DNA of 64,000 nt from Cupriavidus oxalaticus (lineage in GTDB: Bacteria; Pseudomonadota; Gammaproteobacteria; Burkholderiales; Burkholderiaceae), in assembly GCF_016894385.1 (NCBI RefSeq), contig NZ_CP069811.1:1278501-1342500 (forward strand), read 5' to 3'. The notes under the pieces were generated by a model that had not been told where the DNA came from, did no database searches, and saw only the letters and a program-made list of their open reading frames with translations. The position numbers were made by a program, and so were the translations under genes. This document shows, piece by piece, positions 1-64,000 of this stretch (positions are counted from its first letter, which is position 1; every line of letters starts with the position of its first letter).

Positions 1-1947
1 TTCCTGCCGGATCCCGGCTATGGCGGCTATCCCGGCGCGGCGGGGCACTTCACCTACACCATCGCCGATGGCGCCGGTGGATTTGCCACGGCCACCACCA
101 CGGTCAACCTGGAGAAGATCAACACGACGCCGGTCGCGGTCGATGATGGCTTCTGGGGCTACGAGAACACGCCGTTCATTATCAACACGGCGCAATTCCT
201 GGCCAATGACAGCGACACCGACGGAGATGCGCTGGCGATTGCCCAGGTTGCCCATGCCCACCACGGCATAGTCGAGATTCAGCCTGACGGGCAGGTGCGC
301 TTCACGCCAGATTCCGATTTCTATGGCCAGGCTTCTTTCCAGTACCTGGTCTCCGACCCGTATGGTGGCCAGACCTGGGCCACAGCCTATCTGGAAGTCG
401 CTCACGTCAACAAGGCGCCCGTGATCGAGGCCATTGAGTACGGCCGGCCGATCTTTGGCTACTATCATGGCCCATCCCCGATGATTGGACGAACCTCTGG
501 GCTCAATGGCGCGGAGCCCATCTATGCGTCATCGGAGGGCGGTCTGGCCTTCCAGCCGGAACCGAACTATTTCCAGCCTCTTTACGATGAGTCGCTGGCT
601 AAATCGTTGGCGGCGCAAGGTCAGCTTTACGATGCGAATCATGCCGTGTATACGCCGCAGCATTACCAGAACGGCATGCTGAAGCCTCTCGCATTGACCC
701 AGATCGATTCGGTCGAAGGCCTGAGAGACAGCGCCACCGTGGAAGCCAACACGATTTTCTACGATCGCGATGACACCCAGCGGCAGATGGGGCGCATCAT
801 CGCCTACGACCCCGACGGGGATTCGGCCGCCATCGTGATTTCGATTGCGCAGGGCCCACAACACGGACACGCCTACGCGAATGCCTACGTCGACACGGCG
901 ACGGGCTACCTGCGTCCTGACCAGACCGTACTCGCCCAGTATTTGATTGGCACACAGGACTACTGGCAGTACATCAGCCACCGCGGCGATCCCTACAACG
1001 GCGCGGACAATTTCACCATCCGCATTCAGGATGCACAGGGCGCCTATACCGATGTGGTCGTCAACGCCACGCACAAGGGAACCAATGCCAGCGGCGGCTT
1101 CACACCGATTGTGCTGGACCTGAACGGGAATGGGGCAGAGTTGATCGCTGCCGACCAGTCTCGCGTCCAGGCGGACGTCAACCACGACGGCCAGACCGAG
1201 CAGATCGGCTGGGCCGCGGCCACCGATGGGGTGCTGGGCTTCGATGCGGATGGGGATGGCTTGATTTCCGTCGAAGAGACCCGGCTGACCAATTTCGCGC
1301 CCGGGACAAAGACGGACCTGGAAGCGCTGGCCACGTTCGACAGCAACCACGACGGCAAGATCAGCAACGAGGATGCTGCCTGGAGTCGACTCAAGGTGGT
1401 GCAGGATGCCAACGGCGACGGTGAATTCAGCCAGTCAGAACATAAGACCCTGGATCAGGCAGGCATTGTGGCCATCGGGTTGGAGCGCAAGGGCGAGTCG
1501 CACGTCGACCACGACAACGTCGTATTTGGCACAGTCGAAGTGACACACACGGACGGCACGAAAAGCGAGGCGGCCGACGTGATGTTCGCTGGCAAGGACG
1601 TGCCGCTGCCCATCTTCGCGCTCTACTCCGAGGAATTATGCGTCGGGGCGGTCCCTGAATTGCAGGATGACCACGCATTCGCCGCGGATGCGGTCGCGCA
1701 GCTCGCCGTCGCCCACGAGGCGTCAACCGATTCCCATATGCCTTCCGCATTCCCGCCGCCCACCGAGAGCGAGATCGTACAGCGCATGGTGCTCCAGTTC
1801 GTGCAGGCGATGAATACCGAGACGGACCCAGCGGCGAGACCGATCACATTCGTGCCGCCGCACCAGGAAACTTTCACCGATGTCGTGGACCGGGTCGCAC
1901 AGGCCAGTGTCGTCGACTTGGGGATGGGGTACCCCCACACCAGCTAA
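1..1947 (+). CDS. Calcium-binding cadherin/RTX-like secreted protein, 5' partial
   Basis: The reading frame is open from the first base, so the 648 residues seen are only the C-terminal part of a larger protein. The start carries tandem cadherin-like/Ig-like modules typical of big type I-secreted adhesins (for example ITDPDGD-style turns and the motifs VAVDDGFWGYENTPF and FYGQASFQYLVSDPYGG). From about residue 365 there is a calcium-binding module with repeated Asp/Asn-Gly loops (DLNGNG, DVNHDGQ, DADGDG, DSNHDGK, DANGDGE), as in haemolysin-type proteins. No classical N-terminal signal can be judged. The secretion operon and acyltransferase directly downstream suggest this is the exported substrate. 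Whether it is an adhesin or a toxin cannot be decided from the C-terminus. Confidence 0.8.
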   Translation, partial: FLPDPGYGGYPGAAGHFTYTIADGAGGFATATTTVNLEKINTTPVAVDDGFWGYENTPFIINTAQFLANDSDTDGDALAIAQVAHAHHGIVEIQPDGQVRFTPDSDFYGQASFQYLVSDPYGGQTWATAYLEVAHVNKAPVIEAIEYGRPIFGYYHGPSPMIGRTSGLNGAEPIYASSEGGLAFQPEPNYFQPLYDESLAKSLAAQGQLYDANHAVYTPQHYQNGMLKPLALTQIDSVEGLRDSATVEANTIFYDRDDTQRQMGRIIAYDPDGDSAAIVISIAQGPQHGHAYANAYVDTATGYLRPDQTVLAQYLIGTQDYWQYISHRGDPYNGADNFTIRIQDAQGAYTDVVVNATHKGTNASGGFTPIVLDLNGNGAELIAADQSRVQADVNHDGQTEQIGWAAATDGVLGFDADGDGLISVEETRLTNFAPGTKTDLEALATFDSNHDGKISNEDAAWSRLKVVQDANGDGEFSQSEHKTLDQAGIVAIGLERKGESHVDHDNVVFGTVEVTHTDGTKSEAADVMFAGKDVPLPIFALYSEELCVGAVPELQDDHAFAADAVAQLAVAHEASTDSHMPSAFPPPTESEIVQRMVLQFVQAMNTETDPAARPITFVPPHQETFTDVVDRVAQASVVDLGMGYPHTS

Positions 1948-2079
1948 CAACTCATTCACCGATTCCACCACATCGGCCGCTCCGTCAGGAACGGCCGTGT
2001 TGGGAAGGCTTTACCCACTTTTGACGGATATGGTAACAATGCAGCACTTCTTTCGAGCCTGTTGGTATTGGGGGCGGTC

Positions 2080-4281
2080 ATGACTACCGCGCCGCTTCGA
2101 CCCAATCTGACTATGCTGGCGGCGCTTGCCACGTTGCATGAGCGGCGCGCAGATGCAGAAGCGCTCGCGCGGCGGTGGGACATTGCCCAAGACCTTGATC
2201 CCGACCGCGTGCTGTGGGGCCTGCAGGATCTGGGCTTCACGGCCAAACGCGTCAGTGGCACGCTGTCAGCACTGGCCAACGCGCCGCTGCCAGTGCTTGC
2301 GCTGACCACCGGTGGAAAACTGGTCCTGGTTGGCAGGGTCAGCGACACCGTGCTGGTACAGCGCGCCGGCGCAAAGGCAATCGCCGTGTCGGCAGCCGAG
2401 TTTGCGGAGGACTTCGCCGGCGCATGGGTAGAAGCGAGTCCGAGCGTCGCCTCGGTAACCGCGACAGCCGACGCTACAAGCGGGGCTACCGCGCCCAAGT
2501 TCGATGTGGGGTGGTTCTGGCACGCCATCGGCAAATACAAGGCCGAGCTGGCGCAGGTCCTGCTCGCGTCTTTCTTTGTCCAGATCTTTGCTCTGGTGAC
2601 GCCGCTAGCCTTCCAGGTGGTGATCGACAAGGTGCTGACCCATCGCTCGCAAAGCACGCTTGTGGTGATGCTGGTCGCGCTGGCCGGCGTGGCGCTGTTC
2701 GAAGCGGTGCTCTCGGGGCTGCGCCACTATCTCTTGACGCACACCACGCAACGGGTCGATGTCGAGCTGGGCGCACGCCTGTTTCAGCATCTGATGCGAT
2801 TGCCCATGTCGTTTTTCCAGTCGCGGCGCGCAGGCGACATCATCGCCGCGACGCGCGAACTGGAGACTGCGCGCAACTTCCTCACCGGCCAGGCGCTGAC
2901 CGCCTGGCTCGACCTGGTCTTCGCGCTGGTGTTCCTCGCGGTGATGTTCTATTACAGCCCGCTGCTGACGCTCATCGTCGTCGCCTTCCTGCCGATCTTC
3001 TTTGGTGCGTCCTATATCGTCAGCCCGTTGCTGCGCAAGAAGCTGGAGGACAAGTTCGCACTGGGCGCCGACAACCAGGCCTTCCTGGTGGAAACCGTTG
3101 GCGCGATGGAAACGCTCAAGAGCCAGGCGGTGGAGGCAAGCTGGCAGCGCCGCTGGGAGGAGCGGTTGGTGCGCTTTGCCGTGTCGTCATTCGAATCGGG
3201 CCACACTGGCAACTGGACCAACCAGCTGACCAATCTTGCCAGCAAGGCGCTGACGGTGATTCTGTTGGGCGTGGGTGCCATGCAGGTGATCGACGGCAAC
3301 CTGACTGTCGGCGGCCTGATTGCGTTCAATATGCTATCTGGCCGTGTCAATGCGCCGATCATCAAGCTGTCTACCCTGTGGCAGGAAGTTCAGCAGATGC
3401 GTGTGGCCATCAAGCGACTGGCGACCATCATGGATGCCACGCCTGAGCCTGGCTTCGCTGCCGATGGCGCTGGACGCCGCTCCCTGCAAGGTCAAGTCAG
3501 CTTTGATCGAGTGAGCTTTGCCTACCAGGCCAACGGCGCCCAGGTGCTGTCGGACGTGTCCTTCAGCGTCCCTGCTGGGGAGGTCATCGGCGTGGTTGGC
3601 GTCTCAGGCGCTGGCAAGACAACTCTTATCCGATTGCTGCAACGCCTGTATACCGCCACGAGCGGACGGGTCTTCATCGACGGGATCGATCTCGCCACGG
3701 TCGATGCCACCTGGCTGCGGCGCCAGATCGGTGTGGTCTCCCAGGATTGCGCGTTGCTGAACCTGTCGGTACGGGACAACATCGCCATCTCCAATCCGGA
3801 GTTGTCCCTGCAAGACGTGATGGCCGCAGCCGAACTCGCTGGCGCGCACGACTTCGTCAATGTGCTGCCCCAGGGCTACGACACCGTGATTGGTGAGCGC
3901 GGCAGTCTGCTCTCCGGTGGTCAGCGCGCCCGCATTGCCATCGCCCGGGCGCTGGCCACCAACCCGCGACTGCTGCTCCTCGACGAAGCCACTGCGAGCC
4001 TCGACTACGAGTCCGAGCGCGTCATTCACGACAACCTGGAGAAGATCTGCACGGGCCGCACGGTCTTCATCGTTGCCCACCGTCTGTCGACGCTGCGCCT
4101 GGCCGACCGCATTCTGGTGCTCGACAGGGGTCAACTGGTCGAGCAAGGCCACCATACCGAACTGATCGCCCAGCCGGCAGGCAAGTATCGCGCCCTGTTC
4201 GAGGCCTCGCGCGTACTGGAAACACTGACGGTCAAGCACAAGGCTCCTGTGCAGCCGCTGCCGGGAGGCACGCATGTCTGA
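2080..4281 (+). CDS. Type I secretion ABC transporter (HlyB-like)
   Basis: A 733-residue inner-membrane exporter. The N-terminal ~120 residues form a C39-like domain without the catalytic cysteine, the docking type found in RTX exporters. A six-helix membrane domain follows (about 150-440), then an ABC ATPase with Walker A GVSGAGKTT (~505-513), signature LLSGGQRARIA (~611), Walker B LLLLDEATASLD (~631) and H-loop AHRLST (~667). I chose the ATG at 2080. An in-frame TTG at 2062 lacks a ribosome-binding site. The 3' end overlaps the adaptor gene by 8 bases, indicating translational coupling. It should power export of the upstream calcium-binding protein. Confidence 0.92.
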   Translation: MTTAPLRPNLTMLAALATLHERRADAEALARRWDIAQDLDPDRVLWGLQDLGFTAKRVSGTLSALANAPLPVLALTTGGKLVLVGRVSDTVLVQRAGAKAIAVSAAEFAEDFAGAWVEASPSVASVTATADATSGATAPKFDVGWFWHAIGKYKAELAQVLLASFFVQIFALVTPLAFQVVIDKVLTHRSQSTLVVMLVALAGVALFEAVLSGLRHYLLTHTTQRVDVELGARLFQHLMRLPMSFFQSRRAGDIIAATRELETARNFLTGQALTAWLDLVFALVFLAVMFYYSPLLTLIVVAFLPIFFGASYIVSPLLRKKLEDKFALGADNQAFLVETVGAMETLKSQAVEASWQRRWEERLVRFAVSSFESGHTGNWTNQLTNLASKALTVILLGVGAMQVIDGNLTVGGLIAFNMLSGRVNAPIIKLSTLWQEVQQMRVAIKRLATIMDATPEPGFAADGAGRRSLQGQVSFDRVSFAYQANGAQVLSDVSFSVPAGEVIGVVGVSGAGKTTLIRLLQRLYTATSGRVFIDGIDLATVDATWLRRQIGVVSQDCALLNLSVRDNIAISNPELSLQDVMAAAELAGAHDFVNVLPQGYDTVIGERGSLLSGGQRARIAIARALATNPRLLLLDEATASLDYESERVIHDNLEKICTGRTVFIVAHRLSTLRLADRILVLDRGQLVEQGHHTELIAQPAGKYRALFEASRVLETLTVKHKAPVQPLPGGTHV

Positions 4282-5611
4282 ACTACGTAAAGCAGAAACG
4301 CAATCGTCCGCCGAGACGTTCGCCACGGCGGCGATGGGTATCGCCAACCGCCGCCCGGCACGCATGGCAAGGATCGTCGCGGCAAGCCTCTGCGGCATGG
4401 CCGCGGTGGCACTTGTTTATGCGGTGTTCGCCAGGATGGATGTGGTGGTTTCGGCGCAGGGCAAGGTCATTCCCTCCGGCAAATCCAAGGTGGTGCAGCC
4501 ACTCGAAGCCGGCGTCGTGCGCCAGATCTATGTGCGCGATGGCCAGAAGGTCAAGGCTGGCGACGTCCTGATCGAACTGGACCCGACCACCACCGCGGCT
4601 GACCGCGACCGCCTGCAACGCGATCACTGGGAAGCCGAGGCGGAGGTGCAGCGGCTGACCGCGCTATTGGATGGAAAGGGCACCCTGCCGACCATCGAGG
4701 GACTGCCAGACGACATCGCCCGGACGCAGCAGGCACAGTTGACCAGCGCCCTGGCCGAACACCGCGCCAAGATGGCGGCGCTCGATGCCGAGGTCGCGCG
4801 CAAGCGCGCCGACCGTGACGGCACCGCCGCCAGCCTGGAACAGATTCGGGCCAGCCTGCCGCTTGTCACGAAGAAGAACGACATGCGCGAGGAACTGGTC
4901 AAGACCGGACACATCGCCGAGACGGGCCTGATCGAGACGCGGCTCGAACTGATCAATCTCAAGAAGGAACTGGCCCTGCAGACCAACCGGCTGGCCGAGG
5001 CCAATGCCGGGCTGAATGCCGCGCATCAGCAGCGCGCGCAGGCCGTTGCTGAGTTCACCGCCCGCAATTCCGCTGAGCTCGCCGAGGAGAGCCGCAAGGC
5101 CGCGACCGCCGAACTGGAGCTGGTCAAGGCTACCCAGCGCCGTGACCTGCAGATCCTGCGGGCGCCCATTGATGGCGTCGTGCAGCAACTGGCGGTCACG
5201 ACCGTTGGCGGCGTGGTCACCCAGGCACAGCCCGTGGCGATCGTTGTGCCGGAAAACACTGCCCTGGAGGTAGACGCCCAAGTCCAGAACAAGGACATCG
5301 GCTATGTGAAGCCCGGCCAACGCGTCATCACCAAGGTCGAAACGTTCGACTTCACGCGTTTCGGCTACATCGAGGGCCAGGTGCAGTGGGTCGGCACCGA
5401 TGCTGTCAACGACCAGAAGCTCGGTCCGATCTACCCGGTGCGCATCCGGCTCGCGGAGCAGGCGACGCCGAACTCGGTCAACGGTCGCAAGGGCACGCTC
5501 ACGCCCGGCATGAGCGTGACGGCGGATATCCGGGTCGACGAGCGCCGCATGATCTCCTATTTCCTGTCGCCGCTGCTGCGCTACAAGGACGAGGCCCTGC
5601 GGGAGCGGTGA
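4274..5611 (+). CDS. Type I secretion periplasmic adaptor (HlyD family)
   Basis: 445 residues, the usual size for HlyD-type membrane fusion proteins. A short cytoplasmic tail precedes one membrane helix (about residues 32-53). Then come a split lipoyl/barrel-sandwich region (GKVIPSGKSKVVQPLEAG at the first half, ILRAPIDGVVQQLAV at the second), a long coiled-coil hairpin between them (~120-270), and a C-terminal beta-barrel domain ending near GMSVTADIRVDERR. It links the ABC transporter to the TolC-type channel encoded next. The start overlaps the transporter gene, and the stop codon shares one base with the start of the outer-membrane gene. Confidence 0.93.
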   Translation: MSELRKAETQSSAETFATAAMGIANRRPARMARIVAASLCGMAAVALVYAVFARMDVVVSAQGKVIPSGKSKVVQPLEAGVVRQIYVRDGQKVKAGDVLIELDPTTTAADRDRLQRDHWEAEAEVQRLTALLDGKGTLPTIEGLPDDIARTQQAQLTSALAEHRAKMAALDAEVARKRADRDGTAASLEQIRASLPLVTKKNDMREELVKTGHIAETGLIETRLELINLKKELALQTNRLAEANAGLNAAHQQRAQAVAEFTARNSAELAEESRKAATAELELVKATQRRDLQILRAPIDGVVQQLAVTTVGGVVTQAQPVAIVVPENTALEVDAQVQNKDIGYVKPGQRVITKVETFDFTRFGYIEGQVQWVGTDAVNDQKLGPIYPVRIRLAEQATPNSVNGRKGTLTPGMSVTADIRVDERRMISYFLSPLLRYKDEALRER

Positions 5612-7026
5612 TGGCACGAGTATCCCTATTTGCCAGCGCCGCCGTGGCCGCGGTGGTGGCCACATCGCATGCCCACGCCATCGATCTGGTGGGCGCATAT
5701 CGTCTTGCGCAGGGAGGTGATCCAACCTTCGAGGCGGCCCGCTATGCGTTGGAGGCTGGCCGCGAAAAGCTACCGCAGGCCCGGGCCGGGATACTCCCGA
5801 CCGTCAACCTGAACGGCAACGGCGGCCGCCAGAACGGGCAAGCGAGCTTCGCTGGCAGCCCCTATCAGGACCGCAACGTCAATAGCTGGGCGTGGAACCT
5901 GCAGCTGTCGCAGCCGGTCGTGCGCGTCGCGAACTGGATTGGCATCGCGCAAGCTGGCGCCCAAGTCGAGCAGGCCGAGGCGCAGTTTGCGCAGACCGAG
6001 AGCGACCTGATCCTGCGCACGGCTCAGGCGTATTTCGACGTGCTGACGGCACGCGACAGTGTAACGGTCGCCAAGGCGCAGCTGCGTGCGGTGGAACAGC
6101 AGCGTGTATTGGCCAAGCGCCGCTACGACGTGGGCGAGGCAACGATCACCGATGTGTACGAGGCGCAGTCCCGACATGATCTCGGGCGGTCTCAGCTGGT
6201 GCAGGCGCTGAACGACCAGGAATCCCGGCAGGCTGAGCTGGAAAAGCTGATTGGGCCACTGCCCGACCCGCTGGCCGGCCTCCGGACCGATGTAAGCCTG
6301 CCAGCGCCCGAGCCGGCAGACGTTGGCGCTTGGATGGGCAGTGCGCGCCAGAACAATCCCGCGGTGCGCACGCAATTGGCTGCGGTGGAAGTGGCCGAGA
6401 AGGAAGTGTCCAAGAACCGGGCGGCCCACCTGCCGACGCTCGATTTTACCGCTGGCTATGGCGGGAACTACACGTCCGGGTCCATGACCTCGCCGGCCGA
6501 TATCGAGAACCGGATCAAATCCGGCACCATCGGCCTGCAGCTGACCATCCCCATCTACCAGGGCGGCGCGGTCAATTCCCGGGTGTCGGAAGCCATCGCC
6601 AACCGATACAAGAGCCGGGCGGAACTGGAAGCGGCACGGCGCCAGGCGGCCACGCAGGCGCGGCAGGCCTTCGGCGGTGTCACCAGCGGCCTCTCGCAGG
6701 TGGAGGCGCTGACTTCGGCAGTCACCTCCAGCCTTGATTCAGTGAACGCCAACAAGATCGGCTACCGGATCGGCACGCGCGTCAACATCGATGTGCTCAA
6801 CGCCGAGCAGCAACTCTTTGCCGCGCAGCGCGACCTGGCCAGGGCGCGCTATGACACGATCCTGCAGGGCCTGCGCCTGAAATCGGCCGCTGGCACGCTG
6901 GCAGAAAGCGATGTCATTGCCGTCAACGCCTTGCTGACGGAGGATGCCAGTCAGGCCACACCCGCGGTGCCTGCCATGCCAGCCGCATCGAACGCCACCA
7001 AATCACCGAACGTAAGAACCCAATGA
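5611..7026 (+). CDS. TolC-family outer-membrane channel of the type I system
   Basis: 471 residues beginning with a cleavable signal (hydrophobic ASAAVAAVVATSHAHA, cleavage near residue 23). The body carries the two homologous TolC repeats with long alpha-helical hairpins (for example ERGQ-like segments around TESDLILRTAQAYFDVLTARD and RVNIDVLNAEQQLFAAQRDLARARYD), characteristic of type I outer-membrane factors. The frame extends further upstream inside the adaptor gene, but the ATG at 5611 gives a proper signal peptide and couples to the preceding stop codon (TGATG). It completes a substrate/ABC/adaptor/channel operon. Confidence 0.93.
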   Translation: MARVSLFASAAVAAVVATSHAHAIDLVGAYRLAQGGDPTFEAARYALEAGREKLPQARAGILPTVNLNGNGGRQNGQASFAGSPYQDRNVNSWAWNLQLSQPVVRVANWIGIAQAGAQVEQAEAQFAQTESDLILRTAQAYFDVLTARDSVTVAKAQLRAVEQQRVLAKRRYDVGEATITDVYEAQSRHDLGRSQLVQALNDQESRQAELEKLIGPLPDPLAGLRTDVSLPAPEPADVGAWMGSARQNNPAVRTQLAAVEVAEKEVSKNRAAHLPTLDFTAGYGGNYTSGSMTSPADIENRIKSGTIGLQLTIPIYQGGAVNSRVSEAIANRYKSRAELEAARRQAATQARQAFGGVTSGLSQVEALTSAVTSSLDSVNANKIGYRIGTRVNIDVLNAEQQLFAAQRDLARARYDTILQGLRLKSAAGTLAESDVIAVNALLTEDASQATPAVPAMPAASNATKSPNVRTQ

Positions 7027-7478
7027 CGACCCCTACCAACACCGAGCAACTGGCCAGATTCGCCGCCGAGCAGGCCCAGCGAGTCATCAAGAAAATCCCG
7101 CTGCTGGGGCCGGTCTCCTGGCTGATGATGAACAATCCATCGACCCGGCACGCCTTCTTCGCCGACCTGGAGTGGCGTGTCATGCCGCCGCTCGTGCTGG
7201 AGCAAGCCAAGCTTTACATGAAAGGCGAAATGCCCACCGCGTTTGTGACCTGGGCCTGCCTGTCGGAAGCGGTGATTGAACGCTATATGCGCCCGCCGTT
7301 CCACTTGGCGCCCGGCGACTGGAAGTCGGGTGATCAGGTCTTCCTGATTGACCTGATCGCACCCTACGGTGGCGCCTCGGAGGTGCTGGCGGATCTGAGG
7401 CAGACGGCGCTGGCGGGAAGGGTGATTCATCAGGTGGCCCCTGAGACGTCTTCCTCTGCTACGGTCATCACTGTGTAG
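7023..7478 (+). CDS. HlyC-type toxin-activating lysine acyltransferase
   Basis: 151 residues with the family hallmarks: LLGPVSWLMM near the N-terminus, ADLEWRVMPPLVL, a FVTWACLSE segment, WKSGDQVFLIDLIAPYGG with the conserved Asp, and a C-terminal beta stretch. HlyC proteins transfer an acyl chain from acyl carrier protein to internal lysines of RTX proteins in the cytosol before secretion. The ATG overlaps the channel stop codon by four bases, so it belongs to the secretion operon. In HlyC and CyaC the catalytic histidine lies in an SPxHR motif. Here the matching stretch reads NPSTRHAFF, with Thr at that position and a His two residues later. Family membership is clear; activity is uncertain. 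Confidence 0.85.
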   Translation: MTTPTNTEQLARFAAEQAQRVIKKIPLLGPVSWLMMNNPSTRHAFFADLEWRVMPPLVLEQAKLYMKGEMPTAFVTWACLSEAVIERYMRPPFHLAPGDWKSGDQVFLIDLIAPYGGASEVLADLRQTALAGRVIHQVAPETSSSATVITV

Positions 7479-7625
7479 TGGATAGCCTGATCCGGCAGCA
7501 TGTCGAACTGGCGGCGTCCTCGCCGCTACCCCCTGCGCTGCGGCTTGCCCTATCGCCGACCCCTTCCGTCACCTAGCATTCCAGCGGGGTCGTCCCATAC
7601 TGTTCCCACAAGCCGGAGGTGCAAG

Positions 7626-8384
7626 ATGAAAATTGTCGTGATCGGTGGTACCGGCCTGATCGGCAGCAAGGTCGTGGCGCGGCTGGCGGCGCAAGGGCAT
7701 GAGGTGATTGCCGCGTCGCCAAAGACCGGCGTGAACGCGCTGACCGGCGAAGGCCTGGCCGAGGCGCTGGCCGGCGCGCAGGTGGTGGTGGATGTCGCCA
7801 ACTCACCCTCGTTCGAGGACAATGCGGTACTCGATTTTTTCCAGACCTCCGGGCGCAACCTGGCGGCCGCGGAGAAGGCCGCGGGCGTCGGCCACCATGT
7901 GGCACTGTCCGTGGTCGGCACGGACAAGCTGTCGCAGAGCGGTTACTTCCGCGCGAAGATCGCCCAGGAAGCCCAGATCCGGGACGCGGGCATTCCCTAT
8001 ACCATCGTCCGGTCCACGCAGTTCCTCGAATTCCTGGGCGGCATCGCCCACTCCGGGGCGGAAGGCGATGTGGTGCGTTTATCCGCCGCGCTGATCCAGC
8101 CCATCGCGTCCGATGATGTTGCCGAGGCGGTTGCGGACCATGCGCTGGCCGACCCGGTGAATGGCATGGTCGATATTGCCGGCCCCGAAAGATTCCGCAT
8201 GGACGAACTGGTGCAGCGCTATCTGGAGGCCACCGCCGATCCGCGCAAGGTCGTGACGGATCCGGAAGCCCGGTATTTCGGCGCCGAACTCAAGGACGAT
8301 ACGCTGGTGCCGGAGGGCGCCGCCTGGCTGGGCAAGACCACCTTCGAAGCATGGATGGCGCAAAGCCGCGGCGCACAGCGCTGA
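7626..8384 (+). CDS. Atypical SDR / NmrA-like NAD(P)-binding protein
   Basis: 252 residues. The N-terminal Rossmann fold has GGTGLIGSKV (residues ~7-16), followed by VVDVANSPSFED, typical of atypical SDR or NmrA-like proteins that bind NAD(P) and often act as redox sensors or isomerases. The catalytic YxxxK motif of classical SDRs is absent at the expected place, so a true dehydrogenase role is doubtful. The start is set at the ATG at 7626, seven bases after a GGAGGT ribosome-binding site. Earlier in-frame codons have none. It converges with the uraD-like gene and appears monocistronic. Confidence 0.85.
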   Translation: MKIVVIGGTGLIGSKVVARLAAQGHEVIAASPKTGVNALTGEGLAEALAGAQVVVDVANSPSFEDNAVLDFFQTSGRNLAAAEKAAGVGHHVALSVVGTDKLSQSGYFRAKIAQEAQIRDAGIPYTIVRSTQFLEFLGGIAHSGAEGDVVRLSAALIQPIASDDVAEAVADHALADPVNGMVDIAGPERFRMDELVQRYLEATADPRKVVTDPEARYFGAELKDDTLVPEGAAWLGKTTFEAWMAQSRGAQR

Positions 8385-8447
8385 AAGCCGGGATGCGCGG
8401 CTGGCCTGGATCGCCCGACGGCCTGCGTCCCGCGCCCGTCAAGGCAT

Positions 8448-8972
8448 TCAGGCCAGCGTACCAAGCCGTGCCTGCAGCCGCCCGCGCGTGATCGCGCCGA
8501 TCTGTGCCAGCGCCTCATCCAGCTCCTGCTGCGTGCTGCGATCGATACGGCGTTCCAGTGCGGCAAAGATGCCTTCGCGCGTGTAGTGCCGCACGCAGAT
8601 GATGAAGGGAAAGCCGTGCCGCGCGTGGTAAGCGGCATTCATGCGGTCGAGCGCGGCTTCCTGCTGCGCCGACATCGCGTCCAGCCCCGCGCTCTTCTGC
8701 TCGGCATTGGAATCCGCCGTCATGGTGCCGGCGCGGATATTCGCGGCCGACAGCATCGGATGCAGGTTGAGGAAATCGCATTGGGCTTTCGCATCCAGCT
8801 TGCGGATGACATCCATCATCGCATCGTGCAGCGCGCTGGCCGATGCAAAGGGCCGTTGCGCCCAGGCGCGTTCGGCGGCCAGCGGAAAATGTTCGAACAC
8901 GCTGCCGAACGCGTGCGTGAAGCCGGACTGGTCCAGCGCATTGACCGGCGCCAGATCGAGTGACTGTGACAT
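8448..8972 (-). CDS. uraD: 2-oxo-4-hydroxy-4-carboxy-5-ureidoimidazoline (OHCU) decarboxylase
   Basis: 174 residues matching the OHCU decarboxylase family: an all-helical protein with FEHFPLAAERAWAQRPF near the N-terminus, LNLHPMLSAANI around the substrate-site His, and the signature FPFIICVRHYTREGI toward the C-terminus. The enzyme converts OHCU to S-allantoin, the last step of urate oxidation. The start is the ATG at 8972 behind GGGAGGAGAG. The longer frame lacks support. Genes for hydroxyisourate hydrolase, the preceding pathway step, lie about 3 kb away across a LysR regulator and a carrier, consistent with a ureide gene block. Confidence 0.9.
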   Translation of the reverse strand: MSQSLDLAPVNALDQSGFTHAFGSVFEHFPLAAERAWAQRPFASASALHDAMMDVIRKLDAKAQCDFLNLHPMLSAANIRAGTMTADSNAEQKSAGLDAMSAQQEAALDRMNAAYHARHGFPFIICVRHYTREGIFAALERRIDRSTQQELDEALAQIGAITRGRLQARLGTLA

Positions 8973-9104
8973 GGACTGCTCTCCTCCCGTTAGGCCCGCT
9001 GCGCAGGCCAGGCATGGAAACCGAATACGGGCCGAGTATAGAAAGCAGGCATGAGCGCGGCGAGGGGCGCGGCCATATAAGACGCATAACAAAATCCGAT
9101 ACCG

Positions 9105-10061
9105 CTATGCGCGCGGGGCGGGGTCCAGGTCGCGCAGGTCGCGCAGCGCCTGCGACGCCGCCGTCAGCATGCCGCGCAGCCACGCATGCGAGGCCGAGCG
9201 GTGGCGCGCGGGATGCCACAGCTGGTAGAAGCGCATGAACGGGAATTCGATCGGCGGCCTGAGCACCGCCACCGGCACGTGCTGCGCGTGATAGTTGGCA
9301 AAGTGGCGGCCCGTGGTCAGGATCAGGTCGGTACCCGGGATCAGGCTCGGCGCGAGGTTGAAGTAGGGGCAGCTCACGCGGTTGTCGCGGTGCACGCGCA
9401 TCGTGCTCAGGCCCGTGTCGACCAGCCCGCGCTGGTCGCGCGAGTAGGGCGTGGGCACGATATGCGCAGCGCCCAGGTAGGCCTGCGCGGTGAACTTGCC
9501 CGGCTGGTTATGCACGCTGTCCCGCGCCACCATGCAGACCACTTCGTCTTCCAGCAATACCGACAGGTGCAGGTGCTCGGGCGGATTGGGCCAGTTGCCG
9601 ATCACGATATCGATGGCGCCCTCGGACAGCGCCTGCTCATAGTCGAAGGTGGCGGTCAGCGGAATCGCCGCGAGCCGCGCGTGCGGTGCCATGCGCCGGA
9701 ACTCCCGCACGACGTGGGCAAAGAACGGCGGCGCGAGGTAGTCGGGCATCGCCACGGTAAAGCTTTGCTCGGTGGTGGCGGGGTCGAAGCGGTCGTCCGA
9801 CACCAGCAGGTTGTCCAGCGCGCTCAGCGCCGCCTGTGCGTTGCGGGCGATCTGCAGGGCGCGCTCGGTCGGCACCATGACATTCTTCTCGCGCGTCAGC
9901 AGCGGGTCGTTGAAGATCGCGCGCAGCCGCTTGAGCGCCGAGCTGATGGCAGGCTGCGACTGGTTCAGGCGGATGGCGGTGCGCGAGACGCTCTGCTCGG
10001 CAATCAGGATGCACAGCACGCGCAGCAGGTAGGTATCGAAAGGGTCGTCGGCGCGGATCAT
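9105..10061 (-). CDS. LysR-family transcriptional regulator of the ureide block
   Basis: 318 residues. The N-terminal winged helix-turn-helix (about 10-65: LLRVLCILIAEQSVSRTAIRLNQSQPAISSALKRLRAIF) is followed by a LysR effector-binding domain (~95-300). The annotated start is the ATG at 10061. A longer frame to 10187 has no recognisable domain content. The gene is divergent from the MFS carrier gene across about 400 bp, the usual geometry for a LysR protein controlling its neighbour. By position it could regulate the carrier and hydroxyisourate hydrolase genes. The effector is unknown. Confidence 0.9.
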   Translation of the reverse strand: MIRADDPFDTYLLRVLCILIAEQSVSRTAIRLNQSQPAISSALKRLRAIFNDPLLTREKNVMVPTERALQIARNAQAALSALDNLLVSDDRFDPATTEQSFTVAMPDYLAPPFFAHVVREFRRMAPHARLAAIPLTATFDYEQALSEGAIDIVIGNWPNPPEHLHLSVLLEDEVVCMVARDSVHNQPGKFTAQAYLGAAHIVPTPYSRDQRGLVDTGLSTMRVHRDNRVSCPYFNLAPSLIPGTDLILTTGRHFANYHAQHVPVAVLRPPIEFPFMRFYQLWHPARHRSASHAWLRGMLTAASQALRDLRDLDPAPRA

Positions 10062-10467
10062 GCGAAGTCTCGGGCATTCTGGTCGGAGGGGCGGGGCGGG
10101 CAGGGGCGCAACCGGCACGCAGCGTGCGCTGCCCATGCGGATTTGTAGCCTGTCGCGCACCGCAGGGCAACGCGGTCGAACCCGCACGCGGCGGCGGGGC
10201 CGCCCGAACAGTGCGCCAACCAGAGCGACAAAGCCAGCCGCCTAGGGTAATCCATAGGTCCGCACAGGCGCCAGTCAATCGCCCGGAAACCCGCGCCAGA
10301 CAAGGCTCTCCGACCCATATCCGAGCTGCTATAGGGTCTATACCACGCCCAGGGTTCCGCATTGCGGACCCGTTCCTATACTTGCTCCCAATCCGAACGG
10401 AAGGCCGCTGCCGCACCATCCCCGCGGCAGCGGCCGCACAACACAAACCGACAAGACAGGAGACTCC
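10062..10467. promoter_or_regulatory. Divergent intergenic region, LysR gene / MFS gene
   Basis: 406 bp without a credible gene. It contains an imperfect dyad GGGTTCCGCATTGCGGACCC at 10352-10371 (arms GGGT/ACCC and CCGCA/TGCGG with one bulged base), flanked by the related stretches TCTATACC and CCTATACT. This is a plausible LysR binding site about 100 bp upstream of the MFS start. An AGGAGA ribosome-binding site precedes the MFS ATG. Binding is inferred from position and symmetry only. Confidence 0.4.
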
Positions 10468-11808
10468 ATGTCCATGACAAAACAGGGCGTTCCGATGTTC
10501 GCCGGCACGGCGGACGATGCGGAAGCCAGCGTCTTTCGCAAGGTGTCGTGGCGCCTGCTGCCATTCCTTGGCGTGCTGTGGGTGCTGGCGTGGCTGGACC
10601 GCGTCAACATCGGCTTCGCCAAGCTGCAGATGCTGGATTCGCTGCGCTTCAGCGAGGCGGTGTATGGCCTTGGCGCCGGTATCTTCTTCCTCGGCTACTT
10701 CTTTTTCGAAGTGCCGTCGAACATGCTGCTGCAGAAGATCGGTGCCAAGAAGACGATCATGCGCATCACCATCGGGTGGGGTGTGATCTGCATGCTGCAG
10801 ACCTATGTCACCACGCCGACGCAGTTCTATATCCTGCGCTTCCTGCTGGGCGCCTTCGAGGCGGGCTTCTATCCCGGCGTGATCCTCTACCTGACCTACT
10901 GGTATCCGTCCGAGCGGCGCGCCCGCGCCTTCGGCACGTTCATGTCGGCGTCGGCGATCGCAGGTGTGCTCGGCGGCCCGCTGGCCGGCTGGATCATGAC
11001 CTCGATGGGCGGCGTGCACGGCATGCATGGCTGGCAATGGCTGTTTATCCTCGAAGGCATTCCCTCCGTGCTGGCCGGCATCGTCGCGTGGTTCTACATG
11101 ACCGACAAGCCGGAGCAGGCCAAGTGGCTGACCGAGAGCGAGAAGCGCATCGTGCTCGATGCCCTGAAGCGTGACAGCGCCGCCATGGGCGAACGCGGGC
11201 ACGACTGGCGTACGCTGTTCACCAACCGCAAGGTGTGGCTGCTGATCGCCATCTTCTTCTGCCTGCTGTGCGCCAACTCCACGCTGACCTTCTGGATCCC
11301 GACCATCATCAAGGAAGTGGGCTTCGCCACGCCGATGGCGGTAGGCTGGATCGCGGCGGTGGCCTACCTCTGCGGCGCGATCGGCATGATCGCCAACGGT
11401 GCGCACTCTGACCGCCGCAAAGAGGTGCGCTGGCACTTCAGCGGCGCCGCGCTGGTCGGCGGCGCGGCGATGGCCATGCTGGCCGTGCTGATGGGCGTGC
11501 AGGCGCTGTCGCCGGTGATCACCTTGCTGGCCATGACTGCCGCGCTGGTCGGCACCATGAGCGCCATCCCCGTGTTCTGGCAACTGCCCAACCGCTACCT
11601 GGCGGGCAGCGCCGCGGCGGTGGGCGTGGCCCTCATCAATTCCGTCTCCAACCTGGCCGGCTTCGGTGCGCCCTATGTCATGGGGCTGATCAAGACCGCG
11701 ACCGGCACGGTCAGCAGCGGCCTGTACCTGGTGGCCGCCATCGAAATCCTGGCTGCGGTGCTGGTTGTGTTCGGCATCCGCCGCCTCCATCACAAGCGCG
11801 AGGCCTGA
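10468..11808 (+). CDS. MFS transporter, anion:cation symporter type
   Basis: 446 residues with twelve predicted membrane helices in two halves separated by a charged loop (KQ..ESEKRIVLDALKRD around residues 215-240). The N-terminal half carries WLDRVNIGFAKLQM and the LLGAFEAGFYPGVILYLTYWYPSERRARAF signature of the ACS family, which imports organic anions such as hexuronates, phthalate or tartrate. The start is the ATG at 10468 after AGGAGACTCC. The stop is one base before the next start, so it is co-transcribed with the two hydroxyisourate hydrolase genes. The substrate may be a ureide or related anion, but this is inferred only from neighbours. Confidence 0.9.
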   Translation: MSMTKQGVPMFAGTADDAEASVFRKVSWRLLPFLGVLWVLAWLDRVNIGFAKLQMLDSLRFSEAVYGLGAGIFFLGYFFFEVPSNMLLQKIGAKKTIMRITIGWGVICMLQTYVTTPTQFYILRFLLGAFEAGFYPGVILYLTYWYPSERRARAFGTFMSASAIAGVLGGPLAGWIMTSMGGVHGMHGWQWLFILEGIPSVLAGIVAWFYMTDKPEQAKWLTESEKRIVLDALKRDSAAMGERGHDWRTLFTNRKVWLLIAIFFCLLCANSTLTFWIPTIIKEVGFATPMAVGWIAAVAYLCGAIGMIANGAHSDRRKEVRWHFSGAALVGGAAMAMLAVLMGVQALSPVITLLAMTAALVGTMSAIPVFWQLPNRYLAGSAAAVGVALINSVSNLAGFGAPYVMGLIKTATGTVSSGLYLVAAIEILAAVLVVFGIRRLHHKREA

Positions 11809-11809
11809 C

Positions 11810-12331
11810 ATGCACGACGACCACGATCCCGGCTTCAATGCCGCCCGCCGACGCTTCGGCCTGCAATCGATCACGCTGGGAGGCAGTGCGCTGCTGGCTG
11901 GCAACGCACTGGCCGCCAGCCCGGCGCCGGCTACCGCGCCCAACCAGACCGCCGGCCCGGTGCAGCAGGGCGGCCTCAGCCCCCGGCTGACCATGCACGC
12001 GCTCGACACCTGGCACGGCACGCCGGCCGCCGGCATGCGCGTGGACATGTACCGCGTTGACAACGGACAGCCACGCTTGCTGCAGACGATGACGCTCGCC
12101 GCCAACGGCCGCAGCGAGCCGCCGCTGCTGCTCGGCGAGGCCTACCGCACCGGCACCTACGAGCTGGTCATGCACGTGGACGAGTACTTCGCCGCCCGCA
12201 AGGCCAACCTGCCGCAGCCGCTGTTCCTGTCGAAGATCCCGCTGCGCCTGCGCGTGACGGACGCCAGCCAGCGCATCCACCTGCCCGTGACGTTCGGGCC
12301 GTGGAGCTACAACTACTACCGCGGCAGCTGA
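11810..12331 (+). CDS. Exported (Tat-type) 5-hydroxyisourate hydrolase / transthyretin-like protein
   Basis: 173 residues. The first ~40 form a twin-arginine-like leader (ARRRFGLQ, then hydrophobic ITLGGSALLAGNALAA). The rest is a transthyretin-like domain of hydroxyisourate hydrolase length. The catalytic positions are kept: LTMHALDTWHGTP (His), NGRSEPP (Arg), RIHLPVTFGP (His) and the C-terminal YYRGS tetrapeptide. The enzyme hydrolyses 5-hydroxyisourate to OHCU. The start at 11810 follows the MFS stop by one base. A second hydrolase without a leader follows 30 bp later, so the two copies probably act in different compartments. Periplasmic location is predicted from the leader. Confidence 0.85.
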   Translation: MHDDHDPGFNAARRRFGLQSITLGGSALLAGNALAASPAPATAPNQTAGPVQQGGLSPRLTMHALDTWHGTPAAGMRVDMYRVDNGQPRLLQTMTLAANGRSEPPLLLGEAYRTGTYELVMHVDEYFAARKANLPQPLFLSKIPLRLRVTDASQRIHLPVTFGPWSYNYYRGS

Positions 12332-12361
12332 TGCCTGCGTTGCATTGAAAGGAGACAGACC

Positions 12362-12697
12362 ATGGCAGGCATCAGCACCCACGTGCTCGACGTATCGCTC
12401 GGCAAGCCGATTGCCGGCATGCAGATCGAACTGTTCGACGTCGGCACGCAACCGCCGAAGCTGATTGCAAAGGCGCGGACCAACCACGACGGGCGCACCG
12501 ACACGCCCATGCTGCCCGCCGCCCAGGCCCGCACCGGCGACTTCGAGCTGCGTTTCTGGGTGGCGGACTACTTCAAGACGCCGGACACGTTCGCCGACAT
12601 CGTGCCCGTGCGCTTTACCATCGCGGACGCCGCGCAGCACTACCACGTGCCGCTGCTGTGCTCGCCGTGGAGTTTCGGCACATACCGGGGCAGCTGA
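12362..12697 (+). CDS. uraH: Cytoplasmic 5-hydroxyisourate hydrolase
   Basis: 111 residues, the normal length for bacterial hydroxyisourate hydrolase, without a leader. It shows the N-terminal ISTHVLDVSLGKP, HDGRTDTPML, HYHVPLLCSPWSFG and ends in the diagnostic YRGS. It catalyses the step between urate oxidase product and OHCU, upstream of the OHCU decarboxylase encoded at 8448-8972. A strong AAAGGAGAC ribosome-binding site precedes the ATG. It is the last gene of the MFS/hydrolase operon and converges, with only 8 bp between stops, on the beta-propeller gene. Confidence 0.93.
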   Translation: MAGISTHVLDVSLGKPIAGMQIELFDVGTQPPKLIAKARTNHDGRTDTPMLPAAQARTGDFELRFWVADYFKTPDTFADIVPVRFTIADAAQHYHVPLLCSPWSFGTYRGS

Positions 12698-12705
12698 AGC
12701 GCAAT

Positions 12706-14094
12706 CTACTGCTTGCTGGTCAGCACCGCGCTGCCGGTGGTCGGCGGCGCGGTGCCCTCGACCACCAGCAGCGTGGCGGCGGCGGGCTGCTTCCCGGACA
12801 AGGCGGGCACCGCCTCGCGCAACGGCCCGATGGCCGTGCCATTGGCGGCGCCGGCAGCATTGGTCCTGAAGCTGGCAACGGGTGTGCGCTGGCCAGAGAC
12901 GTAGACGTTGTAAATCGTCTGCGGCTTGAGCTGGAAGAGGAATACTTCGAGCGCATCGACCAGGCCGAGGTTGCGTGCCACGACGAAGCCGCGCCCGGCG
13001 CCGTTGGTAGCCTTGAGCGGAATGTTGATGGGATCGCTGTTGGCGCGCGGCGCGAGATTTGCCTTGCCATCGCCCGCCGGCACCGCGTTCGAGACATAGA
13101 CCAGGGCCTGCGGCGCCTGTCCCACCGGGATGCGGGCGATGACGCGCTGGCTGGCGGTGTCGATCACGTCGACGCCGTCGCCGTTTTCCAGGCCGACATA
13201 CATCCGGGTGCCGTCATCGGACGGCCAGATGCCATGCGGCAGCGCGCCCACGGGGATGGTCGCGACGAGGCGCGGCTCGGCGTCGGTGGTGTAGACCTTG
13301 ACCGCATTCTCGCCGCCGACCGTCACGTAGGCGAGCGTGCCGCGCGCGGTCCTGGCGAAGCCGATATGGTTGGTGATAAAGCCGGTCTCGAACACGCCCC
13401 TGACGCTGAGGTTCTTCGTGTCGATGCGGGTGACCTTGCCCACGTCCTTGTGCGTCATCCACACTTCGCTGAAGTCCGGGGTGAACTGCAGGAAGGGCGA
13501 AAACGGGCTGGCGACCGGAATGCGCTTGACGATCTGGTGCGTGGCGACGTCGATCACATCGACCTCGGGCGTAAAGCTGGACACGACAAAGGCGAGCTTG
13601 CCATCGGGATGGAACAGCACCATGCCCGGGCCTGGCGCGGTGGGGATGCGGCGCACCTCCTTGTAGCTGGCCGGGTCGATCACCGAGATATAGTCCTCGC
13701 CGCGCACGACTACCCACGCTTCCTTGCCATCGGCGGTAAAGAAGCCCTCGTGCGGCGAGCGCCCGATATAGGCAACGCCCTTGACCTGGTTGGTGGCGGT
13801 ATCGATGAACGTTGCCGAGTTCGAGCCATTGGAGACGACCAGCAGCGTCTTGTGATCCGGCGAGAAGCCCAGGCCATGCACGTTGATCTCGCCCTTGTAG
13901 AGCGGCGAAAGGATATCGGGCCGCGCGTTGCCGAGGCGGATCTGGCCGAGCAGCGTATTGGTGGCGGGGTCGATGACCGACACGGTGTTGCTGTTCTGGT
14001 CCGCAGTGTAGACGCGGTCGCCGGCGGCCGGTGCCGCGACGGCAAGCGACGACGCCGTGCCCAGGACCAGCACAAGCTGCAATGTCTTCTTCAT
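12706..14094 (-). CDS. Exported YVTN-type beta-propeller repeat protein
   Basis: 462 residues with a clear Sec signal (MKKTLQLVLVLGTASSLAVAAPA). At least six propeller repeats of the YVTN/NHL kind follow, each with a VIDxATxxVxxxIPVG-like strand (for example NTVSVIDPATNTLLGQI, DYISVIDPASYKEVRRI, PEVDVIDVATHQIVKRI, DGVDVIDTASQRVIARI). Such proteins are periplasmic or surface scaffolds, and no enzymatic residues can be named. The ~120-residue C-terminal extension is not recognised. The DUF305 gene lies 11 bp upstream, so the two are probably one transcript. Confidence 0.85.
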   Translation of the reverse strand: MKKTLQLVLVLGTASSLAVAAPAAGDRVYTADQNSNTVSVIDPATNTLLGQIRLGNARPDILSPLYKGEINVHGLGFSPDHKTLLVVSNGSNSATFIDTATNQVKGVAYIGRSPHEGFFTADGKEAWVVVRGEDYISVIDPASYKEVRRIPTAPGPGMVLFHPDGKLAFVVSSFTPEVDVIDVATHQIVKRIPVASPFSPFLQFTPDFSEVWMTHKDVGKVTRIDTKNLSVRGVFETGFITNHIGFARTARGTLAYVTVGGENAVKVYTTDAEPRLVATIPVGALPHGIWPSDDGTRMYVGLENGDGVDVIDTASQRVIARIPVGQAPQALVYVSNAVPAGDGKANLAPRANSDPINIPLKATNGAGRGFVVARNLGLVDALEVFLFQLKPQTIYNVYVSGQRTPVASFRTNAAGAANGTAIGPLREAVPALSGKQPAAATLLVVEGTAPPTTGSAVLTSKQ

Positions 14095-14105
14095 ATGGGT
14101 TTCCT

Positions 14106-14552
14106 TTAGCGAGAGTCGGCTGGTGCCGGGTTGAGACCCGGCGCGGGCTTCGGATGGCGGGCGAGCCAGGCTTGCATCAGGCGGATCTCGTTTTGCTGAT
14201 CGGTGATGATGCCCTGCGCCAGGTTGCGCAGTTCGGGATCCCTGGTGTCGAGCAGCAATGCCTTGGCCATGTCGATGGCGCCCTGGTGATGCGGGATCAT
14301 CATCGCGACGAAGTCATGGTCCGGCTCGCCGTTCATGGCGGCGGCGCGCATGCCTGCATCCATGACGGCCATGGCGTCGTCCATGCGTTGCGCAAAGGGC
14401 TTCGCGGTGCTGGCGACAAAGGGTTCGGTGTGCCGCGCCGCTGCTGCACGGCCATGATCATGCGCCACCGCGGGCACACCGCCTGCCAGGCAGGCCGATC
14501 CGGCCGTCGCTGCAAGGGCGGCGAGCATGAAAGCGGGCAGGGGAAGCTTCAT
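14106..14552 (-). CDS. DUF305 family exported protein
   Basis: 148 residues: signal peptide (MKLPLPAFMLAALAATAGSACLA), a His-rich linker, then the DUF305 core with FVAMMIPHHQGAIDMAK and a helical C-terminal part containing ITDQQNEIRLMQAWL. The MIPHHQ histidines resemble metal ligands, and members of this family often sit near copper or metal-resistance genes. No such gene is adjacent here, so the function is unassigned. It is probably co-transcribed with the beta-propeller gene downstream. It is short but complete. Confidence 0.85.
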   Translation of the reverse strand: MKLPLPAFMLAALAATAGSACLAGGVPAVAHDHGRAAAARHTEPFVASTAKPFAQRMDDAMAVMDAGMRAAAMNGEPDHDFVAMMIPHHQGAIDMAKALLLDTRDPELRNLAQGIITDQQNEIRLMQAWLARHPKPAPGLNPAPADSR

Positions 14553-14673
14553 GTGGCGTTCTCCAGGTTGTCGTTGCGCGGGCTACGCTGCAGTAAACAC
14601 ACCTGGGGCCGGCTTTATTCCACGCTGCCGGATTTTTTTTCGCACCGTCGTCGAGACACCGCCTCAGCCAACG

Positions 14674-16200
14674 TCAGTCCGCTTTCACCGTGGCCTCGAA
14701 GTAGTCGGCGAATTCGTCGCGCACCACCTCTTCGATCCGCGCAATCTCTTGATCGGACAACTCCGTGAACTTCGCGCGCTTGCGGTTCGACAGCTCGCCG
14801 TGGTTCTGGACCACCAGATCGATCAGGTTGGTGAGGCGCGGCTGGCGCAGGTCCAGCCATCCCTCGATCCGCGCCACGCTGGCGTCGAACGCCTTCAGGT
14901 AGCGGATCTCCAGCGCGAGGTCTTCCTCCACGCACTGCTGGATGCATGCGAAGACAAACTCGCAAAGGGCGGTGGCATCGAACGACGCATACAGCCAGCA
15001 GGGCTGCGGCGACTTGATGAGGATGGTGTCGCTGTCCGAGTCCAGGACATAGTTCAGCAGCCCCGTGCGGGGCGCCGAGTAGTCCTTGAGCAAGCCGGCG
15101 TAGACCTGCAAATTCTTCAGCATGCTCGCCGAAACCGGCAATACGACACCCTCCGGCGTCACCCCGGCCTGGCGCAACAGATGGTGGATCAGGAAGCGGT
15201 GGAGCCGCCCGTTGCCGTCATAGAACGGGTGGACATAGACAAAGCCGAACGAAACGCATGCCGCGATGATCAGCGGATGCGCCGCCTTCGTCCTGATCAG
15301 GTCCGCAACCTGTGCCAGGCCTTCCATCATCGGCTCGACCTGCTGCGGGGGCGGGGGAATGTAGTCGGCAATGTTGCGCAGCCGTCCGCCGCGCGAGAGC
15401 CAGTTCTGGCGATCCCGATAGGCGTACTCCGCGCGGATCGATGAAATGATTTCGTTCTGCCATTCGCAGAACTGCGCCTCGTCGAGTCGCACCGGGGCGC
15501 CGGCAAACTCCAGCAGGCGCCTGAACCTGGCGACACGCTGGTTGTCGGGCAGCTCTTTCTCGATCGAATACGTCGATCGGGTTTCAGCGAGATAGAGATA
15601 GTCCACCGCGCGGGCGAGCACTTCCGGTTCGAGCCGGTTGATCGCGGCGGCGATCTTCCCTGGCAGGTCGGCGCCGATCAATGCCTCAAGGCGCTCGGTG
15701 CGGCGCACCAGGGGGCAGAATGCCGCCGGGCCGAGGTGGTTGTTCAGGATCCCGAACTGTGCATCGAGCTGGCTTGTGCCGGTGACGTAGTCCGCTTCGT
15801 CAAGCGTGGAAACCCGCGCGGTTCCGGGCGGCAGCTTGTAGTCGAATTGAGCGCCGGCAAGCCACTTCGCGTAGAAGCCGCCAAGCCGTGCATAGCGCGA
15901 CCCGGGCGAGGACGCCAGCCACTGGCCGACCTCGTCAACCGCTGCCTGGTGCTCGAACAGGGCGGCGAGCACGGTCAGGTTCAGTGGTTCCTTGCGCAAC
16001 GCAAAGGTGAGGTGGTCGACGGTCGTGTCGCCACCGCGGTAGCGGTTCCTGGGATAGACCGTCCTCACGCTGCCGTCCGCACCGGTATGCGTGCTCAGCA
16101 CCCCCGTCTTGTCTGAAAGCTCCGAGGTGGAATGCAGGGGCGGTACGCGAAGCCTGAACTTCGCGATCAGGGCGCTGTAGCCGAGTGGAACATGAGCCAT
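14674..16200 (-). CDS. Fic domain protein (probable AMP transferase), inhibitory-helix type
   Basis: 508 residues. The Fic core motif HPFYDGNGRLHR is complete at residues 324-335, so nucleotidyl transfer to target hydroxyl groups is possible. About 110 residues earlier, STYSIEKE (T210-xxx-E214) resembles the [S/T]xxxE[G/N] inhibitory motif of self-regulated Fic proteins, with Lys in place of Gly/Asn. The N-terminal ~190 residues and the C-terminal helical part (~400-508, possibly a winged-helix region) are not assigned. There is no antitoxin gene next to it, which fits intramolecular inhibition. Target protein unknown. Confidence 0.85.
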   Translation of the reverse strand: MAHVPLGYSALIAKFRLRVPPLHSTSELSDKTGVLSTHTGADGSVRTVYPRNRYRGGDTTVDHLTFALRKEPLNLTVLAALFEHQAAVDEVGQWLASSPGSRYARLGGFYAKWLAGAQFDYKLPPGTARVSTLDEADYVTGTSQLDAQFGILNNHLGPAAFCPLVRRTERLEALIGADLPGKIAAAINRLEPEVLARAVDYLYLAETRSTYSIEKELPDNQRVARFRRLLEFAGAPVRLDEAQFCEWQNEIISSIRAEYAYRDRQNWLSRGGRLRNIADYIPPPPQQVEPMMEGLAQVADLIRTKAAHPLIIAACVSFGFVYVHPFYDGNGRLHRFLIHHLLRQAGVTPEGVVLPVSASMLKNLQVYAGLLKDYSAPRTGLLNYVLDSDSDTILIKSPQPCWLYASFDATALCEFVFACIQQCVEEDLALEIRYLKAFDASVARIEGWLDLRQPRLTNLIDLVVQNHGELSNRKRAKFTELSDQEIARIEEVVRDEFADYFEATVKAD

Positions 16201-16450
16201 AGGCGGACTACGGTGTGAAGTAATGGGTGCATGACGGCTTACCAGAGTTTATATTGTAGTTACCAGTTCGTCTATTTGGGCGGCTCTGTATTACTAGATT
16301 ACCTATGTTGCCTGGGCGATGAGATTTGCGAATTTGCCTATACGGCTTACCGTTGCAGCTATCCTTCACGGAGGTGATTACCAGTTTGCATGTAGTCGAA
16401 CTCCATTTTGTGCTCTTGGAAGCATGTTGACACCCGGGGAAAAGATTGCC
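16201..16450. promoter_or_regulatory. AT-richer divergent promoter region, Fic gene / GNAT gene
   Basis: 250 bp noticeably richer in A+T than its surroundings. On the minus strand a TATAAA hexamer (complement of 16248-16253) lies about 50 bp before the Fic start and could be its -10 element. The 10-mer ACGGCTTACC occurs twice (16234-16243 and 16342-16351), and TTACCAG occurs three times, possibly as binding sites. No gene is supported here. Confidence 0.35.
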
Positions 16451-16957
16451 ATGGGCATCCACATCCGCGACGAGCAGGCCGCTGACGTCGACGCCATCGC
16501 ACGACTGACGGAAGCCGCGTTCCGCAGCGAACCGCACTCAAGCCATACCGAGCAATTCATCGTCAATGCACTGCGCCGCGATGGGCATCTGTCCATGTCA
16601 CTCGTGGCGGCGGAAGGCGACGCCATCGTCGGCCATGTCGCTGTCTCGCCGGTGACGATTTCGTCCGGCGCAACGGGATGGTATGGCCTGGGGCCGATCT
16701 CCGTGTTGCCCGAGCGGCAAGGGCAAGGTATCGGCACGAAACTGATGAAGGCGGCCCTGGCTGAACTGCGGCGCCTCGATGGCGCCGGCTGCGTGGTGCT
16801 CGGCAACCCGGAGTACTACGGCCGTTTTGGATTCAAGGCACATGCCGGCCTGGTGCTGCCCGGTGTTCCCCAGGAATACTTCCAGGCTGTAGCCTTCGGC
16901 AGCGAAATGCCGGTTGGCGACGTGCGCTACCACCAGGCGTTCGACGCCACGGAGTAA
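16451..16957 (+). CDS. GNAT family N-acetyltransferase
   Basis: 168 residues, a standard GNAT fold: beta1-alpha1 MGIHIRDEQAADVDAIARLTEAAF, the central strand GHVAVSPVTI, then GLGPISVLPERQGQGIGTKLM, which contains the RxGxGIGxxL acetyl-CoA pyrophosphate loop, and GNPEYYGRFGF typical of the YhbS-like subgroup. The frame is open further upstream, but the ATG at 16451 sits after GGGGAAAAG and starts exactly at the first strand. Substrate unknown. It is divergent from the Fic gene and separated by ~200 bp from the next gene. Confidence 0.88.
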   Translation: MGIHIRDEQAADVDAIARLTEAAFRSEPHSSHTEQFIVNALRRDGHLSMSLVAAEGDAIVGHVAVSPVTISSGATGWYGLGPISVLPERQGQGIGTKLMKAALAELRRLDGAGCVVLGNPEYYGRFGFKAHAGLVLPGVPQEYFQAVAFGSEMPVGDVRYHQAFDATE

Positions 16958-17154
16958 CGGACATAACCGGCACCCAGTGGACGGTTACCCCCTTGGTGGC
17001 ATGGAAGCCGATCCATGCGGCTGGCAGGGGCAGGTAATCCGGGGTCAGCGGCGAATGCCGCTGCGTCCCGGTAAAATGATGGTCTGTTGTGACAGGTAGT
17101 GATGGACAGTGCACAGATGAGGTCTGTGGGCTGCGTTGTTCGTAGGGGAGTAAA

Positions 17155-17961
17155 GTGGTTTTCCTGGATTTGTTCCGAACCAAGAAAAAGGCAATCGCGC
17201 CGCGGCCCAGAGCGCTGCGCATTCCGTCCGCGCCGACAGCGCTTGTTCCTGTGCGCGCTTACGACCGGGTTTTCGCGCAAGTCATGGAAACGGTCGAGGG
17301 CATTTCCGCGGAAGAGAAATCCCAGCTGCGGGACCTGGTGACGGAGACGGGTAGCGATGGGCTGAATCTTGGCGGCTACTTCGAGAAAGGTTATGAGGTC
17401 TTCTTCAAGGGCCGCCAGTGGAAGTGGGGCGAGTATGAAGAATGGCGCGACACATTCGAGCGGCTGGGATCCTTCCCCTCCAACTGGATCGACGTCGATC
17501 AAATCGCCAGGCCCGGCACGCGAAGCACTTATGACCAGCTGCTGGAGCTAAGGATATTGGAGCTCAGGGAATTCCTGATCGCCGAGGGAATTTCCTTCGA
17601 CGCTGACGCTCCCAAGGCTCAACTCGCGTCCCTGGCGGAACACGCACCGGGTTTGAGCGCGTCGTCCCTGTGGGCGCGCCTGCAGCAGAACGAGGAAGAG
17701 GCGCGGCAGAAGGCAGAAGCGCGTCGGCCAAAGGCGCTCTATGACTTGTTGATGCGGACCATCGCCTATCGGGCCAAGAGTGTTCGCGACCTCGAGCGAG
17801 CGCACTCCAACGGAATCCAGCGGCACGAAGTCATGCTCGTCCTGGAAGCGGACCGCAAGTTCATCGATCTCGCGCGCAAGAAAAATCCCCAGGCCGTGCC
17901 GCCATACTATCCCAACGACTTCACGCAGCTCAGGCCTATCGTCGACTTCAGCAAACAGTAG
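17155..17961 (+). CDS. Hypothetical protein, GTG start
   Basis: 268 residues that I do not recognise as a named family. The start codon is GTG, preceded by AGGGGAG. The protein is soluble and charged, with no signal or membrane helix. Residues ~125-160 (LELRILELREFLIAEGI...KAQLASLAEHA) weakly resemble a SAP-type DNA-binding helix pair. Residues ~180-210 form a Glu/Lys/Arg-rich helix (NEEEARQKAEARRPKALYDLL). It lies between the GNAT gene and the Xre/RES toxin-antitoxin pair, in a block of accessory genes. No function is assigned. Confidence 0.7.
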   Translation: MVFLDLFRTKKKAIAPRPRALRIPSAPTALVPVRAYDRVFAQVMETVEGISAEEKSQLRDLVTETGSDGLNLGGYFEKGYEVFFKGRQWKWGEYEEWRDTFERLGSFPSNWIDVDQIARPGTRSTYDQLLELRILELREFLIAEGISFDADAPKAQLASLAEHAPGLSASSLWARLQQNEEEARQKAEARRPKALYDLLMRTIAYRAKSVRDLERAHSNGIQRHEVMLVLEADRKFIDLARKKNPQAVPPYYPNDFTQLRPIVDFSKQ

Positions 17962-18020
17962 CCTGCGGGTGCGGCTTGAGATGTGATTCAAGAGCTGCAT
18001 TATCTGCCTCGGCACGACTT

Positions 18021-18055
18021 TGGCAAAATGCCTATAATCGAATGGCAAATTGCCA
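18021..18055 (+). promoter_or_regulatory. Double operator around a -10 box, upstream of the Xre/RES genes
   Basis: Two near-identical inverted repeats, TGGCAAAATGCC at 18021-18032 and TGGCAAATTGCCA at 18043-18055, share the core GGCA-N3-TGCC. Their centres are 22 bp apart, about two DNA turns. A perfect TATAAT lies between them at 18033-18038. This geometry fits an autorepressing antitoxin that occludes its own promoter. The binding itself is inferred. Confidence 0.65.
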
Positions 18056-18065
18056 AGGTACACCT

Positions 18066-18521
18066 ATGCAGAAGATAGAGTTCAAGCCCTCGGGTAGCGC
18101 GGCGCCGCGGAACCGCTATCTTGACAGCCTGAGTGACGTTCTCAGCGCAGACATTCGCTCGGGTGCCGATCTTGTCGCGCTCGCCGTGGAGCGGTTGCCC
18201 GCCGACACCATGGAGCGCTTGCTGCATGCAGGCCTGGTGTGGGACGAGATCAGCTTCATTATCCCGCGTCGCACGCTCAGCCACAGGCGTGAGCGGGGCG
18301 AGTCGCTCACTGTGGATGAATCGGACAAGGCCATTCGGCTGGCACGGATTCTCGCGCAAGCGATCTCCACCTTCGGCGAAGCCGATCGGGCGCTGACCTG
18401 GCTGAGAGCGGGCCAGCAACGCTTTGCCGGCAAGTCGCCGCTTGAACTGGCGGGCACGGAACAGGGCGCGCGCCTCGTCGAGGAAGAACTGCTTCAGATC
18501 GACGAAGGGTATTTCGCCTGA
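18066..18521 (+). CDS. Xre/MbcA/ParS-type antitoxin
   Basis: 151 residues. The N-terminal part is a degenerate Xre-like helix-turn-helix (about 30-80, including WDEISFIIPRRTLSHRRERGE). The C-terminal ~55 residues are the toxin-binding domain of this antitoxin family (FGEADRALTWLRAGQQRFAGKSPLELAGTEQGARLVEEEL...IDEGYFA). It should neutralise the RES toxin encoded next and repress the shared promoter. Start chosen at 18066, with AAGG upstream. An in-frame ATG at 18042 would fall inside the second operator. The stop codon overlaps the toxin ATG by one base. Confidence 0.92.
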   Translation: MQKIEFKPSGSAAPRNRYLDSLSDVLSADIRSGADLVALAVERLPADTMERLLHAGLVWDEISFIIPRRTLSHRRERGESLTVDESDKAIRLARILAQAISTFGEADRALTWLRAGQQRFAGKSPLELAGTEQGARLVEEELLQIDEGYFA

Positions 18522-18994
18522 TGTACCTGTGGCGGATCAGCAATTACGCCGACCTGAAGGGGTTGGGCGGACTTCGGGCGGGCGGCCGGTGGCACTTTCC
18601 AGGCCAGCCCGTCGTCTATCTCGCCGAGCATCCCGCGCTGGCATTCCTGGAGATCCTCGTGCATCACGAGGTGGCGAAGATCGAGGACCTGCCGAAGCAA
18701 TACCAGCTGCTCCAGGTAGACGTCCCCGAGTCGGTGGCAGTGGCCGAAATTGCGGCATTGCCCGCAGACTGGAAAACCGACAGCCAGTGGTCCAGAAGCG
18801 CCGGCACGGAATGGCTTGCCGCCCGCACCAGCTTGCTGCTGAAGGTGCCGAGCGTGCTTGTGCCATACGCCTCCAACTACGTCCTCAATCCGGAGCATCC
18901 CGATGCGACCGCCGTCCGGATCATCCTGGCCACGCGCGTCGACCACGATCCCAGGATTCTGTCGCTGCTGACGGAGCCGAAAGCGCAGGCCTAG
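18521..18994 (+). CDS. RES-domain toxin (NAD-degrading type)
   Basis: 157 residues, the typical size of RES toxins. The family's conserved polar residues are visible: Arg23 in GGRWHFPG, Tyr33 in VVYLAE, Glu44 in AFLEILVH, and Ser118/Asn119 in YASNYVLNPEHPDA. Studied members of this family degrade NAD+ in the cytosol, halting growth when the antitoxin is lost. The ATG overlaps the antitoxin stop (TGATG), so translation is coupled and toxin depends on antitoxin synthesis. No defect is visible in the sequence, so the pair looks functional. Confidence 0.93.
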   Translation: MYLWRISNYADLKGLGGLRAGGRWHFPGQPVVYLAEHPALAFLEILVHHEVAKIEDLPKQYQLLQVDVPESVAVAEIAALPADWKTDSQWSRSAGTEWLAARTSLLLKVPSVLVPYASNYVLNPEHPDATAVRIILATRVDHDPRILSLLTEPKAQA

Positions 18995-19038
18995 AAGCCA
19001 CGGCACAAGCAACGCGCTCGTCGGTTTGCGTAAATTTA

Positions 19039-19066
19039 TCCCCGCTGTCCGCTGGATCCGCGGGGA
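19039..19066. terminator. Hairpin between convergent RES toxin and porin genes
   Basis: TCCCCGC at 19039-19045 pairs with GCGGGGA at 19060-19066 around a 14-base loop. It lies between two stop codons that face each other. There is no long T tract, so termination is only suggested. Confidence 0.35.
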
Positions 19067-19081
19067 GCGCCAGGCAGGGAC

Positions 19082-20158
19082 TCAGAACCGGTGGCGGATG
19101 CCCATCACCGCACCCAGCTGATTCTGGCCGGGCTGGACGTTAATGACCGCGGTCGACCCGCTGCCGCTGTTGTAGCCGTTGACGCCCAGGTACGACTGGT
19201 CCTTGTTCAGGGCGTAGGCCACGGACGCGTACAGGTCGGTGCGCTTGCTGAACGTATAGTCGCCCGTGACAACGAACTGCCACGGATCCGACCCGGTGTG
19301 GCGGAAGTCCTGGTAATAGGCCGCACCCATCAGCGAGAAAGCGGGGGTCAACTTGTAGTTCAGGCCAAGCCAGTAGAGGTTCGCACCGGCATTGGCAGCT
19401 TGCGCACCTGGCAGCATGGCGCCGTCGAAAGCCTTGGCCAGGCGATACCCGGCAAAGATCTTGGCCTGGCCAGCCGTGTAGGTGCCGGCGATCGCATAGC
19501 GCCGCAGCGAGGGCGCCTGGTTGGCCGGCGTGCCGACGTGCACATCGTCATAGCCCACGCCCACCGCAACGGGACCGGTGGCGTAGCTCAGGTAGGCGCC
19601 GTAATCGCGTCCGAAGACGTTGCTGCCCGCCACCTCATTGCCATTGTTCTGGAACGAATAAAAGGCTGCGCCGGACAGCGCGCCAAAGGTGCCTGCATAT
19701 TTCACGGTGTTGTCCGCGCGCGCGCCAAACTCCGGCGCGATCCCCAGGATGCCGTAGCGGTCGGACGTCGCGGCGGGATCATAGAAGGCGTTGAAGTCGC
19801 GCAGGGCAGTCTGTTGCCGACCGAACAGAAGTGCGCCATATTTGCTTTCCACCCCGACGTACGCATTACGCCCGAACAGGCGCCCGCCCTGGGCCGAGTT
19901 GCCGGTATCCAGGTCGAAACCGCTTTCCAGCAGGAAGACTGCCTTCAGGCCCGTGCCCAGGTCCTCGGTGCCGCGCAGGCCCCAGCGTGAGCCGGACTGG
20001 TTGCCGGAGCTCAGCCTGAACAGGTTGTCGCCCTCGGGACCGACGTTGTTGTTGTATTCGACGCCGATATCGGCAATGCCAAACAGGGCCACGCTGGATT
20101 GGGCGTGGGCAACGCCGGCGGCTACGGATGCGGCAAGCAGGACGATTGTCTTCTTCAT
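19082..20158 (-). CDS. Outer-membrane porin, Burkholderiales trimeric type
   Basis: 358 residues with signal peptide MKKTIVLLAASVAAGVAHA. The mature start QSSVALFGIADIGVEY, the repeated aromatic beta strands, the FGRNAYVGVES and GLRGTEDLGTGLKAVF motifs, and the terminal phenylalanine (GIRHRF) match 16-strand Gram-negative porins of Burkholderia/Ralstonia type. It forms a general diffusion pore. The ATG at 20158 is preceded by GGAGGA. The frame extends upstream without meaning. Its upstream region carries two direct repeats (20342-20381), so expression may be activator-dependent. Confidence 0.93.
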   Translation of the reverse strand: MKKTIVLLAASVAAGVAHAQSSVALFGIADIGVEYNNNVGPEGDNLFRLSSGNQSGSRWGLRGTEDLGTGLKAVFLLESGFDLDTGNSAQGGRLFGRNAYVGVESKYGALLFGRQQTALRDFNAFYDPAATSDRYGILGIAPEFGARADNTVKYAGTFGALSGAAFYSFQNNGNEVAGSNVFGRDYGAYLSYATGPVAVGVGYDDVHVGTPANQAPSLRRYAIAGTYTAGQAKIFAGYRLAKAFDGAMLPGAQAANAGANLYWLGLNYKLTPAFSLMGAAYYQDFRHTGSDPWQFVVTGDYTFSKRTDLYASVAYALNKDQSYLGVNGYNSGSGSTAVINVQPGQNQLGAVMGIRHRF

Positions 20159-20341
20159 GGCTCCTCCGGTCTTCTGGTTTTCATTCTTGTCGCCCCGCCC
20201 GCCCCGAGGGAAGACGGAACGAAGCAGGCCAGCTAAGGCAAGCATAGGCCATGCCCTCGCATCCGGGCACGTTGCGAGACTTGGCGGTCGAAGAGGGGGA
20301 TGTGTGCCGCCGAACTGGCCGCCGCCACGATTCGGCGAGAG

Positions 20342-20381
20342 GACATTTCTATTTGGCTCAAGTACGACAATTCTATTTGGC
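20342..20381 (-). promoter_or_regulatory. Direct 16-bp repeats upstream of the porin gene
   Basis: GACATTTCTATTTGGC (20342-20357) and GACAATTCTATTTGGC (20366-20381) are identical at 15 of 16 positions and are spaced 24 bp start to start. On the minus strand they lie ~185-225 bp before the porin ATG. Tandem direct repeats of this spacing are typical of activator binding sites such as response regulators. The regulator is unknown, and the other flank (the dehydrogenase gene) ends here. Confidence 0.45.
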
Positions 20382-20441
20382 CGTGACACCGTTCCTGCGC
20401 ATAATAAGGATTATGTTAAATCCTTGGCATTCTTCCCGTGT

Positions 20442-21438
20442 TCAACTGGCGCTGACTTCGTTCGAAAGCGGCTTGCCGCTCTCGAACTCCGTTACGCTGC
20501 GCAAGGTTGTTTCGCAAATGGTCATCACGGCTTCGCGCGTGAGGAACGCCTGGTGCCCGGTGACGATCACGTTAGGGAACGTGATCAGCTGCTGCAGCAC
20601 GGAGTCGTCGACGATGGTGCCGGACAGGTCGCGGAAGAACAGCCCCGCTTCCTGCTCGTACGCGTCGATCGCCAGTCCGCCGAGTTGCCCGCTCCTGAGC
20701 GCCTCGATGACTGCTACCGTGTCGACCAGCCCGCCGCGACTGGTGTTGATCAGCAAGGCGCCTGGTTTGGCGCGAGACAGCGTTTCGGCGTTGATGATGT
20801 GATGAGTCTCGGGCGTGAGCGGGCAATGCAGCGAGATGCAGTCCGCGCTTGCGCCGATCTCTCCCTCGTTCGCGTAGCGGCCCCCAAGGGCCTCAAATTC
20901 CGGGGATGGGTACTTGTCGTAGCCGATCACGTTGCAACCGAACCCGACCATGATCTTCGCAAACACACGGCCGATCTTGCCGGTGCCGATCACGGCCACG
21001 GTCTTGCCGCACAGGTCGAAGCCCATCAGGCCTTCGAGCGAGAAATTGAAATCCCGCGTGCGGTTGTAGGCCCGGTGGATCTTGCGACTGACCGCCATTA
21101 GCAGGGCCACCGCGTGCTCGGCGACCGAGTTGGGCGAGTAGTCAACAACGCGCACTACCTTGATCCCCAGCGCCTGCGCCGCTTTCAGGTCGACGTTGTT
21201 GAACCCGGTGCAGCGCAGCGCGACCAGCTTGGTGCCCCCGCGCCCGAGCGCTTCCAGCACAGTCGCATCGGCCCGGTCGTTGACGAAGATGCACACCGCG
21301 CCGTGGCCGGGCGGCGAGACCCACTGTTTCACTGTCCAGGGGGGTCTCGAAGTATCTGAACTGATGGCCTTCCGCCGCATTCGCGGCATCGAGATGTTGA
21401 CGATCGTAGGACTTTGCGCTGAAGACGGCGATTTCCAT
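20442..21438 (-). pseudogene. D-2-hydroxyacid dehydrogenase (D-lactate dehydrogenase type), frameshifted
   Basis: The full-length product would be about 331 residues. The N-terminus (MEIAVFSAKSYDRQHLDAAN...FRYFETPLDSETVGLAA) is in one frame from the ATG at 21438, behind GGAGAC. The remainder (GHGAVCIFVNDRADATVLEAL... to the stop at 20442) is in another. One extra C in the CCC run at 21309-21311 explains the switch. The body is intact: NAD-binding GTGKIGRVFAKIM, RCTGFNNVD, LLINTSRGGLVDT and the catalytic-type GHQAFLTREA. D-lactate dehydrogenases of this family reduce pyruvate in fermentation. It is either a recent pseudogene or a sequencing error. If the base is an error, the gene is normal. 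Confidence 0.8.
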
Positions 21439-21630
21439 AATGTGTCTCCGCGGTGAAGCGCATGGCGCGCTTCGCCCAGGTTGCGCTGCACTATCCGCTG
21501 GCCAGTGTGGCGGCGAACTGTACGAACAGGATTTTCACGATGGTCATCGACGGGAAGATCATCGAGTTTCGTGTCGGGGGCGACAAGCAGAGTCAATGCG
21601 CTGGAGCAAACACCGTGCCTCAAACTCTCG

Positions 21631-21786
21631 TCAATCGAACAAGCTGGCGGCCCCCTCCGGCGCATTGGCCTGCTCGCCGGCACCCCGCCACTGCCGGATC
21701 TGTTCGGGCTGGATGCCCTTCATGCGGCAGTACTCGGACAGCCCAGCCGTTGCCTGGCACAGGTCTACCCTGCTCTCGCGCCTCAT
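21631..21786 (-). pseudogene. Possible transposase remnant (IS3-type OrfA N-terminus)
   Basis: A 51-codon frame reads GLSEYCRMKGIQPEQIRQWRGAGEQAN, which strongly resembles the helix-turn-helix segment of IS3-family first-frame proteins (pattern YCRxKGxxxEQIxxWRxAxxxAN). It stops soon after and has no partner catalytic frame nearby. I read it as an old insertion-sequence scar between the dehydrogenase gene and the aldehyde dehydrogenase operon. It could be chance similarity, since only about 30 residues support it. Confidence 0.4.
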
Positions 21787-21864
21787 TTGCGCCAGTTGCG
21801 CAAGGACACTGTCGGGACACCGAATCCGTAGAAACCCTGAACGGCCGATTTCTTCTTTCCAATG

Positions 21865-21886
21865 AAACTATATAGGACTATAGTTT
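21865..21886 (+). promoter_or_regulatory. Operator site 1 of the oxidation/sulfatase island
   Basis: Perfect dyad with 8-bp arms AAACTATA (21865-21872) and TATAGTTT (21879-21886), spacer TAGGAC. The 18-bp core ACTATATAGGACTATAGT matches the site before the sulfatase gene at 15 of 18 positions. It lies about 120 bp upstream of the aldehyde dehydrogenase start. The probable ligand protein is the GntR regulator encoded between the two sites. Confidence 0.6.
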
Positions 21887-22004
21887 TTCTAACGAAGACG
21901 TTTCCCATGCTGAACGAGGCTCCAATGAAGACGATACCTACCCAGACGCGACGCTGTGCAACGCCCTCCCGTGGCGCATGCGCTGCCCGGTTGCCGGAGG
22001 CCGC

Positions 22005-23456
22005 ATGAGCGCCGCCGTGTATCCGCAACAGCTCGGGATGCTGATCGACGGTGCATGGCATTTCGCCGGCAGCCGCCAGACCCAGCCGGTCGTGAATCCC
22101 GCGACGGAAGAGATACTGGCCCAGTTGCCGCTGGCGACCGACGCGGACCTGGATGCTGCGCTTGCCGCGGCACAGCGGGCCTTTGGCGCCTGGAGCATGG
22201 TGTCGCCCTGGGAACGCGCCAGGATCATGCTCAAGGCTGCAGACCTGATCGCCGCACGCAAGCCGGACATCGCCCGCATGCTGACGCTGGAGAACGGCAA
22301 GCCATTGACCGATGCTCTGGGCGAACTGGACCGCGTCATCGAAACCATCGTGTGGTGCGCGGAGGAAGGCAAGCGCGTCTATGGCCGCGTGATGGCGCCG
22401 CGCAGCCCCGGTGTGAGCGAACGCACCATCAAGCGCCCGGCCGGCCCGGTGGCGGCCTTCGCGCCGTGGAATTTCCCGGCCTTCCTGGTCACGCGCAAGC
22501 TGGCGGCGGCGCTGGCGGCCGGCTGCCCGGTGGTGGTGAAGCCCGCCGAGGAAACGCCCGCGGCCTGCATCGAAGTGGTTCGCGCCTTTCAGGATGCCGG
22601 CGTGCCGGCAGGCGTGATCGGGCTGGTCTTCGGCGTTCCGGCCCACGTGTCGCGGCGATTGATCGAATCACCGGTGATCCGCAAGGTTTCCTTCACGGGC
22701 TCCGTGCCGGTGGGCAAGCTGCTCTGCGGGATGGCAGGCGAGCAACTGAAGGCGGTGACCATGGAGCTGGGCGGCCATTCGCCGGTGCTGGTGTTCGACG
22801 ATGTCGACGTCCAGCGCGTGGTGAAAGCCTGCGTCAGCTTCAAGTTCCGCAATGCCGGACAGGTCTGCCTGTCACCCAACCGCTTTTTCGTGCACGAGCG
22901 CATTTATGACCAGTTTGTCGCTGAGTTTGTGCGCGCCGCACAGGAGATCCGGGTCGGAGACGGCCTGGATCCCTCCACGCAAATGGGGCCGCTCAACAAT
23001 GCGCGCCGCCTGGCCGCGGCGGAAGCCTTCGTTGCCGATGCGCACAGCCGCGACGCACGCGTGCTGACCGGCGGCCACCGCATAGGCAAGCGCGGCTACT
23101 TCTACGCGCCGACGGTACTGGCGCAGTTGGAACCCCAGGCTTCCATCCTGCATGAGGAGCCCTTCTGCCCGGTGGTGCCGGTGATGCCTTTTGCCACCCT
23201 GGACGAGGCCGTTGCGCAAGCCAACAACGTCGATTTCGGCCTTGCCGCCTACGCGTTCACAGGCTCGATCCGCACCGCCTCCCACCTGACCGAGGCCTTC
23301 GAGGCAGGCTGGATCGGCATCAACGGCTTCACCCCCTCGCTGGCCGACGCGCCGATCGGCGGCCTCAAGCAGAGCGGGGTCGGTTACGAAGGCGGCCCCG
23401 AAGGACTGGACGCCTACCTGCACACCAAGTACGTCAGCCAGGCTTGCCCACTGTAA
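22005..23456 (+). CDS. NAD(P)-dependent aldehyde dehydrogenase
   Basis: 483 residues, a complete ALDH of the succinate-semialdehyde/aromatic aldehyde group. The conserved APWNFP (Asn156), KPAEETP, FTGSVPVGK, TMELGGHSP (general base Glu254) and NAGQVCLSPNR (nucleophile Cys288) are present. It oxidises an aldehyde to the acid in the cytosol. The ATG at 22005 follows GGAGG; upstream codons in the frame have no site. It heads an operon with Rieske oxygenase, reductase and GMC oxidoreductase genes, so it probably takes the aldehyde made by the GMC enzyme. The exact substrate is unknown. Confidence 0.93.
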   Translation: MSAAVYPQQLGMLIDGAWHFAGSRQTQPVVNPATEEILAQLPLATDADLDAALAAAQRAFGAWSMVSPWERARIMLKAADLIAARKPDIARMLTLENGKPLTDALGELDRVIETIVWCAEEGKRVYGRVMAPRSPGVSERTIKRPAGPVAAFAPWNFPAFLVTRKLAAALAAGCPVVVKPAEETPAACIEVVRAFQDAGVPAGVIGLVFGVPAHVSRRLIESPVIRKVSFTGSVPVGKLLCGMAGEQLKAVTMELGGHSPVLVFDDVDVQRVVKACVSFKFRNAGQVCLSPNRFFVHERIYDQFVAEFVRAAQEIRVGDGLDPSTQMGPLNNARRLAAAEAFVADAHSRDARVLTGGHRIGKRGYFYAPTVLAQLEPQASILHEEPFCPVVPVMPFATLDEAVAQANNVDFGLAAYAFTGSIRTASHLTEAFEAGWIGINGFTPSLADAPIGGLKQSGVGYEGGPEGLDAYLHTKYVSQACPL

Positions 23457-23501
23457 GCGCGGCCTGCTCCCCACATCGACATCCCAGAAAGGAGACAAAG
23501 A

Positions 23502-24929
23502 ATGAACCAGTCCACGCAAGAACACGTCCTCAAGCACATGCCCTTTGGTGGCTACTACAAGCGCGACGTGCCGGGACCGGATGCCGAACTCACGCACACC
23601 GGGCCGGGCACGACCATGGGCGAATACATGCGCCGCTTCTGGCAGCCCGTATGCCTGTCCGAGCAGCTGACCGACCTGCCCAAGGCCATCCGCATCCTGG
23701 GCGAAGACCTGGTCGCGTTCCGCGACAAGCGCGGGCGCGTCGGCGTGCTGCACCGCCACTGCAGCCACCGCGGCGCATCGCTTGAGTACGGCATCATCAC
23801 GGAAGACGGCATCCGCTGCTGCTATCACGGATGGCACTACGGGCTCGACGGCACCTTGCTGGAAACCCCTTGCGAACCCGCCGAAAGCCGCCTGAAGGAG
23901 ACCGTGTGCCAGGGCGCGTATCCGGCCTTCGAGCGCGACGGCCTGGTCTTCGCCTACATGGGCGTGCCCGACGCCAGGCCTGAGTTTCCGGTCTTCGACG
24001 CCTATACGCTGCCCAAAGGCACGCGGCTGGTGCCATTCTCGAACGTCTATCCGTGCAACTGGCTGCAGGTGTTCGAGAACATCATGGACCATATGCACAC
24101 CGCGGTGCTGCATAACCATATGACAGTCGAAGGCGTCGATGCCGAGACCTCCGCCGGCGTCTCGCTGGAAGGGTTCGGCGACATGCCGGTGATGCAGTGG
24201 GAGGCCACGCGCGGCGGCAACGGCATGATCTTCATTGCCGCGCGCCGCCTGCCAGAAGACAAGATCTGGGTACGCATCACCGAGATGCTGTTCCCGAACT
24301 GCCTGCAGATCGGCTCGCTGGTCCCGACTGCCGCACGCGAGCGCCACTCCACCACGGCCATGACGCGTTGGCAGGTGCCCGTCGATGACACCAACATGAT
24401 CATTTTTGGCTGGCGCCACTTCAATGATGAGGTCGACCCCGACCACCTCGGCAACGAAGCGGACTGCGGTGTCGACAAGATCGACTTCCTGGTCGGGCAG
24501 ACCGGCAACCGCACCTATGAAGAAGGCCAGCGCGCGCCGGGCGACTGGGAAGCGCTGGTGAGCCAGCGCCCGATCGCCGTCCATGCGGTGGAGAACCCGG
24601 GACGCTCCGACATCGGCGTCTACATGTGCCGCAAGCTGCTGCGCGAAGGCGCACGCGGCCAGTTGCAGGCGGATACGACGCGCTCCGCAGCCATCGCTGC
24701 GGGCGACACGCTGGCCATGTACGCGCAGGATTCCGTGCTGTGCATTCCCAAGGCCGCCGACGACCGCGCGCTGATGGCCAAGGTCGGCAAACAGGTCCTG
24801 GCGATCCTGAAGGAAGCCGATGCCCTGCCCGGCCGCGAGCGCGACGCGCATGTGCGCCGGCGCCTGGACGACATCGACGGCGGGCTGGAGGGCGGTGCCA
24901 CCGCCCTGCTGACCGGCACCGATGCATGA
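23502..24929 (+). CDS. Rieske oxygenase alpha subunit, phthalate/vanillate oxygenase type
   Basis: 475 residues. The Rieske [2Fe-2S] ligands are Cys87-x-His89 (HCSHRG) and Cys106-x2-His109 (CCYHGWHY). The mononuclear iron motif is D196-x2-H199-x4-H204 (DHMHTAVLHNH). The N-terminal GPGTTMGEYMRRFWQPV and the overall layout match single-component (homomeric) alpha oxygenases such as phthalate 4,5-dioxygenase, vanillate demethylase or toluenesulfonate methyl-monooxygenase. It hydroxylates or demethylates an aromatic substrate using electrons from the reductase encoded next. Good AAAGGAGAC ribosome-binding site. Substrate not deducible from sequence. Confidence 0.93.
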   Translation: MNQSTQEHVLKHMPFGGYYKRDVPGPDAELTHTGPGTTMGEYMRRFWQPVCLSEQLTDLPKAIRILGEDLVAFRDKRGRVGVLHRHCSHRGASLEYGIITEDGIRCCYHGWHYGLDGTLLETPCEPAESRLKETVCQGAYPAFERDGLVFAYMGVPDARPEFPVFDAYTLPKGTRLVPFSNVYPCNWLQVFENIMDHMHTAVLHNHMTVEGVDAETSAGVSLEGFGDMPVMQWEATRGGNGMIFIAARRLPEDKIWVRITEMLFPNCLQIGSLVPTAARERHSTTAMTRWQVPVDDTNMIIFGWRHFNDEVDPDHLGNEADCGVDKIDFLVGQTGNRTYEEGQRAPGDWEALVSQRPIAVHAVENPGRSDIGVYMCRKLLREGARGQLQADTTRSAAIAAGDTLAMYAQDSVLCIPKAADDRALMAKVGKQVLAILKEADALPGRERDAHVRRRLDDIDGGLEGGATALLTGTDA

Positions 24930-24963
24930 GCGGCGACAGGCGCCGCGGCAACCGGGAACCATC

Positions 24964-25923
24964 ATGCTAGAACTCCGCATCCGATCCATCACCAACGAGG
25001 CCGTCGGCATCAATGCCTACGAACTCGTTGATCCGGCCGGCGCCGAGCTGCCGGCCTTCACGGCCGGCGCCCATATCGACGTGCATATCCCGGGCGGATT
25101 CGTCCGCCAGTATTCACTGAGCAATGATCCGGCGGAGCGCAAGCGCTACGTCGTCGGCGTGCTCAATGTCGGCGATGGGCGTGGCGGGTCAAAGGCGTTG
25201 CATGCTTCGTTGCGCGCGGGTGACCTGGTCCGGGTCTCTGCGCCGCGCAACCACTTCCCGCTGGAGCCCAGCGCCAGGCGCCACCTGCTGCTGGCCGGCG
25301 GCATCGGCATCACGCCGATGATGGCGATGGTCGCGCACCTGCGCGCGGCTGGCGCGGAGTTCAGGCTGCACTACTGCACCCGCACGCCTGAGCGCACCGC
25401 GTTCCGCGAGCAGCTGGCGCCGCTGGTGCAAGCCGGCAAGGCCGTCCACCACTATGACCATGGCGATCCCGCGCAAGGCCTGTCGCTGGCTGACCTGCTG
25501 CGCCATCCGGAGGTCGGCACGCACTTGTACTACTGCGGCCCGCCGGGCTGGATGGCGGCCGTGGCCAAGGCAACGGCGCACTGGCCGCAGGGCACCGTGC
25601 ATTGCGAGTATTTCGCGGCGCCGCCGGCGGCCTGGCCGCGTGCCGGGAACCCCGTCAGCGACGGCGCCTTCGAGGTGCGCATCGCCAGCACTGGCCAGAC
25701 GCTGGCGGTGCCTGCCGACAAGTCCATTGCACAGGCCTTGCGCGAGGCGGGCATCCCCTGCGAAACCTCTTGCGAGGCCGGTGTCTGCGGCACCTGCCGC
25801 ACGCGCTATCTGGAAGGCACGCCCGAGCACTGCGACTTCATTCTCAGCGACGAAGAGCGTAGCCAATACCTGACAGTATGCTGCTCGCGCTCGAGTTCCG
25901 AGCTGCTGGTGCTGGACCTCTAG
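24964..25923 (+). CDS. Oxygenase reductase, FMN/NAD/[2Fe-2S] (phthalate dioxygenase reductase type)
   Basis: 319 residues in three domains: flavin-binding barrel (RQYSLSN at ~48-54), NAD-binding domain (LLLAGGIGITPMMAM at ~110-124, YYCGPPGWM) and a C-terminal plant-type ferredoxin with Cys270-x4-Cys275-x2-Cys278 and a final Cys near 306. This order is diagnostic for class IA reductases such as PDR, VanB and TsaB. It shuttles electrons from NADH to the Rieske oxygenase. I start at the ATG at 24964; an ATG at 24922 overlaps the oxygenase stop and adds a 14-residue charged tail. Confidence 0.92.
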   Translation: MLELRIRSITNEAVGINAYELVDPAGAELPAFTAGAHIDVHIPGGFVRQYSLSNDPAERKRYVVGVLNVGDGRGGSKALHASLRAGDLVRVSAPRNHFPLEPSARRHLLLAGGIGITPMMAMVAHLRAAGAEFRLHYCTRTPERTAFREQLAPLVQAGKAVHHYDHGDPAQGLSLADLLRHPEVGTHLYYCGPPGWMAAVAKATAHWPQGTVHCEYFAAPPAAWPRAGNPVSDGAFEVRIASTGQTLAVPADKSIAQALREAGIPCETSCEAGVCGTCRTRYLEGTPEHCDFILSDEERSQYLTVCCSRSSSELLVLDL

Positions 25924-25967
25924 CCGGCTGCAGGCACGGCAGACCATCAAGACAAAAGGAGACAGGC

Positions 25968-27659
25968 ATGACTGAGCGCACGTACGACTACGTCATCGTA
26001 GGCGCGGGATCCGCCGGCTGCGCGCTGGCGGGCCGGCTGAGCGAAGACGGACGATATTCCGTGCTGCTTCTGGAAGCGGGCCCCGCCGACAAGAACATAT
26101 GGATCCATATCCCGATCGGCTACGGCAAGACCATGTTCGACGCCAGGTACAACTGGCAATTCTATACCGAAGCCCAGCCCCACCTGAACCAGCGCAAGGT
26201 CTACTGGCCGCGGGGGCGCACGCTGGGCGGGTCGAGTTCGATCAACGGCCTGGTCTATGTGCGCGGGCAAGCCGAGGACTATGACCACTGGGCGTCGCTG
26301 GGCAATGCCGGCTGGGCGTGGAAGGACGTGCTGCCGTACTTCATCAGGTCGGAGACCAACCACAGCCTTGGCGGCCCCTACCATGGCAAGAGCGGCCCGC
26401 TGCAGGTGTCGCCGATCCGCGAAAGGCACGAGCTGGTCGAGGCCTTCATCGGCGCCGCGGGTGAACTTGGCATTCCGCGCACCGACGATTTCAACGGTGC
26501 CAGCCAGGAAGGTGCCGGCTACTACCAGCTCACTTCCCGCAATGGCTGGCGCTGCTCCAGCGCCAAGGCTTATCTGAAGCCCGCGCGCAGTCGGCCCAAC
26601 CTAGTGGTGGAAACCGATGCCCATACTTCCCGTGTGCTGTTCGAAGGCACCGCGGCCGTCGGCGTCAACTTCCGTCAGCACGGGCGCGAATGCACTGCGC
26701 GTGCAACGCGGGAAGTCATCCTCTGTGCCGGCGCGATCCAGTCGCCGCAGTTGCTGCAGCTCTCCGGCGTCGGGCCTGCAGCGCTGCTGCGCAGTCATGG
26801 CATTCCGGTGGTGGCCGACTCTGCCGGTGTCGGCGAGAACCTGCAGGACCACCTGCAAGTCCGCCTGATGTTCAAGTGCGCCAGGCCGATCACCACCAAC
26901 GACGACTTGCAGAGCCTGTGGCGCCGGATGAAGATCGGCCTGAAATGGATGCTGTTCCGCAAGGGGCCGCTGGCCATCGGAATCCAGTTGGGCGGCCTGT
27001 TCGCGCGCGCGCTCAAGGACGCCGGCACACCGGACATCCAGTTTCATTTTGGCACCATCAGCGCAGACAGCACCGCCGGCAAGCCGCATGCGTTTTCGGG
27101 ATTCACAATGTCGATGTGCCAGCTGCGGCCGACCAGCCGGGGCTCGCTTCGCATCACCTCGCGCGATCCCTCCGTGCCGCCGGCAATGAACCCGAACTAC
27201 CTGGCCACCGGGCACGATCAGTCCGTCATGATCGCCGGCGTAAAGGTGGCGCGCGCGCTGGCACGCACCCGCAGCCTGTCGCCGTACATCCTTGGCGAGC
27301 ACCTTCCCGGCACGGGCGTACAAACCGACGAGGAAATCCTGGAGTTCATCCGCGCCTATGGCTCCAGCATCTTCCATCCCGTAGGCACTTGCCGCATGGG
27401 CAGCGAAGCCGGCGCGGTGCTCGATGAGCGCCTGCGCGTGCGCGGCGTGCGCCGTCTGCGCGTGGCCGACGCCTCCATCATGCCCAGGCTGGTGTCAGGC
27501 AATACCAATGCGCCGGCGATCATGATCGGGGAGAAGGCGGCCGACATGATCCTGGAGGATGCTGGTCCGGGCCGGGGAGATTTGTTGCCCGCGCTGCTGA
27601 CCGGGTCAGGCGCGCAAGGCGAGCGCGCCGTAGCGCCGGTCCCGGCGGTGCATGCCTGA
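25968..27659 (+). CDS. GMC-family FAD-dependent alcohol oxidoreductase
   Basis: 563 residues with the FAD-binding YVIVGAGSAGCALAGRL at the N-terminus, LLLEAGP, the GMC signature GRTLGGSSSINGLVYVRG (~84-101), and the C-terminal active-site region FHPVGTCRMG ... NTNAPAIMIGEKAAD. Relatives are choline dehydrogenase-like alcohol dehydrogenases that oxidise primary alcohols to aldehydes. In this operon it fits between the oxygenase (making a hydroxymethyl group) and the aldehyde dehydrogenase. AAAGGAGAC precedes the ATG at 25968. The last gene of the operon, it is followed by the GntR gene 176 bp later. Confidence 0.92.
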   Translation: MTERTYDYVIVGAGSAGCALAGRLSEDGRYSVLLLEAGPADKNIWIHIPIGYGKTMFDARYNWQFYTEAQPHLNQRKVYWPRGRTLGGSSSINGLVYVRGQAEDYDHWASLGNAGWAWKDVLPYFIRSETNHSLGGPYHGKSGPLQVSPIRERHELVEAFIGAAGELGIPRTDDFNGASQEGAGYYQLTSRNGWRCSSAKAYLKPARSRPNLVVETDAHTSRVLFEGTAAVGVNFRQHGRECTARATREVILCAGAIQSPQLLQLSGVGPAALLRSHGIPVVADSAGVGENLQDHLQVRLMFKCARPITTNDDLQSLWRRMKIGLKWMLFRKGPLAIGIQLGGLFARALKDAGTPDIQFHFGTISADSTAGKPHAFSGFTMSMCQLRPTSRGSLRITSRDPSVPPAMNPNYLATGHDQSVMIAGVKVARALARTRSLSPYILGEHLPGTGVQTDEEILEFIRAYGSSIFHPVGTCRMGSEAGAVLDERLRVRGVRRLRVADASIMPRLVSGNTNAPAIMIGEKAADMILEDAGPGRGDLLPALLTGSGAQGERAVAPVPAVHA

Positions 27660-27835
27660 AGCCAGCGCTGGAAGACAACCTGGAGGAGAGAAGCGTTAGG
27701 ATATATTTAGCGGCTTGACGGTACCGGGTACCGGGTTCCGCCCTGGCCATGCCAGCGCCGGTCCGGAGCCGACGGCATCCCCGCCAGGACGGGGCCGATG
27801 CCGCGACGAACATAACGCTTTCTGAGGCAACAATC

Positions 27836-28624
27836 ATGGCAGAACCCACCGACCACGCGGGGATTTTCGAGCAGTTGCGGCGCCCAAGCAAAGGCGGCCA
27901 GCCGAAGTACGTGCGGCTGACTGACGCACTGGTGGAAGCCATCACCTCCGGCTATTGGAAGCCTGGCGACAAGCTGCCGACTGAAGAGGAACTGGCGGAG
28001 CTGACCCCGTTCAGCCTCGGCACCGTGCAGCGTGCGCTACGCAACCTGTCCGAACAGGGCATCGTGGTGCGGCAGCACGGGCTGGGAAGCTTCGTTGCCG
28101 AAACCGACCTGCGCCTGGAAGACCCCTGGCACTGCCGCTTCCTCGACGACGACGGCGAAAGCTACCTGCCGATCTATTCGAAAGCGCTCAAGCGCGAGGC
28201 GGTCAAGGGCAACGGCCCGTGGTCGACCCACTTCCCGCAAGGCTTCGACAAGGTGTTCCGGATCGACCGCGTGATCAACGTCAACAATGAGTTCAACGTG
28301 TTCACGCAGTTCTATACCGACCGCCGCCTGCTGCCAGCCTTGTGGGAAACGCCGCTGGCCAAGCTGAATGGGGTGAACTTCAAGCGCCTGATCGCACGCG
28401 AATCGAATGTGCCGATCACCCGCGTCGGACATTTTGTGCGCGCCACGCAGTTCGACGACAGGATCGTGTCCGTGCTTCAGGTGCAACCGCCTGCCTTCGG
28501 GATCTTCATGCAGGCGGTCGCGCAGATGGGGCGCGAAGCGTGCGTGTATTACCAGGAGTTTTTCATCCCGCCCACCAACCGGACACTAGCCATTCCGGAT
28601 GAGGCAGTGGCCGGACGCAGGTGA
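27836..28624 (+). CDS. GntR-family regulator with UTRA domain
   Basis: 262 residues. The winged helix (~20-90: YVRLTDALVEAITSGYWKPGDKLPTEEELAEL...TVQRALRNLSEQGIVVRQHG) is of the GntR/HutC kind, and the C-terminal ~150 residues match the UTRA ligand-binding fold. Such regulators usually repress neighbouring catabolic operons until a pathway metabolite binds. The start is the ATG at 27836. Two similar operators (21867-21884 and 28691-28708) flank its gene on both sides and are the best candidates for its targets. An intrinsic terminator follows the stop. Confidence 0.9.
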   Translation: MAEPTDHAGIFEQLRRPSKGGQPKYVRLTDALVEAITSGYWKPGDKLPTEEELAELTPFSLGTVQRALRNLSEQGIVVRQHGLGSFVAETDLRLEDPWHCRFLDDDGESYLPIYSKALKREAVKGNGPWSTHFPQGFDKVFRIDRVINVNNEFNVFTQFYTDRRLLPALWETPLAKLNGVNFKRLIARESNVPITRVGHFVRATQFDDRIVSVLQVQPPAFGIFMQAVAQMGREACVYYQEFFIPPTNRTLAIPDEAVAGRR

Positions 28625-28630
28625 TGCACT

Positions 28631-28680
28631 GCGCGGGTAGGACAGCGCTGCCCTACCCGCGCGCGCAAAAAAAATTTTTT
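28631..28680 (+). terminator. Rho-independent terminator after the GntR gene
   Basis: Perfect 11-bp stem GCGCGGGTAGG (28631-28641) / CCTACCCGCGC (28652-28662), loop ACAGCGCTGC, then eight A and at least six T (28667-28680). It separates the GntR gene from the sulfatase promoter. Confidence 0.85.
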
Positions 28681-28690
28681 CGCCGATAAA

Positions 28691-28708
28691 ACTATATAGC
28701 TCCATAGT
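28691..28708 (+). promoter_or_regulatory. Operator site 2 of the oxidation/sulfatase island
   Basis: ACTATATAGCTCCATAGT, 15 of 18 identical to the site upstream of the aldehyde dehydrogenase gene. It ends 15 bp before the sulfatase ATG, so a bound repressor would block transcription start or elongation there. Probable target of the GntR regulator encoded just upstream. Confidence 0.6.
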
Positions 28709-28723
28709 ATAACGAGGTAAGAG

Positions 28724-30181
28724 ATGACTAGAACTCCCAAGAACCTGCTGATCATCATGTCCGACGAGCACAACCCCAAGATGCTGGGTTGCGCGGGACA
28801 TCCCATCGTCGAAACGCCAAACCTGGACCGGCTCGCGGCTCGCGGAACCCGCTTCAGGTCGGCCTACTGCACCAGCCCGGTCTGCATCCCGGCGCGCGCT
28901 TCCTTCGCCGTCGGCAAGTACATCCACCAGATGGGCTATGCCGACAATGCCGATGCCTACGACGGCGTGGTCCCGAGCTGGCACCACAAGTTGCGCGAGC
29001 GCGGCCACCGTGTGGTGTCGATCGGCAAGCTGCATTTCCGCGAGGAAGGCGAGGACCACGGCTTTTCCGACGAAGTCATCCCCATGCACATCATCGAAGG
29101 CAAAGGCGACCTGATGGGGCTGGTACGCAGCGACTTGCCGGTACGCAAGGGCGCCTACAAGATGGCCAACCTGGCCGGCCCGGGCGAAAGCCAGTACACC
29201 TTCTACGACCGCGAGATCACCGCGCGCGCCCAGGTCTGGCTGCGCGAAGCGGCTGCAAGGCACGACGACAAGCCGTGGGTGCTCTTTGTCTCCTTCGTCG
29301 CCCCGCACTTCCCCCTCACGGCGCCGCCGGAGCATTTCTACAAGTACTACGACCGCGACCTGCCGCTGCCCAAGCTCTACGCGCGCCATGAGCGCCCCGA
29401 CCACCCCTACCTGGTCGACTATCGCAGCAGCTTCAACTACGACGACTACTTCGACGCAGCCAAGCTGAAGAAGGCGCTCGCCGGCTACTACGGCCTGTGC
29501 TCGTTCCTGGACGAGAACATCGGCAAGGTGCTGCAGGCGCTCAGCGACGCCGGACTGGCTGACGATACCCGCGTCCTCTACACCAGCGACCACGGCGACA
29601 ACCTGGGCACGCGCGGCATGTGGGGCAAGTCCACCATGTTCGAGGAAGCGGCCGGCGTGCCGCTGATCATGGCCGGCCCGGATATCCCGGCCGGCAAGGT
29701 GATTGACACCCCCGCCAGCCACGTCGATGCCTACCCATTCATCCTGGAAGCGGTTGGCGTGGACGAGCCCGCGCTGCGCGACGGCTTTCCCGGCGTGTCG
29801 CTGAATGATCTGGCCGGCGGCGAGAAGCCCTCGCGCAACGTGCTGGTCGAATACCACGGCATGGGCTCGGCTACCGGCGCCTTCATGATCCGCCACAAGC
29901 AGTACAAGTACATCTACTACGTGGATTACCCGCCGCAGCTGTTTGACCTGGCCGCCGATCCGGAGGAAATCCGCGACCTCGCGCCGGAGCCCACCTCTGC
30001 GGCGGTGCTCAATGAGTGCCACCAGCGCCTGCTTGCCATCTGCGACCCCGTCGCCGTGGACAACAAGGTGCGGCAGCGCCAGGCCGAACTGCTCGAGGCC
30101 AACGGCGGCCGCGATCTCGTGATTCAGCGCGGTGACCTTGGCTTCAGCCCGCCCCCCGGCGCCGCCATCGTCTTCGACTGA
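28724..30181 (+). CDS. Type I sulfatase (formylglycine-dependent)
   Basis: 485 residues. The modification motif CIPAR (Cys54-x-Pro-x-Arg58) shows a type I sulfatase whose cysteine is converted to formylglycine. Metal-binding residues are seen in IMSDEHNP (Asp14) and YTSDHGDNLG (~residue 287). Family members hydrolyse sulfate esters (aryl sulfates, choline-O-sulfate) or phosphonate monoesters. There is no signal peptide, so it works in the cytosol on an imported ester. The gene starts after GAGGTAAGAG and lies next to an operator shared with the Rieske operon, implying co-regulation with it. Confidence 0.9.
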   Translation: MTRTPKNLLIIMSDEHNPKMLGCAGHPIVETPNLDRLAARGTRFRSAYCTSPVCIPARASFAVGKYIHQMGYADNADAYDGVVPSWHHKLRERGHRVVSIGKLHFREEGEDHGFSDEVIPMHIIEGKGDLMGLVRSDLPVRKGAYKMANLAGPGESQYTFYDREITARAQVWLREAAARHDDKPWVLFVSFVAPHFPLTAPPEHFYKYYDRDLPLPKLYARHERPDHPYLVDYRSSFNYDDYFDAAKLKKALAGYYGLCSFLDENIGKVLQALSDAGLADDTRVLYTSDHGDNLGTRGMWGKSTMFEEAAGVPLIMAGPDIPAGKVIDTPASHVDAYPFILEAVGVDEPALRDGFPGVSLNDLAGGEKPSRNVLVEYHGMGSATGAFMIRHKQYKYIYYVDYPPQLFDLAADPEEIRDLAPEPTSAAVLNECHQRLLAICDPVAVDNKVRQRQAELLEANGGRDLVIQRGDLGFSPPPGAAIVFD

Positions 30182-30322
30182 CGCTGGCCCGGCACGCCGC
30201 CCGCCTTGCGCCGAGCCACTAAGATTTGAACAACAGCCGAAGAAGCAGGCGGCGAGCGGGCGGCCCGAGCCAAGCCACTACATAGAAGAGCCGAAAGGCC
30301 CCCACCGATACCGGAGGAAGAC

Positions 30323-30412
30323 ATGCCGCAACGCCACGCATGGGTGCACCACCCTGCGCCCCAGGAACACCCAGCCGTGCCCCCAGATCCAGGAAACGTC
30401 AGACGTCTGTAG
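30323..30412 (+). CDS. Possible small leader ORF (29 codons)
   Basis: ATG at 30323 with a strong GGAGGAAG site eight bases upstream, reading 29 residues rich in Pro (7) and His (5), ending in TAG 45 bp before the MFS gene. It could be an upstream leader acting on the transporter gene, or simply chance. No family is recognised. Only the ribosome-binding site supports it. Confidence 0.25.
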   Translation: MPQRHAWVHHPAPQEHPAVPPDPGNVRRL

Positions 30413-30456
30413 CAGAACGCTTGAAGTCACATCTGATTCCTTCCTGGGAGTGAACT

Positions 30457-31773
30457 ATGTCACGCATTCAAAACGCCAACCTACGCGGCTGGGTTATCAC
30501 CATCATGCTCGCGCTGTTCATGGTGATCAATTTCATGGACAAGGCGATTCTTGGCATCGTGGCCAAGCCGCTGATGGCGGAGCTGCATATCTCGCCGTCC
30601 GAGTTCGGCATGATCGCCAGCAGCTTCTTCCTGCTGTTCTCGATCTCGGCCATCGGCTTCGGCTTTGTCGCCAACCGAGTCTCGTCGAAGGTGCTGCTGC
30701 TAGTGTGCGCGGGCATCTGGGGCATCTCTCAGTTCCCGCTTGCGTTCACCGCCTCGGTGCCGCTGCTGTACTTCTCGCGCATCCTGCTGGGCGCCGGCGA
30801 AGGGCCGGCCTATCCGCTGGCGCTGCATGCCTGCTACAAGTGGTTCCGCAACGACCGGCGCAACCTGCCGTCCGCGATCATCTTCCAGGGCGTCACCGTC
30901 GGCCTGCTTATTTCCGGCCCGCTGCTGACCTACGTGCTGGTGCGCTGGAGCTGGCATGCCGCCTTCATGACGCTGGGCATCGCCAGTTTGGTGTGGATGG
31001 TGCTGTGGATGCTCCTCGGCGCGGAGGGCCACGTCGGCAGCGAAGACAAAGTCGTGGGCGCGCAGCAGGCGTCGGTGCACGTCTCGTATGGCACGCTGCT
31101 GACCGACCGGACCTTTCTGGCCAACATGTTGCTGTACTGGACCACGTACTGGATTTTCTCGGTCATGTTCACGTGGGTGCCGTCCTACCTTGGCACGGTG
31201 ATGCATTACGACGCCACCGCCACGGGCTGGATGTTCATGCTGTTCACGGCATTCAACATCCCGATCGTGCTGGGGGGCTCGTGGCTGTCTGAGCGCATGC
31301 TCAAGCGCGGCGTGGCCTCGGTGCGGGCTCGCGCTTGGCTCACCTGTGCCTTCGCGCTGGCCGGCGGCGTGCTGATCTGCGTGTCGGTCTACGGCGTACA
31401 GCAACCCCTGCTCAAGGTGATCCTGCTGGCGGTGGGCTGCAACCTTCCGCAGATCACGTTCGTGCTCAGTTCCACCATCGTGGCGGAGATCGTTCCAGAC
31501 AGCCAGCGCTCCGGCATGATGTCGATCAACAGCGCCCTGGCCACCACCGGCGGACTGGTTGCGCCGGCGCTGATGGGCAAGCTGATCCAGGGCGCGTCGA
31601 CGCCTGGCATCGGCTACGACAACGGCTTTGTGCTGGCGGGCGTGCTGTCGGTCATAGCAAGCGTGATCGGCTTTTGCGTCATCAATCCCGAGGCCAGCAA
31701 GCGCCGCTTCGCCGCACGCAGCGTGCGGCGCGGACCCGTTGGGGCCGACCCGCGAGCCGTGCTCGCAGACTGA
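30457..31773 (+). CDS. MFS transporter
   Basis: 438 residues, twelve membrane helices. The N-terminal half has VINFMDKAILGIVAKPLM and the motif LLGAGEGPAYPLALHACYKWF followed by NDRRNLPSAI, typical of ACS-type organic anion carriers. The second half includes ISINSALATTGGLVAPALMG-like packing motifs. GGGAGTGA precedes the ATG. It follows the sulfatase gene by ~275 bp and precedes a Bug solute-binding gene, so it probably imports the sulfated or aromatic substrate of this island. That substrate is inferred from context only. Confidence 0.9.
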   Translation: MSRIQNANLRGWVITIMLALFMVINFMDKAILGIVAKPLMAELHISPSEFGMIASSFFLLFSISAIGFGFVANRVSSKVLLLVCAGIWGISQFPLAFTASVPLLYFSRILLGAGEGPAYPLALHACYKWFRNDRRNLPSAIIFQGVTVGLLISGPLLTYVLVRWSWHAAFMTLGIASLVWMVLWMLLGAEGHVGSEDKVVGAQQASVHVSYGTLLTDRTFLANMLLYWTTYWIFSVMFTWVPSYLGTVMHYDATATGWMFMLFTAFNIPIVLGGSWLSERMLKRGVASVRARAWLTCAFALAGGVLICVSVYGVQQPLLKVILLAVGCNLPQITFVLSSTIVAEIVPDSQRSGMMSINSALATTGGLVAPALMGKLIQGASTPGIGYDNGFVLAGVLSVIASVIGFCVINPEASKRRFAARSVRRGPVGADPRAVLAD

Positions 31774-31874
31774 TCCTCCTCCAATCCTGTCGCGTTCCGA
31801 ATCCTGCTCGTGCGGCTTCGCCGCCGGGTAGCGGGAACCGGCACGCCCACCCTTCCTGCAAAAGGCAAACGAAC

Positions 31875-32837
31875 ATGCTATCCATCCTCAGGATCGTAGC
31901 GGCATTGGCCGCGCTCGTACTTTCGGCCAGTGCCGCAGCGGCCCAGTCCGTCCGGCTGGTAGTCGGCTATCCGGCCGGCGGTGGCGTCGATGCCGTGGCA
32001 AGGCTTATCGCCAAAAAGCTGAGCGAGTCGCCCGATCGTTCCTTCCTGGTCGACAACCGCAGCGGCGCCAGCGGCCTCATCGGCGCCGGCCATATCGCCA
32101 AGAGCGCGCCAGACGGCAAGCAGTTCCTGGTGGCGTCGCCTGCCGAGATCGTCGTCAGCCAGGCCGCGGGCCAGAAGCTGCCTTACTCTCCGAGCCGCGA
32201 CCTGGTTCCGGTGATCCTGATCGGCGAGACGCCGCTTGCCGTCGTGGCCCATCCCTCGCTCGGCGTCAGCCAGCTCAGGCAACTCCTCGCCGCAAACGGA
32301 ACCGCCAAGACGGAAATCGCATATGGCACGCCCGGCAGCGGCAGCTCCATGCATTTTGCGGGCGCCATGCTCGGCATGGCCGGCAAGCTGCCGCTGGTGC
32401 ACGTGCCGTACAAGGGCGCCGCGCCGGCGCTGAACGACCTGCTGGGCGGACAGGTTCAGCTTGGGGTCATGGGCCTGCCGCCCGTGCTGCAGTTCCACCG
32501 CAACGGCAAGCTCAAGATTCTGGCGGTCACAACCCGGCAGCGCTCGCCGGCGCTGCCTGATGTGCCAACGGTCGGCGAACTGATTGGCAGCAGCGACTAT
32601 CGCTTCTCGAACTGGATGGGCGTGTTCGCGCCGGCCAATACGCCAGCGGCCGAGGTCGCGCGGCTGAACCAGCGCATCAACCAGGCCTTGCAGGACAAGG
32701 AAGTGCGCCAGCAACTGGCGCTCAGCGGCGTGGAGCCGGTCGGCGGCACGCCTGAGCGCTTTGCGGCTTTCCTGAAGGAGGAGGAAAAGCGCTACACCGC
32801 GATCGCCGGCATGGCGGGAATACGCTATGGGGAATAG
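31875..32837 (+). CDS. Bug/TctC-family periplasmic solute-binding protein
   Basis: 320 residues: signal peptide ending in SASAAAAQ, then VRLVVGYPAGGGVDAVARL, the conserved DNRSGASGLIGAGHIAKSAPDG phosphate/carboxylate-binding loop, and HVPYKGAAPALNDLLGGQVQLGVMG. Bug proteins bind small carboxylates in the periplasm; many lack a dedicated membrane partner, as here. The start is set at 31875 because the longer frame has no signal. It stands just downstream of the MFS gene and converges with the TauD gene. Confidence 0.93.
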   Translation: MLSILRIVAALAALVLSASAAAAQSVRLVVGYPAGGGVDAVARLIAKKLSESPDRSFLVDNRSGASGLIGAGHIAKSAPDGKQFLVASPAEIVVSQAAGQKLPYSPSRDLVPVILIGETPLAVVAHPSLGVSQLRQLLAANGTAKTEIAYGTPGSGSSMHFAGAMLGMAGKLPLVHVPYKGAAPALNDLLGGQVQLGVMGLPPVLQFHRNGKLKILAVTTRQRSPALPDVPTVGELIGSSDYRFSNWMGVFAPANTPAAEVARLNQRINQALQDKEVRQQLALSGVEPVGGTPERFAAFLKEEEKRYTAIAGMAGIRYGE

Positions 32838-32866
32838 TTCCGTTGCCGGATCGCAGAGGAGAACAT

Positions 32867-32899
32867 CACCTTGTACGACCGTTCCGGTCGTACAAAGTG
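32867..32899. repeat. Long palindrome between convergent genes
   Basis: Arms CACCTTGTACGACC (32867-32880) and GGTCGTACAAAGTG (32886-32899) pair at 13 of 14 positions around GTTCC. It lies between the stops of the Bug and TauD-like genes and has no T tract. It could act as a factor-dependent bidirectional terminator or a protein-binding site. Confidence 0.6.
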
Positions 32900-32989
32900 A
32901 TGCCCATCGCCCTTCCCTCCCGCAGTCTAAATGAGGCGACGGCAATCAAAGGGATACCGGACACGGCTCCCCATCAGATGGAACGCCGC

Positions 32990-33895
32990 TCAGACAGGCC
33001 GGTCGCCGATGATGGTCGCGCGCATCATGCGGCGCACAGCCGGAAAGTAGTCCTGGATCGCGTAATGCTGGGTCGAGCGGTTGTCCCAGAAGGCGATGGT
33101 GTTGGGGCGCCAGCGCAAGCGCATCTGGTACTCCAGAATGCCGGGCTGGCGGAAAAGGTAGTCGAGCAGGTCCTGCTTTTCGGACTGCGATTCGAACGCG
33201 CCACGCAGCGTATTGCACGCCTTGAAATTGGCGAAGTGCGTGACAAACCCTGAATTCACGTAGAGGATCTTCTCGCCGCTCTCGGGGTGCGTGCGCACTA
33301 CCGGATGGGCGACGGGCGGAAACTGGCGCTGCTGCGCGGGCGTCATCCTGTCGCCGAACGCCGGCCCGATGTCATGCACGGCCAGCAGGCCCTCGATCTG
33401 CTGCTTGCGATGGTCCGGCAGGCGTTCGTAGGCCAGCGCCATATTGACCCACACCGTATCGCCGCCAATCTCCGGACACTGCACGCAGCGCAGCATCGAC
33501 GCCATCGACGGCAGTTCCCGCCACGACACGTCGCTGTGATAGCCATTCTCCATGGCGGGCTTGCGCTCGTCGCCGCCGAGCAGCACGAGTTCGGGAAACT
33601 GCTCGTGATGCGGGAACGCGGGATGGATTTCCAGTTCGCCGAAGCGGCGCGCCAGGGCTACATGCTGCGCCGGCGTGATGTCCTGGTCGCGGAACACGAG
33701 GACCTTGTGTTCGACCAGCGCGCGGCGCAGCGCGGCAATGGTGTCGTCGTCCAGTGGCGCCGCCAGGTCGATACTGCCAACCTCCGCACCCAGCGCAGGC
33801 GAGATGCGGCTCACCGTGAACGAGGCACGCAAGGCGGCAGGCCGCACCACCGCGGGGGCCGACACCGTGGGGAACGCCGGGCTGGCTGTACGCAT
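32990..33895 (-). CDS. TauD/TfdA-type Fe(II)/2-oxoglutarate dioxygenase
   Basis: 301 residues, standard for the family. The iron ligands are His120 and Asp122 (GYHSDVSW) and a distal His277 (STQHYAIQDY), with an Arg at ~288-292 for 2-oxoglutarate. Members cleave sulfonates (taurine), phenoxyacetates or alkyl sulfates oxidatively. The start is the ATG at 33895 after CGGAGACAAC; the longer frame upstream is not supported. It is divergent from an IclR regulator, which probably controls it. With the sulfatase in the same island, a sulfur-containing substrate is plausible. Confidence 0.92.
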   Translation of the reverse strand: MRTASPAFPTVSAPAVVRPAALRASFTVSRISPALGAEVGSIDLAAPLDDDTIAALRRALVEHKVLVFRDQDITPAQHVALARRFGELEIHPAFPHHEQFPELVLLGGDERKPAMENGYHSDVSWRELPSMASMLRCVQCPEIGGDTVWVNMALAYERLPDHRKQQIEGLLAVHDIGPAFGDRMTPAQQRQFPPVAHPVVRTHPESGEKILYVNSGFVTHFANFKACNTLRGAFESQSEKQDLLDYLFRQPGILEYQMRLRWRPNTIAFWDNRSTQHYAIQDYFPAVRRMMRATIIGDRPV

Positions 33896-34128
33896 GAGTT
33901 GTCTCCGGTTCTTGATGGTGATGACATTCTTGACGTGCGCTTCGGTTCGGAGCAATGGGCTCGCCGGGTGGGAGCGGGAAAACCATGACGAACTTAAGAT
34001 CGGCGTTCGGCCGATGATCGGCCTGGTCTCCAGGAACTCCGCGAAGCCTTCCGGACGGCAGGCTTTCGATAGGCTCCGAAATCTCGTATAGTTTCCCCAA
34101 TTTTCGAGCCACTCCCTCACTTGTCCGT

Positions 34129-34869
34129 ATGCCCACGCTGATCCCGTCAGCCGGCCGCGCCATGGCGGTCTTCGAAGTCTTCGCGCGCGAGAAGCGCGAA
34201 CTGTCCAACTCGGACCTGGCCCGGCTGCTGCAATTGCCAGAAACCAGCACCTCCGACCTGCTCCATACCCTGCATTCGCTGGGCTACCTCACGCGCACCG
34301 CGCGCACCCGCCGCTTCTACCCCACCGGCCGCCTGCTGGAGATCATGAGGCAGATCGCCGAGCACGATCCGCTTGGTGTCGTGGCGCGCGAAGCTGTCGA
34401 GCGGCTCGCGGCGCTGACCAACGAGAGCGCCTACTTCAGCGTGCTGGAGGGGCAGCACGTCCGGGTGGTGGCCGTGCAGCCCAGCCGCGAACCGCTGCGC
34501 TACATCGTCGAAGTGGGCTCGCGTGCCGCGCTCCACGCCTCCGCGACCGGGAAAGCATTGCTCGGCCTGCTGCCCCCGGACGAGGCCCGGGCGATGCTGG
34601 CAAAGTCCGGCATGCGCCGGCTGACCGAGCGCACGGTGGTCGATGCCGACAAGCTCATGGCGGACATTGCGAAGATGCGGCAGCGGGGCTGGTACGACGC
34701 ACGCGAGGAAGGCAGCGAAGGCGTCTACGGGCTCGCCGCGACCGGGTGGCTGGCCGGTACGCCGGCAAGCGTGGCGCTGGCCGGCCCCGTCGAACGGGTC
34801 AGGAAGAACCGCGATGCCTACGTGAGCGCATTGCTGGAAGTGCGCGACAGCATCCTGGACAAGGAGTAG
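34129..34869 (+). CDS. IclR-family transcriptional regulator
   Basis: 246 residues. The N-terminal winged helix (~10-70: RAMAVFEVFAREKRELSNSDLARLLQLPETSTSDLLHTLHSLGYL) and the C-terminal IclR effector domain (~80-240, with VGSRAALHASATGKALLGLLP and REEGSEGVYGLAATG) are complete. Divergently placed from the TauD-like gene across 233 bp, it is the likely regulator of that dioxygenase. The terminal VALAGPVERVRKN stretch is the usual end of the domain. The effector is unknown. Confidence 0.92.
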   Translation: MPTLIPSAGRAMAVFEVFAREKRELSNSDLARLLQLPETSTSDLLHTLHSLGYLTRTARTRRFYPTGRLLEIMRQIAEHDPLGVVAREAVERLAALTNESAYFSVLEGQHVRVVAVQPSREPLRYIVEVGSRAALHASATGKALLGLLPPDEARAMLAKSGMRRLTERTVVDADKLMADIAKMRQRGWYDAREEGSEGVYGLAATGWLAGTPASVALAGPVERVRKNRDAYVSALLEVRDSILDKE

Positions 34870-34961
34870 AGGAATAGAAGAAGAGGCGGCGTCGGGGCAG
34901 GCACCGGTAGTGGCGGGCTGCTGCAAACAGCACCCCGCCCTGGCTGCGGACCTGCCGCGGA

Positions 34962-36134
34962 TCAGAAGGTGTGACGAATGCCGGTGGAAACGCCGAACAT
35001 GCCCTTCTGCCCCGCCATCGACGGATAGTTGAACAGGAACGCGGTCTGGGTCGAGTCGAAGTTAAGCCCGGCGTTGCGTGCGTAGGCCGTGGCCAGGTAG
35101 ACGTCGGTACGCTTCGACAGGCGGTAATCGAGAATCAGCGTCGTCTGCCACGGGTTGGCGGGAGCGATGCTCGCCGCGGTCGGCCCCAGGCGCAGGGATT
35201 TGAAGTCGGCGTAGTAGTAGGCCAGCGTCAGTTCGAGTGCCCGGGTAATGTCATAGTTGATGCCAGCCCAGTAATAGTCGTCGCGCGCCAGCGTATTGCC
35301 ATTGGCGAAGTCGGTCTTGGCCCAGCGATAGCCCAGCATGGCCTTGAACGGGCCCGAGGCATAGCTGACCGCGGTGCCAAGCTTCCGGGCGACGCCTTGC
35401 TGGCCCGACGTGACCGCGGGATGCCATTCGTCATACGCCAGCGTCGCGCCGAAGGTGCCGTTCAGGTATGTCACCGCCGCGCCATAGCCGTTGTTGTCGC
35501 GGAATGACCCCGGCGTCTCGCCGGCGCCGCCGCCGGCCAGCGGCGTGGCGCCAATCAGCGGCACGCCGACGCCAAACGAGTAGTGCGCCGCCACCGTCAC
35601 CGGGCCGAACGCGCCCAGGTACTTGATCGTGTTGTCCTCGCGATAGTTGATGCCGAGCTGCCAGGCGACCGGGTCATACGTCGACGCATACCGCGTGGGC
35701 GTGAAGTTCGACAGCCCCTCGAAAAGCGAGGTGTACTGGCGGCCGAACATCAGCTTGCCGTAGGTCTTGCTCTGCAGGCCGACATAGGACTGGCGGCCGA
35801 ACATCCTGCCCGATGTGATGGCACCCGAGTCAGCCGTGAAGCCGCTTTCCAGCACGAAGATGGCGCTGTTGCCGCCCCCCAGGTCCTCCACGCCGCGCAG
35901 GCCCCAGCGCGACGGCGACCTGCCGCCCAGCGGCAGCATCGACACGCGCGAACCGCCGGTGCTGGCGAACACCGGCTGCCCGTTTACCACGGTCGGCTGT
36001 GCCGAGGCGACCCGGTTCACATACTCGATCGGCACGTCGATCACGCCATACAGCGTCACGCTGCTCGTCTGCGCGGCAGCATTGAACCCGGCAAGCGCTC
36101 CCCATACCGCCAGGGCCAATTTTGTTTTGTTCAT
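34962..36134 (-). CDS. Outer-membrane porin, Burkholderiales trimeric type
   Basis: 390 residues with signal MNKTKLALAVWGALAGFNAAAQ and mature start TSSVTLYGVIDVPIEYVNRV. It shares WGLRGVEDLGGGNSAIFVLESGF and MFGRQSYVGLQS with the 19-kb porin and ends in GIRHTF. It has longer loops (for example ATPLAGGGAGETPGSFRDN) that may tune the pore. The ATG at 36134 is preceded by GACGAGCT, a modest site. It lies at the end of the catabolic island and may admit its substrate through the outer membrane. Confidence 0.92.
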   Translation of the reverse strand: MNKTKLALAVWGALAGFNAAAQTSSVTLYGVIDVPIEYVNRVASAQPTVVNGQPVFASTGGSRVSMLPLGGRSPSRWGLRGVEDLGGGNSAIFVLESGFTADSGAITSGRMFGRQSYVGLQSKTYGKLMFGRQYTSLFEGLSNFTPTRYASTYDPVAWQLGINYREDNTIKYLGAFGPVTVAAHYSFGVGVPLIGATPLAGGGAGETPGSFRDNNGYGAAVTYLNGTFGATLAYDEWHPAVTSGQQGVARKLGTAVSYASGPFKAMLGYRWAKTDFANGNTLARDDYYWAGINYDITRALELTLAYYYADFKSLRLGPTAASIAPANPWQTTLILDYRLSKRTDVYLATAYARNAGLNFDSTQTAFLFNYPSMAGQKGMFGVSTGIRHTF

Positions 36135-36374
36135 AGCTCGTCTTCTCCATGTGGATCGTCTGCGCCCCGGTGAAATCGCGGAGGCCACAGTCCCTGGCCC
36201 CGGCTCGCCCGGTACGCGGCGCACTTCGCATCGATGCGTGCGCACCCGCAAGGAAACCACTGTATGACGCCGATCCACCTCCCAGACGGGAGGGGGTGTG
36301 CCTCCCCGCCCGCCCCCTCATCTCTGGGGGGCAAAGATGATAGGTCCATGCCTGCGCGGGAAACCGGGTATTAA

Positions 36375-37705
36375 CAGGCTGCTGAAATACCTCCAGCGGA
36401 AGTCAGCGCGACAGCCGGGTGAAGCGTTGATTTGAGGATCCCATCCAACCTCACATTTATGCGCGGCGCAGACACCTTCTCCGAAAGCCTGTTCACCATG
36501 CGGAGGCTGGATGATTTCGTGCCAAAGTCCCACCCGCTGCGCTCGATCCGCACTATGGCCAACCTGGCGCTGGTGAAGATGAACCGGTTGTTCGCGCAGA
36601 TGTACGAGGCCGACATTAAGGGCGGCCGGCCCAGCATCGCGCCGGAGAAGTTGCTGCGGGCCATGCTGCTGCAGGTGCTCTACAGCATTCGCTCCGAACG
36701 CCAGCTCATGGAGCAGACGCAATACAACCTGCTGTTTCGCTGGTTCATCGGGCTGTCGATGGACGATACAGTTTGGGTGCCCACGGTCTTTACCAAGAAC
36801 CGCGAACGGCTGATCAAGCATGATGCGGTGATCGAGTTCTTCAACGAAGTGCTGGCCATCGCGCAGAAGAAGGACTGGCTGTCGGGCGAGCACTTCAGCG
36901 TCGACGGCACGCTGATTCAAGCGTGGGCGGGCCACAAGAGCTTCGTGCGCAAGGATGGCGGCGACGAAGACGACAACGACGGCGCCAACTTCAAGGGTCG
37001 CAAGCGCGGCAACGACACGCACGAGTCCAAGACCGATCCCGATGCCAGGCTCTACCGCAAGGGCAAGACCGCCAGTGCACTGCGCTACATGGGTCATACC
37101 CTGAGCGACAACCGCCACGGCCTGGTGGTGAGCGCGATGGTCACCAATGCGGACGGACATGCCGAGCGCGAGGCCGCCAAAGTCATGCTAAATGATGCCA
37201 GGCAGGTGGCTGAGGACCTGGATGTGGAAGTCACCGTGGGCGCGGATAAGGGCTACGACGCCGAAGAATTCATTCAGGCATGCCTGGAGATGAAGGTGAC
37301 GCCCCACGTGGCACAGAACACCTCGGGGCGGCGCTCGGCCGTTCCGGACGAGATCGCCAACAGCACCGGTTATGCGATCTCGCAGCAGAAGCGCAAGTTG
37401 ATCGAACAAGGCTTTGGCTGGGCCAAGACCGTGGGGCGCATGCGCCATGTGATGGTGCGCGGCCTGAAGAAGGTTGACCAGATGTTTGTGCTGAGCATGG
37501 CCGCCTACAACCTCGTGCGCATGCGCTCGCTGGGACAAATCCGTCCGCAGTTGCCGTAATCGCGGTAATGAGGCCGGAATCAGGTACCAAATCGCTGATA
37601 AAGTCGATGCAGTGACGTTCGGCTTCCGGATTGTGAAAAATCACAAACCAATCAGCCTTGCAGGGGAAGCTTCGCCGCTTGCGCGGCGAGTACTTCAGCA
37701 GCCTG
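36375..37705 (+). mobile_element. Insertion sequence, IS5-type, complete, TTAA-flanked
   Basis: 1331 bp bounded by terminal inverted repeats CAGGCTGCTGAAATAC (36375-36390) and GTACTTCAGCAGCCTG (37690-37705), 15 of 16 matching. TTAA at 36371-36374 and again at 37706-37709 looks like the target duplication. One transposase gene fills it. After the gene the element also holds a TTGTGA-AAAA-TCACAA dyad (37631-37646) and a CGCCGC/GCGGCG hairpin (37673-37688). It seems intact and potentially active. Confidence 0.88.
36459..37559 (+). CDS. IS5-family DDE transposase
   Basis: 366 residues starting at MRGADTFSESLFTMRRLDDFVP. A helical N-terminal part (PSIAPEKLLRAMLLQVLYSIRSERQLMEQ) is followed by the catalytic core with HFSVDGTLIQAW (first Asp), VTVGADKGYDAEEF (second Asp) and RKLIEQGFGWAKT (Glu). 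It catalyses transposition of its own element. An upstream in-frame ATG-less extension to 36432 exists; I prefer 36459 because the family's sequence begins there. No frameshift or stop is seen, so it is probably functional. Confidence 0.92.
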   Translation: MRGADTFSESLFTMRRLDDFVPKSHPLRSIRTMANLALVKMNRLFAQMYEADIKGGRPSIAPEKLLRAMLLQVLYSIRSERQLMEQTQYNLLFRWFIGLSMDDTVWVPTVFTKNRERLIKHDAVIEFFNEVLAIAQKKDWLSGEHFSVDGTLIQAWAGHKSFVRKDGGDEDDNDGANFKGRKRGNDTHESKTDPDARLYRKGKTASALRYMGHTLSDNRHGLVVSAMVTNADGHAEREAAKVMLNDARQVAEDLDVEVTVGADKGYDAEEFIQACLEMKVTPHVAQNTSGRRSAVPDEIANSTGYAISQQKRKLIEQGFGWAKTVGRMRHVMVRGLKKVDQMFVLSMAAYNLVRMRSLGQIRPQLP

Positions 37706-38096
37706 TTAAGCGCCGCCCCGACGGCTGCTACCTGGCACGGCGGGCAACGGAGTGCGTTCGCATCGGCGCTTATGAGGCTCACGGCAGGCATGGTGCGCAT
37801 GGCGCAACATATCAGCACCGGTCGACGGCTGTTGCACACAAGCCGGCGCGTATCGCGCGCGCAGGCGCGATGCGGCCGGCGTGACATCCGCGCCGTGGCC
37901 GCATGGGGAGGCCGGCAGACGCCTGAACGTGATCTGGAAGAAAAAAAGCTCCGGCCGGATGGCCGGAGCGACAAGTCCCGCTGGATCCGAGCAGACCGCA
38001 GGGGTGGAGACCCGATGCGCCGGACCGGGCAACAAGCCGGGGCGCATCGGCAAAAGCGGTGGAGACTGCGGCGCGTTGCTGTCAGCGGTGGAAGGA
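37706..38096. other. Non-coding stretch right of the insertion sequence
   Basis: About 390 bp with no convincing gene on either strand; open frames here have no recognisable domain. It contains an intrinsic terminator for the minus strand (37941-37969) and probably the remains of the 3' part of the truncated ligase gene that follows. The insertion sequence borders it on the left. Confidence 0.5.
37941..37969 (-). terminator. Rho-independent terminator, minus strand
   Basis: On the minus strand GCTCCGGCC pairs with GGCCGGAGC (37948-37956 / 37961-37969, loop of four) and is followed directly by seven T (complement of 37941-37947). It lies ~130 bp downstream of the truncated acyl-CoA ligase fragment and is probably its original terminator. 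Confidence 0.8.
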
Positions 38097-38708
38097 TTAC
38101 CGTGTACGGAGGCCCCGCGGCAAGCCGGGCGTATTGCCCGGGCCCCGCGCCGGCATCGCCTCGATGCCCGCCGCCAGGGCATCGCCGAACTCATGCAAGC
38201 GGGGATGCCGCCCCGCGCCACTCGGCCGGCGCCAGTTTGACGCGGGCGGCGCCGCGGCAATGCAGCCGCGCAGCCGTCCATCCTCCAGCATGGGACTCAC
38301 GCTGGCCAGCGCGTCCGCCACGACAATGGCGAGGCGCGCTCCGGACTCGCGCAGGCAACCTGCCACTTCGCCGGCGGTGCTGCCGGGATCCAGCGCAATC
38401 ACGCCGGCGTCGCAGCGCAGTGCGGCGTACCAGCCGATGGCCAGCGGCGGATACTCCGGCAGTATCAGCAGCACGCGTTCGCCGCGGCGGACTTCCAGGC
38501 GCTGCTGCATGTATCCCGCCAGCATGAGGCTTGCCTCCAGCAATTGACCGCAGGTCAGCGGCCCACCGGCCCCGCCGGCGGCCACGACTGCGTCCGGGCT
38601 CGCCTCGGCGATAGCCTCCAGGCTGCGGAACGGATCGCCGTCATGCGCCGCCACGGGGAGCGTGACGCCGGCCGGAACGTGATTGCGATGAGGGTTGTTC
38701 GTGTGCAT
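38097..38708 (-). pseudogene. Truncated acyl-CoA ligase (AMP-binding family), N-terminal fragment
   Basis: 203 residues. The N-terminal ~150 match the start of long-chain acyl-CoA synthetases (PFRSLEAIAEASPDAVVAAGGAG..LTCGQLLEASLMLAGYMQQRLEVRRGERVLLILPEYPPLAIGWYAALRCDAGVIALDPG). The protein ends before the adenylate-forming core; no YTSGTTGxPKG motif follows. A complete enzyme has ~540 residues, so more than half is gone. The start is the ATG at 38708. Loss is probably by internal deletion, since a terminator for this strand still lies downstream. The nearby insertion sequence may be involved. No activity is expected. Confidence 0.65.
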
Positions 38709-39137
38709 GCGAGGGCAGGAAGGCGGTATTGAAAGCAGTATTGCCGTTGGCATGCCGCCAGGCACTCCCCGAACCGGGTGGCGGATCGCGGCGCATATGG
38801 CAGGAGGCGGGGCAAGAGGCGAGGCAGACGAATGGAGCCGCGGAATGGAACCGCCGAATGGAGCCGCTTGCAGTTGCCTCGTGCGCATGCTGTTTCACTG
38901 CAAGGCAGGCTTAAGGCGTCGTGCGGCGTAGCCGGCGCAAGCGCCCCCCCTCGTCGAGTGGGGATGCCGGACGGCTGCCGGCTTCACACTGCTTCACAGG
39001 TTCCGCGCTGCCATCGTGGCTGGCGCGGCCGGCGCATTCCCCCCATTCCGATGCCAGCTTACGTCTCCACCACGCCGCGATCACCGCGGCCCTGCGCAGG
39101 GCACCGGCCTGCCCACGCCACCGCGCCGCGAGAGCGC
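38709..39137. other. Gene-free stretch with a triple 13-bp repeat
   Basis: 429 bp upstream of a small hypothetical gene. Only one structure stands out: three tandem 13-bp units GAATGGAGCCGCG, GAATGGAACCGCC and GAATGGAGCCGCT at 38830-38868. Frames crossing the region have no start with a ribosome-binding site and no known domain. Promoters for both flanking genes must lie here. Confidence 0.4.
38830..38868 (+). repeat. Three tandem 13-bp repeats
   Basis: Consensus GAATGGARCCGCN repeated three times without spacing. Possibly a replication-slippage tract or protein-binding array. It lies in the otherwise featureless 38709-39137 interval. Confidence 0.6.
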
Positions 39138-39482
39138 ATGATGGACCTCCTGCAGGAAGTCAGGCAGGCCAGCCGCCAGTTGCAGCAGCGGGCACTGGCC
39201 AGCTCGGGCCGCCCCGGCGCGCCGTCCTACGCCGAAGCCTTGCGCGCCTTGCTCGGCGAATGCCTGCAGCACGGCGACGCCCGCGTGAGCGTGGTGGGAT
39301 ATGCGTCGGCAGCCGAGCTTGGCGTGGCCGTCGAACCGGATGCCGTGCAATGCCACGACGCCAGCGGCAGCCTCGACCTCCCGTTGCGCGTGCTGTTCTG
39401 GGCCGCGCACCGCCGCATGCAGGGCTTGCGGCGCCCCTCCCCTTTCCGTGCCGGCAACGAGTCCTGGCGATACGCTGCCTGA
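39138..39482 (+). CDS. Small hypothetical protein upstream of a DUF2889 gene
   Basis: 114 residues from the ATG at 39138, with the GC-rich third-position bias of a real gene. I do not recognise a family. The N-terminal helix (MMDLLQEVRQASRQLQQRALA) is amphipathic, and the middle (CLQHGDARVSVVGYASAAELG) and end (LPLRVLFWAAHRRMQGLRRPSPF) look folded. It stops 8 bp before the DUF2889 gene, so the two are probably co-translated. The frame is open further upstream without a plausible start. Confidence 0.5.
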   Translation: MMDLLQEVRQASRQLQQRALASSGRPGAPSYAEALRALLGECLQHGDARVSVVGYASAAELGVAVEPDAVQCHDASGSLDLPLRVLFWAAHRRMQGLRRPSPFRAGNESWRYAA

Positions 39483-39490
39483 GCCCCCCG

Positions 39491-40105
39491 ATGCGCCCCA
39501 TGAAGCCGACCCTTCCCGACCGCAAACGCATCCACACGCGCCACGTGACCTGCAACGGCTACGAGCGCGCCGACGGCCTGTTCGACATCGAGGCCGAGAT
39601 GACGGACATCACGCCAACCGGCACGCACCTGCTGTTCAAGCGCCTGGGCCCGGGCGAAGCCATCCATCACATGCGCATCGTGATGACGGTGAGCCGAGAC
39701 CTGGTGATCCATGACATCGCGGCAACGCTGTCCGCCGGCCCGACAGGCCAGTGCGCCGACATCGCGTCGGCCTATGCCGGCCTGAAGGGCCTGCAGGTCC
39801 GCGCAGGCTTTCGCCGCCAGGCCAGCGCCATCGTCAGTGGCGTGCGCGGCTGCACCCACCTCACCGAACTGCTCGGACCGCTCGCCACCACGGCCCGGCA
39901 GACCATTTTCGCGGTCGACCGCCGCGAGCGCGACGGCCGCTGGCATGCCGACGGCACCGCTGCGCTGCCCAAGCCCGCGGCACTGAACACCTGCCACGCC
40001 TACCGCGAGGACGGCGAGGTCGTGAGGCTGCTGTGGCCGCCCCATCGCCGCGGCGCGCCGGACATGCAACCAGATCCAGCCCAGGCCAGCGCAGATAGCC
40101 GTTAG
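39491..40105 (+). CDS. DUF2889 family protein
   Basis: 204 residues matching DUF2889: RKRIHTRHVTCNGYERADGLFDIEAEMTD at the N-terminus, AIHHMRIVMTVSRDLVIHDIAAT in the middle, and GLKGLQVRAGFRRQ...VRGCTHLTELLGPLATTA toward the end. The biochemical role of the family is unknown. In Burkholderiales the genes are often near CoA-linked degradation genes, as here (thiolase-fold gene 70 bp downstream). An alternative start is the second ATG at 39500. No signal peptide or membrane helix. Confidence 0.82.
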   Translation: MRPMKPTLPDRKRIHTRHVTCNGYERADGLFDIEAEMTDITPTGTHLLFKRLGPGEAIHHMRIVMTVSRDLVIHDIAATLSAGPTGQCADIASAYAGLKGLQVRAGFRRQASAIVSGVRGCTHLTELLGPLATTARQTIFAVDRRERDGRWHADGTAALPKPAALNTCHAYREDGEVVRLLWPPHRRGAPDMQPDPAQASADSR

Positions 40106-40175
40106 CGCAGCACACGGCCGGATGGCTACCAGCCCGCCGGCCCCCCAACCCTTTGTCCACACACAGGAAGCAAGC

Positions 40176-41342
40176 ATGAGCATCAAAGGCAAGGCATACA
40201 TCGTAGGCGCCTACGAGCACCCCACCCGCAAGGCTCCCGACAAGACCGTGGCGCAGCTCCACGCCGAAAGCGCCAAGGGCGCACTGGAAGACGCCGGGCT
40301 GACGCTGGCCGACGTCGACGGCTACTTCTGCGCCGGCGATGCCCCCGGCCTCGGCGTGATCAACATGATCGACTACATGGGCCTGAAGGTGCGCCATGTC
40401 GACTCGACCGAAACCGGCGGCTCGTCCTACCTCGCGCACGTGTCGCACGCCGCGCAGGCCATCGCCATGGGCAAGTGCAACGTGGCGCTGATCACGCTCG
40501 CCGGCCGGCCGCGCTCGGAAGGCTCCAGCGGCACCAAGGCGCGCAACTGGGGCGACAACACCCCCGACCTGCCCTTCGAAAGCCCGTTCGGCCAGGTGAC
40601 CGTCAACAACTACGCGATGGTCGCCATGCGCCACATGTACGAGTACGGCACCACGCCCGAACAGCTCGCGTGGATCAAGGTGGCGGCATCGCACCACGCG
40701 CAGTACAACCCGAACGCCATGCTGCGCGACGTGGTGACGGTGGAGGACGTGCTGAACTCGCCGATGATCTCCGACCCGCTGCGCAAGCTGGATTGCTGCG
40801 TGGTGTCGGACGGCGGCGGCGCGCTGATCGTCGCGCGCCCGGAAATCGCCGCGAAGCTGAACCGCCCCAGCGTGAAGGTGCTCGGCGCCGGCGAGTACGT
40901 GAAGGGCCAGCTGGGCGGCGAAGTCGACCTCACCTGGTCAGGCGCGCGCTTCTCCGGCGCCGCGGCCTTCGCCGAGGCCGGCGTCACGCCCGCCGACATC
41001 CAGTACGCATCGATCTATGACAGCTTCACGATCACGGTACTGCTGCAACTCGAAGACCTGGGCTTCTGCAAGAAGGGCGAAGGCGGCAAGTTCGTCATGG
41101 ACGGCAACCTGATCTCCGGCGTGGGCAAGCTCCCGTTCAACACCGACGGCGGCGGCCTGTGCAACAACCACCCGGCCAACCGCGGCGGCATCACCAAGGT
41201 CATCGAGGCCGTGCGCCAGCTGCGTGGCGAGGCCCATCCGGCGGTGCAGGTGCCCGACTGCCGCCTCGCGCTCGCGCACGGCACCGGCGGCCTGCTGGGC
41301 GCCCGCCACGGCAGCGCCACCCTCATCCTGGAACGTGAATAA
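40176..41342 (+). CDS. Thiolase-fold (SCP2-type) protein lacking catalytic cysteines
   Basis: 388 residues with the overall SCP2-thiolase fold (AYIVGAYEHPTRKAPDKTVAQLHAESAKGALEDAGL, and near the C-terminus NTDGGGLCNNHPANRGG). The nucleophile-loop region (~76-84) reads DSTETGGSS with no Cys, and the C-terminal loop reads LAHGTGGLLG where thiolases carry a second Cys. It therefore should not be a normal beta-ketothiolase. The next gene encodes a DUF35 protein, the partner of Ltp2-type retro-aldolases in steroid side-chain catabolism, so an aldolase role is more likely. The start is the ATG at 40176 behind AGGA. Confidence 0.85.
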   Translation: MSIKGKAYIVGAYEHPTRKAPDKTVAQLHAESAKGALEDAGLTLADVDGYFCAGDAPGLGVINMIDYMGLKVRHVDSTETGGSSYLAHVSHAAQAIAMGKCNVALITLAGRPRSEGSSGTKARNWGDNTPDLPFESPFGQVTVNNYAMVAMRHMYEYGTTPEQLAWIKVAASHHAQYNPNAMLRDVVTVEDVLNSPMISDPLRKLDCCVVSDGGGALIVARPEIAAKLNRPSVKVLGAGEYVKGQLGGEVDLTWSGARFSGAAAFAEAGVTPADIQYASIYDSFTITVLLQLEDLGFCKKGEGGKFVMDGNLISGVGKLPFNTDGGGLCNNHPANRGGITKVIEAVRQLRGEAHPAVQVPDCRLALAHGTGGLLGARHGSATLILERE

Positions 41343-41378
41343 CGCCGACGCCGCGTCGGCCCGCATTCGGACATCGCC

Positions 41379-41777
41379 ATGACGACTCCTCACACCCCCA
41401 TCCCGTACAACCCGCCCATCGAGCACGCCGACAATGCCGAATTCTGGGCCGCCGCCCGCGAAGGCCGCCTGCTGGTGAAGCATTGCGACAGCTGCGGCAA
41501 GCCGCACTGGTATCCCCGCCCGCTGTGCCCGTTCTGCATGGGCACCACACACTGGAAGGCATCCAGCGGGCGCGGCACGATCTACTCGTTCAGTGTGACG
41601 CGCCGCGCCGGCCCCACGCCGTACTGCATCGCCTACGTGAAGCTCGACGAAGGCGTGACGCTGATGAGCCATATCGTCGACTGCGATCTCGACGCCGTGC
41701 GCATCGGCCAGAAAGTGGTACTGCGCTTCGCGCCATCCGAAGGCGGCGCGCCGGTGCCGACCTTCACGCTGGCCTGA
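41379..41777 (+). CDS. DUF35 OB-fold / zinc-ribbon acyl-CoA-associated protein
   Basis: 132 residues. The N-terminal rubredoxin-like zinc ribbon CDSCGKPHWYPRPLCPFC (four Cys, ~35-52) is followed by the DUF35 OB-fold with GRGTIYSFSVTRRAG and IGQKVVLRF. Such proteins bind thiolase-fold partners and acyl-CoA, forming aldolase or scaffolding complexes. The gene lies 36 bp after the thiolase-fold gene and before a CoA ligase gene, supporting a shared transcript and a physical complex with the preceding product. Confidence 0.92.
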   Translation: MTTPHTPIPYNPPIEHADNAEFWAAAREGRLLVKHCDSCGKPHWYPRPLCPFCMGTTHWKASSGRGTIYSFSVTRRAGPTPYCIAYVKLDEGVTLMSHIVDCDLDAVRIGQKVVLRFAPSEGGAPVPTFTLA

Positions 41778-41826
41778 TCCCGAAGGCGGCGCCAGCCGCG
41801 CCGCCATCCCCTCCGACGGGTGATCC

Positions 41827-43932
41827 ATGACTACTGCAAACTCCCTTTCCTGCCTGCTGAACCCGCGTTCGGTCGCCATCATCGGCGCGTCGAACGACCC
41901 TGACCGCATCGGCGGAAAGCCGATCTCCACCATGCTGGCAACCGGCTATGCCGGCCGCATCATGCCGGTCAACCCGAATCGCCGCGAAGTGCAGGGACTC
42001 GAAGCCTGGCCTTCCGTTGCCGACCTGCCCGAAGTGCCCGACGTTGCCGTCGTCGCCGTTCCCGCCGAGCAGGTCCGGGGCGTGATCGCCCAGCTCGCGG
42101 AGCGCGGCGTGCCGGTTGCCATCCTGTTCAGCGCCGGCTTCGCCGAAGTCGGCGGCGCGGGCGTCGCCATGCAGGACGAACTGGTAGCCACCGCGCGCCG
42201 CGGCGGCATGCGCCTGCTCGGGCCGAACTCGCTCGGCTGCGTGAATCTGCACACGGGCTTCGTCGGCAGCTTCACCACGCAGGCCCGGCTTGACGGCGTG
42301 TTCCCCGGCAATGTCGCCGTCATCAGCCAGTCGGGCGCCTACGGCAGCCACCTGGTATCGACTTTGGTGGACGCGGGCGTGGGCCTGTCCAGCGTCGTCA
42401 TGACCGGCAACGAAGCCGATGTGTCGCTGGCCGACGTCGTGCGCCTGATGGTGGACGATCCGAATACCGGCGTGATCGCCCTGTATTCGGAAGGCATCCA
42501 TGACGGCGACGGCCTGGCGGAGGCGCTCAAGGCCGCCCGCGCGGCGCGCAAGCCGGTGGTGATGATGAAGGTCGGCCGCAGCGAGGTCGGCAGCGCGGCA
42601 GCGCAATCGCACACGGCATCGATCGCCGGCAACGATGCCGTGGTGGACGCCGTGCTGGAAGAACTCGGCGTGGTGCGTGCCTACACCACCGAGCAGATGC
42701 TCGACATCGTGCGCCTGGCCGTGCGCGGCATCTTCCCGGCGGACAATACGCTGGGCGTGGTGACCCTCAGCGGCGGCGCGGGCGTCATCATCTCCGACGC
42801 CGCCGAGGAATACGGCCTGCCCGTGCCGGAAATGCCCGCCGCCGCGCAGGCCCGCATGCTGGAGCGCCTGCCCATCTGCTCGCCACGCAACCCCGTCGAT
42901 ACCACGGGCCAGTTCCTCAATGACCCGACGCTGGTGCAGCCTTTCCTGGAGATGATGCTGGACGAAGGCGGCTACCGCTCGATCGTCGCCTTCTTCAGCT
43001 ATGTCGCCACGCTGCCCGCCGTGGCGCCGATGCTGCGCGAACAGCTCTCGCGCGCCCGTGAGCGCTTCCCCGACCGGCTCTACGTGCTGGTGACGCGCGG
43101 CGCGCGCGAGGCGATCCGCGAGTACGAAGCCGCCGGCTTCACCGTGTTCGAGGACCCGAGCCGCGCCGTCGCCGCCATCGCCGCCATGGGCCGCTTCGGC
43201 CGGGCCTTCGCCGCAGCGCCTGCCGCACCGGCGCCGACCGTTCCGGCCGTGACGCTGCCGGCACGGACGCCGACCGAGGCACAGGCCAAGGCGCTGCTGG
43301 CCGAGGCGGGCATTGCGAGCGCGCCGGAACGGACCTGCGCGACCGGCGATGCCGCGGTACTTGCCGCACGCGAGATCGGCTTCCCGGTCGTCATGAAGAT
43401 CCTGTCGCCCGATATCCTGCACAAGTCCGAGATCGGCGGCGTGCTGCTCGACGTGCGCGACGAAGCCGCCGTGCGCGCGGGCTTTGACACCCTGCTCGAA
43501 CGCGCGCGCCAGGCTGCGCCCGACGCGCGCATCGAAGGCGTGCTGGTGGCCAAGCAACTGTCGGGCGGCGTGGAATGCATCATGGGCATCAACCGCGACC
43601 CGGTCTTCGGTCCCATCGCCATGTTCGGTCTCGGCGGCGTGTTCGTCGAAGTGCTCAAGGACGTGGTGTTCCACCGCTGCCCGTTCGGGGAAGACGTGGC
43701 CGAGCAGATGATCCGCTCGATCAAGGGCGCACCGCTGCTTCTCGGCGCGCGCGGGCGGCCCGTGGCCGATATTCCCGCGCTGGCCCGCACGCTGTCCCGG
43801 CTCTCGGCATTCGCCGCGGCCGCCGGCCCGCGCCTGCAGTCGGTGGACCTGAACCCGGTCTTCGCGATGCCGGCCGGTGAAGGTGCTTATGCGGCCGATG
43901 CGGTCATCGAGATCGGCGAGGAAGGCGTGTAA
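41827..43932 (+). CDS. Acetate-CoA-ligase-type (NDP-forming) acyl-CoA synthetase, single chain
   Basis: 701 residues with all modules in order: CoA-binding domain (SVAIIGASNDPDRIGGKP ... PVNPNRREVQGL), succinyl-CoA-ligase-like domains with the phosphohistidine loop SHTASIAGND (~residue 260), and a C-terminal ATP-grasp domain (LLAEAGIASAPER ... ILSPDILHKSEIGGVLLDV, GVECIMGINRDPVFGPIAMFGLGG). It should activate a carboxylic acid to its CoA ester at the expense of ATP. It follows the DUF35 gene by 49 bp. A relative with the same layout lies at 61525-63705. Confidence 0.92.
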   Translation: MTTANSLSCLLNPRSVAIIGASNDPDRIGGKPISTMLATGYAGRIMPVNPNRREVQGLEAWPSVADLPEVPDVAVVAVPAEQVRGVIAQLAERGVPVAILFSAGFAEVGGAGVAMQDELVATARRGGMRLLGPNSLGCVNLHTGFVGSFTTQARLDGVFPGNVAVISQSGAYGSHLVSTLVDAGVGLSSVVMTGNEADVSLADVVRLMVDDPNTGVIALYSEGIHDGDGLAEALKAARAARKPVVMMKVGRSEVGSAAAQSHTASIAGNDAVVDAVLEELGVVRAYTTEQMLDIVRLAVRGIFPADNTLGVVTLSGGAGVIISDAAEEYGLPVPEMPAAAQARMLERLPICSPRNPVDTTGQFLNDPTLVQPFLEMMLDEGGYRSIVAFFSYVATLPAVAPMLREQLSRARERFPDRLYVLVTRGAREAIREYEAAGFTVFEDPSRAVAAIAAMGRFGRAFAAAPAAPAPTVPAVTLPARTPTEAQAKALLAEAGIASAPERTCATGDAAVLAAREIGFPVVMKILSPDILHKSEIGGVLLDVRDEAAVRAGFDTLLERARQAAPDARIEGVLVAKQLSGGVECIMGINRDPVFGPIAMFGLGGVFVEVLKDVVFHRCPFGEDVAEQMIRSIKGAPLLLGARGRPVADIPALARTLSRLSAFAAAAGPRLQSVDLNPVFAMPAGEGAYAADAVIEIGEEGV

Positions 43933-43953
43933 TCACCGGATGCCCCTGCGCTG

Positions 43954-44000
43954 AATGAGCAGACTGTTTGCTCCCCTCTCCCGCTTGCGGGAGAGGGGCC
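43954..44000. repeat. Dispersed hairpin repeat, copy 1
   Basis: CCCCTCTCCCGC (43973-43984) and GCGGGAGAGGGG (43987-43998) pair perfectly with a TT loop. The flank TGAGCAGACTGTTTGCT resembles that of the repeat at 48579-48625, so both belong to one dispersed intergenic family, possibly acting as a transcription terminator after the CoA ligase gene. A third, shorter CTCTCCCA/TGGGAGA hairpin lies near 44075-44095. Confidence 0.6.
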
Positions 44001-44161
44001 GGGGGTGAGGGCAAGCGCATGGCAAGCACCGTCGCGCCTCGCTTCGTCGACACTCTGGCCCTCAACCCCGCCCCTCTCCCACAAAATGGGAGACAACATT
44101 CGCAGTTTCTGAACTTGTCAGGAAACGGCCGGACTATTTCCCTTGTGCCGTCCGGAGAAGC

Positions 44162-44187
44162 AAAAAGGCCGGCGTCAGGGCGCCGGC
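44162..44187 (-). terminator. Rho-independent terminator after the enoyl-CoA hydratase gene
   Basis: Minus-strand hairpin GCCGGCG / CGCCGGC (44168-44174 and 44181-44187, loop of six) followed by a run of five T (complement of 44162-44166). It sits 30 bp beyond the enoyl-CoA hydratase stop codon. Confidence 0.7.
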
Positions 44188-44216
44188 GTTTCAGTCTCCG
44201 CTTTCGCGGCGAGCAA

Positions 44217-45053
44217 TCATCTCTTCGCTACCCGGTCCCAGTCATACCGCAACGGCTTGCCCTCGGCAAAGCGGCGCAAGGCGTCGGCATGGTACGCCGT
44301 CGTGGACGCCACCGCCTGCGCATTGGCCTCCAGCTCCACGAACGCGCCGTAGCTCGTCTCGAAGCTGCTGTTCAACATGCGCTTCATCGCGCCCATCGCC
44401 TGCGGGGGCGCCTCGACGAACCGCAGCGCGAACTGCCGGGCCTGCTCCGCCAGCGTCTCGTGCGGGTAGATCGCATGAACGATGCCGAGCTGCTTCGCCT
44501 CCTCGGCACCGACCTTCCGGGCTGTCAGCATCAACTCCTTGGCCATCGACATGCCGACCATGCGCGGCAGGAAGTAGGCCGAGGCCATGTCCGGCACCAG
44601 TCCCACCTTGGCAAACGACATGCCGAAGAACGCGCGCGGCGACGCCAGCACGAAGTCGGCCACCAGCGCCAGTCCCATGCCGGCGCCGAGCGCCGGGCCG
44701 TCGACCGCGGCGATGACCGGCATTTCCAGGTTGCGCAGCCGCGCGACCCGGTCATGCAGCGCGAGCAGGCGCCGCCGCATCGCGTCGGGCGAGTTCTGCG
44801 GCGCATCGGGATGTTCGACGCGGCTCTTCAGGTCGCCGAGGTCGCCCCCCGAGCAGAACGAGCCGCCCGAGCCGGTGATGATGAGCGCGCGGATTTTAGG
44901 GTCGCGCTCCACGCGGTCCAGCATGTCGGTGTAGTCCTGGCGCAGCGTCAGCGACATCGGATTGCGGCGTTCCGGCCGGTCATGGATGAGCGCCGCGATG
45001 CCGTCCCCGATTTCGAGCCGTGCTTCGCGCAGCGGGATCGTCTCTCTTTGCAT
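44217..45053 (-). CDS. Enoyl-CoA hydratase/isomerase
   Basis: 278 residues of the crotonase superfamily: ALIITGSGGSFCSGGDLGDLKS forms the first oxyanion-hole strand, and VIAAVDGPALGAGMGLALVADFVLAS the second. The catalytic acid position near KVGLVPDMASAYFLPRMVG carries no Glu in the canonical place (Asp is seen), so the exact reaction (hydration, isomerisation or other) is open. It follows a nitronate monooxygenase-like gene by 22 bp on the same strand and ends at an intrinsic terminator, so the two form a short operon for CoA-linked degradation. Confidence 0.88.
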   Translation of the reverse strand: MQRETIPLREARLEIGDGIAALIHDRPERRNPMSLTLRQDYTDMLDRVERDPKIRALIITGSGGSFCSGGDLGDLKSRVEHPDAPQNSPDAMRRRLLALHDRVARLRNLEMPVIAAVDGPALGAGMGLALVADFVLASPRAFFGMSFAKVGLVPDMASAYFLPRMVGMSMAKELMLTARKVGAEEAKQLGIVHAIYPHETLAEQARQFALRFVEAPPQAMGAMKRMLNSSFETSYGAFVELEANAQAVASTTAYHADALRRFAEGKPLRYDWDRVAKR

Positions 45054-45075
45054 GATATTGCTCCTCGGTGAATCG

Positions 45076-46050
45076 TCAGTCGTCGAACCGCGCCAGCGTC
45101 TCGCACAGGGCGGCGCGGCACTCGGCCATCATGCGCGAGACCAGTTCCTGGCAGCCCGGGATATCGTCGATCATCGCGATCGCCTGGCTGGCGCCGATCA
45201 GGCCGGACGGGACGTCTCCGGTCTCCAGCACCTTGCGCCCGCGCTCGCCGGCCAGCAGCGGCGCGAGGTCGTCGTAGGTGGCCCCGCCGGGGCGCAGTTC
45301 CATCGCCAGGACTTCCTCCGCCGCCTCGTTCCTGAAGTAGCGGGCCGAGCGCTTCAGCGTGCGCTTGAGGAGGATCGTGGAGTGCTCATTGCCCTTGAGC
45401 AGCGCCTGCTTGACGTTGTCGTGCGACTCGCATTCCTGGGTCAGCGCGAAGCGCGTGCCGATGTTCACGCCATCGGCACCCAGCGCAAGGGCGGCGGCGA
45501 TGGCCCGTCCGCCCCAGATGCCGCCCGAGGCGATCACCGGGATCTTCACGGCCTGCACGGTGGCGGGAATCATGACCATGCTGCCGACGTCGCCCTCGCC
45601 CATATGGCCCGCCGCCTCGAAGCTGTCGATGGAGATCACGTCCACGCCCATGCGCTCGGCCGACAGCGCGTGGCGCACCGCCGTGCACTTGTGGATCACC
45701 GTCAGGCCCGCCTCCTTGAACGCCGTGATCACCGGCTTCGGGTTGTTGCCGGCGGTCTCGACGATCTGCACGCCGCTGGCGACGATGGCGTCCACCCAGT
45801 CGTCGTAGGTCACGTCGGTGTTGGTCAGCGACAGCGTCAGGTTGACGCCGAACGGCTTGTCGGTCAGTTCGCGCGTGCGGTCGATCTCGCGGCGCAGCGC
45901 GTCGGGCGTGCGCTGGGTGCGCGCCGTGATCATGCCAAGCGCCCCGGCATTGGATACCGCTGCCGCCAGCTTGGCGCGGCCGATCCATTGCATGCCGCCT
46001 TCGACGATCGGATAGCGGGTGCCCAGCAGCTCGGTGATACGTGTCTTCAT
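45076..46050 (-). CDS. Nitronate monooxygenase / 2-nitropropane dioxygenase-like flavoprotein
   Basis: 324 residues, an FMN-binding TIM barrel: TRYPIVEGGMQWIGRAKLAAAVSNAGALGMI at the N-terminus, FGVNLTLS, HKCTAVRHALSAERMGVDVISIDSFEAAGHMGE and IPVIASGGIWGGRAIAAALALGADGVNIGTRF. Relatives include nitronate monooxygenases and FabK-like enoyl reductases. The AAGHMGE motif fits this broad class. The longer frame upstream lacks a start with support, so the ATG at 46050 is used. It is divergent from an acyl-CoA dehydrogenase gene and may handle an intermediate of the same pathway. Confidence 0.85.
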   Translation of the reverse strand: MKTRITELLGTRYPIVEGGMQWIGRAKLAAAVSNAGALGMITARTQRTPDALRREIDRTRELTDKPFGVNLTLSLTNTDVTYDDWVDAIVASGVQIVETAGNNPKPVITAFKEAGLTVIHKCTAVRHALSAERMGVDVISIDSFEAAGHMGEGDVGSMVMIPATVQAVKIPVIASGGIWGGRAIAAALALGADGVNIGTRFALTQECESHDNVKQALLKGNEHSTILLKRTLKRSARYFRNEAAEEVLAMELRPGGATYDDLAPLLAGERGRKVLETGDVPSGLIGASQAIAMIDDIPGCQELVSRMMAECRAALCETLARFDD

Positions 46051-46383
46051 GTTCGCTCTCGCAAGGTTCGATACACGCCTGAAGATACGCGCCGATCGCG
46101 CCGGCCCCGCCCCCCCGACGGGGGTTGCGCATATCGCATCAAGCAGCGCATATGACGGCCTGCGGAAATCACTGACTCCGGACCGCCGCGCGGGCGGGGG
46201 GGGCGGCAAAGCGCAGCCTGCGCCAGGGCGCGCCGCCCATGCCGCGCCAGTGCCGGGCCTGCGCGATCAGGCGCGCTTATCCGCCATGCCGCGCTTATCC
46301 ACGCCCCTCCAAAAAACCGTTTGCCGGCCTCTCCCGCGCGCCGCCAACATGGCGCCAGACCCTTTTTCATTTGCGGAGGCCGC
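46051..46383. promoter_or_regulatory. Divergent region, nitronate-monooxygenase-like gene / acyl-CoA dehydrogenase gene
   Basis: 333 bp with no gene that can be supported. It is very GC-rich, with homopolymer C and G runs (near 46110-46120 and 46195-46205) and the pair GCGCGCTTATCC / CCGCGCTTATCC near 46271-46300. A GGAGG site precedes the dehydrogenase ATG. Promoters for both directions should lie here, but I cannot place them. Confidence 0.4.
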
Positions 46384-47547
46384 ATGGCTGACACCACCCT
46401 TGACATCGATGGCCTGGACGACACCCAGCGCCTGCTGCGCGATAACATCCGCCGCTACCTGAAGGACAAGATCACCCCGATCATCGACGAGGCGGAGAAG
46501 AACCGGCGCTTCCCCCACGAGGTGCTGCCCGGCCTGGCCGATTTCGGCTACTTCGGCGGCTACATGCCGGAATCCGAAGGCGGGCTGGGGCTGGACTACC
46601 TGACCTGGGCGGTGATGATGGAGGAAGCCGGCTACTGCTGGCAGTCGATGCGCGCCATCATCAATTCGATGAACATCGTCGCGGGCATCATCCAGGCCTA
46701 CGGCACCGAGGCCCAGAAGGAGCGCTTCCTGTGGCCGCTGCTGCGCAACGAGCGCAAGAGCTATGTGTCGATCTCCGAGCCCGATGTCGGCTCGAACGTG
46801 GCCGAGATCAAGACCCGCGCCGACAAGCGCGGCGACACCTACGTGCTCAACGGCAGCAAGCTGTGGATCACCAACGGCATGTTCGCCGACTTCGGCATCG
46901 TGGTGGCGCGCACCTACAGCGATACCTGCAACGGCGATCTGTCGATGTTCCTGGTCGAGCGCGACGCCACGCCCTACACCGCCACGCCGGTCGAGATGAT
47001 GTTCGCGCGCACCACCGGCACCGCCGCCTTCACCTTCGAAAATGCCGAGATTCCGGCAGCGAACCTGCTGGGCAAGGAAGGCCAGGGCCTGCGCCAGACG
47101 CTGATCGGCCTGAACTTCGGCCGCCTCAACGTGGCGATGGGCGCGGTCGGGGCGGCGCAATATGCGCTGGACCTGGCGACGGACTATGCCACCCAGCGCA
47201 AGCAGTTCGGGCGCCCCATCGGCTCGTTCCAGCTCGTGCAGAAGCATATCGTCGACATGACCACGCGCGTGCAGGCGGCACGGGCGCTCGGCTACCGCGC
47301 GGCACGGGCCCTGCAGAGCGGCAATGCGCGCAGCGAATGCTCGATCGCCAAGCTGTATGCGACCGATAACGCCTACGAAGTGTCCCACCTCGCGCTGCAG
47401 GTGCATGGCGCGATGGGCTGCGCCGTCGGCTACCCGGTCGAACGCCTGTTCCGCGACGCGCGCGGCGGGCTGATTCCCGAAGGCACGACCGAGATCCAGA
47501 CACTGATCATCGGGCGCGAGATCCTCGGCCTCAACGCCATCAACTGA
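46384..47547 (+). CDS. Acyl-CoA dehydrogenase
   Basis: 387 residues with all three domains. YVSISEPDVGSNVAEIKTRA is the substrate/FAD signature, KLWITNG the second strand motif, YATQRKQFGRPIGSFQLVQ the helical-domain motif, and IPEGTTEIQTLIIGREILG holds the catalytic Glu in the usual place. It introduces the 2,3-double bond into an acyl-CoA and passes electrons to electron-transfer flavoprotein. Unlike the paired enzymes elsewhere in the window it looks like a self-sufficient homomeric enzyme. GGAGG precedes the ATG at 46384. A Bug gene follows by 44 bp. Confidence 0.92.
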   Translation: MADTTLDIDGLDDTQRLLRDNIRRYLKDKITPIIDEAEKNRRFPHEVLPGLADFGYFGGYMPESEGGLGLDYLTWAVMMEEAGYCWQSMRAIINSMNIVAGIIQAYGTEAQKERFLWPLLRNERKSYVSISEPDVGSNVAEIKTRADKRGDTYVLNGSKLWITNGMFADFGIVVARTYSDTCNGDLSMFLVERDATPYTATPVEMMFARTTGTAAFTFENAEIPAANLLGKEGQGLRQTLIGLNFGRLNVAMGAVGAAQYALDLATDYATQRKQFGRPIGSFQLVQKHIVDMTTRVQAARALGYRAARALQSGNARSECSIAKLYATDNAYEVSHLALQVHGAMGCAVGYPVERLFRDARGGLIPEGTTEIQTLIIGREILGLNAIN

Positions 47548-47591
47548 TTGCCGCCCGGCCTTCAGGTCAGGAACCACAAAAGGAGACAACG

Positions 47592-48563
47592 ATGAAGTGG
47601 AAAGCGATCGCCGGCGTGGCCATGCTGGTCTGCGGCATGGCCGCGCGGGCCGACACCTATCCCAGCCGGCCGATTACATTCGTGGTGCCCAACGCCGCCG
47701 GCGGCGCGATGGACTCCATCGCCCGCGCCATGGCGGAGACGATGAGCAAGCGGCTGGGCCAGCCGATCGTCATCGACAACCGCCCCGGCGCCGGCGGCAT
47801 GCTCGGCGCCCAGTACGTGGCACGCGCCGCGCCGGACGGGTATACGCTGCTGGTCACCACCTCCGGTCCGATCCTCATGGCGCCGTTCCTGTATGCGAAG
47901 GTGCCGTACGACGTCAGGCGCGACTTCAGCTTCGTCTCGCAGATTTGCGACGGCCAGCTCGTGATGGCGGTCAATACGCAAAAGGTGCCGGTGAAATCGG
48001 TCACGGAGTTCGTGGGCTGGGCTCAGCAGCGCAAGGGCAGCGTGACCTATGGCTCGTACGGCGTCGGCTCGTCGGCGCACCTGATGGCGTCGTACTTCAG
48101 TGAGTCCAACAAGCTGGAGATGACCCACGCCGCCTACAAGGGCGAGGCGCCGATGATGCAGGACCTGATCGGCGGCCAGATCGACTGGGGCATCGGCACC
48201 ACCGGCACGCTGGCCCCGCACCTGAAAAGCGGCCGTCTGCGCGCGCTGGCGGTCATGGGCAGCCAGAAGCTGGCCGAGCTGCCGGACGTGCCGACCATGG
48301 CCGAGGCCGGCTTCCCCGGCGCCGAGTACAGGACCATCGGCTGGGGCGGCATCCTGGCGCCCGCCAACGTGCCGGCGCCGGTGCTGGCAAAGCTGGAGCA
48401 GGAAGCGCGTGCCGCGGCGCAGACCACGGCGATGAAGGCCCGCTTCCAGGTGTTCGGCATGCAGCCGCTCGGCACCACCGGGGCGGAATTCAGGCGCGAT
48501 GTGGAAGCCACGGCCCCCGTGGTGGAACGCCTGATCCGCCTGTCGGGAGCGCGCGTGGAGTAA
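47592..48563 (+). CDS. Bug/TctC-family solute-binding protein
   Basis: 323 residues: signal MKWKAIAGVAMLVCGMAARA, mature start DTYPSRPITFVVPNAAGGAMDSIARA, DNRPGAGGMLGAQYVARAAPDGYTLL and AYKGEAPMMQDLIGGQIDWGIG. The AAGGxxD loop usually contacts a carboxylate ligand. AAAGGAGAC stands before the ATG. Downstream of an acyl-CoA dehydrogenase gene, it probably collects the acid that feeds this pathway. No TctA/TctB membrane partner is encoded nearby. Confidence 0.93.
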   Translation: MKWKAIAGVAMLVCGMAARADTYPSRPITFVVPNAAGGAMDSIARAMAETMSKRLGQPIVIDNRPGAGGMLGAQYVARAAPDGYTLLVTTSGPILMAPFLYAKVPYDVRRDFSFVSQICDGQLVMAVNTQKVPVKSVTEFVGWAQQRKGSVTYGSYGVGSSAHLMASYFSESNKLEMTHAAYKGEAPMMQDLIGGQIDWGIGTTGTLAPHLKSGRLRALAVMGSQKLAELPDVPTMAEAGFPGAEYRTIGWGGILAPANVPAPVLAKLEQEARAAAQTTAMKARFQVFGMQPLGTTGAEFRRDVEATAPVVERLIRLSGARVE

Positions 48564-48569
48564 GCCGCG

Positions 48570-48647
48570 CTAACAAAATGAGCGATGGTTTGCTCCCCTC
48601 TCCCACTTGCGTGGGAGAGGGGAGCAACCAGCCGGTCATTTTGTTAG
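48570..48647. repeat. Nested palindrome between convergent Bug genes (repeat copy 2)
   Basis: Outer arms CTAACAAAATGA (48570-48581) / TCATTTTGTTAG (48636-48647) are perfect. Inner arms GCTCCCCTCTCCCAC (48592-48606) / GTGGGAGAGGGGAGC (48611-48625) are also perfect with a TTGC loop. The whole 78-bp unit can fold into one long hairpin. The inner half is shared with the repeat at 43954-44000. It probably works as a bidirectional terminator and resembles a miniature inverted-repeat element. Confidence 0.75.
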
Positions 48648-48728
48648 GCCCTCTAAGCCGCGCTTGCTTGCCGCCACAGGTGGTGCACCAGCCCTGGCTG
48701 CAAGGTGTCCTGCAGCCAGCCATCATCG

Positions 48729-49739
48729 CTACTCGGGCTGCACCCCCGCCGCGGCGATCAGAGTTTTCCAGACCTGCTGGTCGGCCAGCACCGCCTTGCC
48801 CAGTTCCGGGCCCGACCCGGGATTCGCCAGGCTGCCCCGGCTGGCGTAGTGCGCCGCCGCCGCCGGCGAATTGACGAACTCCAGCGCCAGCCGGCCGAGC
48901 CGCTCCACGATGGGCGCCGGCGTGCCCGCGGGCGCGAACAGTCCGCTCCAGTTGATGCGCGACACTGACTCCACCAGCGTGCCGTTGCGCATGCCGGCTT
49001 CCGCCAGCGTCGGCACGTCGGGCAACTGCGGCAGCCGCTTCGGACTCAGCATGGCGAGCGCGCGCAGCTTGTTCGAGCGGATCAGCGCCAGCACCGCCCC
49101 GAACTCCACCATGGTGAAATCGACACTGCCGCCCATCAGGTCAGTCAGCAGGCTGGCGGTCGCCTTGTATGGCACGTCGGTCGTCCGGATCCCCGCTGCC
49201 TGCGTGAACGCGGCGGCCATCAGCCGGTAGCCGGTGCTGCTGCTGGCGCCGTTGAGCTTGCCCGGATTGGCGCGCGCGGCGTTGACCAGGTCGGCCACCG
49301 TCCTGAACGGCGATGCGGCCGGCACGACCAGCGCGATCGGCAGCGTCGACAGCCGGGCCACCGGCACGAAGTCCTTTTCCGGGTGGTACGGAAGCTGGCG
49401 GAACAGGAACGGGTTCGCCGACATCGAGCTCGATGCGGTCAGCAGCAGCGTATAGCCGTCCGGCGCAGCCTTGGCCACGTAGTCGCTGGCGATGATCATG
49501 TTGGCCCCGGGCCGGTTCTCCACGACCACGCCCTGGCCCAGCTTCTCGCCCAGGAACTTGGCCAGCAGCCGCGTGTAGTCGTCGATGCCCGATCCCGGGC
49601 TCGCGACCGACACGATCCTGACCGGGCGGTCGGGGTAGCCGCGCGCCTGCGCCCGCACAGCCGGTGCCAGCGTCTGGATGACGCTGCCGGCGGCCAGGGC
49701 CAGGATGTGGCGGCGGCGTGTCGAATGGGGTCTGGTCAT
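48729..49739 (-). CDS. Bug/TctC-family solute-binding protein, Tat-like leader
   Basis: 336 residues. The leader contains STRRRHILALAAGSVIQTLAPAVRAQA, an RR-bearing signal, and the mature part has YPDRPVRIVSVASPGSGIDDYTRLLAKFL, ENRPGANMIIASDYVAKAAPDGYTLLL and VPYKATASLLTDLMGGSVDFTMV. It differs from the other Bug proteins of the window in the ligand loop (ASPGSGIDD instead of AAGGxxD), so it may bind another acid. GGAGGAGAC precedes the ATG at 49739. It converges with the 47592 gene across a nested palindrome. Confidence 0.9.
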   Translation of the reverse strand: MTRPHSTRRRHILALAAGSVIQTLAPAVRAQARGYPDRPVRIVSVASPGSGIDDYTRLLAKFLGEKLGQGVVVENRPGANMIIASDYVAKAAPDGYTLLLTASSSMSANPFLFRQLPYHPEKDFVPVARLSTLPIALVVPAASPFRTVADLVNAARANPGKLNGASSSTGYRLMAAAFTQAAGIRTTDVPYKATASLLTDLMGGSVDFTMVEFGAVLALIRSNKLRALAMLSPKRLPQLPDVPTLAEAGMRNGTLVESVSRINWSGLFAPAGTPAPIVERLGRLALEFVNSPAAAAHYASRGSLANPGSGPELGKAVLADQQVWKTLIAAAGVQPE

Positions 49740-49823
49740 GCCTGTCTCCTCCTTGTAGTGAATGTAGTGAATTCTCTGCATTGGGGGGGCGTTCCGCTTG
49801 CCGGGGGTGCCGGAATGGCAAAA

Positions 49824-49854
49824 GACGGGCGGCCTGCCAGCAGACCTGCCCGTC
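49824..49854 (-). terminator. Weak hairpin after the MaoC gene
   Basis: Minus-strand stem GACGGGC / GCCCGTC (49824-49830 and 49848-49854), followed by TTTT (complement of 49820-49823). It lies 40 bp after the MaoC stop and may end the SDR/dehydrogenase/MaoC operon. The long loop makes it uncertain. Confidence 0.4.
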
Positions 49855-49894
49855 GTCACCTCGCGGCGCGCTACGCGTTAGGATGTTGCGTAAA

Positions 49895-50350
49895 TTACGG
49901 GAAGCGCCGCAGGATCGATTCCGCGATGCACACGGGCTTGCTGCCGCCCTGCCGCTCCACGGTCATCTCGACCTTGAACTGGGCGCCGCCGTTGTCCAGC
50001 GGCTCATACGACACCAGCCTGAACTGCGCACGCAGCAGGCTGTCGACCGGAACCGGAGCGGGAAACCGCACCTTGTCGAGGCCGTAGTTGACTCCCGTGC
50101 TGCTGTTCCGGATCCGGTATGCGGAGTGCGTGAAGGCCGGCAGCAGGCTCAGCGTCAGGAAACCGTGGGCGATCGGCGCGCCGAACGGGCCGTTCTTGGC
50201 GCGCTCGACGTCGACGTGAATCCACTGGTGGTCGCCCGTGGCGTCGGCGAACATATTGATGCGGGCCTGATCCAGCGCCAGCCATTCGCTCGTGCCGATG
50301 ACCTCTCCCACCAGCGGCTGGAGATCGGCGATGTTCTCGTAGGTCTTCAT
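49895..50350 (-). CDS. MaoC-family enoyl-CoA hydratase
   Basis: 151 residues of the hot-dog fold with the catalytic FADATGDHQWIHVD motif (Asp and His of the R-hydratase site, ~residues 30-45), PFGAPIAHGFLTLSL and the NYGLDKVRFPAPVPV strand. It hydrates a trans-2-enoyl-CoA to the R-3-hydroxyacyl-CoA. Its start overlaps the stop of the adjacent acyl-CoA dehydrogenase gene by four bases. In an operon with two acyl-CoA dehydrogenase genes and an SDR gene, it supplies the hydration step between them. Confidence 0.92.
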   Translation of the reverse strand: MKTYENIADLQPLVGEVIGTSEWLALDQARINMFADATGDHQWIHVDVERAKNGPFGAPIAHGFLTLSLLPAFTHSAYRIRNSSTGVNYGLDKVRFPAPVPVDSLLRAQFRLVSYEPLDNGGAQFKVEMTVERQGGSKPVCIAESILRRFP

Positions 50351-51495
50351 GCTTGCTCTTCCTTTTCAGTCAGGGATGCCTGCCATGCCTCGGCGTTGCG
50401 CGCGTCGTGCATGTCGGCATTGCCGAACAGCGCGTCCGCCACGACGGCGCGCTTGAAGTAGTGGCCGACGGGATACTCCTCGGTCATGCCGATGCCGCCG
50501 TGCAGCTGGATGGCCTGTCCGCACACATAGCGCGCGGCGCGCACCACCAGGCTCTTTGCCTGCGACACGGTGCGGTCCAGGTCGGGACTGTCGTTGTCGA
50601 TGGCCGCCAGCAGCACATAAAGCATCGAGCGCGCGACTTCCATCTCGGCGGCCATGTCGGACATCCGGTGCTGCAGCGACTGGAAGCTGCCGATCGCCAC
50701 GCCGAATTGCTTGCGCACCTTCAGGTAGTCCGCCGTGATCTCGATGGCCTTTTCCATGGCGCCCACCAGCTCGGCGCACAGCGCGGCGATGCCATGCGCC
50801 AGGCCCTGGCGCAGCGCGGCCTCGCCATTGCCGGCCTCGCCGAGCAGCGCGTCGGCCGGCACGAAGACGCCGTCGAAGGTCACTTCGGCGGCCCAGCTGC
50901 CGTCATGCAGGGGCAGCGAACGCCGCTTCACGCCTTCCTGTCCGGCCTCCACCACGAACAGGCTGGTGCCCGCACCGGCCACGTCGGCCGAGACCACGAA
51001 GGCGTCGGCGTCGCGGCCGCCTAGCACCAGCGTCTTGGTGCCGTGCAGCGTATAGCCGCCCGGCGCGGGCGTGGCGCGCGTCAGGACCGGGCCGATGAAG
51101 CCGCGCGACTGGCTTTCGCTGTAGGCCAGCGCCAGCCGGCGCGAGCCGTCCGCCACGGCGGGCAGCAGCGCTTCGCGTTGCTGCGCAGATCCGCCTGCCA
51201 GCACCGTCTGCGGCGCCAGCACGGCGCTGCCGAGCCACGGCTCGATCACCAGGCCGCGGCCGAACTCGGCGCTGATCAGCGCCATGTCGATGACATTGCC
51301 GCCCAGTCCGCCCGCCGCTTCCGGCAGCGCCGCGGCCAGCCAGCCGTTATCGGCGAAGGTCTGCCAATGGCCGGCATGGCACGGCTCGCCGCTGCGCAGG
51401 CGTGCCGTGCGCGCCGCGAGGTCGTATTCCTTGTCGACAAAGCGCCGCACGCTGTCGCGCAGCAGGCCTTGCTCATCATTCAGGTTGAATTTCAT
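50347..51495 (-). CDS. Acyl-CoA dehydrogenase, second (beta-type) subunit
   Basis: 382 residues with N-terminal MKFNLNDEQGLLRDSVRRFVDKEYD and C-terminal YVCGQAIQLHGGIGMTEEYPVGHYFKRAVVADALFG. It lacks the (E/G)GTSEVQR end motif of catalytic subunits, and its FAD/substrate middle region is degenerate (LALAYSESQSRGFIGPVLTRA). Two-subunit alpha2beta2 acyl-CoA dehydrogenases are known for steroid and other bulky CoA esters. This protein looks like the non-catalytic partner of the one encoded 15 bp upstream on the same strand. The pairing is inferred from sequence and position. Confidence 0.88.
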   Translation of the reverse strand: MKFNLNDEQGLLRDSVRRFVDKEYDLAARTARLRSGEPCHAGHWQTFADNGWLAAALPEAAGGLGGNVIDMALISAEFGRGLVIEPWLGSAVLAPQTVLAGGSAQQREALLPAVADGSRRLALAYSESQSRGFIGPVLTRATPAPGGYTLHGTKTLVLGGRDADAFVVSADVAGAGTSLFVVEAGQEGVKRRSLPLHDGSWAAEVTFDGVFVPADALLGEAGNGEAALRQGLAHGIAALCAELVGAMEKAIEITADYLKVRKQFGVAIGSFQSLQHRMSDMAAEMEVARSMLYVLLAAIDNDSPDLDRTVSQAKSLVVRAARYVCGQAIQLHGGIGMTEEYPVGHYFKRAVVADALFGNADMHDARNAEAWQASLTEKEEQA

Positions 51496-51510
51496 GCTCG
51501 GTGACTGCCT

Positions 51511-52734
51511 TCAGAAATTGAACAGCGACTTGGCGATGATGGTCCGCTGGACTTCGCTGGTGCCGCCATAGATGGTCGAGGCACGCCGGAAGAACATCTC
51601 GCTGGCGATGCCCCGGCCCAGGTCCTGCATGGGCAGCGCGGCTCTGGCGTCGCCATGGCCATCCTCGTCGTCCAGCGTCGGGTATGCCACGGCGCCGTAG
51701 TCGCCCAGCGCTTCCACCAGGAAGGTGCTCATGGCCTGCTGCAGCTCCGTGCCGCGGATCTTCAGCATGGAGCCCATCGCGTGGGCGGCCGGGCTGTGGT
51801 CTTCCTCCATCGACGCCACGCGCTGCACCAGCATGGCGATGGCATTCAGCTCCGCCTCGTAGCGCGCCAGCCGCAGCGCGAACTCGTGCCGCTGCGCCAG
51901 CGTGCGGCCGCTGACATCCTTGCGCGCGGCGAGACTGCGCACCTGCGCCAGATAGCGGCGCAGCATCGGCAGGTCGGCCGCCGTCGCGTGTTCGTTGTTG
52001 AGCAGGAACTTGGTGATGCTCCACCCTGCCCCTTCCTCGCCCACGCGGTTGGCCACGGGCACCCTGACGTCTTCGAAGAAGGTCTCGTTCAGGTGGTGGC
52101 AGCCGTCGATGCTGCGGATCGGCCGCACCGTGATGCCGGGCGACTTCATGTCCACCAGCAGGAAGGTGATGCCGGCCTGCTTCTTCGCCTCGGGATCGGT
52201 GCGCACCAGCAGGAAGATCCAGTCGGCGCGGTGAGCACAGGTGGTCCAGATCTTCTGGCCGTTGACCACGTAGTGGTCGCCTTCCCCCTCCACATCAAGA
52301 ACGGCGCGCGTGCGCAGCGAGGCGAGGTCGGAGCCGGAACCCGGCTCCGAGAAGCCCTGGCACCACTGGCGCTCGCCGCTCAGCATGTGCGGGATATGCT
52401 CGGCCCGCTGCGCCGGCGTGCCGAAGGCGTTCAGCACCGGTCCCAGCAGGCGCTGGGCTGCGGTATCCGACGACGGGGCGCCGGCGGCCACACATTCCTC
52501 GTCGAAGATCAGCCGCTGCAGCACCGACCAGCCGGTGCCGCCATGCTCTTTCGGCCAGGACGGCGCGCCCCAGCCACGCTGGTTCAGGATGCCCTGCCAG
52601 CGCGTCAGGTCCGCGCGCGCCGAGCGGGTGCCGCTGCGCGGCCTGCCGGCCAGGTCGGCGGGCAGGCTCTCGCGCAGGAAAGCGCGCACTTCCTGGCGGA
52701 ACGCCTCCAGGCCGAGATCGGGCTCGAAATCCAT
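51511..52734 (-). CDS. Acyl-CoA dehydrogenase, first (alpha-type) subunit
   Basis: 407 residues starting at MDFEPDLGLEAFRQEVRAFL. It has QGFSEPGSGSDLASLRTRAV (substrate/FAD motif), VNGQKIWTTCAHRADW and the end motif FFRRASTIYGGTSEVQRTIIAKSLF, with Gly where short-chain enzymes carry the catalytic Glu. This pattern marks the alpha subunit of heteromeric acyl-CoA dehydrogenases. AAAGGAGCAATGC precedes the ATG at 52734. It is co-transcribed with its beta partner, a MaoC hydratase and an upstream SDR gene. The bulky-ring substrate idea is inference. Confidence 0.9.
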   Translation of the reverse strand: MDFEPDLGLEAFRQEVRAFLRESLPADLAGRPRSGTRSARADLTRWQGILNQRGWGAPSWPKEHGGTGWSVLQRLIFDEECVAAGAPSSDTAAQRLLGPVLNAFGTPAQRAEHIPHMLSGERQWCQGFSEPGSGSDLASLRTRAVLDVEGEGDHYVVNGQKIWTTCAHRADWIFLLVRTDPEAKKQAGITFLLVDMKSPGITVRPIRSIDGCHHLNETFFEDVRVPVANRVGEEGAGWSITKFLLNNEHATAADLPMLRRYLAQVRSLAARKDVSGRTLAQRHEFALRLARYEAELNAIAMLVQRVASMEEDHSPAAHAMGSMLKIRGTELQQAMSTFLVEALGDYGAVAYPTLDDEDGHGDARAALPMQDLGRGIASEMFFRRASTIYGGTSEVQRTIIAKSLFNF

Positions 52735-52768
52735 TGCATTGCTCCTTTGAAGCCGTTGCCAGCCGTGG

Positions 52769-53680
52769 TCAGACCGGGTCCCAGGTGAAGATGTCGCGCG
52801 ACAGCTCGAACGGGACGAACTGGCTCTTGAGCATCGGAATGGCTCGATCCAGGCAGGACTGCACCGTCCAGCCATCGCTGTTGTGGGCGGCGCGGATCGG
52901 GCGCGGTTGCGAGAACAGGAAGATCTCGTTGTTGCGCACGCCGAAGACCTGGGCGTTGACGTGCTTTGCTTCGTCGGTCAGCAGGGCCAGCGTGAACGGC
53001 GCGATCTTGCCGGCCTCGAGGCGCATGTTGACCTTGCGGCGTTCCAGCGCTTCCGGCGTGTTGGCCGGCACGCTGTCCACCATGCGCGTGAAGGCGAACG
53101 GCGCGATGCAGTTGGAACGCACGTTGAACTTCTGCATGTCGATGGCGATGGACTTCGACAGCGCGACGATCCCCAGCTTGGCCGCCGCATAGTTGGCCTG
53201 GCCGAAGTTGCCGATCAGGCCGGTGGTCGAGGTCATGTGGACGAAGGCGCCGCTCTCCTGCGCCTTGAAATGCGGCGCCACCGCGCGGGAGACGTTCCAG
53301 CTGCCCTTCAGGTGTACCGCGATCACGGCGTCGAACTCTTCTTCGCTCATCTTGTGGAAGAGGACGTCGCGCAGGTTGCCGGCGTTGTTGACCACGCCAT
53401 CGATGCGGCCGTACAGGTCCATGGCCTGCTGGGCGATCTTCTGCGCGGCGTTCCAGTCGGCCACGCTGTCGGTGCTGACCGCGGCCTCGCCGCCGGCCGC
53501 GCGGATTTCCGCGACGACCTGTTCGCCGGGGCTGGCGCTGCCGCCCGAGCCGTCGATATTGACGCCGATGTCGTTGACGATCACGCGCGCACCCTGGCGG
53601 GCCGCCTCCAGCGCGATGCCCTTGCCCACGCCGGCGCCAGCGCCGGTCACGATGATGACTTTCCCTTCAAGCAGGCTCAT
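52769..53680 (-). CDS. SDR-family dehydrogenase (probable 3-hydroxyacyl-CoA dehydrogenase)
   Basis: 303 residues: VIIVTGAGAGVGKGIALEAARQGARVIVNDIG forms the NAD(P) site, VNNAGNLRD the structural motif, and MTSTTGLIGNFGQANYAAAKLGI contains the catalytic Ser, Tyr and Lys (YxxxK as YAAAK). The VIVNDIGVNIDGSGGS insertion and LSKSIAIDMQKF are typical of multifunctional-protein-like hydroxyacyl-CoA dehydrogenases. It would oxidise the product of the MaoC hydratase. It is the first gene of the minus-strand operon with both dehydrogenase subunits; the start at 53680 follows GGAG. The C-terminal 60 residues are unusually long for an SDR. Confidence 0.9.
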   Translation of the reverse strand: MSLLEGKVIIVTGAGAGVGKGIALEAARQGARVIVNDIGVNIDGSGGSASPGEQVVAEIRAAGGEAAVSTDSVADWNAAQKIAQQAMDLYGRIDGVVNNAGNLRDVLFHKMSEEEFDAVIAVHLKGSWNVSRAVAPHFKAQESGAFVHMTSTTGLIGNFGQANYAAAKLGIVALSKSIAIDMQKFNVRSNCIAPFAFTRMVDSVPANTPEALERRKVNMRLEAGKIAPFTLALLTDEAKHVNAQVFGVRNNEIFLFSQPRPIRAAHNSDGWTVQSCLDRAIPMLKSQFVPFELSRDIFTWDPV

Positions 53681-53895
53681 GTCTTGGACACTCCAGTAAA
53701 TCGGGTTGAACGAAAGGTGTGTGTCCATGATTGGCCGGCGGGTCCGCAGCGGGTACTCCCCGACTCGGGTGGCGTGGGGAGGAGCGGAGCTTATGGCTTG
53801 CGGATAAGCACCTGTATGGTCCGCGCGCCACCACCACCCGCCGCGTGAGGCGCGCTATCGGACCACTCCGGCAATCCGCAATTCGCCCAGAACAA

Positions 53896-53918
53896 CACGC
53901 CCGCATGGAGCGGGCGTG
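53896..53918 (-). terminator. Hairpin after the large fusion regulator gene
   Basis: CACGCCCGC (53896-53904) pairs with GCGGGCGTG (53910-53918) around ATGGA, 31 bp beyond the regulator stop. On the minus strand TTGTT follows. Probable weak terminator separating the regulator from the SDR promoter. The triplicated ACAGGG stretch near 53920-53936 is also low-complexity. Confidence 0.5.
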
Positions 53919-53948
53919 GACAGGGACAGGGACAGGAAAGCGGCAGGA

Positions 53949-56900
53949 TCAGGCAGGCACCACGCCCGGCCCCATCACGTCGCGCAGCAGCGCGGCGGCG
54001 CCGCCGCGGCCGCCGACGCCCAGCTTGGCGTAGATGTTCTTGAGATGCCATTTGACCGTCTCGGCGGAGACGTTCAGGACCCTCGCGATCTTCTTGTTGG
54101 ACATCGCCTGTGCCAGCAGGTACAGGATCTCCCGCTCCCGCTCGCTCAGCTGGGCGATGGGGCCGTTCTGCGGCCCGGCATCGGCGGCGCCGCGGTCGCT
54201 CGCCGCCGTGCGATGCGCGGCCAGCAGGCGCTGCACGTAGAAGCCGAGCACTGGGTCCGGCAGCGGCTCGCGGACAAGGGTGTCGGTAGCGTCCGACATG
54301 ACCTCCAGCGCGTCCAGCAGCGTGCGCGACAAACCCAGCCCGTGGCCCAGGCGGCAGGCTGCCACGAAGTCCTGCCGCGCCGCCGCACCCTCGCCCAGCC
54401 CCTGCCGCGCCACGGCAAGCTGCAGGCGCAGGCTGGCCGTGGCGGGTCCCTGCTCGCTGGCGTCGAGCAACGGCTGGATGCGCTCCAGCGCCCCGGCGAA
54501 ATCGCGGGTGTGCAAGGCCATGTCGATCGCCGCGCGCTCGGCCGCGTGGGCGAGCGCGCGGGCCCGCTCAGGGCCCGAACCCGAGCCCGAATCCGAGCCT
54601 GAATCCGAGCCTGAATCCGAGCCTGAACCCGAGCCCGAAGCGGTGTGGCGTTGCGCAAGCCCGCGCACGCATTCGAGGACGATGCTGGCCCGCTCCATCG
54701 CGCCCTGCTGGAGATGCCGGCGCAACCGTTGCACCAGCGCCTCGGCCAGCAGCCGGTCCAGGCCGTAGCGCACCGCATACGCCTCCAGCCGGTCGAGACA
54801 GGCCAGCGCCTGCTGGCGCCGCCCGGCGATCCAGTGCGAATTCGACAGCACCAGGCTGGCCCGCAGCACCACCTCCGGCAACGACGTGCGCTCCACCATG
54901 CCGATGCGCGGCTCCAGCAGCTGGCAGGCCGCCTCGGTTTCGTTCAGCTCGTACAGCGCATCGGCCAGCAGCCCGGCGGCCATGCTCGCCATCGCCACAT
55001 AGCCCGCGCCACACCCCTCGGCTTCGGCCAGCACCTCGCGCACGATCTTGCAGGCCTGGCGGATCTGCCCTTCGCGCACCAGGCTGAGCGCGTGGACGCA
55101 GCGGCCGAACTGGCGGCTGCGCGGAGAACGGCTGCGCAGGTCGGCCTCTTCCAGGATGCCACGCGCCAGGTCGTGCTCGCCGCGCTGGATCAGCAGCCAG
55201 GACAGCGCGTTGGCGCGGGCAAGCCAGGTGAAATCGCCGGCATCCGGCGGCGCGTTCCAGATTTCCGGCAGCAGCGCCGCCGCGGCGTCGATATCGTCGA
55301 GTTGCAGCGCCATGCCCGCGCGCAGCAGCGACACGGTATAGCACCCGGCCGCGCCGAGGCTGGCGCGCTGCGCGTCCATCTCGTCGAGGCTGCGGCGCAG
55401 GCCGTCGAAATCGCGCGCGTAGAGGAGCATGTAGGCGTGGGCCACATGCAGGCGGAAGCTGCCCCTGACCTGCTCTTCCGGCAGCATGCGCAGCAGGCCC
55501 GCCACCTGGCTCAGTTCGCCGCCGACCAGCAGCGCCTGCGCGCGCCCTTCGACCAGCGTCGCGGCGGCGTCCGGCTCGCCCGCGCTCACGGCGTGCAGCA
55601 CGGCCTCGTCGAGGTGGCCGCGGGCGTCGAACCAGCGCCAGGCTGTGGCGTGCAGCGCGCGGATCTCCGCTTCGTCGCGGGCCGCCAGGTAGCCGAGCAG
55701 CGTTTCGCGCAGCAGCGGATGAATGCGGTACCAGGTTTCGTTGTCGTGGCTGCCGACCACGGTGATGAACAGATGGTCGGCCACCATCCGCGCCACGCGC
55801 GCCTTGATGTCCGCCGCAGCCTGCGGCTGCCCGAGGATTTCCGCGCACAGGGGCACGCAGAAGCGCTGGCAGATGGCCACGCGGGTCAGCATGTCGAGAT
55901 CGTCGGGCGCGAGCCGGACCAGCACTTCGCGCTCGAAGAAGCTGGCGAACGCCCGGGCGTCGCGCACCTGCGTCACCGGGTAGCTGCCGGCCTGCCGGGT
56001 GCGCAGGCCGATGGCAAACAGTTGCAACCCCGCTGCCCAGCCGTCCGTCAGCGCATGCAGCGCCGCGGCGTCGCTGCCGGAGATGCTGCCGAGCTGGTCA
56101 CGCAGGTAGCGCGCGGATTCCTCGGGCGAGAAGCGCAGGTCGCGCATGTCGAATTCCGCAAGCTGGTTCTGCAGGCGCAGGCGCTCCATCGACAGGTCCA
56201 GCGCCGTGCGCGAGGCCAGCGCCACGTGCAGTTGCGGCGGGGCGTACTCCAGCAGCCACTGCAGCGCCAGCAGGATGGCTGGGTCGGAGACATGGTGCAG
56301 GTCATCGATCATCAGCACCAGTTCGCGCTGGCGCCGGGCCAGGCCCTGCACCAGCGTGATCGCCCACAGTTCGATCTCGGCCGCGTCGTGCCCGGCGGCC
56401 ACCTGCCCGGCGGCCACCACTTGCGAGGCTTCGCGCGCGGCGGCGGGATCGGCCTCGGCAATGCTGGCGAGCAGGTAGTCGAGGAAGCGCGCCGGCTCGT
56501 TGTCCTCGGCCGCCAGCGACAGCCAGCAGACGTCGTAGCCCAGCGAGATCATGGCCTTGCGCCACGCCATCAGCGTGCTGGTCTTGCCGCTTCCCGCCTG
56601 GCCCTGGATCATCACGCAGCGGTGTCGGCGGGCGTCGAGCAGGCGGCCCATCAGCGCTTCGCGCGGCATCAGTTGCCGGGCGCCGCGCGGCGGCAGCACC
56701 TTGGTGCTGGTGATCGGCAGGATGGGACGCTCGCCCTCGGCCACGGCATGGCCGGGCGGCAGCAGCTGGCTCGTGCCTTGCGGCTCCTGCGGAACGTCCG
56801 GCGCATCCGCCATATCCAGCGCATGGCCGCCCGCCAGACCGTGCGGCACGGTCTGGCGGATCCAGCGATACGGCGTGGCGCTGCGCGACCGCGCAGCTGC

Positions 56901-57842
56901 CTCGATGGCTGCCAGGGCCTCCGGGATGGCGGCCGGGAAGCTCGACCGGCGCACCGTCTGCGCATCGCACAGGAACCGCTGCACCATGCGCAGCCAGGCG
57001 GCGCCGTTGGGCGCCAGTTGCACCATCACGCGCGGATGGCGCCGGACCCAGTGCTGGACGTCCGCATGCTGGTGGCTGGCGTAGTTGTCCGACAGGACCC
57101 AGATGTGCCGGTCCGCGGGCGTGGCCGCCTCCACGTCGCGCAGGAAGCCCAGCCAGCTTTCGTGCTGGCCGCCGCCGGCGCCGGTATCGCCAATCCCGCC
57201 GTCTAGCATCCGCAGCGCCGTCAGCAGCGACGCGGCAAGGCTGCGCTGGTGCGCCGGCAGCGAGCGCAGGTTCTGCCCCCCCGCCGCCGACGTGCCACCA
57301 TCGGCCAGCGGATGCGCATGCTCGTCGAACGCCAGCACCAGCGCATGTTCGGGCCCGGCGGCGTAGAGGGCGACGATTTCGACAGCCCGCCCGCTGAAGC
57401 GGAACGGCGTCGGGCCGGTTGCACGGCCTGTGAAGCCGGAAGCAAGTCCCGCCGCGCGCCAGTGGCGCGAGACGCTTGCGGCGCTGACGCCCAGTTCCGC
57501 CGCCACGCCGCGCATGCTCCAGCCGCGCGGCGCGTCGGGGCCGTCCGCGCCGGTCAGCCTCGCCAGCCTCGTCATGTCCACCCTGACGGGCGGCGCGCCG
57601 CGCGGGAGGTCATGCAGGATGCCGCCAAGCCCGGCGTGGGCATAGCGCTCGCGCCAGCGCGCGACCTGCGCGCGCCCGATGCCGAGGCGGGGCGCGATCA
57701 TCTTGTTTTGCTCGCCTTGCGCCGCCAGCAGGATGATGCGGGCGCGCTGCGCCACCTTGGCCGGGGTCTCCGGCGCGGTGGCAAGTGTTTCGAGCTGGGA
57801 GCGATCCTGGTCGGTCAGGATGATCTGGGGTGCTACACGCAT
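53949..57842 (-). CDS. Transposase-derived STAND regulator: IS630-type DDE domain fused to MalT-like ATPase and LuxR HTH
   Basis: 1297 residues in one continuous frame. Residues ~10-135 hold two HTH units of IS630 transposases (KMIAPRLGIGRAQVARWRERY, and AAELGVSAASVSRHWRAAG). Residues ~165-310 follow the IS630 DDE core: LAFDEHAHPL (Asp173), VLSDNYASHQ (Asp252) and AAWLRMVQRFLC, where the catalytic Glu is Gln288. From ~385 there is a STAND ATPase (Walker A GQAGSGKTS at 414-422; Walker B LVLMIDDLHH at 508-517), then helical repeats and a Gly/Ser/Asp linker. A LuxR-type HTH (LSEREREILYLLAQAMSNKKIARVLNVSAETVKWHL, 1232-1267) ends the protein. MalT relatives are ~900 residues. The start at 57842 follows AGAGGCGC. 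It probably governs adjacent acyl-CoA genes. Confidence 0.88.
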   Translation of the reverse strand: MRVAPQIILTDQDRSQLETLATAPETPAKVAQRARIILLAAQGEQNKMIAPRLGIGRAQVARWRERYAHAGLGGILHDLPRGAPPVRVDMTRLARLTGADGPDAPRGWSMRGVAAELGVSAASVSRHWRAAGLASGFTGRATGPTPFRFSGRAVEIVALYAAGPEHALVLAFDEHAHPLADGGTSAAGGQNLRSLPAHQRSLAASLLTALRMLDGGIGDTGAGGGQHESWLGFLRDVEAATPADRHIWVLSDNYASHQHADVQHWVRRHPRVMVQLAPNGAAWLRMVQRFLCDAQTVRRSSFPAAIPEALAAIEAAARSRSATPYRWIRQTVPHGLAGGHALDMADAPDVPQEPQGTSQLLPPGHAVAEGERPILPITSTKVLPPRGARQLMPREALMGRLLDARRHRCVMIQGQAGSGKTSTLMAWRKAMISLGYDVCWLSLAAEDNEPARFLDYLLASIAEADPAAAREASQVVAAGQVAAGHDAAEIELWAITLVQGLARRQRELVLMIDDLHHVSDPAILLALQWLLEYAPPQLHVALASRTALDLSMERLRLQNQLAEFDMRDLRFSPEESARYLRDQLGSISGSDAAALHALTDGWAAGLQLFAIGLRTRQAGSYPVTQVRDARAFASFFEREVLVRLAPDDLDMLTRVAICQRFCVPLCAEILGQPQAAADIKARVARMVADHLFITVVGSHDNETWYRIHPLLRETLLGYLAARDEAEIRALHATAWRWFDARGHLDEAVLHAVSAGEPDAAATLVEGRAQALLVGGELSQVAGLLRMLPEEQVRGSFRLHVAHAYMLLYARDFDGLRRSLDEMDAQRASLGAAGCYTVSLLRAGMALQLDDIDAAAALLPEIWNAPPDAGDFTWLARANALSWLLIQRGEHDLARGILEEADLRSRSPRSRQFGRCVHALSLVREGQIRQACKIVREVLAEAEGCGAGYVAMASMAAGLLADALYELNETEAACQLLEPRIGMVERTSLPEVVLRASLVLSNSHWIAGRRQQALACLDRLEAYAVRYGLDRLLAEALVQRLRRHLQQGAMERASIVLECVRGLAQRHTASGSGSGSDSGSDSGSDSGSGSGPERARALAHAAERAAIDMALHTRDFAGALERIQPLLDASEQGPATASLRLQLAVARQGLGEGAAARQDFVAACRLGHGLGLSRTLLDALEVMSDATDTLVREPLPDPVLGFYVQRLLAAHRTAASDRGAADAGPQNGPIAQLSEREREILYLLAQAMSNKKIARVLNVSAETVKWHLKNIYAKLGVGGRGGAAALLRDVMGPGVVPA
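54577..54636 (-). repeat. Five 12-bp tandem repeats encoding a Ser/Gly/Asp linker
   Basis: Five contiguous copies of a 12-bp unit (GAACCCGAGCCC, three GAATCCGAGCCT, GAACCCGAGCCC) inside the regulator gene. They encode SGSG/SDSG repeats between the helical-repeat part and the rest of the protein. Each unit is a multiple of three, so changes in copy number keep the frame. Confidence 0.85.
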
Positions 57843-57924
57843 ATGCGCCTCTGCCGATGGGGCAGCCCTGCGCCGCGCCATGCCGGGGCGGCCGGGGACT
57901 GCCTGGGTGTCGGGGAAGCCGGGC

Positions 57925-58971
57925 TCAGTCGATGCTGGCGCCGGAGCGCTGGATGATGGCCTTCCACTTGCCGCGTTCGGATGCCACGAAGCTGTGGAAC
58001 CGTTCGCCGCCAAGCGGCAGCGGCGCGGCGCCCATCCGCTGGATCTCGGCGATCACCGCCGGATCGGCCAGCAGACGGCCGATATCGGCCTGCCACCTGG
58101 CCACGACGGCCGCACTGGTGCGGGCGGGGAAGAACAGGCCGATCCACGACGTGGCTTCGGCGCCGGGATAGCCGGCCTCGGCCACGGTCGGCACCTGCGC
58201 CAGCGCGGGCAGGCGGGCCTTGCCCGTGACCGCGAGCGCGCGCAGCTTGCCGGCCTGGATCTGCGGCAGCGTGGAAACGGGGTAGTCGAAGGTCATGTCG
58301 ACCTGTCCCGCCAGCAGGTCATTGATGACGGGCGCGCTGCCCTTGTAGGGGATGTGAACGAACTTCACTCCTGCCTGGGCCTGGAACAGTTCGGCGGCGA
58401 GGTGCGTCCCCGTGCCGTTGCCCACCGACGCCACGGTCAGCTTGCCGGGATTGGCCCTGGCGTACGTGACCAGGTCCCTGACCGAGCGGAACGGCAACTG
58501 GCTGTTCACCACCAGGATATTGGGAATGGTGACCAGGCCTTGCGCCGCGACGAAGTCCTTCTCCGGATCGAAGCGCAGCGACTTGTACAGGAACTGGTTG
58601 CCGGCAACCATGCCCTGCGTGCCCATCAGGACCGTGTAGCCGTCAGGCTGCGCACGCGCGCCGATTTCCGCGGCAATGTTGCCGCCGGCGCCGCCCCGGT
58701 TGTCGATCACCACCTGGATGCCGAAGTCCCTGGCCATATGCGAGGCGACCAGCCGGGCCAGCTGGTCGGTGATGCCGCCTGGCGGCGCGGGCACCACCAT
58801 CGTGACCGGCCTGGCGGGATACCCGTCCTGGGCACGCGCGGGCGTTGCGCCCGTCGCGGCGGCAAGGCCGCACGCGACGGCGGCTGCCGCCGCCAGGGTT
58901 GTCCTGAAGCGCCCCGGAAGGCGGGCGAGGCGGGAGAACCGGGGATGCCGGTTCCGGATTTGTGACTGCAT
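57925..58971 (-). CDS. Bug/TctC-family solute-binding protein
   Basis: 348 residues. A basic N-terminal region (RNRHPRFSRLARLPGRFRTT) precedes a hydrophobic signal ending in TPARAQ. The mature protein has YPARPVTMVVPAPPGGITDQLARL, DNRGGAGGNIAAEIGARAQPDG and HIPYKGSAPVINDLLAGQVDMTFDY. The ATG at 58971 follows AGGAGA. A TTG six bases earlier is less likely. It lies between the big regulator and the second dehydrogenase pair, and its 237-bp upstream region holds repeated elements. The PGGITDQ ligand loop differs from the other Bug proteins here. Confidence 0.92.
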   Translation of the reverse strand: MQSQIRNRHPRFSRLARLPGRFRTTLAAAAAVACGLAAATGATPARAQDGYPARPVTMVVPAPPGGITDQLARLVASHMARDFGIQVVIDNRGGAGGNIAAEIGARAQPDGYTVLMGTQGMVAGNQFLYKSLRFDPEKDFVAAQGLVTIPNILVVNSQLPFRSVRDLVTYARANPGKLTVASVGNGTGTHLAAELFQAQAGVKFVHIPYKGSAPVINDLLAGQVDMTFDYPVSTLPQIQAGKLRALAVTGKARLPALAQVPTVAEAGYPGAEATSWIGLFFPARTSAAVVARWQADIGRLLADPAVIAEIQRMGAAPLPLGGERFHSFVASERGKWKAIIQRSGASID

Positions 58972-59045
58972 GTCCAACCATCTCCTGTGTATCGCACCGG
59001 TCTCTTGCCGGATCCTCGGTGCCTTGTATCGCCATGATTTCTACG

Positions 59046-59099
59046 AGATATCGTGGCAATCAACCAGATATCGATGATTGATACTACGTCTTTTCGTAG
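59046..59099 (-). promoter_or_regulatory. Repeats upstream of the 58-kb Bug gene
   Basis: AGATATCG occurs at 59046-59053 and 59066-59073, 20 bp apart, and a CTACG-TCTTTT-CGTAG dyad lies at 59084-59099. The region is A+T-rich for this genome and lies 75-130 bp before the Bug start. It is a plausible regulator binding region. The protein is unknown; the neighbouring transposase-derived regulator is one candidate. Confidence 0.4.
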
Positions 59100-59208
59100 A
59101 ACTCCGCCATATACCGTAGGAAAACCCCTACTCCGGTCCGAATGCTGTTCAGTCAACCACCGTCGGAATGACAGTAGGGTCCGGAAGGGAACGACCCGCC
59201 ACCCGGTA

Positions 59209-60345
59209 TCAAGGCAGCGTTTCGGCCAGCCGCCGGACATGCGCCTCGCCATCGCCAAACAGCTGCTCCATGACGTGGATGCGCCGCAGGCAATGCGCGA
59301 CCGCGTATTCCTCGGTCATGCCGATACCGCCATGCGCCTGGATCGCGGCATGACAGACCGAGCGCGCGTGAGTGCCGATGATCACCTTGGCGCGCGACAG
59401 CTCGGTGGCGGCGTCTTCGTGCCCCGGCTCGTCGCTCGCCAGCGCGGCGGCGACCGCCATGCTGCGCGCCAGTTCGACGCTCACGCACATGTCGGCAATC
59501 CGGTGCCGCATCGCCTGGTAATCACCGATGGGGCGGCCGAACTGGCGGCGCGTGCGCACGTAGTCGGTCGTCAGCGCCAGCGCCGCCTCCATCGCGCCGA
59601 CCACATCGGCGCAGGCGGCCGCAATGCCGGCCGCCGCGACGGCGCGGATCGCGGAAGCTGCGCAGGCGGTGCCGGCGGGATCGCCCAGCGGCTCCGCCCG
59701 TGCGTGGTGCAGCGACACGTCCGCCGCCGCCGTGTCGTCGAGCAGGCGATACGCACGCATTGCCACGCCATCATCCTTCGGATCGACGATGAACAACGCC
59801 AGCCCGTCCTCGTCCTCCGCCTCGCCGCGCACGCGCGCCGTGACCACGAGGCGTGACGCCTCGGCGCCGTGCAGCACGCCAGCCTTTCCGCCATCGAGCC
59901 GCCAGCCGTCAGGCCCGGCATGCGCGGTCGTTTCGACCCACAGCGGGGCATGCCGGCCAGCCGACTCGTCGTGCGCCCAGGCAAGCCGCAGCGTGCCGTC
60001 GGCCAGGCCCGGCAGCAGCGCCGCCTTCTGCGCCGCGGTGCCGGCCTCGCGCACGGCGGTGGTGGCAAGCACGGCCGAGGCCAGGTAGGGCTCGATCACC
60101 AGCGCCCGCCCCAGCGCCTGCATGACCGGCAGCCGGTCTTCCGCGCCGCCGCCGAGGCCACCGAACGTTTCGGGAATGCCGAGCGCGGTGACGCCCAGGC
60201 TGGCCAGGCGCGTCCAGGTTTCCGGGTCGGTGCCGGTCCCGGTGCGGCCCAGCGCCCGGCGCCGCTCGAATCCATAGTGGTCTGCCAGCAGGCGCGACAG
60301 GCTGTCGGCAAGCTGGCGCTGCTCATCGTTCAGATCGAAGTTCAT
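59209..60345 (-). CDS. Acyl-CoA dehydrogenase, second (beta-type) subunit
   Basis: 378 residues beginning MNFDLNDEQRQLADSLSRLLADHYGF and ending with QAHGGIGMTEEYAVAHCLRRIHVMEQLFGDGEAHVRRL. No GTSEVQ end motif and a divergent centre (LRLAWAHDESAGRHAPLWVETTAHAG) suggest a non-catalytic beta subunit, as for the 50-kb protein. The start is 3 bp after the stop of the partner gene. It is the last gene of the CoA-ligase operon. Function as half of a heteromer is inferred from this pattern and position. Confidence 0.88.
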   Translation of the reverse strand: MNFDLNDEQRQLADSLSRLLADHYGFERRRALGRTGTGTDPETWTRLASLGVTALGIPETFGGLGGGAEDRLPVMQALGRALVIEPYLASAVLATTAVREAGTAAQKAALLPGLADGTLRLAWAHDESAGRHAPLWVETTAHAGPDGWRLDGGKAGVLHGAEASRLVVTARVRGEAEDEDGLALFIVDPKDDGVAMRAYRLLDDTAAADVSLHHARAEPLGDPAGTACAASAIRAVAAAGIAAACADVVGAMEAALALTTDYVRTRRQFGRPIGDYQAMRHRIADMCVSVELARSMAVAAALASDEPGHEDAATELSRAKVIIGTHARSVCHAAIQAHGGIGMTEEYAVAHCLRRIHVMEQLFGDGEAHVRRLAETLP

Positions 60346-60348
60346 GGT

Positions 60349-61518
60349 TCAACCCAGGGTTGCCTTGGCGAGAATGTCCTTCTGGACTTCGCTGGAGCCG
60401 CCGAAGATGGTCGCGGCGCGGTAGAAGAAGTAGCCCCAGAGCGCTGCACCCATCGTGTCCGGGACGGCGGTGTCGAGATCGTGCCGCTCCAGCCCGGCGG
60501 GGCCGGCGATGCGCGCGATCAGGGTGGTCAGCGCCTGCATCGTCTCCGATCCCTTCAGCTTGAGGACGGAGGCGAAGCCGGGGTTCGTGCGCGCGATGTC
60601 GGGATCGAGCAGGAAGCGCCAGTTGGTCAGCTCCAGCGCCCGGATTTCCGCGCCCAGCCGGGCCAGTTCGGCGCGCAGCGACGGATCGTCGATCAGGTAG
60701 CGCTTGCCCTGGCGCACGGTTGTCGCGAGTTCGCGCGCGCAGGACAGGCGCTCCCAGCAGAGGCCGACATTGGCCACGCTGCTGCGCTCGCTGTTCAGCA
60801 GGTATCTGGCGCAGTCCCAGCCACGCCCCTCCTCGCCCACCAGGTTTTCCGCGGGCACGCGGGTGCCGTCGAAGAACACCTCGTTGACCGTGCGGTAGCC
60901 GTCCATGGTCCGGATCGGCCGCACCGACACGCCCGGGCTGCGCAGGTCGATCAGCAGGAACGAGATGCCGTCCTGCTTGCGCTCGCCCTGCCCGGTGCGC
61001 ACCAGCGCGAACATCCAGTTGGCGTCGTGGGCATGCGAGGTCCAGATCTTCTGGCCGTCCACGACGTAGTGGCCGCCCTCGCGGACCGCTCGCGTCTTCA
61101 GCGAGGTCAGGTCGGAGCCGGCATTGGGTTCCGAGAAGCCCTGGCAGAAGATCGTCTCCATGCTGAGTAGCTTCGGCAGGAAATACGACTTCTGCGCGGC
61201 GGTGCCGTAGCGCAGCAGCACCGTACCGAGCATGCCGATGTTCGTGATCAGCGGCTGCGGCGCGCACGCGCGGTACAGTTCGTCGGTGAGGATCACGCGC
61301 TCGGCAATGCCGAGGCCGGCGCCGCCGTACTCGGGCGGCCAGTGCGGCGCGACCCAGCCGCGCTCGTTGAGCACCTGGTGCCACGCGGCCATGTCTTCCA
61401 TGCGGGCGCGCATGCCGCGACGCAGCCGCTCGCGCATGGTTGCCGGAAGACGCGCCGCAATGAAGGCGCGGACTTCGTCACGAAAGGCGAGCTGGGATGG
61501 GGTGAGGCGAAGGTCCAT
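60349..61518 (-). CDS. Acyl-CoA dehydrogenase, first (alpha-type) subunit
   Basis: 389 residues: MDLRLTPSQLAFRDEVRAFIAARLP, the substrate/FAD signature CQGFSEPNAGSDLTSLKTRAV, VVDGQKIWTSHAHDANW and the end motif FFYRAATIFGGSSEVQKDILAKATLG. It resembles the 51.5-kb alpha subunit in length, motif layout and the Gly at the usual catalytic Glu. It is flanked 6 bp from a CoA ligase gene and 3 bp from its beta partner, making a tight operon. The two pairs may serve different rings or chain lengths. Confidence 0.9.
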   Translation of the reverse strand: MDLRLTPSQLAFRDEVRAFIAARLPATMRERLRRGMRARMEDMAAWHQVLNERGWVAPHWPPEYGGAGLGIAERVILTDELYRACAPQPLITNIGMLGTVLLRYGTAAQKSYFLPKLLSMETIFCQGFSEPNAGSDLTSLKTRAVREGGHYVVDGQKIWTSHAHDANWMFALVRTGQGERKQDGISFLLIDLRSPGVSVRPIRTMDGYRTVNEVFFDGTRVPAENLVGEEGRGWDCARYLLNSERSSVANVGLCWERLSCARELATTVRQGKRYLIDDPSLRAELARLGAEIRALELTNWRFLLDPDIARTNPGFASVLKLKGSETMQALTTLIARIAGPAGLERHDLDTAVPDTMGAALWGYFFYRAATIFGGSSEVQKDILAKATLG

Positions 61519-61524
61519 GGTCCC

Positions 61525-63705
61525 TCAGTCGTGGTGGTTGTGGTGGGATGGCTGGGCAAGGCGGGTGCGTCCGGTCTGCACCACGGCATCGAGCGCCACC
61601 ACGCCCTGCCCTTCGGGCAGGACGCAAAGCGGATTGACTTCGAGGGCCAGCAGCCGGTCGGCATTGCGGGCGGCAAGACGGGAGATGCCGGCGATCGCGC
61701 GCGCCAGGGCCGGCACGTCGGCCGGCGGCCGGCCACGGAAGCCGGTCAGCAGGCGGTGTCCCTTGACGCGCCGGATCAGGTCCAGCGCGCCGGCCTCGTC
61801 GAGCGGCGCCAGCGCGAACGCCACGTCCTGCACGACCTCCACCAGCACGCCGCCAAGTCCGAACATCATCACCGGGCCGAACAGCGGGTCGGCATGCACG
61901 CCGACGATGCACTCCACGCCGTCCTGCAACATCGGGGAAACCAGGAAGCCGTCGATGTGCGCGCCGGGCACGCGGAGCGGGATCGCGCGCGCCATGCGCC
62001 GCACCGTTTCCGCAACCGCCTCCGGCGACGCGAGCGACAGCGCCACGCCGCCGACGTCGGACTTGTGCCGGATATCCGCCGACACGACCTTGACGGCCAC
62101 CGGCCGGCCGATCCGGCGCGCCGCGTCGGCGGCTTCTTCCGGCGTGCGGACGAGCCGCTCGTCGGGCAATGGCACGCCGGCGCACGCCAGCAGCCGTTTG
62201 GCGTCGGCCTCGTTGTACGCGGTGCCCGCTTCCAGCAGCGGCATCTGCGCCACGTCGGGACGCTGCGGCAACGGCCGCGAGAACACCCCCTCGAAGAATT
62301 CCAGCGCGGCAAGCGCGCGGATGGCGCGGTAAGGTTCTTCGAACAGCAGGCAGCCTGCCACCTCGTAGGGCCGGACCAGTTCCGGCCCGCCGATGAGGCT
62401 GATCGTCTGCAGCACGTCCGGCCGGCGCGCGGCAATGCGTTCCACCGTCTCGCGGATGGGCCCGCCGGCACGCGCATTCCCGACCGCCGGGCCGAGCCAC
62501 ATCAGGATCGAGTCATAGCCGGCATCGAGCAGGGCATCCAGCGTGGCGGCGAAGATGCCGGGCTCATTGGAAATCTGCGCGGTCATGTCGACGGGATTGG
62601 CCGGCGAACCGAACGGCACGATCTCGCGCAGCGCCTGCTGCGTCGCGGCCGGCGGCGCGGGCAGCGCGAGGCCCGCGGCGCAGGCGAAGTCGGCAATCTG
62701 CACGCCCGCGCCGCCGGAGATGGTCGCCACGCCCAGCCGGCGCTTGCGCAGCGGCTTGCCGGCGCTGAGCGCGTAGACCACATCCAGCACCTCTTCGCTC
62801 GACTGCGCGCGGTAGGCACCGTACTCGCGCAGCACGGCATCGTAGATGTCGTCCGCGCCCGCCAGCGCGGCGGTGTGCGACGCCGCCGCCGCCGCGCCGG
62901 CCTCGGTGGCGCCCACCTTCATCAGCACCACCGGCTTGCGGCGCCGGTGCGCCGCCGCCAGCCCCCGCAGGAACGATGCCTTCGAGCGGATGCCTTCTAT
63001 GTAGCCGACGATGATGTCGACCTCCGCGCTTTCCGCCATCCACGCCATGACCTCGCCGAACTCGATGTCGGCCTCGTTGCCGGTCGTCACCACCTGATCG
63101 ACCGCGAGCCCGCGCTGCATCGCCAGCATGTGGATATGCGCGCCGTAGCCGCCGCTCTGGCTGACCAGGCCGATGCGCGGCTTGCCTGGCGGCAGCACGC
63201 ATTCCAGGTTGCCGAGAAACGTCACGAAGGTCTTGCGGCTAAGGCAGTAGCAGCCGATCACGTTGGGGCCGAGCAGGCGGATGCCGTGCTCCCTCGCGGT
63301 CCGGGTGACGGCCTCCTGGAGTTCGCGCCCCGCCTCGCCCAGTTCGGCGAAGCCGCTCGTGAACAGGACCACGGCGCGGATGCCCTTGTCCGCGCACTGC
63401 CTGAGCGTGTCGATGACCAGCCCGGTGGGCAGCGCGATGATGGCGCAGTCGATGCCGTCCGGCGCCTCGCGCAGGCTCGGGAATGCCGGCAGTCCCTGCA
63501 CGGTGCTGCGCGACGGGTTGATCGGGTAGATCGCGCCCTCGTACCCGTAGCGCAGCGCATAGGCGATCGGGCGGCCGCTGATGCGCGTGGGGTCGTCCGA
63601 CGCGCCGATCACGGCGATGGAGCGGGGGCGGAAGACGGCATCCAGCGAGCGGATGCCTGCGGGAATGGCGGAAATGGCGGGAACTGCGGGAATATCTGGA
63701 CGCAA
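61525..63705 (-). CDS. Acetate-CoA-ligase-type (NDP-forming) acyl-CoA synthetase, single chain
   Basis: 726 residues with CoA-binding (SIAVIGASDDPTRISGRPIAYALRYGYEG), ligase domains with the phosphohistidine loop SHTAALAGADD, and an ATP-grasp part (LLACAGVPLPDERLV ... VVSADIRHKSDVGGVALSL, GVECIVGVHADPLFGPVMMFGLGG). It is organised like the 41.8-kb enzyme. It would make the CoA ester dehydrogenated by the enzymes of the following two genes. It begins 60 bp after a partial Bug gene, so the operon order is Bug, ligase, alpha dehydrogenase, beta dehydrogenase. Confidence 0.92.
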   Translation of the reverse strand: MRPDIPAVPAISAIPAGIRSLDAVFRPRSIAVIGASDDPTRISGRPIAYALRYGYEGAIYPINPSRSTVQGLPAFPSLREAPDGIDCAIIALPTGLVIDTLRQCADKGIRAVVLFTSGFAELGEAGRELQEAVTRTAREHGIRLLGPNVIGCYCLSRKTFVTFLGNLECVLPPGKPRIGLVSQSGGYGAHIHMLAMQRGLAVDQVVTTGNEADIEFGEVMAWMAESAEVDIIVGYIEGIRSKASFLRGLAAAHRRRKPVVLMKVGATEAGAAAAASHTAALAGADDIYDAVLREYGAYRAQSSEEVLDVVYALSAGKPLRKRRLGVATISGGAGVQIADFACAAGLALPAPPAATQQALREIVPFGSPANPVDMTAQISNEPGIFAATLDALLDAGYDSILMWLGPAVGNARAGGPIRETVERIAARRPDVLQTISLIGGPELVRPYEVAGCLLFEEPYRAIRALAALEFFEGVFSRPLPQRPDVAQMPLLEAGTAYNEADAKRLLACAGVPLPDERLVRTPEEAADAARRIGRPVAVKVVSADIRHKSDVGGVALSLASPEAVAETVRRMARAIPLRVPGAHIDGFLVSPMLQDGVECIVGVHADPLFGPVMMFGLGGVLVEVVQDVAFALAPLDEAGALDLIRRVKGHRLLTGFRGRPPADVPALARAIAGISRLAARNADRLLALEVNPLCVLPEGQGVVALDAVVQTGRTRLAQPSHHNHHD

Positions 63706-63764
63706 CGGACGCTCCTTCGATACACCACTGCATGGAAAGGCCGGCGGCCTGCGCCGGCCGGCGG

Positions 63765-64000
63765 TTATTCCGCGGCTGCGCCGGAGGCCTGGATCAGGCG
63801 CTCCATCACCGGCATCAGCGTTTCGAAGTTGTGGCGGAATTCGGCCGAACTGTTGCCCACCGGCGCCAGCCCGTAAGCCTGGAACCGCGCGCGCAGCGGC
63901 GTGGAACGGATGATCTCGCGCGAGGTCTTTTCGACGAACGCCAGCACGTCGGGCGGCGTGGCGGCCGGCGCCATCATCACGATCCAGGACTGCGGGCGGA
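63765..64000 (-). CDS. Bug/TctC-family solute-binding protein, 5' end outside the window
   Basis: The last ~78 residues of a Bug-type protein. SWIVMMAPAATPPDVLAFVEKTSREIIRST is the conserved hinge helix, and PLRARFQAYGLAPVGNSSAEFRHNFETLMPVMERLIQASGA is the end typical of the family. The N-terminal signal and the ligand loop lie beyond base 64000. It precedes the CoA ligase gene by 60 bp and is likely in the same operon, supplying its substrate acid. Confidence 0.85.
   Translation of the reverse strand, partial: RPQSWIVMMAPAATPPDVLAFVEKTSREIIRSTPLRARFQAYGLAPVGNSSAEFRHNFETLMPVMERLIQASGAAAE

What the first reader, a model, noticed from the sequence alone, without database searches (positions are those of the whole stretch)
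53949..57842. Domesticated IS630 transposase fused to a STAND/LuxR regulator, with a DDQ instead of DDE triad
One unbroken 1297-codon frame joins a transposase-like HTH plus DDE core to a MalT-like AAA/STAND ATPase, helical repeats and a LuxR HTH. The first two acidic residues are kept (Asp173, Asp252), but the position corresponding to the last Glu (IS630 pattern WLNxVERW) reads WLRMVQRF with Gln288 (codon 56979-56981). This predicts loss of cleavage with retained DNA binding, that is, exaptation of a transposase as a second DNA-binding arm of a signal-transducing ATPase. It sits between two acyl-CoA operons with paired dehydrogenases. I do not know of a described system of this kind.
Basis: partly seen in the sequence, partly recalled or inferred. 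Interest (0 to 1): 0.87.

Follow-up and report, generated by a model that had tools for sequence, protein, structure and literature searches.

The report
Regulator with a captured dead transposase
A bacterial gene switch of the MalT type carries at its front end a jumping-gene enzyme that seems to have lost its cutting site but kept its DNA-gripping part, a fusion shared by related bacteria and, as far as I could search, not yet described.

Summary
Window 53949-57842(-) is one open 1297-codon frame joining a complete IS630-type transposase (two HTHs plus DDE core) to a MalT-like STAND ATPase with a LuxR (GerE) HTH. It is no lone accident: 44 relatives with a full transposase part were listed, mainly Cupriavidus, also Paraburkholderia and Caballeronia. 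Their transposase halves form one side of a 100/100 branch against 17 stand-alone transposases, and both halves share one history. The third catalytic residue is Gln/His/Arg in 44 of 44 full-length fusions examined (never Glu); the first Asp is kept in 8 of 44. The first HTH stays as close to real transposases (74%) as to other fusions (73%), while the core has decayed (34-39%). Ten proteins lack most or all of the core yet keep the first HTH. This is transposase capture: a dead transposase kept as an extra DNA-binding arm of a catabolic regulator, a bacterial counterpart of human SETMAR. In a sister subclade an upstream element resembles the inner half of the donor transposon's ends (post hoc, but a held-out locus scored best); no convincing site was found at the window. 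DNA binding, targets and loss of cleavage remain untested. No paper listed in my searches describes it.

The parts
53949..57842 (-). fusion gene, 1297 codons: IS630-type transposase (dead) + MalT-like STAND ATPase + helical repeats + LuxR HTH
57588..57761 (-). first HTH (residues 28-85), paired-like; 74% mean identity to 43 stand-alone IS630 transposases; kept in all 10 core-lacking relatives
57438..57581 (-). second HTH (residues 88-135); kept in 5 of 10 core-lacking relatives
56913..57395 (-). degenerate DDE (RNase H-like) core, residues 150-310
   Evidence: fold only weakly supported
57324..57326 (-). codon of Asp173 (first catalytic position; Asp in 8 of 44 full-length fusions)
57087..57089 (-). 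codon of Asp252 (second catalytic position; Asp in 40 of 44)
56979..56981 (-). codon of Gln288 at the place of the third catalytic Glu (Q 39, H 4, R 1 of 44; E 0)
56694..56912 (-). linker, residues 311-383, fast-evolving
55683..56693 (-). MalT-like STAND ATPase, residues 384-720
56580..56603 (-). Walker A GQAGSGKT (residues 414-421), mostly invariant in the 21 aligned fusions
54183..55682 (-). helical repeat region, residues 721-1220
   Evidence: boundaries approximate
53994..54152 (-). C-terminal LuxR-type HTH (GerE), residues 1231-1283
57925..58977 (-). TctC (Bug) solute-receptor gene directly upstream; a relative of it lies directly upstream of the fusion gene in L042 and L052
59209..61518 (-). 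pair of acyl-CoA dehydrogenase genes (59209-60345, 60349-61518)
61525..63705 (-). CoA-ligase gene (CoA_binding, Succ_CoA_lig, ATP-grasp_5)
49895..53728 (-). MaoC dehydratase, two acyl-CoA dehydrogenases and a short-chain dehydrogenase downstream

Best explanation
A regulator made by transposase capture. Once, probably in an ancestor within the Burkholderiaceae, an IS630 transposase gene became joined in frame to the 5' side of a MalT-like LAL regulator of a CoA-thioester catabolic cluster (fusion and common descent shown by sequence and trees; place and order inferred). The catalytic Glu is absent from every full-length fusion examined, so it was lost at or soon after the fusion, and the active site decayed, while the paired-type DNA-binding domain, above all its first HTH, stayed under selection (shown by alignment, dN/dS and natural core loss). 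Inferred mechanism: the STAND ATPase binds ATP and an inducer, probably a pathway metabolite, and oligomerises; its C-terminal GerE HTH and the N-terminal transposase HTH bind two DNA sites, so that one protein anchors or loops the control region of the acyl-CoA genes and probably of its own gene. The remnant core is kept in most members as a non-catalytic scaffold, perhaps for dimerisation, and is dispensable in others.
For: Frame and domains. Full-length relatives; hits starting at residue 1 in 8 of 100 genomes, the window's own included, and in two further genus codes of the family (L154, L155). Third catalytic residue Q/H/R in 44 of 44 fusions, Glu in 43 of 43 stand-alone transposases. Mean identity fusion-transposase against fusion-fusion: HTH1 .742/.728, HTH2 .587/.579, core .338/.385; among stand-alone transposases the core (.911) exceeds HTH1 (.836). 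Ten proteins lack most or all of the core but keep the first HTH; that label needs 6 changes on the MalT-half tree, 5 forced by starred branches; one is in an isolate on a 1.1-Mb contig (L052). Transposase halves are one side of a 100/100 branch; distances of N and C halves correlate at 0.909 over 43 proteins, 0 of 2000 permutations as high. dN/dS, closest pair L047/L054: HTH1 .039, core .217, STAND .043, GerE .034. Acyl-CoA dehydrogenase genes near 13 of 14 fused loci against 2 of 20 control stretches. Sister-subclade upstream element: inner-end PWM, sum over 6 loci reached by 2 of 4000 column permutations, held-out L189 by 0 of 4000.
Against: No binding, expression or phenotype data. No convincing end-like site was found at the window or near other clades. 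The end-like match was seen by eye before it was tested, covers only the inner half, lies in the opposite orientation to the left end of the element, fails without a gap in L031 (1.2), and in L046 another stretch of the locus scores higher (16.7 against 11.9). The core is not neutral (dN/dS .19-.35 in the four pairs with dS below 0.7), so a further function of the core is possible; in one of these pairs (L042/L123) HTH2 (.426) is less constrained than the core (.350). One protein inside the fused clade (P0042) has lost the whole transposase part, and one fused copy (L110) has a broken frame. Unfused LAL relatives sit in similar acyl-CoA clusters (ACAD at 58 of 62 loci), so the fusion is not needed for that role. 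In worms a captured Tc1/mariner HTH under purifying selection is reported not to act in transcription but possibly in protein contacts (passages of PMC12062965).
Confidence: 0.74

Rival explanations
1. The transposase half is kept for protein-protein contact (dimerisation or partner binding), not DNA binding, as reported for the Tc1/mariner HTH in worm F-box proteins.
For: The remnant core stays under purifying selection; the worm precedent (passages of PMC12062965).
Against: The first HTH, including recognition-helix residues (R62 W63 R64 R66 invariant in the 21 aligned fusions; 84-87% identical to transposases over residues 56-68), is what remains where the core is gone. The end-like upstream element in the sister subclade would be unexplained.
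Confidence: 0.14
2. Residual nuclease: the DDQ site keeps some metal-dependent strand cleavage that matters, as claimed for Metnase with DDN.
For: Metnase passages report cleavage with DDN; Asp252 is kept in 40 of 44 and Gln at the third place in 39 of 44.
Against: First catalytic Asp lost in 36 of 44; the DEKSQVQALDR block of the transposases is not kept in the aligned fusions; ten relatives lack most or all of the core.
Confidence: 0.05
3. A recent chance insertion of an IS630 copy or an assembly artefact that merely happens to read through.
For: IS630 copies are common in the genus.
Against: Fusions are conserved across genera, mostly at 44-64% identity to the window's protein, with both halves sharing one history; no second IS630 match over the cut-off in the window's genome; no flanking ends seen; overall dN/dS below 1 in all pairs printed.
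Confidence: 0.01
4. Slow decay: the N-terminal half is a tolerated passenger that is being lost piece by piece, with HTH1 surviving only because deletions start downstream of the translation start.
For: The core evolves fast and is lost repeatedly; one relative (P0042) has lost everything; one fused copy (L110) has a broken frame.
Against: HTH1 dN/dS is close to that of GerE and STAND in the closest pair (.039.034.043), and its identity to transposases has drifted little (.742, against .836 among the transposases themselves).
Confidence: 0.06

Closest known systems
Human SETMAR/Metnase (SET methylase fused to Hsmar1 mariner transposase)
   Different: Bacterial; host half is a STAND/LuxR regulator; transposase at the N-terminus; a multi-paralogue family with natural core loss; binding to transposon ends not shown.
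MalT and other LAL (large ATP-binding LuxR) regulators
   Same: STAND ATPase, helical repeats, C-terminal GerE HTH; solved MalT fragment 8bob matches residues 388-791 (E 1.5e-27).
   Different: Known MalT has no N-terminal DNA-binding domain (recalled); here about 370 extra residues of transposase origin.
IS630-family transposases (closest: P0122-P0241, most 361 aa)
   Same: 43-46% identity over residues 1-328; same bipartite HTH.
   Different: No catalytic Glu, no terminal inverted repeats found, fused C-terminal regulator.
Caenorhabditis F-box A2 proteins with a captured Tc1/mariner HTH
   Same: A transposase HTH captured once, followed by family expansion and later domain losses, under purifying selection (passages of PMC12062965).
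   Different: Eukaryotic; HTH reported not to act in transcriptional regulation.
TldR (TnpB-derived, nuclease-dead transcription factors)
   Same: Bacterial RNA-guided regulator of transposon-nuclease origin (search listing and abstract start of PMC13418256; the origin and dead nuclease are recalled).
   Different: RNA-guided, stand-alone, not a DDE transposase and not fused to a sensor ATPase (recalled).

Membership tests
IS630 transposase | profile score over NCBIfam NF033545 cut-off | tested here: met
   105.1 against cut-off 100, but only profile positions 1-265 of 299; the genuine transposases P0123 and P0205 score 272 and 276
IS630 transposase | intact DDE triad | tested here: not met
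   Gln288 in place of Glu; Glu in 0 of 44 fusions, in 43 of 43 stand-alone transposases
IS630 transposase | terminal inverted repeats at TA flanking the gene | tested here: not met
   no flanking end-like pair among the 25 longest of 126 inverted repeats; PWM of six IS630 ends scores at best -8.1 (maximum 59.8) over window 49000-64000
IS630 transposase | multi-copy mobility in the genome | tested here: not met
   one match over the cut-off in the window's genome, the fusion itself; four weak ones at 39.1 bits
LAL / MalT-type regulator | STAND ATPase with Walker A and B | tested here: met
   GQAGSGKT at 414-421; D513 D514 L515 invariant in the 21 aligned fusions
LAL / MalT-type regulator | C-terminal GerE HTH | tested here: met
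   GerE E 3.5e-21, residues 1231-1283
LAL / MalT-type regulator | MalT equivalog itself | tested here: not met
   234.4 bits against cut-off 537
LAL / MalT-type regulator | ATP- and inducer-dependent activation | not testable with these tools
   needs biochemistry
host-transposase fusion regulator (SETMAR-like, as a working class) | host and transposase domains in one conserved frame from one capture | tested here: met
   the root and the outlying HTH-only group are unresolved
host-transposase fusion regulator (SETMAR-like, as a working class) | DNA-binding domain conserved while catalytic residues are lost | tested here: met
host-transposase fusion regulator (SETMAR-like, as a working class) | binds transposon-end-like sites | tested here: inconclusive
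   end-like element upstream in the sister subclade only, post hoc; none convincing at the window
RNase H-like DDE fold of residues 150-310 | fold match to solved DDE transposases | tested here: inconclusive

The most novel reading that the evidence does not exclude
Bacteria, like animals, make transcription factors by transposase capture: a dead IS630 transposase and a sequence resembling the transposon's own end were adopted together as DNA-binding arm and operator of an ATP-gated regulator, giving a two-armed protein that reads a transposon-derived site with one end and a LuxR-type site with the other, followed by stepwise trimming of the catalytic core.
Probability: 0.35. Interest if true: 0.87.

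Novelty: new variant of a known kind. Interest (0 to 1): 0.76.

Why it matters
Fusion of host domains to transposase DNA-binding domains is a recognised source of new regulators in animals (passages of PMC12062965). None of the papers listed in my nine searches describes, by title and abstract start, a bacterial case with a DDE transposase, and in a review of mobile-element recruitment in prokaryotes the words 'IS630' and 'DDE' do not occur (word-start search). If right, this family shows the same route in bacteria with many stages preserved: donor-type transposases, full fusions, core-lacking forms, one full loss, and unfused relatives. It offers a tractable system for asking how a regulator acquires a second DNA-binding domain and how operators arise. 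In practice, public records name some of these regulators 'IS630 family transposase', which hides them.

Tried and rejected
AlphaFold of residues 1-350 showed a helix (197-216) in the part of the core where a strand pair would be expected (recalled from RNase H folds); a genuine transposase folded with the same 46 companion rows gave a similar helix (200-224) at lower confidence, so I draw nothing from it. Foldseek and VIA-align comparisons were weak; VIA-align was run on the window model only.

Intact IS630 ends near the fusion genes: none (inverted repeats of the window's gene, the 25 longest of 126 shown). End-like sites at the window (57843-58250, 58978-59208, 53729-53948): none convincing. 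Two low uncorrected values occurred there among 18 regions x 4 sub-windows: an outer-half hit (15.1, 0 of 100 shuffles as high) inside the TctC coding sequence, and a middle-part hit at 53729-53948 (8.3, 0.02). Neither was supported by gapped alignment; I do not count them.

A regulon of the sister-subclade element: the pattern, with up to 3 mismatches, occurs once in each of 4 of 60 genomes, at the fusion gene each time, and misses the copy in L031, so it is no genome-wide operator at that stringency.

Defence systems: for the two fusion proteins scanned, PADLOC hits fall only on the GerE HTH, so that idea was dropped.

Acyl-CoA neighbourhood as a special mark of the fusion: rejected, because 58 of 62 unfused loci share it; only ChsH2-like OB-fold genes (9 of 14 fused, 1 of 62 unfused), CoA-ligase genes (9 of 14, 2 of 62) and MaoC genes (4 of 14, 1 of 62) are clearly more frequent with fusions, and these loci are not independent.

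Rows dropped: one search counts 44 full-length fusions out of 54 proteins of at least 980 aa, the window's included (10 core-lacking ones apart; P0002, cut at its C end, is outside). One search used 43 of the 120 listed stand-alone transposases. One search left out L056 (partial) and three loci under 9 kb; its 14 fused loci include a core-lacking one (L052), one with a broken frame (L110) and near-copies (L047/L054, L050/L051). One search recovered 11 of 16 coding sequences tried (L048, L050, L051, L010, L031 missed by my start filter). One search used 9 of 11 transposase loci tried (L131, L145 missed) plus 8 proteins. Searches listed only the best 120 of 315 and of 1749 proteins.
Full report
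WHAT IS THERE. Window 53949-57842 on the minus strand is one open frame of 1297 codons. The ATG at 57842 is the likely start: most aligned relatives and stand-alone transposases begin with the same MR[VI]A, although a mechanical ORF reaches back to a TTG at 58013. Residues 32-287 match the NCBIfam IS630 transposase model at 105.1 bits (cut-off 100) and 380-857 match MalT at 234 bits; Pfam finds HTH_23/HTH_29 at 28-85, AAA_16 at 397-536 and GerE at 1231-1283. The solved MalT fragment 8bob aligns with residues 388-791. The Walker A motif is intact.

THE FUSION IS A FAMILY. A database search listed 120 of 315 homologues. By architecture the 121 proteins including the window's are 45 with a full transposase part (two of them, P0002 and P0023, short at the C end), 10 with the N-terminal HTH but without most or all of the core, and 66 without either. 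In 100 related genomes, the window's own included, 20 have a match at E 1e-100 or better, all in the window's genus; by my count of its rows, 8 of the 100 have a hit starting at residue 1. Among 299 genomes of the family, full-length hits also occur in two other genus codes (L154, L155). Named carriers include Cupriavidus lacunae, C. necator, C. pinatubonensis, C. yeoncheonensis, C. numazuensis, Paraburkholderia sacchari and Caballeronia concitans, and large plasmids of two Cupriavidus strains. One carrier copy (L110, Cupriavidus sp. UYMMa02A) has a broken frame.

ONE CAPTURE, THEN CO-INHERITANCE. A careful tree of 45 fused transposase halves and 17 stand-alone transposases puts the fused ones on one side of a 100/100 branch. 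A quick tree of the MalT half puts all 45 full fusions, 6 HTH-only forms and one unfused protein (P0042) on one side, with support 92, not starred. Pairwise distances of the two halves correlate at 0.909 over 43 proteins, 0 of 2000 permutations as high; within the MalT part itself the correlation of two segments is 0.801. The trees are not rooted. Whether the outlying HTH-only group (P0050, P0055, P0066, P0076) comes from the same capture is open.

CATALYTIC RESIDUES ARE LOST ACROSS THE FAMILY. At the place of the third catalytic Glu, 44 of 44 full-length fusions have Gln (39), His (4) or Arg (1); the first Asp is kept in 8 of 44, the second in 40 of 44; 43 of 43 stand-alone transposases examined (of 120 listed) have D, D and E. 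The window protein, with D173, D252 and Q288, is one of 7 of 44 with DDQ and so among the least decayed. Loss of cleavage is an inference: Metnase, with DDN, is reported to keep some nuclease activity (passages of PMC4036204).

SURROUNDINGS. Next to the gene lie a TctC receptor gene, two pairs of acyl-CoA dehydrogenases, MaoC, a short-chain dehydrogenase and a CoA ligase; a thiolase-like gene and a ChsH2-like OB-fold gene lie at 40.1-41.8 kb. Acyl-CoA dehydrogenase genes accompany 13 of 14 fused loci and 58 of 62 unfused loci of at least 9 kb, against 2 of 20 control stretches of 20 kb of the window's genome. So this LAL subfamily as a whole sits in CoA-thioester catabolic clusters, and the fusion was added to an existing regulator type. 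ChsH2-type OB-fold genes occur at 9 of 14 fused and 1 of 62 unfused loci (Fisher p 1.3e-7, loci not independent). Paired dehydrogenases with ChsH2 and thiolase recall steroid-type side-chain breakdown (recalled), so the inducer may be such a CoA ester: inference.

A POSSIBLE OPERATOR. No full IS630 end lies near the fused genes scanned. In a sister subclade, however, an element roughly 50-115 bases upstream of the start is conserved (L045, L046, L049, L053, L031). Its pattern (up to 3 mismatches) occurs once in each of 4 of 60 genomes of the genus, each time at the fusion gene; the copy in L031 is too diverged to be found that way. I noticed by eye that one half resembles the inner part of the ends of the closest stand-alone IS630 elements, then tested it: with an inner-20 matrix from six ends, scores are 10.5, 11.9, 12.1, 11.6 and 1.2, the last one matching only with a one-base gap. 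Of 1320 windows of 300 bases from the window's genome 0.3% reach 11.6, but in L046 another stretch of the same locus scores 16.7. A locus fetched afterwards, L189 from Cupriavidus sp. KK10, scores 18.6 at the same place. Summed over six loci, 2 of 4000 column-permuted matrices reach the observed value; for L189 alone 0 of 4000. Ends of five other IS630 groups give nothing comparable (at least 32 of 300 permutations as high in each). Individual gapped alignments are weaker (5-43 of 300 shuffles as high), four sub-windows were tried in each of two groups of loci, and the site is inverted relative to the element's left end. I regard it as a good lead that the captured domain kept its taste for transposon-end DNA in that subclade. 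The window's own subclade shows no convincing site.

MECHANISM. Shown: one conserved two-part protein, no catalytic Glu in any full-length fusion examined, constrained HTH1, intact ATPase motif and GerE HTH, catabolic setting. Inferred: ATP and inducer binding, oligomerisation, dual DNA contact, control of the flanking operons and of the gene itself. The strongest rival is a protein-contact role of the HTH, for which a worm precedent exists (passages of PMC12062965).

LITERATURE. Nine searches listed no description of a bacterial transposase-LuxR/STAND fusion; the lists were capped and only openly licensed papers are held. I saw passages of PMC9062482, PMC4036204, PMC8987985 and PMC12062965, and for all other papers search listings with abstract starts only. 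Public names for members include 'IS630 family transposase', 'LuxR C-terminal-related transcriptional regulator' and 'serine/threonine protein kinase'.

VERDICT. A real, old and selected domain fusion; new for bacteria as far as I could search; known in kind from animals. Interest 0.76.

Noticed in passing
L042 and L049 (Cupriavidus lacunae, one 22-kb contig); L053 and L054 (C. numazuensis, one contig): Two diverged fusion regulators lie towards the two ends of one 22-kb contig with catabolic genes between them in C. lacunae, and two lie about 40 kb apart in C. numazuensis.
   Followed up: partly
window 54573-54639: A 12-base tandem repeat (5.6 copies, 92% match) encodes a Ser/Gly/Asp stretch between the helical region and the LuxR HTH of the fusion protein.
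   Followed up: no
L045, L046, L049, L053, L031, L189, roughly 50-115 bases upstream of the fusion gene: Conserved non-coding element, partly like the inner half of IS630 ends; in L045, L046 and L049 it lies in a divergent intergenic region facing an enoyl-CoA hydratase-like gene (named by eye) and an acyl-CoA dehydrogenase-like gene.
   Followed up: yes
L110 (Cupriavidus sp. UYMMa02A), 10001-13789: A fusion gene copy whose frame is split into several open frames: pseudogene or assembly error.
   Followed up: no
public protein records P0025, P0034, P0037, P0038: Fusion regulators are named 'IS630 family transposase' in public records; others are called serine/threonine kinase.
   Followed up: no
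   Followed up: no
window 40122-43932: Thiolase-like, ChsH2-like OB-fold and CoA-ligase-like genes in a row; an OB-fold gene of this kind is near 9 of 14 fused loci but only 1 of 62 unfused ones (the ligase placed by similarity).
   Followed up: partly
G000:C2:1198019-1200958 (L002): Second MalT-like paralogue in the window's genome (42% identity), without a recognisable transposase part.
   Followed up: partly
L038-L041 (window's genome): Four equal-scoring 381-codon frames with a weak IS630-like HTH match (39.1 bits each), probably a multi-copy insertion sequence of another family.
   Followed up: no
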